Assembly (NCBI GenBank): GCA_023380955.1
Contig: JAMCTB010000034.1
Span: forward strand, 1 to 21,784
Direction: 5' to 3'
Origin: Chloroflexota bacterium
GTDB taxonomy: Bacteria; Chloroflexota; UBA6077
Length of the DNA stretch: 21,784 bases
Part shown: positions 1-21,784 of the stretch, one piece after another
Layout of the letters: every line of letters starts with the position of its first letter
How positions within the stretch are numbered: position 1 is the first letter of the stretch
Made by a program: the position numbers and the translations under genes
The notes under the pieces: model-generated
The model's database searches: none
Seen by the model: only the letters and a program-made list of their open reading frames with translations
Told to the model about the DNA's origin: nothing

Positions 1-1
1 C

Positions 2-175
2 TATCGGACAAGGGACGAGGCGACCACGCTCTCCGCCGGACTGTTAGACCAAGGGGACCTCGGCCTACCTCGTCCCAACCTGCCGGTTGTCTATACATAC
101 AACCAACCACCTAAAGATACAAGGGGGTCAGGGGGTGAGGTAAACCCCGCGAGCAGGCGGATCGGTGGACTTTGA
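2..175 (+). CDS. possible 3' end of an upstream gene (partial, unrecognised)
   Basis: One plus-strand frame stays open from the window edge to a TGA at 173-175, giving about 57 residues with no start inside the window. The peptide is rich in Gly, Pro and Arg and matches no family I recognise. The same strand and a plausible distance to the next gene would fit the tail of an upstream CDS, but an open frame this short is weak evidence at this GC content. The rest of the stretch up to 280 shows only a possible -10-like TAAAAT at 219-224 with no convincing -35. Confidence 0.2.
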   Translation, partial: YRTRDEATTLSAGLLDQGDLGLPRPNLPVVYTYNQPPKDTRGSGGEVNPASRRIGGL

Positions 176-280
176 AAAGGCCCTGGGCCGTTGCCTTTCC
201 CACCTACCTTGGTTGATGTAAAATGAGAGAGATTTGCGCTGGCCGAGAGCCAGACCAGGAGAGCCGAGCGAGAGGAAGGA

Positions 281-901
281 ATGCATAGACGAGTGATAGT
301 TCCGGTAGTGTTGGCACTGATAGCCATGGTGGGGGTGGCGTGCCAGAGCGGGGATGCCGCCAGTGGATCGGGCCCGAAGAAGACTTACAGCAGCCCGCCC
401 GCGATGACGGTGGACCAGAACAAGCAGTACACGGCCACCATTGAGACGAATATGGGCACGATGACGGCGGAGCTGTATGTCAAGGATGCGCCGAAGACGG
501 TGAACAATTTCGTTTTCCTGGCGAATGAAGGCTTCTACAACGGCGTCAAGTTTCACCGGATCATCAAAGGGTTTATGGTCCAGACAGGCGACCCCACGGG
601 CACGGGCACCGGAGGGCCGGGCTACAAGTTCGAGGACGAGAAGAACGGGCGCAACTACGAGCGGGGCACGCTGGCGATGGCCAATTCAGGGCCGAACACC
701 AACGGGAGCCAGTTCTTCATCGTGCACGCCGATCTGACCTCGCGCCTGCCGAAGAACTACACCATCTTCGGCAAGCTCACCGGCGGGCTGGACGTGCTGG
801 ACAAGATCGCCAGCGTGCCGGTCACGGCGAGCGCGACGGGCGAGCCTTCGGTCCCGACAACCGATGTGCACATCAACAAGATAAGCATTCAGGTCAAGTA
901 G
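281..901 (+). CDS. peptidyl-prolyl cis-trans isomerase, cyclophilin type, probable lipoprotein
   Basis: The 206-residue protein would catalyse cis-trans isomerisation of X-Pro bonds outside the cytoplasmic membrane. The N-terminus has basic residues, a hydrophobic stretch (about 5-20) and Cys21, consistent with lipoprotein processing; the box (GVAC) is not ideal because Gly is at -3. A short Gly/Ser linker leads to a single cyclophilin domain, about residues 48-205. Its signature blocks are FHRIIKGFMVQTGDP, then YERGTLAMA, GSQFFI and YTIFGKL. The usual Trp of cyclosporin-sensitive enzymes is not seen before the FGK block, as is common in bacterial forms. The ATG is preceded by an AGGAAGGA Shine-Dalgarno. 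The M24 peptidase gene follows 58 bases later on the same strand. The family call is secure; the in vivo substrate is unknown. Confidence 0.93.
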   Translation: MHRRVIVPVVLALIAMVGVACQSGDAASGSGPKKTYSSPPAMTVDQNKQYTATIETNMGTMTAELYVKDAPKTVNNFVFLANEGFYNGVKFHRIIKGFMVQTGDPTGTGTGGPGYKFEDEKNGRNYERGTLAMANSGPNTNGSQFFIVHADLTSRLPKNYTIFGKLTGGLDVLDKIASVPVTASATGEPSVPTTDVHINKISIQVK

Positions 902-959
902 CATATCAGCGTACGACGCTGGACCGTATTCGCCGGGCGGTTGCACGAGCCGCCCTGCT

Positions 960-2129
960 ATGCCGAGGGCACGCGTGGAATGGTTAGAAGCGGCACATGG
1001 CTACCTGGCCGAGAACGGGCTGGACGGCTGGCTGCTGGCCGATTTCCGCGGCCACAACCCGCTGCTGGCCCAGGTACTCGGGCGCTGCCCGCCTACGACC
1101 CGCCGCACGTTCCTCTTTGTCCCGCCGCTGGGGCCGCCTCGCCTGCTGGCCCACCAGGTGGATGCGGGCAACTTCGTCGATGTGCCTTTCGACGTCCAGC
1201 CCTACACCAGCCGCGCCGACTTGCTCGAGGTGCTTTCTGCGCTCCTGGATGGCGCGGCACGCGTGGCGATGGAGTACTCGCCTCAGGGCCTGCTGCCCAT
1301 GGTCTCTTACGTGGATGCCGGCACCGTGGAGATGGTGCGCGAGCTGGGCGTGGAAGTGGTGTCCTCCGCCGACCTCCTGCAGTTCGCCCTGGCCCGCTGG
1401 GATGAGGGAGACCTTCAGGCGCATCTGCGGGCCGCCCGCAAGCTCGGCCGCATCGCACAGGAAGCCTTCGCCTACATCGGCCACCATCAGCCGACCGAGT
1501 TCGAGGCGGCCCAGTTCATCCTGCGGCGCTTCCGGCAGGAAGGGCTGTCCACCGACAGCGGGCCGGTCGTCGCTGCCAACCGGAATAGCAGCAACCCGCA
1601 CCACGAGCCGCAGCCTTCCGACGTGCGGTCAATCGGGCCCGGCGATTGGGTGCTGCTGGACCTCTGGGCGAAGGAAGAGGACGGGCCGTACGCGGATATC
1701 ACCTGGGTGGGTTTCTTCGGCGCGCGGCCTCCCGCGCCGCAGCAAGAATGCTTCGATCTGGTCGTCAGGGCGAGGGACCTGGCCGTAGAGCTACTGCAAC
1801 AGGCTTGGGCCGCGGGCGTGCGATTGGAGGGCTGGCAGGTGGATGAGGCGGCGCGCGATTATCTGTCGGCCTCCCACTTGGGTCGGTACTTCACTCACCG
1901 CCTGGGGCACAGCCTGGGTCGCATGACGCACGGCTTCGGGGCCAACCTGGACAGCTATGAGACCTTGGATACCCGCCCTCTGATTCAAGGGCTGGCCTTC
2001 TCGGTGGAGCCCGGGCTGTATCTGCCGGAGTTCGGCGTGCGCTCGGAAGTAGACGTCTACATCGGCGAGGATGGGCCGACGGTCACGACAGGCATCCAGA
2101 CGGAGATCGCGCGCATCATTGGCCGATAA
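960..2129 (+). CDS. M24 family metallopeptidase, Xaa-Pro aminopeptidase-like
   Basis: The 389-residue protein has a creatinase/prolidase N-terminal domain (about 1-150) followed by a pita-bread M24 domain (about 155-385). The expected dimetal ligands are all visible: Asp234 in LLDLWAK, Asp246 in YADITW, His317 in HRLGHSLG, Glu350 in FSVEPGLY and Glu363 in VRSEVDVY. His214-His215 in NPHHEP also match a conserved site. It should therefore be an active cytoplasmic metallopeptidase removing residues before proline, although M24 proteins also include creatinase-like C-N hydrolases. There is no signal peptide. The chosen ATG has no clear Shine-Dalgarno and lies just after a small GC hairpin (935-955), so the start could be a few codons downstream, for example GTG at 978. 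It may be co-transcribed with the cyclophilin gene. Confidence 0.9.
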   Translation: MPRARVEWLEAAHGYLAENGLDGWLLADFRGHNPLLAQVLGRCPPTTRRTFLFVPPLGPPRLLAHQVDAGNFVDVPFDVQPYTSRADLLEVLSALLDGAARVAMEYSPQGLLPMVSYVDAGTVEMVRELGVEVVSSADLLQFALARWDEGDLQAHLRAARKLGRIAQEAFAYIGHHQPTEFEAAQFILRRFRQEGLSTDSGPVVAANRNSSNPHHEPQPSDVRSIGPGDWVLLDLWAKEEDGPYADITWVGFFGARPPAPQQECFDLVVRARDLAVELLQQAWAAGVRLEGWQVDEAARDYLSASHLGRYFTHRLGHSLGRMTHGFGANLDSYETLDTRPLIQGLAFSVEPGLYLPEFGVRSEVDVYIGEDGPTVTTGIQTEIARIIGR

Positions 2130-2130
2130 G

Positions 2131-2180
2131 GCTGCCGGCCCCGGCCGGAGCCACGCCGGGCAAGGGCGGCCCGGCGCCCT
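2131..2180. terminator. hairpins between convergent genes
   Basis: The 75-base gap between the convergent stop codons of the M24 gene and the Mut7-C gene contains two GC-rich hairpins. One has CCGGCC pairing with GGCCGG at 2135-2148. The other has AGGGCG pairing with CGCCCT at 2163-2180. Neither is followed by a T-tract on either strand, so they may act as weak or factor-assisted terminators for both genes. Confidence 0.3.
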
Positions 2181-2204
2181 CGGGACCGGCGGAGTATCCT
2201 GTGC

Positions 2205-2723
2205 TTACCTCTGGGCCAGGCCCTCACTCCGGAGATGGCGCAGGGTCTCCTGCATTCGCTGCCAGTGAGTGCCCCGCCAGTACAGGCGTCCGCAGACGGG
2301 GCACACAGAGAAATGCTCCTGCGTCCGCCAGACATAGGGCGGGACCAGCCCGCACACGACCGATCTATCGATGGACTGCAAGGGGGCGTTGCAGCGCAAG
2401 CAGCGAGAGAGCGCATCGGCGGGCAGGAGGTCGAGCTCAGTCGTAACCTGCTTGAGCTGTTCCGGAGGGGAATCGCTGCTCACGAGCAGAGCGCGCACCC
2501 CCCGCCGCCGGGCCAACTGGGTGTCTCGGGTGAGCAGCACCCGGTTCTCGGCCACGGCCAGACGAGCGAGATCGGCGTCGTCCAGGCTGGTCGAGTAGAT
2601 GGTGTCGTAGCCGAGGAGCCGCAGCCACTTCGCCAGTTGCCCCAGCATCTGGTCAACCACGAAGCACGGCGGCATAGCTTTTGCGGCGTCGTCCGGTCCC
2701 GCGGCAGGTGTGATTTCAGACAT
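2205..2723 (-). CDS. Mut7-C RNase domain protein with C-terminal zinc ribbon
   Basis: The 172-residue protein starts at ATG 2723; the frame is open further upstream, but that extension is low-complexity and lacks family features. The N-terminal half (about 17-95) resembles a PIN-like Mut7-C nuclease domain, with acidic positions in FVVDQMLG, SLDDADLA and LLTRDTQLA. The C-terminal half has CLRC and CPVCGRLYW, a four-cysteine zinc ribbon, and ends with the family-typical block RGTHWQRM. The family (Mut7-C, formerly DUF82) is predicted to be RNase-like from fold relationships; the cellular substrate is not known. It is the last gene of the minus-strand run, separated from the hot-dog genes by 280 bases containing a perfect palindrome, so it may be transcribed separately. 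Confidence 0.85.
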   Translation of the reverse strand: MSEITPAAGPDDAAKAMPPCFVVDQMLGQLAKWLRLLGYDTIYSTSLDDADLARLAVAENRVLLTRDTQLARRRGVRALLVSSDSPPEQLKQVTTELDLLPADALSRCLRCNAPLQSIDRSVVCGLVPPYVWRTQEHFSVCPVCGRLYWRGTHWQRMQETLRHLRSEGLAQR

Positions 2724-2913
2724 CGCGCCATCCGTCCAGGCTGTCTCGCATCGGTGGCTTCCAAGACAAACATTGAGATGCCGTGGCGAACAGGCCGCTC
2801 TCGAATGCCGGTGCGAGGCAGTGTTGGAGCGGTCACGGCTCCGCGCAGCACGGACTTGCAGCCCATCTGCAGCGGTTGCCCCTGTTACAAACTTAGCAGA
2901 TGTTCGAACGTTT

Positions 2914-2940
2914 GTCGACGGCCTCCAGGAGGCCGTCGAC
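2914..2940. repeat. perfect 27-base odd palindrome (13-base arms, central A)
   Basis: GTCGACGGCCTCC at 2914-2926 is followed by one A and then GGAGGCCGTCGAC, its exact reverse complement. A T/A pair extends the symmetry by one more base on each side. It lies 64 bases beyond the stop of the last hot-dog gene and upstream of the Mut7-C gene, in a 280-base gap with no other coding signal. No T-tract follows on either strand; on the minus strand the next bases are AAACG. It may be a terminator-like RNA hairpin or a protein-binding site. Confidence 0.7.
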
Positions 2941-3003
2941 ACATCACTCGGGCCGATCACCGCTGTCCTCGACCGGAAGGCCCGCGCCGAGACAGCTCGC
3001 GCC

Positions 3004-3471
3004 TTAGTCCGGTGCGCCCTCCTCGATGCGCCGGATGAGCGCCTCCCTCGACGGCAGGGCGACGGTGGCCGTGCCGGAGGTGTGAACTTTCCCTTCACCG
3101 TCCTCGATCCAAACGTCGCAGTCCACCAGGAACTGTCCGTCCTGCTCGTACTTCCGCGTGACCTTGCCTTTACATAACGATGGCTGGTCGGGGTAGCTTG
3201 GCCGCCGATACTGGCAGGCCAGTTTCTTCAGCCTCCCTTCAATTCCTATCCAGTCGGTCATCAGTTGGGCGAGGAAGGCGTTTTTCAGGAACCCCTGGTC
3301 GATCTGCCGGGGCATACCCAGCTTGCGGGCATAGGGCTCGTTGATGTGGAATTCGAAGAAGTCCTCCTCGGCTCCTGCATACCTCACCAGTTGGACGGCT
3401 GTAGTCTGCTTGCGGAGCGTGGGGACCTCCATTCCATCCACGATATCCTCAAAGTACAGGGCTTTGCCCAT
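3004..3471 (-). CDS. MaoC-like hot-dog dehydratase subunit (His-bearing half)
   Basis: This hot-dog fold protein is related to R-specific enoyl-CoA hydratases. Starting at ATG 3471 it has 155 residues; GGGAG lies 8 bases upstream. An ATG at 3477 or a TTG at 3534 overlapping the previous stop are alternatives. The hydratase-2 type motif reads EEDFFEFHINEPYA: the Asp and His (about residues 37 and 42) are kept, while the usual Asn is replaced. The gene directly follows another MaoC-like gene whose equivalent His is Tyr. The two probably form a heterodimer with one active site, as in the two-half arrangement of FAS1-like dehydratases. The likely reaction is reversible hydration of an enoyl-CoA; the substrate is unknown. 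An operon with the flavoprotein and CoA-transferase genes is likely. Confidence 0.83.
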   Translation of the reverse strand: MGKALYFEDIVDGMEVPTLRKQTTAVQLVRYAGAEEDFFEFHINEPYARKLGMPRQIDQGFLKNAFLAQLMTDWIGIEGRLKKLACQYRRPSYPDQPSLCKGKVTRKYEQDGQFLVDCDVWIEDGEGKVHTSGTATVALPSREALIRRIEEGAPD

Positions 3472-3530
3472 GTTCATATCTCCCATCTCTTGGCTTGCCT
3501 CTACGGTATCTCGATGGATGCCGGCGATTG

Positions 3531-4010
3531 TCAATCCGGGAAGCTGACCCCGATCGACCGCAGCTTGGCCACCATCTGCCCGAGCTGGTTTCGGAAAGTC
3601 AGCTCGGACACGGTGAAGAGGAGCGGCTTTTCGCGGCCCTGCTTCTCATAGAAATCGACGATGGACGCCGTCATGGTGATTGTGTCTCCCAGCCGGACCG
3701 GCTCGAAGAATTCCCATTCGGTGCCTGCGTTCCTGCCGTTGGGGTAAGGCCGCTTGAAGTCGAAGAGATCACCCCCGGAGCGACCGCTCTTTCGCAGGTG
3801 GCCGATGGAGCAGAGAAAGGTGGGCGGGGCAATGATGCCGCCGTACCGCGTCTTGCGGGCGTAGACCTCGTCTACATAGAGCGGATTCGTGTCTTCGATA
3901 GCCTCGGCGAAGCGGCGGATAGCCCCCCGCTCAACTACCTCGCTGATCGGCTCCGACTCGACGCCGATTATGCTCCGCATCTCATCCGTGATAACTGGCT
4001 GTTCCGGCAT
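3531..4010 (-). CDS. MaoC-like / FAS1-type dehydratase N-terminal-half protein
   Basis: The 159-residue protein matches the FAS1-like dehydratase region, a hot-dog domain. The family pattern is seen in IRRFAEAIEDTNPLYVDE, YGGIIAPPTF and GTEWEFFEPVRLGDTI. At the position where active hydratases have His after NPL, this protein has Tyr45 (NPLYVDE), so on its own it is probably the structural or non-catalytic half. The start is firm: AGGAGGAAAG immediately precedes the ATG at 4010. The stop at 3531 overlaps or nearly touches the next hot-dog gene, supporting translational coupling and a heterodimer. It lies 66 bases after the flavoprotein stop. Role in a CoA-ester pathway is inferred from the neighbours. 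Confidence 0.85.
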   Translation of the reverse strand: MPEQPVITDEMRSIIGVESEPISEVVERGAIRRFAEAIEDTNPLYVDEVYARKTRYGGIIAPPTFLCSIGHLRKSGRSGGDLFDFKRPYPNGRNAGTEWEFFEPVRLGDTITMTASIVDFYEKQGREKPLLFTVSELTFRNQLGQMVAKLRSIGVSFPD

Positions 4011-4076
4011 CTTTCCTCCTGCGCGTTTCCTGTCCGCTTGAATGCTGTCGGGCCCGTTCGCCTCACAGCTAACGGT

Positions 4077-5789
4077 CTATCCCCATCTACCCTGGCCCAG
4101 GTCTCCGGGCCGGCTCTTCCACCCCGGATCGAGGACGAGGGTACCGATGCGCATCTTGCCGTCGGCATGTTTCAGCGTGACGGCCTTCAGCCATTGAGCG
4201 TCGTCTCGCTCCGGATGGTCTTCTCGATAGTGGCTGCCCCGGCTCTCGGTGCGGAACAGTGCCGCGCTGGCCACTATCTCGCCCACCAGAAGGAGGTTGT
4301 GCAGCTCTGCCGCCTGCTGGACCTCCAGCGGGGTGGAAGCGGAGAGCTTCGGCTCCATCTCCTCGCGGACCTGGCCCACCGTCCCCAGGAAGCGATTGAG
4401 GCTATCGGCAGAGCGGGCGATCATGACGTCTTCCCACGCCCGTCGCTGCAGGATGGCCGTGACATCGCAGGGCCGCAGTCCGTCACGGCGGCTGCGGTAC
4501 CCCTCGATTCGCTGAAGGTAGGCCGACACCTGGTCGGCGAGTGGCTCCTGCCGGCCGCTTCCGCGGGCCGTCATAGCCGCGTGCTTCCCGGCCCTGGCCC
4601 CAAAGACCAGGGTGCAGGCCAGCATACACCCACTCAGCCGGTCGACGCCGTGGTAGCCGGACCCCGTCTCCCCCGCAGCGTAAAGGCCGCGCACCGCGGT
4701 CTGGGCATTCTCATCAAGCCGTAGGCCGCCGTGCGAGCATTGCTCCGCACAGTTCACCTGAAATGGCTCCCGGCGGGGGTCCAGACAACGATACCAGAAG
4801 AACTCCAGGGAATCGGGGCCGAGGTCGTCACGGTCGCTGACGTCCATCCCGAAAGCCATGTTCGTGTTGGCCCGCCCTGCGATAGTCTCCTTGACCATAG
4901 CTATCGAGGCGTAGCGCGATAGGCTGTCCCTGGTGCTGAAGGGGCCGTGGCGGAGGTGCTGCACGATGAGCTCTTCCATAGTGGCGCCGGCAGGCAGGTA
5001 GTCCTGGATGAAGTGGCGGCCCTCACGGTTGGTGACGGTCTTCAGGTAGCGGGCGAACGCGCCGCTCAGGAAGGTCTTGCCCGGATAGACCGAAGAGATG
5101 TAGCTCTGTCCGAACTCCATATTCATAAGCTCGGCCCCCGCCCGGTAGCCCATCGCGTAGCCGTCGCCCGTCACGCACGAGGGATCGAGCGTGTGCATGT
5201 AGAGATTGCCGTGCCCGCCGGTGGCGAGGATGACGGCCGGGGCTTTGATCGTCCAGGTCTCCCCGCTCTCGTCGACCGCCACGGCGCCCACGCAGGCCCC
5301 GTCGCGGGTGAGCAGGTCGGTAACCATCGTCCTCTCCTTGAGGACGATGTCTGAGTGGCGGATGGCATTTTCCAGCACGATCATCATCGGTATGCCGTGG
5401 GACTTCACCCCCATTCCGCTGTCCCAATTGTGGGTGAGCCCCAGCTTGTCCATACCGAGGCGGGCGTCCTCCGCCTCCTCCGCCAAGATGCGGGCGAGCC
5501 TGGGGTCGGCCATGCCGAGGCCGGCCTGCACGATGTCCTCGTACATCTGCTGGGCCGTATATTTCGCGAAGCGGGGCGAGACGCCCGGGGCGCGGAAGCC
5601 GCCCGATTCCGAGTTGGCGCTGCCGGTAGCGCCTCCGCCTCTAGTCCCGATAGAGGCGAAGCGGCCCTTGACCGCCATCAGAACCCGGGCGCCTGCCTGA
5701 TAGGCCGCCCAAGCCGTCGCGGCCCCGGCTCCCCCGCCGCCCACCACCAGGACATCGGTCTCCAATATGTTGCCGCTGGCCTTAGCCAC
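4077..5789 (-). CDS. FAD-dependent fumarate reductase/succinate dehydrogenase flavoprotein-like oxidoreductase
   Basis: The 570-residue protein starts at GTG 5789, with GGAGG 9 bases upstream. A dinucleotide-binding loop (VVGGGGAGAATAW, about 15-27) opens the FAD domain; a second FAD block is ILATGGHGNLY (187-197), and GLYAAGETGSGYHG (368-381) closes it. STRDSLSRYAS (285-295) aligns with the catalytic Arg region of fumarate reductases, and RGSHYREDHPERDD (517-530) is the family C-terminal signature. The His that carries covalent FAD in SdhA/FrdA is absent; the segment reads GTRGGGATGSANS. FAD is therefore probably non-covalent. No iron-sulfur or membrane-anchor subunit is nearby, and there is no signal peptide. 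It probably reduces or oxidises a C=C bond of a carboxylate or CoA ester made by its neighbours; a true fumarate substrate is unproven. Confidence 0.88.
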   Translation of the reverse strand: MAKASGNILETDVLVVGGGGAGAATAWAAYQAGARVLMAVKGRFASIGTRGGGATGSANSESGGFRAPGVSPRFAKYTAQQMYEDIVQAGLGMADPRLARILAEEAEDARLGMDKLGLTHNWDSGMGVKSHGIPMMIVLENAIRHSDIVLKERTMVTDLLTRDGACVGAVAVDESGETWTIKAPAVILATGGHGNLYMHTLDPSCVTGDGYAMGYRAGAELMNMEFGQSYISSVYPGKTFLSGAFARYLKTVTNREGRHFIQDYLPAGATMEELIVQHLRHGPFSTRDSLSRYASIAMVKETIAGRANTNMAFGMDVSDRDDLGPDSLEFFWYRCLDPRREPFQVNCAEQCSHGGLRLDENAQTAVRGLYAAGETGSGYHGVDRLSGCMLACTLVFGARAGKHAAMTARGSGRQEPLADQVSAYLQRIEGYRSRRDGLRPCDVTAILQRRAWEDVMIARSADSLNRFLGTVGQVREEMEPKLSASTPLEVQQAAELHNLLLVGEIVASAALFRTESRGSHYREDHPERDDAQWLKAVTLKHADGKMRIGTLVLDPGWKSRPGDLGQGRWG

Positions 5790-5868
5790 TGCCTATATCC
5801 TCCATCTAAAACAAAGTCGATCGGTCCGGCGCTCCCGCCTCGCCTGGGCGTGGGGGGTAGAAGCAGCC

Positions 5869-7053
5869 TCAGATGACTTTCTGCGCCTTGAGCTCTGCTA
5901 TCTCATCTGCGCTCAGCCCCAACAGACCTCCATAGATCTTCTCGTTGTGCTCGCCGAGCATTGGGGGCGGTCCCGGCTTTGTCTTCGCCGCCCGCTCCAT
6001 CTTCAGGGTCACGCCGGGTGCCCACAGCTTGCCCGCCTTCGAGTGATCAACCTGGATGAACATCTCACGATGCTTGACCTGCGGGTCCTCCACCATCTCG
6101 GCAATGTTCTGTACTGGCCCACACGCCACCTCCGACTCGCTCAATGTCTCCACGACTTCTGCGCGCGTCCGGCTGCCGACCCACTCGTTGATGATAGCAT
6201 CCAGTTCTTCCCGGTGCAGGTGGCGAGTCTTCCGGTCACTGAACCGGGGGTCCACCAGCACCTCCGGATGGCCGATGGCCTTCATAAACCGGTCAAAGAT
6301 GACGCCGCGCTGGCCCGATATTTGCACATAGCCATCCTTGGCTTTATACGTGTCGCAAGGGACGCTGTCGACGCGAGTGTTGCCCACATGGCTTAACACC
6401 TTGCCGGTGTGCAGGTAGATCGGCACGAAGTACTCGAGCATGGAGACCATGCCGTCCAACAAAGAGACGTCGATGTGCTCGCCGTCACCTGTCGTATCTC
6501 GCCTGCGGAGAGCACCCAGCACTCCGACAGCAAGATAGAAGCCCCCGATGTAGTCGCCGATGGCGACACCTACCTTGACCGGCGGGTTGCCGGGGAAACC
6601 GGTGAGGTCCATCATACCGCCCACAGCCTGGACCACCATATCGAAGCCGGGGCGCGGGGCATAGGGACCATCCTGGCCGTATCCTGTCAGCGAGGCCACG
6701 ATGATGCGGGGATTGATCTTCCTGAGGGCCGGGTAGTCGATGCCGATCTTCGCCAACGTCCCGGGACGGTAGTTCTCGGTTATTACATCGACCTTCTTCA
6801 CCAGCTCACGGAAGAGCTGCTTGCCGCGCTCAGTGCGCAGGTTCAGCGTGATTGACTCTTTGCCGCGGTTGTATGAGGTGAAGTACACGCTCTCCCCATT
6901 GATCTGCGGGTTTATGTTGCGCGTATCATCACCGTGCAGGCCTTCGACCTTGATCACTTCGGCCCCCAGGTCGCTCATCAGCATCCCACCAAAAGGGCCG
7001 GCGTGGACGCGTGCCAGCTCCAGCACGCGCACGCCTTCCAAACACTTCGGCAT
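5869..7053 (-). CDS. CaiB/BaiF (family III) CoA-transferase
   Basis: The 394-residue protein is a full-length family III CoA-transferase, moving CoA between carboxylic acids through an aspartyl intermediate. N-terminal signature: LEGVRVLELARVHAGPF and SDLGAEVIKVE. The central block HIDVSLLDGMVSML contains the expected catalytic Asp (about residue 200). The C-terminal part has VACGPVQNIAEM and RTRAEVVETL, as in homologues. The start is set at ATG 7053 because GGAGG sits 8 bases upstream; an in-frame ATG five codons earlier contains that GGAGG within its own coding sequence. It lies 79 bases before the flavoprotein gene, probably in the same transcript. Donor and acceptor acids cannot be read from sequence; the flavin reductase and hydratase neighbours suggest an unsaturated or dicarboxylic acid. 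Confidence 0.92.
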   Translation of the reverse strand: MPKCLEGVRVLELARVHAGPFGGMLMSDLGAEVIKVEGLHGDDTRNINPQINGESVYFTSYNRGKESITLNLRTERGKQLFRELVKKVDVITENYRPGTLAKIGIDYPALRKINPRIIVASLTGYGQDGPYAPRPGFDMVVQAVGGMMDLTGFPGNPPVKVGVAIGDYIGGFYLAVGVLGALRRRDTTGDGEHIDVSLLDGMVSMLEYFVPIYLHTGKVLSHVGNTRVDSVPCDTYKAKDGYVQISGQRGVIFDRFMKAIGHPEVLVDPRFSDRKTRHLHREELDAIINEWVGSRTRAEVVETLSESEVACGPVQNIAEMVEDPQVKHREMFIQVDHSKAGKLWAPGVTLKMERAAKTKPGPPPMLGEHNEKIYGGLLGLSADEIAELKAQKVI

Positions 7054-7081
7054 TCTTCGATCCTCCATAGTCGACCAAGGC

Positions 7082-7101
7082 CTGCCCGTCGGCCCGGGCA
7101 G
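7082..7101. repeat. short GC hairpin upstream of CoA-transferase gene
   Basis: CTGCCCG (7082-7088) pairs with CGGGCAG (7095-7101) around a 6-base loop, about 30 bases upstream of the CoA-transferase start. No T-tract follows in the minus direction. It may affect translation or read-through from the solute-binding gene. Confidence 0.35.
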
Positions 7102-7171
7102 ACCTCGTTGTTAGTTGTTGCTTGCGTATTCCACTGGTCGCACCAGTTGCCCAATGAACAGTCTTATATTT

Positions 7172-7231
7172 GGGCCGCCGAATACCAGCTCAGACCTCCC
7201 AGGTCGCCTGAGATGGCGCATTCGGCGGCCC
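7172..7231. repeat. 60-base nested inverted repeat between solute-binding and CoA-transferase genes
   Basis: Twelve-base perfect arms, GGGCCGCCGAAT (7172-7183) and ATTCGGCGGCCC (7220-7231), enclose a second stem: CTCAG pairs with CTGAG, and inside it GACCT pairs with AGGTC around CCC. The element lies in the 281-base gap after the solute-binding protein stop and before the CoA-transferase. There is no poly-T on the minus strand. It fits an intercistronic stabilising or partial-termination hairpin that would leave the binding protein more abundant than the enzymes. That role is inferred. Confidence 0.65.
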
Positions 7232-7334
7232 GTGCGACCGATCCCTCTTGCCTGTCGTCGCACTCCAGCGGGCAAACGCCCCTGCGTCGCCCGCCAGTGT
7301 CAACTACACACCTGCAGCACCGGCAGGCCGGCGG

Positions 7335-8999
7335 CTATCTGTCGAGCCACGCCCCCCGCAGCCAGGGGTACTTCCATCCCCACTGGTAGCCCTTGACTGA
7401 TTTCTGGACCGCATCGTAACGCATACCGTACCACGTGGTGGTGAAATAGGCATTTTCATACACGATCTGCTGGCAGCGCTCGTATATCTTCTGGCGCTGG
7501 TCCTTGTCGTAGGTGCTGCGGCTCTCTTCCATGCAGGCATCCATGTCTTTGTTGCTCCATCCGTTCCAGTTCCATACTGCATTGGTCACGAATTGCTTCG
7601 ACAGGAGGTCTGGATCGGGGTCCAGGTTGCCCATAAATTGTGTCATATCGTAGTCTCCCGGTGGCTTCGAGCTGACGATGCCTACCCAGGCCACTCGCTC
7701 CATCAGGCTGAGCTTGCTGCGGATACCCACGTTCCGCATCATCTGGTCGACAGCTTCCGCTGTGCGGTCATCCGGCTTACGGGCGATGACGATGAATTTC
7801 ATATCGATCCCGTTCGGATATCCTGCCTCGGCCAGCAACTGCTTGGCCTTGTTCGGATCGTACGTGTACCGCGGCAGCTTGTCATTGTAGCCAATCTGGT
7901 ACTTGCTCCAGAAATAGTACGAGCCGACGCCCAGGTCTCCGGCAATTGCCTTGCCGACGCCATCGCGATCGATGGCATAGAAGACGGCGTCGCGTAGCTT
8001 CTTGTTCTGCGCGAAGGGACCGTTCGAGGTGTGGATGGCCAGATTGTAGTTGCGGCCCGACCAGGGGTTGGCGTAGAGCGCCAGATTGGGCTGTGTCTTC
8101 AACAGCGGCACCTGGTCCAGCGGCACATCCGAGACGAGGTCCAACTGGCCCGCCCGCAGGTCGATCAGGCTCACGGTGACGTCCATGTTGTACTTGAAAG
8201 AGACGCCGTCGAGGTACGGCAGCGGCTTGCCATCCGCCCCCTTCTCCCAGTATCCGTCGAAGCGTTTCACGTTGACGCTTTGGTCCTTCACCCAGTTGAC
8301 GAACTGGAAGGGGCCGGTGCCCGACGGGTGCTGCCCGAACTGATCGCCATACTTCTCCGCCTGCGCCTTCGAGACTATGAAGGGGAACATATCTGTGGCG
8401 GTCAGGTTCGTAAGCAGGGGGGCCGTCGGGGCGCTCAGATTGAGCCGGATGGTGTAATCGTCGACCACATCTACGCTTTTGATGTTGGCCACGTGGATCT
8501 TAGCGCCGGACTTGGGACCCTGCATGCGCTCAATGTTCCACTTGGCTACGTCAGCATTGAAGTCGCTGCCGTCGTGAAACTTGACGCCCTTTCGCAGCTT
8601 GAGCACGATGGTCGTCGGGTTGACGATTTCCCACGACTCGGCCAATTCCGGCCTCAGCTCGAAGTTGTCGCCTTTCTCGTTGACGTAGCCCAGCAGCGAG
8701 TTGTACATCAGGTGCATCACGCCGGAAGTGCCGGACTGGTAGTGCGGGTCCATCGTGATCCAGGCCGATATCTCGTTGACATTCAGTGTGCCGCCCCGCT
8801 TGATGTTGGCGGCAGGGGCCGCGGCCGTAGGGGAAGCCGCGGGCGCTGCGGCTGTGGGAGCCGACGTCTTAGGCGCAGCGGGCGCCGCTGAAGGGGTAAG
8901 CGGGGCTTGTGGCGTGGCCGGCCCGGCCGGCGCACAAGCCCCCAACGCAACTAAGAGTATTACCGCTACGATTGTCTTAAGACCAATGGTTACTCGCAT
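7335..8999 (-). CDS. ABC transporter solute-binding lipoprotein, family 5 (peptide/opine/nickel type)
   Basis: The 554-residue protein is a full-length extracytoplasmic binding protein of SBP family 5. A signal peptide ends in LGAC with lipobox Cys22. An Ala/Pro/Thr-rich linker follows (about 23-65), then the mature domain beginning RGGTLNV. Family features include ESWEIVNPTTIVLKLRKGVKFHDG split over about 100-130, HPSGTGPFQFVNW, and KKLRDAVFYAIDRDGV. It would capture a solute for an ABC importer, but no permease or ATPase gene is present in the window. The ATG at 8999 has GAGGGAAAAGGG just upstream. It follows the GntR regulator by 141 bases on the same strand and is a paralogue of the protein at 10455-12134. 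The ligand is not predictable; catabolic neighbours suggest it serves their pathway. Confidence 0.92.
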   Translation of the reverse strand: MRVTIGLKTIVAVILLVALGACAPAGPATPQAPLTPSAAPAAPKTSAPTAAAPAASPTAAAPAANIKRGGTLNVNEISAWITMDPHYQSGTSGVMHLMYNSLLGYVNEKGDNFELRPELAESWEIVNPTTIVLKLRKGVKFHDGSDFNADVAKWNIERMQGPKSGAKIHVANIKSVDVVDDYTIRLNLSAPTAPLLTNLTATDMFPFIVSKAQAEKYGDQFGQHPSGTGPFQFVNWVKDQSVNVKRFDGYWEKGADGKPLPYLDGVSFKYNMDVTVSLIDLRAGQLDLVSDVPLDQVPLLKTQPNLALYANPWSGRNYNLAIHTSNGPFAQNKKLRDAVFYAIDRDGVGKAIAGDLGVGSYYFWSKYQIGYNDKLPRYTYDPNKAKQLLAEAGYPNGIDMKFIVIARKPDDRTAEAVDQMMRNVGIRSKLSLMERVAWVGIVSSKPPGDYDMTQFMGNLDPDPDLLSKQFVTNAVWNWNGWSNKDMDACMEESRSTYDKDQRQKIYERCQQIVYENAYFTTTWYGMRYDAVQKSVKGYQWGWKYPWLRGAWLDR

Positions 9000-9100
9000 C
9001 CCTTTTCCCTCTTTTACCTGAACTCCCTAGATGGAATATGGCAAACAAACGTGCCGGAAGGGCGGAGCCATCCGGCAGCTACGGGACCTGAAGCGTTTGA

Positions 9101-9125
9101 GAGGGCAAATTGGCCCTCCATTTTT
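9101..9125 (+). terminator. terminator-like hairpin with T-tract, plus-strand orientation
   Basis: GAGGGC (9101-9106) pairs with GCCCTC (9113-9118) around AAATTG, followed by CA and five T on the plus strand. It lies in the gap between the regulator and solute-binding genes, both on the minus strand. On the minus strand the hairpin is followed by TCAAACG, so it is not a good terminator for the regulator. The orientation suggests it would stop antisense transcription. Confidence 0.45.
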
Positions 9126-9140
9126 CTTGCGTTCTGCTGG

Positions 9141-9839
9141 TCACTGATGGCCGTCCATTTTTATCTTCGCGATGAAAGCTCCTTTGATGCCGGCGACGTG
9201 CCGCCGCACTGCATCGACGGCCGCGGCGACGTCTCTCGCCCTGAGGGCCTCGTAGATTCGCCGGTGCTCCTGGATTGGGCCTTCGCGCGAGTATGCAATG
9301 ATCCGGTTCACCATTAGAAATGCCTTGACGTGCACGTTCAACTGGCGATACAGCGCCTGCGCCCTGTGGTTGGGCCATAGGGAGACCAGGTATTCGTGCA
9401 GGGCCCTGTCGGCCTCCCTTATCCTCAACTGAAACTCGTGGTCGCTTTTCCTGGCGTCAATAGCAGTGTAGCTGGCTTCGTACTCCTCCAGAAGGCGACG
9501 GAGCTGGTCCAGGAACTCGTCGTCGACGCGATCAATGCCCTGCTGGACGGCGTGGACTTCTAAAGTCGAGCAAATATCATACAGCTCGAGCACCTCGTCA
9601 GTCGTCGGGGCGAACACCCGGGGGCACATTCCCGGCTTGAACTCCACCAGCCCTTCGCCAGAGAGCCGTTCGAGGGCGCGTTCGACGGGGGTGCGGCTTA
9701 TGCCCAGGATAGCGGCAAGGTCTTTGGCACGAAGGGGGTCGCCGGGCTTGAGCTCGTGAGAAACAATGCTCTTTAGAAGAGCTTTGTAAGCCAGGTCAGC
9801 AAGTGTGGTCTTGGTGTCATGCAAGTCTACGCTCTGCAT
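9141..9839 (-). CDS. GntR family transcriptional regulator, FadR/FCD subfamily
   Basis: The 232-residue protein has an N-terminal winged helix (about 12-78) with the GntR pattern LRAKDLAAILGISRTPVERALERLSGEGLV. A helical FCD ligand-binding domain (about 85-220) follows. Candidate metal or ligand positions in the FCD domain are Asp133, His170, His192 and His214; these are assigned from spacing, not alignment. Such regulators usually sense a carboxylate or related metabolite and control adjacent catabolic or transport genes. The gene lies between two solute-binding genes, and its strong promoter is divergent from that of the second one. It probably controls both directions and itself. There is no strong Shine-Dalgarno before ATG 9839, although GGGG lies a few bases upstream. 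Confidence 0.9.
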   Translation of the reverse strand: MQSVDLHDTKTTLADLAYKALLKSIVSHELKPGDPLRAKDLAAILGISRTPVERALERLSGEGLVEFKPGMCPRVFAPTTDEVLELYDICSTLEVHAVQQGIDRVDDEFLDQLRRLLEEYEASYTAIDARKSDHEFQLRIREADRALHEYLVSLWPNHRAQALYRQLNVHVKAFLMVNRIIAYSREGPIQEHRRIYEALRARDVAAAVDAVRRHVAGIKGAFIAKIKMDGHQ

Positions 9840-9929
9840 ATTTCCCCGCCTGATCGACCGGATCTGGGCCTGTGTCGACGAGTGTATGCTAAATAGACAA
9901 TGTCATAATGCCGTAATACCAGCGCCATC

Positions 9930-9958
9930 AGTATAGACGAGGCCGCCGCGCTTGTCAA
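9930..9958 (-). promoter_or_regulatory. sigma70-type promoter for the GntR regulator gene
   Basis: On the minus strand TTGACA (9953-9958) and TATACT (9930-9935) are separated by exactly 17 bases. Transcription would start near 9923, giving a leader of about 85 bases before the regulator ATG. This is a near-consensus pair, with one mismatch in the -10. Confidence 0.75.
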
Positions 9959-9960
9959 CG

Positions 9961-9992
9961 TCTTGAAGCAAGATTCCGTGTCAAATTGTGAC
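9961..9992. promoter_or_regulatory. candidate operators between divergent promoters
   Basis: Two small dyads lie between the two outward-facing -35 boxes: TCTTG-aag-CAAGA at 9961-9973 and GTCA-n5-TGAC at 9980-9992. A 9-base direct repeat, GCTTGTCAA, also occurs at 9950-9958 (over the minus -35) and 10052-10060 (near the plus start). TTGACAA and TTGTCAA flank the plus promoter as an inverted pair. Any of these could be binding sites for the adjacent GntR regulator; which one is not known. Confidence 0.4.
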
Positions 9993-10022
9993 CATGGCGT
10001 AAGGCAGGACCGCCGATAGCCC

Positions 10023-10051
10023 TTGACAATGAACCTTACAGAGTCTATTAT
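10023..10051 (+). promoter_or_regulatory. sigma70-type promoter facing the second solute-binding gene
   Basis: TTGACA (10023-10028) and TATTAT (10046-10051) are separated by 17 bases. Transcription would start near 10058, leaving a leader of about 400 bases before the gene at 10455. Confidence 0.75.
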
Positions 10052-10057
10052 GCTTGT

Positions 10058-10203
10058 CAAATAAGGCGATAGCTTGTGCATTATCTTCTTCATAGTGGCC
10101 TTGCCTCCACTCGGCTGTGATGGCAAGACGAAGGGCCGGGATGGGTGTGTCTTGGCCAGGACAGGGCAGTCAACCTCGAGGTAGCGAGGCGGGCTGCCCT
10201 TTT
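10058..10203 (+). other. long leader segment: possible attenuated leader or small RNA
   Basis: This roughly 145-base segment runs from the predicted start of the plus-strand promoter to a terminator-like hairpin. It contains CTTGCC pairing with GGCAAG around 16 bases. I recognise no known riboswitch or T-box consensus. The remaining leader (10204-10454) shows no clear second promoter. It could be an attenuator sensing a ligand, or a short stable RNA. Confidence 0.35.
10163..10203 (+). terminator. intrinsic-terminator-like hairpin inside the leader
   Basis: AGGGCAG (10163-10169) pairs with CTGCCCT (10194-10200). A T-G and a C-G pair extend the stem, and after a small mismatch CCTCG (10174-10178) pairs with CGAGG (10185-10189). 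Four T (10200-10203) end the structure on the plus strand. The T-tract is short, so termination may be partial. Confidence 0.6.
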
Positions 10204-10454
10204 GCTTGATGCTGGTTTCATTATTGATTGGAGGGAGCAGACAGTGTGAACGTAGTCCATCGTGGCAAGTCACGGCGGCCTCGGGGCTGCTAAGCAATAG
10301 CCGCTTTCGGATGGTATGGGTGACCAGAAAGGAGATTGTATCGGTGTCTTAGATTGCCATTCGTGACATATCTGCCGGATGGTAGCCATCATCCCCTTTG
10401 ACCGGCCTAAATATCGTTAAACGTGAAGCTCGGACAAGAGAAGAGGAAAAGGCA

Positions 10455-12134
10455 ATGAGAGCGATCTTTTACCTGACGATCATCGCTGTGTTAGCACTGC
10501 TAGTGGCCTGTGCCTCGTCGGCACCGACGGCCACGCCTGCCGGGTCGGCGCCAGCCGCCACCAAGCCGGCGGCAGCTACCGCAGCCCCTAAAGCTGAGCC
10601 GGCGGCCACTTCCAAGCCGGCAGCGCCGACCGCCGCGCCCGCTGCGAACATAAAGCGAGGCGGCACGCTTCGGGTGGGCGTGCAGAACGACTGGGTGGGC
10701 CAGGACCCAGCGGCCACCACCGTGGACTCCCCATCCTTCGGAATGATGTACGAGGCCATGGTCTTCTGGCGGCCGGATGCCAAGGGCATCTGGGGGCCGA
10801 CCCCCGGGCTGGCCACCGAGTGGGACTTGCAGGGCAAGACCGCTACCTTCAAGCTGCGAAAGGGTGTGAAGTTCCACGATGGCAGCGACTGGAACGCCGA
10901 GTCTGCTAAGTGGAATCTCGACCGTCTCCTGCAACCAAAGTCCGTCAGCCCGGACTTCAAGGAGGCTGCCCAGAGCGTCGACATCGTGGACGACTACACC
11001 ATCCGCATCAACCTGAAGATCCCCTACGCGCCCTTGCTGGAGGTGCTTTCGGACGACCAGCAGAACTACTGGATGGCATCCAAAGCCTACGCGGAAAAGA
11101 ACGGCCCCGACGCCCTCAAACAGCACGCTGTGGGGACCGGGCCCTTCCAGTTTGTTGAGTGGAAGACCGGCGACAGCGTGACTACGAAACGATGGGACAA
11201 CTACTGGATGCAGGGTGCCGACGGCAAGTCGCTTCCCTATCTCGACGGCATTCTGTTCCGCTGGATAAGCGACGACTCTGTGCGGCTGCTGGAGATCAAG
11301 TCTGGCAATATCGAATTTACGGAGCTCATCCAGGGCAAAGATATCCCCGGAGTGAAGGCCGACCCCAACCTGATTTTCCTGGATGGGCCCTACAACGGCA
11401 ATATGTACCGGGTGATGCTGAGCGCCGAATCCGACCCCTTCGCTAGTAATTACAAGCTGCGCCAGGCGGCCTGGTATGCGGTGGATAGGGAGGCAATTGC
11501 GAACACGCTGGGTCTGGGGGCAGGCAAAGCCAGTAAGTACATGATCCTGCCCGGACAGATCGGCTACGACGAGTCAATACCGTACTACTGGTACGACAAG
11601 GCCAAGGCGGCACAACTGGTGAAGGATGCCGGTTACCCGAACGGCGTCGACCTGACGTACAGCGTGATGTCGCGAGAAGTGGACCGCCGGCAGGGAGAGA
11701 TGATCAAGCAGATGTGGGACGCCGTGGGCATCAGGACCACGATCGACGTCTTGGACCGGGCCACCTGGATGTCCCAGTTCACCCAGTCGGCGGGTAATGC
11801 GAAGCTTCAGGCCGGTAGCTGGCGCAACCCCAGCCTCACCGACCCGGTGCTGACCGTCCAGGGCAACTGGTGGAGCAAGGCCACGGGCAACCCTGCCCAC
11901 GAAAAGGACGCCGAAATCGACAAGTGCCTGGAGGAGGCCAAGACCACCTACGATAACAAGCAGCGACAGGACATCATGAAGCGCTGCCAGACGATGGACT
12001 TCGAGCGGGTGGCATACTACGCCACTCCGTGGTATCAGCCGTGGAACTGGGTACAGCGCAAGGAGCTCAAGGGAGTAGGTGCCAACTACAGCACCCGCAT
12101 CTGGCAGTTCCGGGAGGCCTGGCTGGACAAGTAG
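10455..12134 (+). CDS. ABC transporter solute-binding lipoprotein, family 5 (paralogue)
   Basis: The 559-residue protein starts at ATG 10455 with GAGG 8 bases upstream. This places the hydrophobic signal peptide at the N-terminus; a longer in-frame TTG start at 10398 would bury it. The lipobox is LVAC with Cys19, followed by an Ala/Pro/Lys-rich linker (about 20-63) and the mature domain beginning RGGTLRVGVQ. Family 5 features are KTATFKLRKGVKFHDGSDW, HAVGTGPFQFVEW and YKLRQAAWYAVDREAI. It shares architecture and many motifs with the binding protein at 7335-8999, including the linker end AANIKRGGTL. No permease or ATPase is nearby. It is divergent from the regulator and followed 185 bases later by the MtmB-like gene, so its ligand may be that enzyme's substrate; this is inference. 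Confidence 0.93.
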   Translation: MRAIFYLTIIAVLALLVACASSAPTATPAGSAPAATKPAAATAAPKAEPAATSKPAAPTAAPAANIKRGGTLRVGVQNDWVGQDPAATTVDSPSFGMMYEAMVFWRPDAKGIWGPTPGLATEWDLQGKTATFKLRKGVKFHDGSDWNAESAKWNLDRLLQPKSVSPDFKEAAQSVDIVDDYTIRINLKIPYAPLLEVLSDDQQNYWMASKAYAEKNGPDALKQHAVGTGPFQFVEWKTGDSVTTKRWDNYWMQGADGKSLPYLDGILFRWISDDSVRLLEIKSGNIEFTELIQGKDIPGVKADPNLIFLDGPYNGNMYRVMLSAESDPFASNYKLRQAAWYAVDREAIANTLGLGAGKASKYMILPGQIGYDESIPYYWYDKAKAAQLVKDAGYPNGVDLTYSVMSREVDRRQGEMIKQMWDAVGIRTTIDVLDRATWMSQFTQSAGNAKLQAGSWRNPSLTDPVLTVQGNWWSKATGNPAHEKDAEIDKCLEEAKTTYDNKQRQDIMKRCQTMDFERVAYYATPWYQPWNWVQRKELKGVGANYSTRIWQFREAWLDK

Positions 12135-12148
12135 CAGAGCCGTCCCGC

Positions 12149-12226
12149 CCTCCGGTCCCTCCCGGCGACATTGGTCTTTCGACAGACGCCTGGACAGGGC
12201 CTTCGTCGACACGGAGGGACCGGAGG
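12149..12226. repeat. 78-base element with 14-base perfect inverted arms
   Basis: CCTCCGGTCCCTCC (12149-12162) is the exact reverse complement of GGAGGGACCGGAGG (12213-12226). The 50-base interior can form further short pairs, such as CGAC with GTCG and GTCT with AGAC. It lies just after the solute-binding gene stop and just upstream of a TATAAT box before the MtmB-like gene. It may be a terminator or stabiliser for the upstream mRNA. No T-tract follows. Confidence 0.6.
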
Positions 12227-12240
12227 TGAAGCATTTGCGC

Positions 12241-12246
12241 TATAAT
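12241..12246 (+). promoter_or_regulatory. TATAAT -10 element upstream of the MtmB-like gene
   Basis: A perfect TATAAT lies about 75 bases before the GTG start. No good -35 is found 16-18 bases upstream, where the sequence is part of the inverted-repeat arm. The promoter may need an activator, or the box may be chance. Confidence 0.4.
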
Positions 12247-12319
12247 GCTCCGAGGCGACACAGCCCGTGCGATAGGACTGGCTCTCGGTCAATGAGCTCT
12301 GACTCTAGGAGGATATATC

Positions 12320-13696
12320 GTGATCTCGTTATTGGACGTTGCCGAGCGGGCCCAGAAGGGTCCCAAGATGGACGACATGACGTGGAACATGTCTCTTTTC
12401 CACAAGATGAACGAGCTTGCCAGGCGGTACGATATCTGTGTTCCCTCCGACTGCTCGTATTTCAACGAGGACGAGGCCATACTGGACCGGGTCTTCCAGG
12501 CCGGCATCGACTTCCTGGTGGAGCGCGGGGTGTACTGCGTTACCACCAGCCGTGTGATCCAGTTCACGCGCGATGAGGTACTCCAGGCCATTCGCGAATC
12601 AATTCCCGCCGTGCCGGTGGGCTGCGGCCGCGACGTGCGGGTGATGCGCCAGCGCCGCATCGAAGAGCACGATGAATTGAACCAGGTCCCGGCCCTGCAC
12701 GCTCCCTACAGCGAGGAGCTCGCGCCTCTGGCGGTGAAGAACTACGCTCAGATCGCCACCGCCGACTATCTGGAAGGCTTCAACTTCAAGGTCACGGATG
12801 GGCGGGAGATCTTCGGGCTGCCGATGGAGGCATATGCCGCCCGGCGTGAGGTGGCCTGGCTGCGGGAGGGCATCCGCAAGGCCGGCCGCCCCGGCATGGG
12901 CATCGCCTTCTATCCCATCACGACCCGCGCCGCCGTCCTGGTGGCGCCAATGGACCCGGACTACGGCCTGCGCCGCACCGACGGGGTGCTGCTGACCGTG
13001 CTGCCCGAATTGAAGGTGGAACAGGATATGCTGACGGCGGCCATCGTCTACAACGACTACGGCTGCTTCGTGATCGGCGCCGCCGGGGGCACGGCGGGCG
13101 GGTTCGTCGGCGGGCTGGAGGGAGCGATGATCGAAGGGGTCGCCCGCGGCATCACCGGCTGGATGTGCTACCACGACGTCATCAACGGGGGCGGCGCCAG
13201 CAAGGTGGGTCCGAAGATGGCCACCAGGCTGGGCGTGGACCGGCAGTCGAGCTGGGCCTCTTCGGTGGTGTGCCAGGTGCTCAACACCAGGTTCCACACC
13301 ATACTTTACAGCGGGGGCTATACGCTGTCTGGACCGGGCACCGAGACGGCGCTGGTGGAGCGGGCCGTGTTCTCGGTGCGCATCCCGATCAACGGCTGCA
13401 ATGTAAGCTACCCGCGCCACTCCCGGGCGCAGGTCAACGCGGCCCAGACGCCGCTGGAGGCGGAGTTCGCCTGGGAGATTGCGCAAGCGGTGATGCGGAT
13501 GAAGATGACCCGGGCCCAGTGCGATGCGTTCTACGACAAGCTTGCGGCCTGGGCCACGGGCCGTGAGGCGGAGCCGGCGCAGGACGTGCGCGACTGCTAC
13601 GATTGGGTGCACCACCGGCCCAGCCCGGCCTACTATGAGAAGTACCTGCGGGTGAAGGACCAGCTCGCCAGCATGGGACTGCAATTCGCCGGCTGA
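12320..13696 (+). CDS. MtmB-family (monomethylamine methyltransferase-like) protein lacking pyrrolysine
   Basis: The 458-residue protein starts at GTG 12320, with a perfect AGGAGG 7 bases upstream. It resembles archaeal monomethylamine:corrinoid methyltransferase MtmB from end to end and has the same length. Shared landmarks are RVFQAGIDFLVERGVYC near 58-73, AGRPGMG at 188-194, LPELKV (Glu230), GGLEGAM (Glu267), Tyr334, SGPGTE at 337-342 and DCYDW at 425-429. In MtmB the residue two after GRPGMG is pyrrolysine, encoded by in-frame UAG; here Ala196 occupies that place and the frame has no amber codon. Glu230 and Glu267 match acidic residues near pyrrolysine in MtmB, as recalled. It may transfer a methyl group of another substrate to a corrinoid protein, as pyrrolysine-less MttB relatives do. 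No corrinoid protein or activase gene is in the window. The family is fairly sure; substrate unknown. Confidence 0.82.
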   Translation: MISLLDVAERAQKGPKMDDMTWNMSLFHKMNELARRYDICVPSDCSYFNEDEAILDRVFQAGIDFLVERGVYCVTTSRVIQFTRDEVLQAIRESIPAVPVGCGRDVRVMRQRRIEEHDELNQVPALHAPYSEELAPLAVKNYAQIATADYLEGFNFKVTDGREIFGLPMEAYAARREVAWLREGIRKAGRPGMGIAFYPITTRAAVLVAPMDPDYGLRRTDGVLLTVLPELKVEQDMLTAAIVYNDYGCFVIGAAGGTAGGFVGGLEGAMIEGVARGITGWMCYHDVINGGGASKVGPKMATRLGVDRQSSWASSVVCQVLNTRFHTILYSGGYTLSGPGTETALVERAVFSVRIPINGCNVSYPRHSRAQVNAAQTPLEAEFAWEIAQAVMRMKMTRAQCDAFYDKLAAWATGREAEPAQDVRDCYDWVHHRPSPAYYEKYLRVKDQLASMGLQFAG

Positions 13697-13729
13697 GGCG
13701 CAATTGAACGGCTGAAAAGTTGACAGGCG

Positions 13730-13738
13730 TGCTAAACT
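13730..13738 (+). promoter_or_regulatory. possible extended -10 promoter for the LCP gene
   Basis: TGCTAAACT fits an extended -10 (TGnTAnACT). A TTGACA at 13720-13725 is too close (7 bases) to serve as its -35. It is the only promoter-like signal seen in the 213-base gap before the LCP gene. Confidence 0.25.
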
Positions 13739-13856
13739 GTTGTTGCTCGTTTGGCAAGCGGGTGTGTTCAGGCGGGCAGTGGCTGATGGGTGTGTCCTAT
13801 ATCCATCAGATCCATCAGCACACATGTTGGGCAGGCACAACTGCCTGAAGAAAATG

Positions 13857-13881
13857 GAGACCGACCGGACCGGTCGGTCTC
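13857..13881. repeat. perfect 25-base odd palindrome (12-base arms, central A)
   Basis: GAGACCGACCGG (13857-13868), then A, then CCGGTCGGTCTC (13870-13881). It lies 160 bases after the MtmB-like stop and 28 bases before the LCP start. A smaller hairpin, CAGGCA with TGCCTG, is at 13832-13847. The architecture matches the palindrome at 2914-2940. A T-rich run (ATTTTCTT) occurs only about 20 bases later, so it is not a classical terminator. It may instead bind a protein or control LCP translation. Confidence 0.65.
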
Positions 13882-13909
13882 TGCGGTGTCAGCCCTGGGG
13901 TAAATTTTC

Positions 13910-15289
13910 TTGGCAGAGGAACTCAAGGAAGAAGAGTTCTACGAAGAACATCGGCAGAGCCCAGTTCCGCGCGTAGCCGTCATATTCCTGGCCTTTTTCG
14001 TCGCAGGCGGATTGTACTTCGGCTACGTCTTCGTCCATACAACCATCACCATTTTCAGTGCCGCCTTCGCGTTGAACTGGGCCCCGCTGCCCCAGCCTCC
14101 CTTCCTCGACCCGATGGGTGTATCTTCCGATACGGCCTTCGGCTCGAGCGCTGCCGAGGGGGCCCCCTTGCCGGGGGGACGGGTCAACATCCTGCTGCTG
14201 GGAATAGACCAGCGAGATGATGAGCGACAGCGAGGCGTGCCCTCCCGCAGCGATACGATGATCCTCGTGAGCGTGGACCCGGCCACTAGGTCCGGGGGTA
14301 TTCTCTCCATCCCACGTGACCTCTGGGTCGCCATCCCGGGTGGATACAAGGACAACAAGATCAACGTGGCTAACTTCCTGGGAGATATGGACAAGCTGCC
14401 GGGCGGTGGACCGGCCCTCGCCAAGCGGACGGTCGAGCTGAACTTCGGCCTGCCAGTGCACTACTACGTGCGGGCAAACTTCCGCGGCTTCGAGAGTATC
14501 ATCGACGCTCTGGGGGGCGTGGACATCGACGTCCAAAAGCATATCCTCGATCGTGAGTATCCCACACAGGACTACGGTTACATGACGGTGGAGTTCATGC
14601 CGGGGATGCAGCATATGAACGGGGTGCGAGCCCTCCAGTATGCCCGCACTCGCCACGATGACAACGATTTCTACCGCAATAAGCGCCAGCAGCAGGTCTT
14701 GCTGGCTGCCCGCAATAAGCTAATGAGGATCGACGTCCTTCCCCGGCTGCCGGCCCTTCTGGGAGCGGCGAAGAATGCGGTGGACACCGACATACCTGTC
14801 ACGGCTATGCCGGGACTGGTGCGGCTGGCATCCGAGATCGACTCCTCTAACATCGTCAGCCTTGGCATCGATGCGACGATGGTAAGCGAGCGGTATCCGG
14901 GGTCCACCGACCTGGTGCCCAAGCGTGACCAAATCGCTAAGCTGGTGGCCCAACTGCTGGCCGATCCAACCCTGCGGAAGGAAAACGCGAGGATCGTGGT
15001 GCAGAACGGCACCAACCGCAACGGCGTGGCCTCCAAAGTAGGCGACTTCGTCGAGAAGCACGGGTATGTGGTGTCTCGAGTCGAGGACGCATCTCGCCAC
15101 GACTATGCCGAGACCCTGATCCTGGACCACTCCAGGAGCAAGAAGGCGACCCTGGCCGGGCTAGCCGCGCTGCTGAAGGTGCCTGCCCGCAACATAAGGC
15201 CGGCGCCAGCCTCTGACGACATCGATATCACCGTGATCGTGGGGGCAAATGGGACCGAAGTCCAGGCTGCGGGCCAGCCTGGCGGTTGA
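13910..15289 (+). CDS. LytR-CpsA-Psr (LCP) family protein with C-terminal LytR_C domain
   Basis: The 459-residue protein has a short acidic cytoplasmic N-terminus, one membrane helix (about 22-45) and an extracellular LCP domain (about 90-270). Conserved residues of the polyprenyl-phosphate site are seen: Arg113 and Asp115 in SRSDTMILV, Arg136-Asp137 in SIPRDLWV, then YARTRHDDNDFYRNKRQQQ (244-262). A LytR_C domain covers about 359-446 (ARIVVQNGTNRNG and following). LCP enzymes transfer lipid-linked glycopolymers onto peptidoglycan or another envelope acceptor. The start is uncertain: TTG 13910 keeps the membrane helix but has only a weak upstream GGGG. It is followed by two large GT-C-type membrane proteins, supporting a shared role in surface glycopolymer assembly. 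Confidence 0.9.
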   Translation: MAEELKEEEFYEEHRQSPVPRVAVIFLAFFVAGGLYFGYVFVHTTITIFSAAFALNWAPLPQPPFLDPMGVSSDTAFGSSAAEGAPLPGGRVNILLLGIDQRDDERQRGVPSRSDTMILVSVDPATRSGGILSIPRDLWVAIPGGYKDNKINVANFLGDMDKLPGGGPALAKRTVELNFGLPVHYYVRANFRGFESIIDALGGVDIDVQKHILDREYPTQDYGYMTVEFMPGMQHMNGVRALQYARTRHDDNDFYRNKRQQQVLLAARNKLMRIDVLPRLPALLGAAKNAVDTDIPVTAMPGLVRLASEIDSSNIVSLGIDATMVSERYPGSTDLVPKRDQIAKLVAQLLADPTLRKENARIVVQNGTNRNGVASKVGDFVEKHGYVVSRVEDASRHDYAETLILDHSRSKKATLAGLAALLKVPARNIRPAPASDDIDITVIVGANGTEVQAAGQPGG

Positions 15290-15387
15290 GAGGGCCGACA
15301 CCGGGCCTGAAGACCGGCATCATCAACGGGCATGCAGTTGTCTGCATTAGCGCGGCGCTGGACATAACACATTGGAGGCAGCGTGAG

Positions 15388-17733
15388 GTGGCTCGATTGA
15401 CGGCGGCTGCCCCCTGGGCAACAGCCTTTGTCCTGGTCTTCACCGCGTATTCGTTCTTCGTGCCGCCGGCCGGGCCAAACGAGCTTAGTCGATACGACCT
15501 GCTACTGGCGCTGGCACGCGACACCATCGACAAGGCGTCCGCTGGCGGCCACTATTACACCGACAAGGCTATCGGTACCAGCCTGCTTGGCCTGCCGTGG
15601 TGGCTGCTATCCGATCAGATTTACCGCTTCGGCCAGTACGGCGAGGTGCGCGCCGATTTCCAGCTCTGGACGGCCACCGTCGGGGCGGTCTCGCTGCCGT
15701 CGGCGCTGCTGGTCCTGCTGGTCTACTGCGTGGCGCGGACGCTTTCGGGCAGCCTGGGCCGCGCCTTGCTCACGGCGGGCGCCTTCGGCTTCGCTACCAT
15801 CGCTTTTCCTTTCGCTACAATGTTCTACGGCCACCAACCGGCCGCCATCTTCGGGTTCGCCGCCTTCGCCGCGGCATTCTACTGGCGACGACAGGCGCAT
15901 TCTTCCCCGTGGCTCCTGGGACTGGCCGGCTTCCTCGCCGGCTGGGCGGCCATCACCGAGTACCCCGCAGCCATAATCGGTGCCGTGGCCGCCGTCTACA
16001 TCCTCAGCTTCTCCGAGGGCAGGAAATCCTGGTGGGCGTACGCCCTCGGCGGACTGGTCGGCCTTTTGCCACTCGGCATCTACAATATGGTGGCTTTCGG
16101 CGCTCCCTGGCGGCTGGGATATGGCTTCGTGGGCGATTCGGCCTTCGCCGCGATGGGCATGGGGATCATGGGGGTGACCACGCCGAAGCTGAGCGCGCTG
16201 CTGGACATCACGATGGGACGGACCGGCCTGTTCAGCCGCTCGCCGTTTCTCCTGCTGGCCCTGGCAGGCTTCGTCTTCTGGTGGAGACGGGGCCAGTTCC
16301 GCAGGGAGGCGCTGCTATGCCTCGCCATCAGCATCGGCTTCCTCCTGTACAACGCCGGGTACTACCTGCCTCTGGGCGGCTACGGTGTGGGGCCGCGGTT
16401 CCTGGTCCCCAGCCTGCCGTTCCTGGTCCTGGGGCTGGCGCTGCTGCCGTGGCGAGGCTGGTGGCTGGCCTGTGCCCTCGTCCTGGTCTCGACGGGAATG
16501 ATGCTGATGACGATGGCGGCGCTGCAAACCGCTCACCCGGGTGATCCGAAAATGGAGGAGGCCGCGTCGGCCCTGATGCTGATCACCGGCGGCCGGCTCC
16601 CTCTCAGCGATCACCCCGACATGTCCGCGATAATGGGCCGCTGGTCGACGCACTTCGGGTTCGGCCAGGTGACCGTCACCTGGGGGACGCTGCGCTACGG
16701 CCTGGAAGGCGCGGCCAGCCTGGCGCCGCTGGCTCTGGTAGCGGGGGTCGGCCTGCTGGCGTGGCTGCTCTCATCCAGACGGACGCCGGGCCGCGGTGCA
16801 GCGCGTTCGGGGGTCCTGGCGCTCGCCGCGCTCGCCTACGGGGCTGTCTCGCTGCCCGGAGCCGGCGTCCCGCCCCTGTTTGCGCCGCCCGCCCTCGAAG
16901 CTCAGTTGACGGCCGGAAGGGCGCATCCTCTATCGATGGTGTTTGACGACCGTATCGAGCTTCTGGCCTACAGCGCGGACAAAGAGGTCCTCCGGCCGGG
17001 GGACCGTCTGGCATTGACTCTTTATTGGAGGGCACGGGTCCACATCGATGAGTCCGAGACTGTATTCGTCCACCTGCTGGACAGCGACAATGCGACGCTG
17101 GGAGGTTGGGATGGTGTGCCCCAGATGGGGACGTACCCAACTCAAATGTGGGAGCCGGGCCGGATCACGGCGGAAACCTATCGGGTGCCGCTGTCGACCG
17201 AGGTCGCGACGCCCACTTTGGTCCGCGTGGAGGTTGGAATGTACCGCTCCGCCGACTCCCAGCGGCAACCGGCCGCGACGCTCGAGGGAATCAAGCTGGG
17301 GAGCAGCCCGATGATCACTCGGCTGGCCGTGCCGGGGCCCACGCCGGACCTGCGGGGCGCAACTGCCCTGAGCACGGAGCTCGGGGGACAGGTGATGCTG
17401 GTCGGGTATCGGCTAGACGGTAGCGACCCCGACAAAGTGCGGGGCCGGCTGTACTGGCAGGCGGTGGGGCAGCGGCCGGCGCGAGACTACACGGTCTTCG
17501 TGCAAGCCCTGCGGGACGGGAAGCTGGCCGCTCAGTGGGATGCGCAGCCCCTGGGCGGCCGATATCCAACCTCGCTCTGGAGTCCAAGTGAGATAGTGGA
17601 GGTCCCATTCGAGCTGCCGCTGAGCACAGAGGGGAGGGCTGGTGCATCGCTTATCGTGGGGATGTACGATCTGGAAACAATGGAACGGCTGCCGGTGGGG
17701 GAGAAGACGTTTGTCGAGCTACCCTGGCCGTAG
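15388..17733 (+). CDS. multi-pass membrane glycosyltransferase-like protein with two C-terminal beta-sandwich modules
   Basis: The 781-residue protein starts at GTG 15388 with GGAGG 9 bases upstream; a TTG at 15286 overlapping the LCP stop is an alternative. About a dozen hydrophobic segments fill residues 1-510. The first extracytoplasmic loop contains NELSRYDLLLALA and HYYTDKAIGTSLLG, as in GT-C type glycosyltransferases using polyprenyl-linked sugars. Residues about 517-640 and 666-781 form two related soluble modules. Recurring elements are PGD..LTLYWRA, VFVHLLD, GTYPTQMW or GRYPTSLW, VPLS, and VEVGMY or VGMYD. The catalytic assignment is inferred from topology and loop residues; donor and acceptor are unknown. 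It lies immediately downstream of the LCP gene and is probably functionally linked to it. Confidence 0.78.
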   Translation: MARLTAAAPWATAFVLVFTAYSFFVPPAGPNELSRYDLLLALARDTIDKASAGGHYYTDKAIGTSLLGLPWWLLSDQIYRFGQYGEVRADFQLWTATVGAVSLPSALLVLLVYCVARTLSGSLGRALLTAGAFGFATIAFPFATMFYGHQPAAIFGFAAFAAAFYWRRQAHSSPWLLGLAGFLAGWAAITEYPAAIIGAVAAVYILSFSEGRKSWWAYALGGLVGLLPLGIYNMVAFGAPWRLGYGFVGDSAFAAMGMGIMGVTTPKLSALLDITMGRTGLFSRSPFLLLALAGFVFWWRRGQFRREALLCLAISIGFLLYNAGYYLPLGGYGVGPRFLVPSLPFLVLGLALLPWRGWWLACALVLVSTGMMLMTMAALQTAHPGDPKMEEAASALMLITGGRLPLSDHPDMSAIMGRWSTHFGFGQVTVTWGTLRYGLEGAASLAPLALVAGVGLLAWLLSSRRTPGRGAARSGVLALAALAYGAVSLPGAGVPPLFAPPALEAQLTAGRAHPLSMVFDDRIELLAYSADKEVLRPGDRLALTLYWRARVHIDESETVFVHLLDSDNATLGGWDGVPQMGTYPTQMWEPGRITAETYRVPLSTEVATPTLVRVEVGMYRSADSQRQPAATLEGIKLGSSPMITRLAVPGPTPDLRGATALSTELGGQVMLVGYRLDGSDPDKVRGRLYWQAVGQRPARDYTVFVQALRDGKLAAQWDAQPLGGRYPTSLWSPSEIVEVPFELPLSTEGRAGASLIVGMYDLETMERLPVGEKTFVELPWP
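16936..17730 (+). repeat. two protein-level beta-sandwich modules in the first GT-C-like gene
   Basis: Modules at about 16936-17310 and 17386-17730 encode the same pattern: a hydrophobic GY or AY strand, PGD-type turn, L-Y-W-R/Q-A strand, VFV strand, G-x-YPT-x-W turn, then a V-G-MY strand. They are diverged at DNA level, indicating old duplication. Confidence 0.65.
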
Positions 17734-17802
17734 CGTAGGAGGCGGACCAGGGTCGCCGGGCCCTGGCCTGGTGGCCCGTTCGACGACGTCCACGGCCCTG
17801 TG

Positions 17803-17831
17803 TTGTGGGGGTGGCGGTGGAGTGTTAAAAT
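17803..17831 (+). promoter_or_regulatory. extended -10 promoter upstream of the large membrane protein gene
   Basis: TTGTGG (17803-17808), a 17-base spacer, and TAAAAT (17826-17831) preceded by TG at 17823-17824 give a TGnTAAAAT extended -10. Transcription would start near 17838, about 180 bases before the predicted GTG. The -35 matches consensus only in its first three bases. Confidence 0.45.
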
Positions 17832-18017
17832 GCAGGCGGTGCGCCGAGGCCCCGGCAATGAATGATGATCCCGGGGCAATGCTTGTGCCGGCTACGTGGC
17901 GGGCGAATGCCAATTGACGGTGGAAGAGATTATCGCAACAGAACGAAAAAGCGGCTGCCATTTCAAAAGCGCGTCTCTTCGACGGCCCCGTGCTTCGTGT
18001 GATATGGCCCAGGCAGT

Positions 18018-21000
18018 GTGTTGCTGACGCGAGCGCGAAAGATCGGTTTGCCGTCCCGCCTGCAGGCTCCGGCAAAAGGCAGCTTCCCGTGGAGCCCGCT
18101 CTGGGTGGTAGTCCTGGCGGCTTTCGGGCTGGTCCCACTGACTCAGAGCCTGTTCTTCTCCTCCAGCGATGGACAGTTCCATCTATTCCGCTTGGTAGAG
18201 TACGATTCAGTGATGCGCCAGGGGGTGCTGGTGCCTCGATGGGCGCCCGACTTTTTCCTCGGCCTGGGGTACCCGCTCCCGAACTACTACGCGCCGCTCA
18301 CCTATTACCTAGGCGTCGCCGTTCACCTGCTGGGCTTCCCCTTCCTCGATACGATGCGCGTCCTGGCGGCTTTGGGGATGGTCCTGTCAGGATGGGGCGC
18401 ATACCTGTATGCACGACGGCTGCTGTCGTCTCCCACCTCGTTGCTGGTGGCCGCGGCCTATATGTTCGCTCCCTACCACCTGGTCAACCTCTACTTCCGG
18501 GGGGATTTTCCGGAGTATCTCGCGTTCGTCTGGTACCCGCTGATTCTGTACGGGGTCGGCGAGATATGGGAACGCCCGCGGCCTCCGGTGGTGTTGCTGG
18601 CTGCCGCCTCATTCGCCGGTCTAATGCTGACCCATAACCTTTCGGCCTTCCTGTTCGCTCCCCTCCTGGTGCTGTACGTTATGGCTCTTACCCTCACCAG
18701 CCTGCTCGATCGCAATTATCGGGGGACTCTGGCGGGCTGCTGTCGCATCGGCGGCACGCTGGCGCTTGGGGCCGCTCTCAGCGCCTTCTTCTGGGTGCCC
18801 GCAATGTGGGAGCAGGCGGACATCTCGATGGGCCGACTTCTCCAGGCCATGAACTACCGCAACCACTTCCCGGCACCGACCGACCTTCTTTCTACCGACC
18901 CGCTTCACCGGTACGGAATCGTGTTCCGCGGAGCAGAGGTGTTTGGGTACAGACTGGGACTGCTCCAAGCGGTCTTCTTGGCCCTGGGTCTGGTGGCAAC
19001 CGTCCTGGCCTGGCGCGGCCTCCGGAGAGATCTGCGCCGGGATGCCCTCTACAGCCTGCTGGTAGCTGCGATCGCGCTGTTTCTGATCTTCCCTGTCTCG
19101 GCTTCCGTCTGGGAAGCGTTACCTCTGCTTAGCTTAACCCAGTTTCCCTGGCGGTTCCTGGCCTATCTGGCCCTGCCCAGCGCCTTCCTGGCCGGTCTGG
19201 TCGTCGAGGCGATAGCACCCAGGTTGCGGCAGCCCCTGGCCTTCGGCCTCGCTCTCGCCTTCGTGGCGTCGGCCGTGCTGGCTATGCGGCCGATGATGAC
19301 CGCGTGGCTGGAAGAGGAGATGGTTGTGCCTACGGCTATGGAGTTCGAGCTCACGGATGGGGCCCTCGGGACCTCGGTCGCGGCCGAGTACCTCCCCCGA
19401 CAGTCGACTAACCCGCCGACCATTTCGACTTACGCCCTGGCGACGGTCACTGGCATGCCCGAGAGTGCTTTCGGACCCCGGAAGCAGGGCGACACCGATG
19501 TACAGTTGCTAGAGCGGGGGGCGGAGTCCCGAACATATGCCGTCAAAGCCGCCACGGGTCAGCAGGTAACCTTTGACCTGCTCTGTTTCTCGGGCTGGCG
19601 CGCCTGGCTCGACGGCGAGCCGGTCACCGTCAGCAGCAGTCCCTCCCAGGGGCTTTGCACGGTTGCCGTGCCCTCCGGCGACCACCAGGTACGCTTCGCG
19701 TTGGAGCGCACTGCCGCCCGCCGGGCCGCCGAGATGCTATCTCTCGCTGCAGTGGTGCCCGTCTTGCTGCTGCTGGCCATAACGCTGAACACCGCCGTCC
19801 GAAGACACAGGCGGCCCTGGACGCTAAAGATTCCCAGGCGGACGCTGGCGGCAAACATGGCACTGCTTGCTCTGGTCGCCACTGGATGGTGGCTCTTCAA
19901 GGTGTCCTTCGATCAGAGCTACAGCAGCCTGGGCTACGGGCACCCGCTCCAGGTGGACTTCGGGCCTGTAACCGTCGTGGGCTACGACCTGGGTGGACCG
20001 CAAGTGCTGCCCGGCCCGCGGCCGAGGGCTGCTCCAGGGGATGTTGTCACTGCCCGAATGTACTGGACAGCACGGAATGCCGACGCGGCTCGGACCGAGT
20101 ATCGCCCGTTCGCCGCCCTGATCAATGCGGCGAATCAGGTATGGGCCTACGGCGAGGGTGAGGCCGACATTGCGGGAGAGGTCCCCGGGCAGGGGCCCAT
20201 CCTCGACAGCCCGATGCGACTCGCGATCGCCACTGGCACCCCACCGGGCGTCTATCGCCTGGAGATGGGGTTTCTGGACCGGGAGGGCCATCGCCTGGAG
20301 CCACGCCGGTCATATGTAGTCCGGCTGATGCCGATGGACAATCGCATTCTGGTGGGACCGGTGGTGATTACGGAGGCCGGCCAGTCTCCGGCCGGCGCCT
20401 CCGCCAAGGCTTTGGCGAATTTCGACAATGTACTGGGTCTGTTGGAGGCACGGGTCACCGATGGGGAGTCCGCCCTGACCGGACGTCCGGGGCAGGAACT
20501 CCCCAGGTCTGCCGATGGCAAAGCGTTGAGGGCCGAGGCCGGGCAAATCGTGCATCTGGACTTGCTGTGGCGCAGCATGGCCGAGCGGCTGCCCGATGTG
20601 GTTGTGGCGCTGCGCTTGGTCGATGACTCGGGCTTCCTGTGGGCAGTGCGGGACAGCCGTTCTGCCGATGGGCGTTATCCGAGCTCATTGTGGAAGCAGA
20701 ACGAGCTGGTCAAGGACCAGCTCGACATACTGGTCCGTCCGGAGACGCCGCCGGGGGAGTACACTTTGCGGCTCGAGCTGGTCTCCGCGAGGGGTCCTTT
20801 GAATACCCTGGATGCGCAGGGCAAGGGCACGAATCCCTTCCTCGACCTTGGCAGAGTGAGCGTGGTGCGGCCCGCGGGGCCGCCCCGGCCCGGGCGGGAT
20901 ACCCCGCGGCGCTCGGTCGACCTGGCGCTTGCCGACGGGCTGAAGGTGGTAGGCTACCAGGTGGGCCCGGCCGAGGCCAAGCCGGGTACGCCCGTTCAGT

Positions 21001-21749
21001 TGGACATCTTCTGGCAGACTGGTGCCGGGGCGCTGCCAGACTACCGCTTCCGGGCTGAGCTGCGCGACTCCTCGGGCAAGGCGTGGGCCGCCTACCAGGG
21101 CCGGCCCGTCGGCGATGGTTATCCAACTTCTCGCTGGCATGCCGGCGAGGTGCTGCGCGGCCAGTACCACCTGCCGGTGTCTCCCCGGGCGCCCGCCGGC
21201 CCGCTGGACCTGTATGTCTGGATGGACCAGCCCCAGGTGACAGAGCCCGTCCTCTTTCGACTGGACCAAATCAGGGTGCCAGAGGTACAGCGCACCTACT
21301 CGGCGACGCCCAGCTTCGAGCGGTCCACGGACCTTGGCAGCGTGATGCGCCTGCTGGGATACGGCCTTGATGTCCAGCCTGGAGGACAGGTGGCGCCCGA
21401 TGGCTCCGCATCGGTACCGCCGGGCACCCGGCTGGACCTCAAGCTCTACTGGAAGGCCCTTGGGGAGACGGACACCAGCTACAAGGTGTTCGCCCAGGTC
21501 CTCGACGGGCAGGGGCGGGTCGTGGCCCAGCATGACAGCTTCCCCGCCGGGGGAGCGCGGCTGACCACCAGTTTGGTCAGCGGCGAAGTGATCGAGGACC
21601 TGCATACTATTGCCCTGCCCGCCAATCTGGCGCCGGGGCGTTACACGCTGATCATCGGCCTGTATGAGCCGATCAGCGGGGGGCGGCTATCCCAGGCGGA
21701 TGGCACTAATTTCGTTTCCCTGTCCGGCATAGAGGTGCGGCAACCCTAA
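18018..21749 (+). CDS. large membrane protein, PTPS-related/GT-C type, with four C-terminal beta-sandwich modules
   Basis: The 1243-residue protein begins with about a dozen hydrophobic segments (about 25-440). The loop motif SSSDGQFHLFRLVEY (about 52-66) and the stretch PNYYAPLTYYLG match the 6-pyruvoyl-tetrahydropterin-synthase-related membrane family. Despite its name, this family is a GT-C-like integral membrane group. A soluble segment near 510-565 (FSGWRAWLDGE, then VPSGDHQVRF) and two further helices follow. Four modules then cover about 645-770, 800-950, 968-1095 and 1103-1243, each with an L-x-W or LYW strand and a PG-x-Y-x-L strand. Three of them carry D-x-YR or SYKVFAQVLD-like strands. 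The GTG start at 18018 has only a weak AGGCAG upstream. It probably acts in surface polysaccharide or glycolipid assembly with the preceding two genes; the reaction is not known. Confidence 0.78.
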   Translation: MLLTRARKIGLPSRLQAPAKGSFPWSPLWVVVLAAFGLVPLTQSLFFSSSDGQFHLFRLVEYDSVMRQGVLVPRWAPDFFLGLGYPLPNYYAPLTYYLGVAVHLLGFPFLDTMRVLAALGMVLSGWGAYLYARRLLSSPTSLLVAAAYMFAPYHLVNLYFRGDFPEYLAFVWYPLILYGVGEIWERPRPPVVLLAAASFAGLMLTHNLSAFLFAPLLVLYVMALTLTSLLDRNYRGTLAGCCRIGGTLALGAALSAFFWVPAMWEQADISMGRLLQAMNYRNHFPAPTDLLSTDPLHRYGIVFRGAEVFGYRLGLLQAVFLALGLVATVLAWRGLRRDLRRDALYSLLVAAIALFLIFPVSASVWEALPLLSLTQFPWRFLAYLALPSAFLAGLVVEAIAPRLRQPLAFGLALAFVASAVLAMRPMMTAWLEEEMVVPTAMEFELTDGALGTSVAAEYLPRQSTNPPTISTYALATVTGMPESAFGPRKQGDTDVQLLERGAESRTYAVKAATGQQVTFDLLCFSGWRAWLDGEPVTVSSSPSQGLCTVAVPSGDHQVRFALERTAARRAAEMLSLAAVVPVLLLLAITLNTAVRRHRRPWTLKIPRRTLAANMALLALVATGWWLFKVSFDQSYSSLGYGHPLQVDFGPVTVVGYDLGGPQVLPGPRPRAAPGDVVTARMYWTARNADAARTEYRPFAALINAANQVWAYGEGEADIAGEVPGQGPILDSPMRLAIATGTPPGVYRLEMGFLDREGHRLEPRRSYVVRLMPMDNRILVGPVVITEAGQSPAGASAKALANFDNVLGLLEARVTDGESALTGRPGQELPRSADGKALRAEAGQIVHLDLLWRSMAERLPDVVVALRLVDDSGFLWAVRDSRSADGRYPSSLWKQNELVKDQLDILVRPETPPGEYTLRLELVSARGPLNTLDAQGKGTNPFLDLGRVSVVRPAGPPRPGRDTPRRSVDLALADGLKVVGYQVGPAEAKPGTPVQLDIFWQTGAGALPDYRFRAELRDSSGKAWAAYQGRPVGDGYPTSRWHAGEVLRGQYHLPVSPRAPAGPLDLYVWMDQPQVTEPVLFRLDQIRVPEVQRTYSATPSFERSTDLGSVMRLLGYGLDVQPGGQVAPDGSASVPPGTRLDLKLYWKALGETDTSYKVFAQVLDGQGRVVAQHDSFPAGGARLTTSLVSGEVIEDLHTIALPANLAPGRYTLIIGLYEPISGGRLSQADGTNFVSLSGIEVRQP
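19951..21746 (+). repeat. four tandem beta-sandwich modules in the large membrane protein
   Basis: Modules start near 19951, 20415, 20920 and 21325 and are the same type as the two in the preceding gene. The last is closest to the common pattern (GYGLD, LDLKLYWKA, YKVFAQVLD, APGRYTLIIGLYE). The second and third are more diverged. Confidence 0.6.
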
Positions 21750-21784
21750 TCCCCGCAGGAGCCTTGGCCGTCACCCGTATGCCT

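Follow-up and report, generated by a model that had tools for sequence, protein, structure and literature searches.

Pyrrolysine-free MtmB-family proteins multiplied in a Chloroflexota genome: a bacterial branch with a probable corrinoid-linked role

What does a protein with the length and fold of the monomethylamine methyltransferase MtmB do in a bacterium when it carries no pyrrolysine? The question is raised by one gene in a 21,784-nucleotide stretch of Chloroflexota DNA (contig JAMCTB010000034.1 of assembly GCA_023380955.1), hereafter the window. The gene and its ribosome-binding signal are as follows.

12307..12312 (+): Shine-Dalgarno sequence AGGAGG, 7 bases ahead of the GTG start (read in the sequence)
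12320..13696 (+): pyrrolysine-free open reading frame of the MtmB family (PF05369), 458 aa (ORF call, profile search, phmmer and predicted fold)

The frame is open throughout from its GTG start codon, and none of its 458 codons is an in-frame UAG. PF05369 matches the protein at 172.8 bits (cut-off 25) over profile positions 2-450 of 450, and phmmer aligned residues 6-456 with 11-458 of Methanosarcina barkeri MtmB (1l2q; E 2e-32), bearing out the initial annotation's description of a protein collinear with MtmB and of equal length. On this profile match, which lies far beyond chance, the protein is assigned to the MtmB family. The predicted structure, in structural alignments to M. barkeri MtmB, has the same TIM-barrel fold; together with the profile score, this disposes of an unrelated TIM-barrel family, the alternative that the annotation had named against itself. 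The MttB superfamily (PF06253, COG5598) gave no match to the protein at E 0.001, PF05369 being the only family found, and no MttB matches were obtained in the genome.

The gene has many relatives within its own genome (2.85 Mb in 196 contigs, 75% complete), in which 12 contigs together hold 15 PF05369 loci, all free of internal stops. Among 400 genomes drawn from the phylum, six had any PF05369 match; with up to four matches per genome scored, the window genome led with 15 first-look candidates, followed by a genome designated G003 with six, and it alone gave matches above 33% identity to the window protein. Near homologues were taken from the best 120 of 525 matches, 119 of which were retained at 430-490 aa (8 of them the genome's own copies), and more distant rows from the best 120 of 312 matches to MtmB, 31 of which, read without a stop, were retained by length. 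Many of the 89 discarded rows were about 250 aa long, as expected if a gene is read only after its UAG. In a tree built by a quick method without bootstrap from 39 of the 111 other near rows, the 31 far rows, the 15 own copies and 8 references (without the G003 copy on L042, the sixth, which the gene finder missed), 12 of the 15 own copies, all 39 near rows used and a Spirochaetaceae row grouped together as a clade (SH-aLRT 100; stem of 1.18 changes per site). The copies C14, C171 and C22 formed a separate group outside it. Labels among the near rows are mixed, including Chloroflexi/Chloroflexota (P0088, P0090, P0119), Gemmatimonadetes (P0037, P0064), Spirochaetaceae (P0057) and Moorella glycerini (P0097). 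A contig scan with exact 8-residue patterns of the window protein, which reaches close relatives only, returned one relative, the Spirochaetaceae locus L027.

The 12 clade copies of the genome are 46-80% identical to one another. For nine of them the best match outside the genome (71-85%) exceeds the best match within it (54-79%), and most of the duplications are thus old, with the copies kept apart; C112c is closer to an own copy (80%) than to an outside one (77%), and C112a and C184, whose "outside" best match was another own copy, were left out of the comparison. Old, separately kept copies fit different substrates, without proving them. One further observation concerns copy C16, which adjoins a Cas5-family gene (PF09704; L022:8281-8862, - strand), with two more type I-C Cas-like genes recognized by eye.

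The next question is how the barrel pocket differs from that of MtmB. Four codons locate the comparison.

12905..12907 (+): Ala196 codon, facing Pyl202 of M. barkeri MtmB (alignments)
12989..12991 (+): Leu224 codon, facing MtmB Glu229 (alignment, row counts)
13079..13081 (+): Ala254 codon, facing MtmB Glu259 (alignment, row counts)
13319..13321 (+): Tyr334 codon, facing MtmB Tyr335; variable among paralogues (alignment, row counts)

Just after GRPGMG-I, Ala196 aligns to the pyrrolysine X202 of 1l2q; with the open frame, this agrees with the earlier reading of an alanine at the pyrrolysine position and no in-frame UAG. The MtmB acids at 205, 229, 259 and 273 are taken here to have active-site roles, Glu229 and Glu259 presumably lining the pyrrolysine pocket; no residue list for the active site was found in the accessible portions of the open-access literature. 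By alignment, these four glutamates correspond to Pro199, Leu224, Ala254 and Gly268 of the window protein, and the flanking residues Asp221 and Gly260-Gly261 lie equally far away in both proteins, so the Leu224 and Ala254 assignments do not depend on gap placement. The initial annotation had matched Glu230, Glu267 and Tyr334 to MtmB active-site positions. This stands for Tyr334, whereas Glu230 and Glu267 align with Glu235 and Glu272, both common in the wider family, and not with the presumed pocket acids Glu229 and Glu259. Its replacement of MtmB Gln333 by glycine likewise survives in part, since according to the alignment Gln333 faces Gly332, Gly333 or a gap.

The difference extends well beyond a single protein. 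All 119 length-filtered near homologues (from the best 120 of 525 matches) lack an acid at every one of these positions, whereas the 31 rows nearer MtmB (from the best 120 of 312) have one in 21, 22, 26 and 22 cases at 205, 229, 259 and 273, respectively. Each of the 12 clade copies of the window genome has Ala or Val in place of Pyl202. Judged by sequence, then, the window protein falls outside MtmB sensu stricto, lacking both Pyl202 and the four acids whose roles are assumed above. Six copies outside the clade, taken from genomes of the same order or phylum, were also compared: G003c has both acids at 229 and 259, and the other five (G003a, b, e, f and G038) have neither, so loss of these acids is not special to the clade. 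Moreover, four of the five (G003a, e, f and G038) adjoin corrinoid proteins, which argues that such loss alone does not amount to a loss of corrinoid chemistry.

Could the window protein nonetheless be a monomethylamine methyltransferase that works without pyrrolysine? It shares MtmB's family and length and retains the counterpart of Tyr335, and MtqB, a pyrrolysine-less MtmB homologue of Methanococcoides methylutens Q3c that demethylates tetramethylammonium and choline, has low activity with monomethylamine (cob(I)alamin methylation at 11 nmol/min/mg, versus 37 for tetramethylammonium and 42 for choline; PMC13044021). Set against this are the Ala or Val at position 202 throughout the own clade copies, the row counts for the four acids, and the oddity of so many copies for a single small substrate, and this explanation is considered highly improbable. 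The missing acids and pyrrolysine disfavor monomethylamine and favor a substrate, for example a quaternary amine, whose leaving group is already charged, although an acid-poor pocket is not by itself predictive of a quaternary amine.

Is there a corrinoid partner? None was found among the neighbors of the window copy, and within the genome a corrinoid protein adjoins one of the 15 MtmB-family copies, or one of the nine for which both neighbors are visible. That copy, C84 (L015:5910-7238), belongs to the window clade and is preceded by a corrinoid protein (L015:4859-5527) containing DxHxxG, which we take to be a corrinoid-protein motif, and followed by a RACo-type activase (L015:7333-9123). Both neighbors lie above Pfam cut-offs; no named NCBIfam corrinoid or activase model reached its curated cut-off for the C84 proteins, the best being TIGR02370 (204.0 versus 215.3) and AcsV (374.1 versus 800). 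In the Spirochaetaceae relative, a corrinoid protein is encoded 60 bases downstream of the MtmB-family gene, with an MttB-family gene (L027:9489-10655, + strand) next in line; the profile match of the latter starts at position 129 of the model. Identity between the C84 and L027 corrinoid proteins is 52%, versus 34-44% between either and seven others. Corrinoid-like neighbors, recognized by alignment to these two proteins and not by a Pfam scan, also accompany four of the six G003 copies and the single G038 copy. The window genome has seven PF02310 loci, and the two scanned are of the two-domain methyltransferase type. The genome therefore has both corrinoid proteins and RACo-type activases, one set of them beside a copy of the same clade, in answer to the annotation's worry that both might be missing; a corrinoid protein gene next to the homologue, one of the checks it proposed, is present for the C84 and Spirochaetaceae members and not for the window copy. 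A corrinoid-linked role is supported.

The window copy has a different setting, beginning with its upstream neighbor.

10398..12134 (+): family-5 solute-binding protein (SBP_bac_5), 185 bases upstream of the MtmB-family gene; likelier start 10455 (profile search)

This neighbor is possibly a substrate-uptake partner. Three pairs of this kind exist in the genome (window, C171 and C43), but as the genome has 80 SBP_bac_5 (PF00496) loci, a striking number for 2.85 Mb, and C171 is outside the clade, the pairs are only suggestive of uptake. Upstream of and divergent from the pair, positions 3004-8999 (-) and 9141-9839 (-) encode two MaoC-type proteins, a fumarate-reductase-like flavoprotein, a family III CoA-transferase, another SBP_bac_5 and a GntR/FCD regulator, likely a CoA-ester catabolic cluster. 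Downstream of the MtmB-family gene is a LytR-CpsA-Psr protein, and positions 15286-21749 (+) encode two long membrane proteins that look glycosyltransferase-like by eye. Elsewhere in the genome, MtmB-family copies neighbor solute-binding proteins, M20 and metallo-beta-lactamase-fold hydrolases and a DgaE-like lyase, and a gamma-glutamyltranspeptidase lies one small ORF away from one copy. There are also 12 URO-D loci, one of them below cut-off; one URO-D protein (L019:7915-9072, -) adjoins copy C86 on the same strand and another (L023:5795-6961, +) is one gene from C43, both weakly MtaA/CmuA-like and below that model's cut-off.

Such surroundings, the lack of a visible corrinoid neighbor at 14 of the 15 copies, and the CoA-transferase, MaoC and fumarate-reductase-like genes of the window itself would fit a history in which only the C84-type copy kept a corrinoid-coupled function, the window copy and the other orphans having drifted to corrinoid-free TIM-barrel chemistry such as CoA-ester or peptide catabolism. 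However, the window protein is conserved over its whole length with the C84 (48% identity) and Spirochaetaceae (53%) copies, and Eubacterium limosum has orphan MT1 paralogues that use a shared corrinoid protein (PMC12155760). Drift of this kind is regarded as unlikely.

A substrate variant of the corrinoid-dependent reading deserves somewhat more credence, although we still doubt it: the protein would be a corrinoid methyltransferase that acts on O-, S- or halogenated C1 compounds and not on a quaternary amine. The lack of acids at the MtmB positions and the UroD-type proteins near C86 and C43 are compatible with this, and a pyrrolysine-less MtmB-superfamily protein rose most in dichloromethane-grown strain DCMF (PMC9768040). 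By contrast, the sole function-tested pyrrolysine-less MtmB acts on tetramethylammonium and choline (PMC13044021).

Taken together, the evidence makes it probable that the product of the window gene is a corrinoid-dependent methyltransferase specific for its substrate (an MT1 component), belonging to a pyrrolysine-free branch of the MtmB family in bacteria. The protein would bind a methylated substrate, possibly delivered by the neighboring solute-binding protein, in a barrel pocket with fewer acids than that of MtmB, and hand the methyl group on to Co(I) in a corrinoid protein that several copies share and that is encoded at another site, C84 or C55. Candidate genes for the onward flow are present. 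C55 has a second corrinoid protein, an MtaA/CmuA-type protein (TIGR01463 277.0, cut-off 235.4) and a methyl-tetrahydrofolate:corrinoid methyltransferase (NF005719 271.6, cut-off 259), and C183 has ACS alpha/beta (979.7, cut-off 800), the CFeSP large subunit (582.7, cut-off 306), a small subunit named by eye, a RACo-type protein and a second methyl-tetrahydrofolate:corrinoid methyltransferase (262.6, above the NCBIfam cut-off). The corrinoid protein, reductive activase and methyl-tetrahydrofolate:corrinoid methyltransferase of the genome all pass Pfam cut-offs. From their sequences, these genes suggest a route from corrinoid to tetrahydrofolate to acetyl-CoA, along which the methyl group would travel by way of the C55 pterin enzyme.

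The 12 clade copies would differ in substrate; that each has its own, and that it is a quaternary amine, we infer. It is tempting, if decidedly tentative, to go further and suggest that a bacterium with an ACS/CFeSP cluster made the MtmB family, and not MttB, into at least a dozen demethylases of differing substrates, which rely on one or two corrinoid proteins and in some cases come with a solute-binding protein, an acid-free pocket replacing acid/pyrrolysine chemistry and opening methylated substrates new to corrinoid systems. If substrates do differ among the copies, anaerobes use a group of methylated compounds that have yet to be described, and a single fold with and without pyrrolysine would allow the contribution of that residue to be studied. 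The clade is distinct, bacterial and without the MtmB acids, and an entry point for testing is offered by P0097 from Moorella glycerini, which shares 68% identity with the C84 copy.

How do these findings relate to systems already described? The initial annotation had envisaged a new corrinoid-dependent demethylase class; the family and corrinoid-linked role are supported, but the class had already been opened in print by MtqB, before which no function had been shown for any pyrrolysine-less MtmB and after which most of a 1,061-sequence tree was left as of unknown function (PMC13044021). Annotations of mtmB in Chloroflexota are not new either, since corrinoid methyltransferase genes, mtmB named among them, are reported in metagenome-assembled genomes including that phylum (PMC11264602). 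PMC10418091, considered as a precedent, deals with UroD-type clusters and is beside the point. While the general idea of a pyrrolysine-less MtmB with another substrate is thus published, the multiplied, acid-free bacterial clade with partial corrinoid context is a new form of that idea, and no description of it was found in the accessible open-access literature on MtmB expansion or on MtmB in Chloroflexi/Chloroflexota.

M. barkeri MtmB (1l2q, 1nth, 1tv2) has the same fold and length as the window protein, with 442-444 residues aligned, but is 22-24% identical in structural alignments and has the pyrrolysine and the four acids that the window protein lacks. MtqB, compared by description only, is likewise a pyrrolysine-free MtmB-family member and acts with a corrinoid protein; unlike the window protein, it is archaeal and methanogenic, is encoded beside its corrinoid gene and has demonstrated activity, and its active site is characterized by Met/Cys and aromatic residues. 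The strain DCMF protein, also compared by description only, is bacterial and pyrrolysine-less like the window protein, and its host is placed among Wood-Ljungdahl users (PMC9768040). Finally, E. limosum is a Wood-Ljungdahl organism with 42 pyrrolysine-less MttB members, three of which (MtpB, MtcB and MtyB) all pass methyl groups to the same corrinoid protein, MtqC, which is demethylated by MtqA (PMC12155760). Those paralogues are of the MttB (COG5598) family, whereas the window protein matches PF05369 only and its genome gave no MttB match; by analogy, the arrangement in the window genome resembles that of E. limosum, with MtmB-family proteins in place of MttB.
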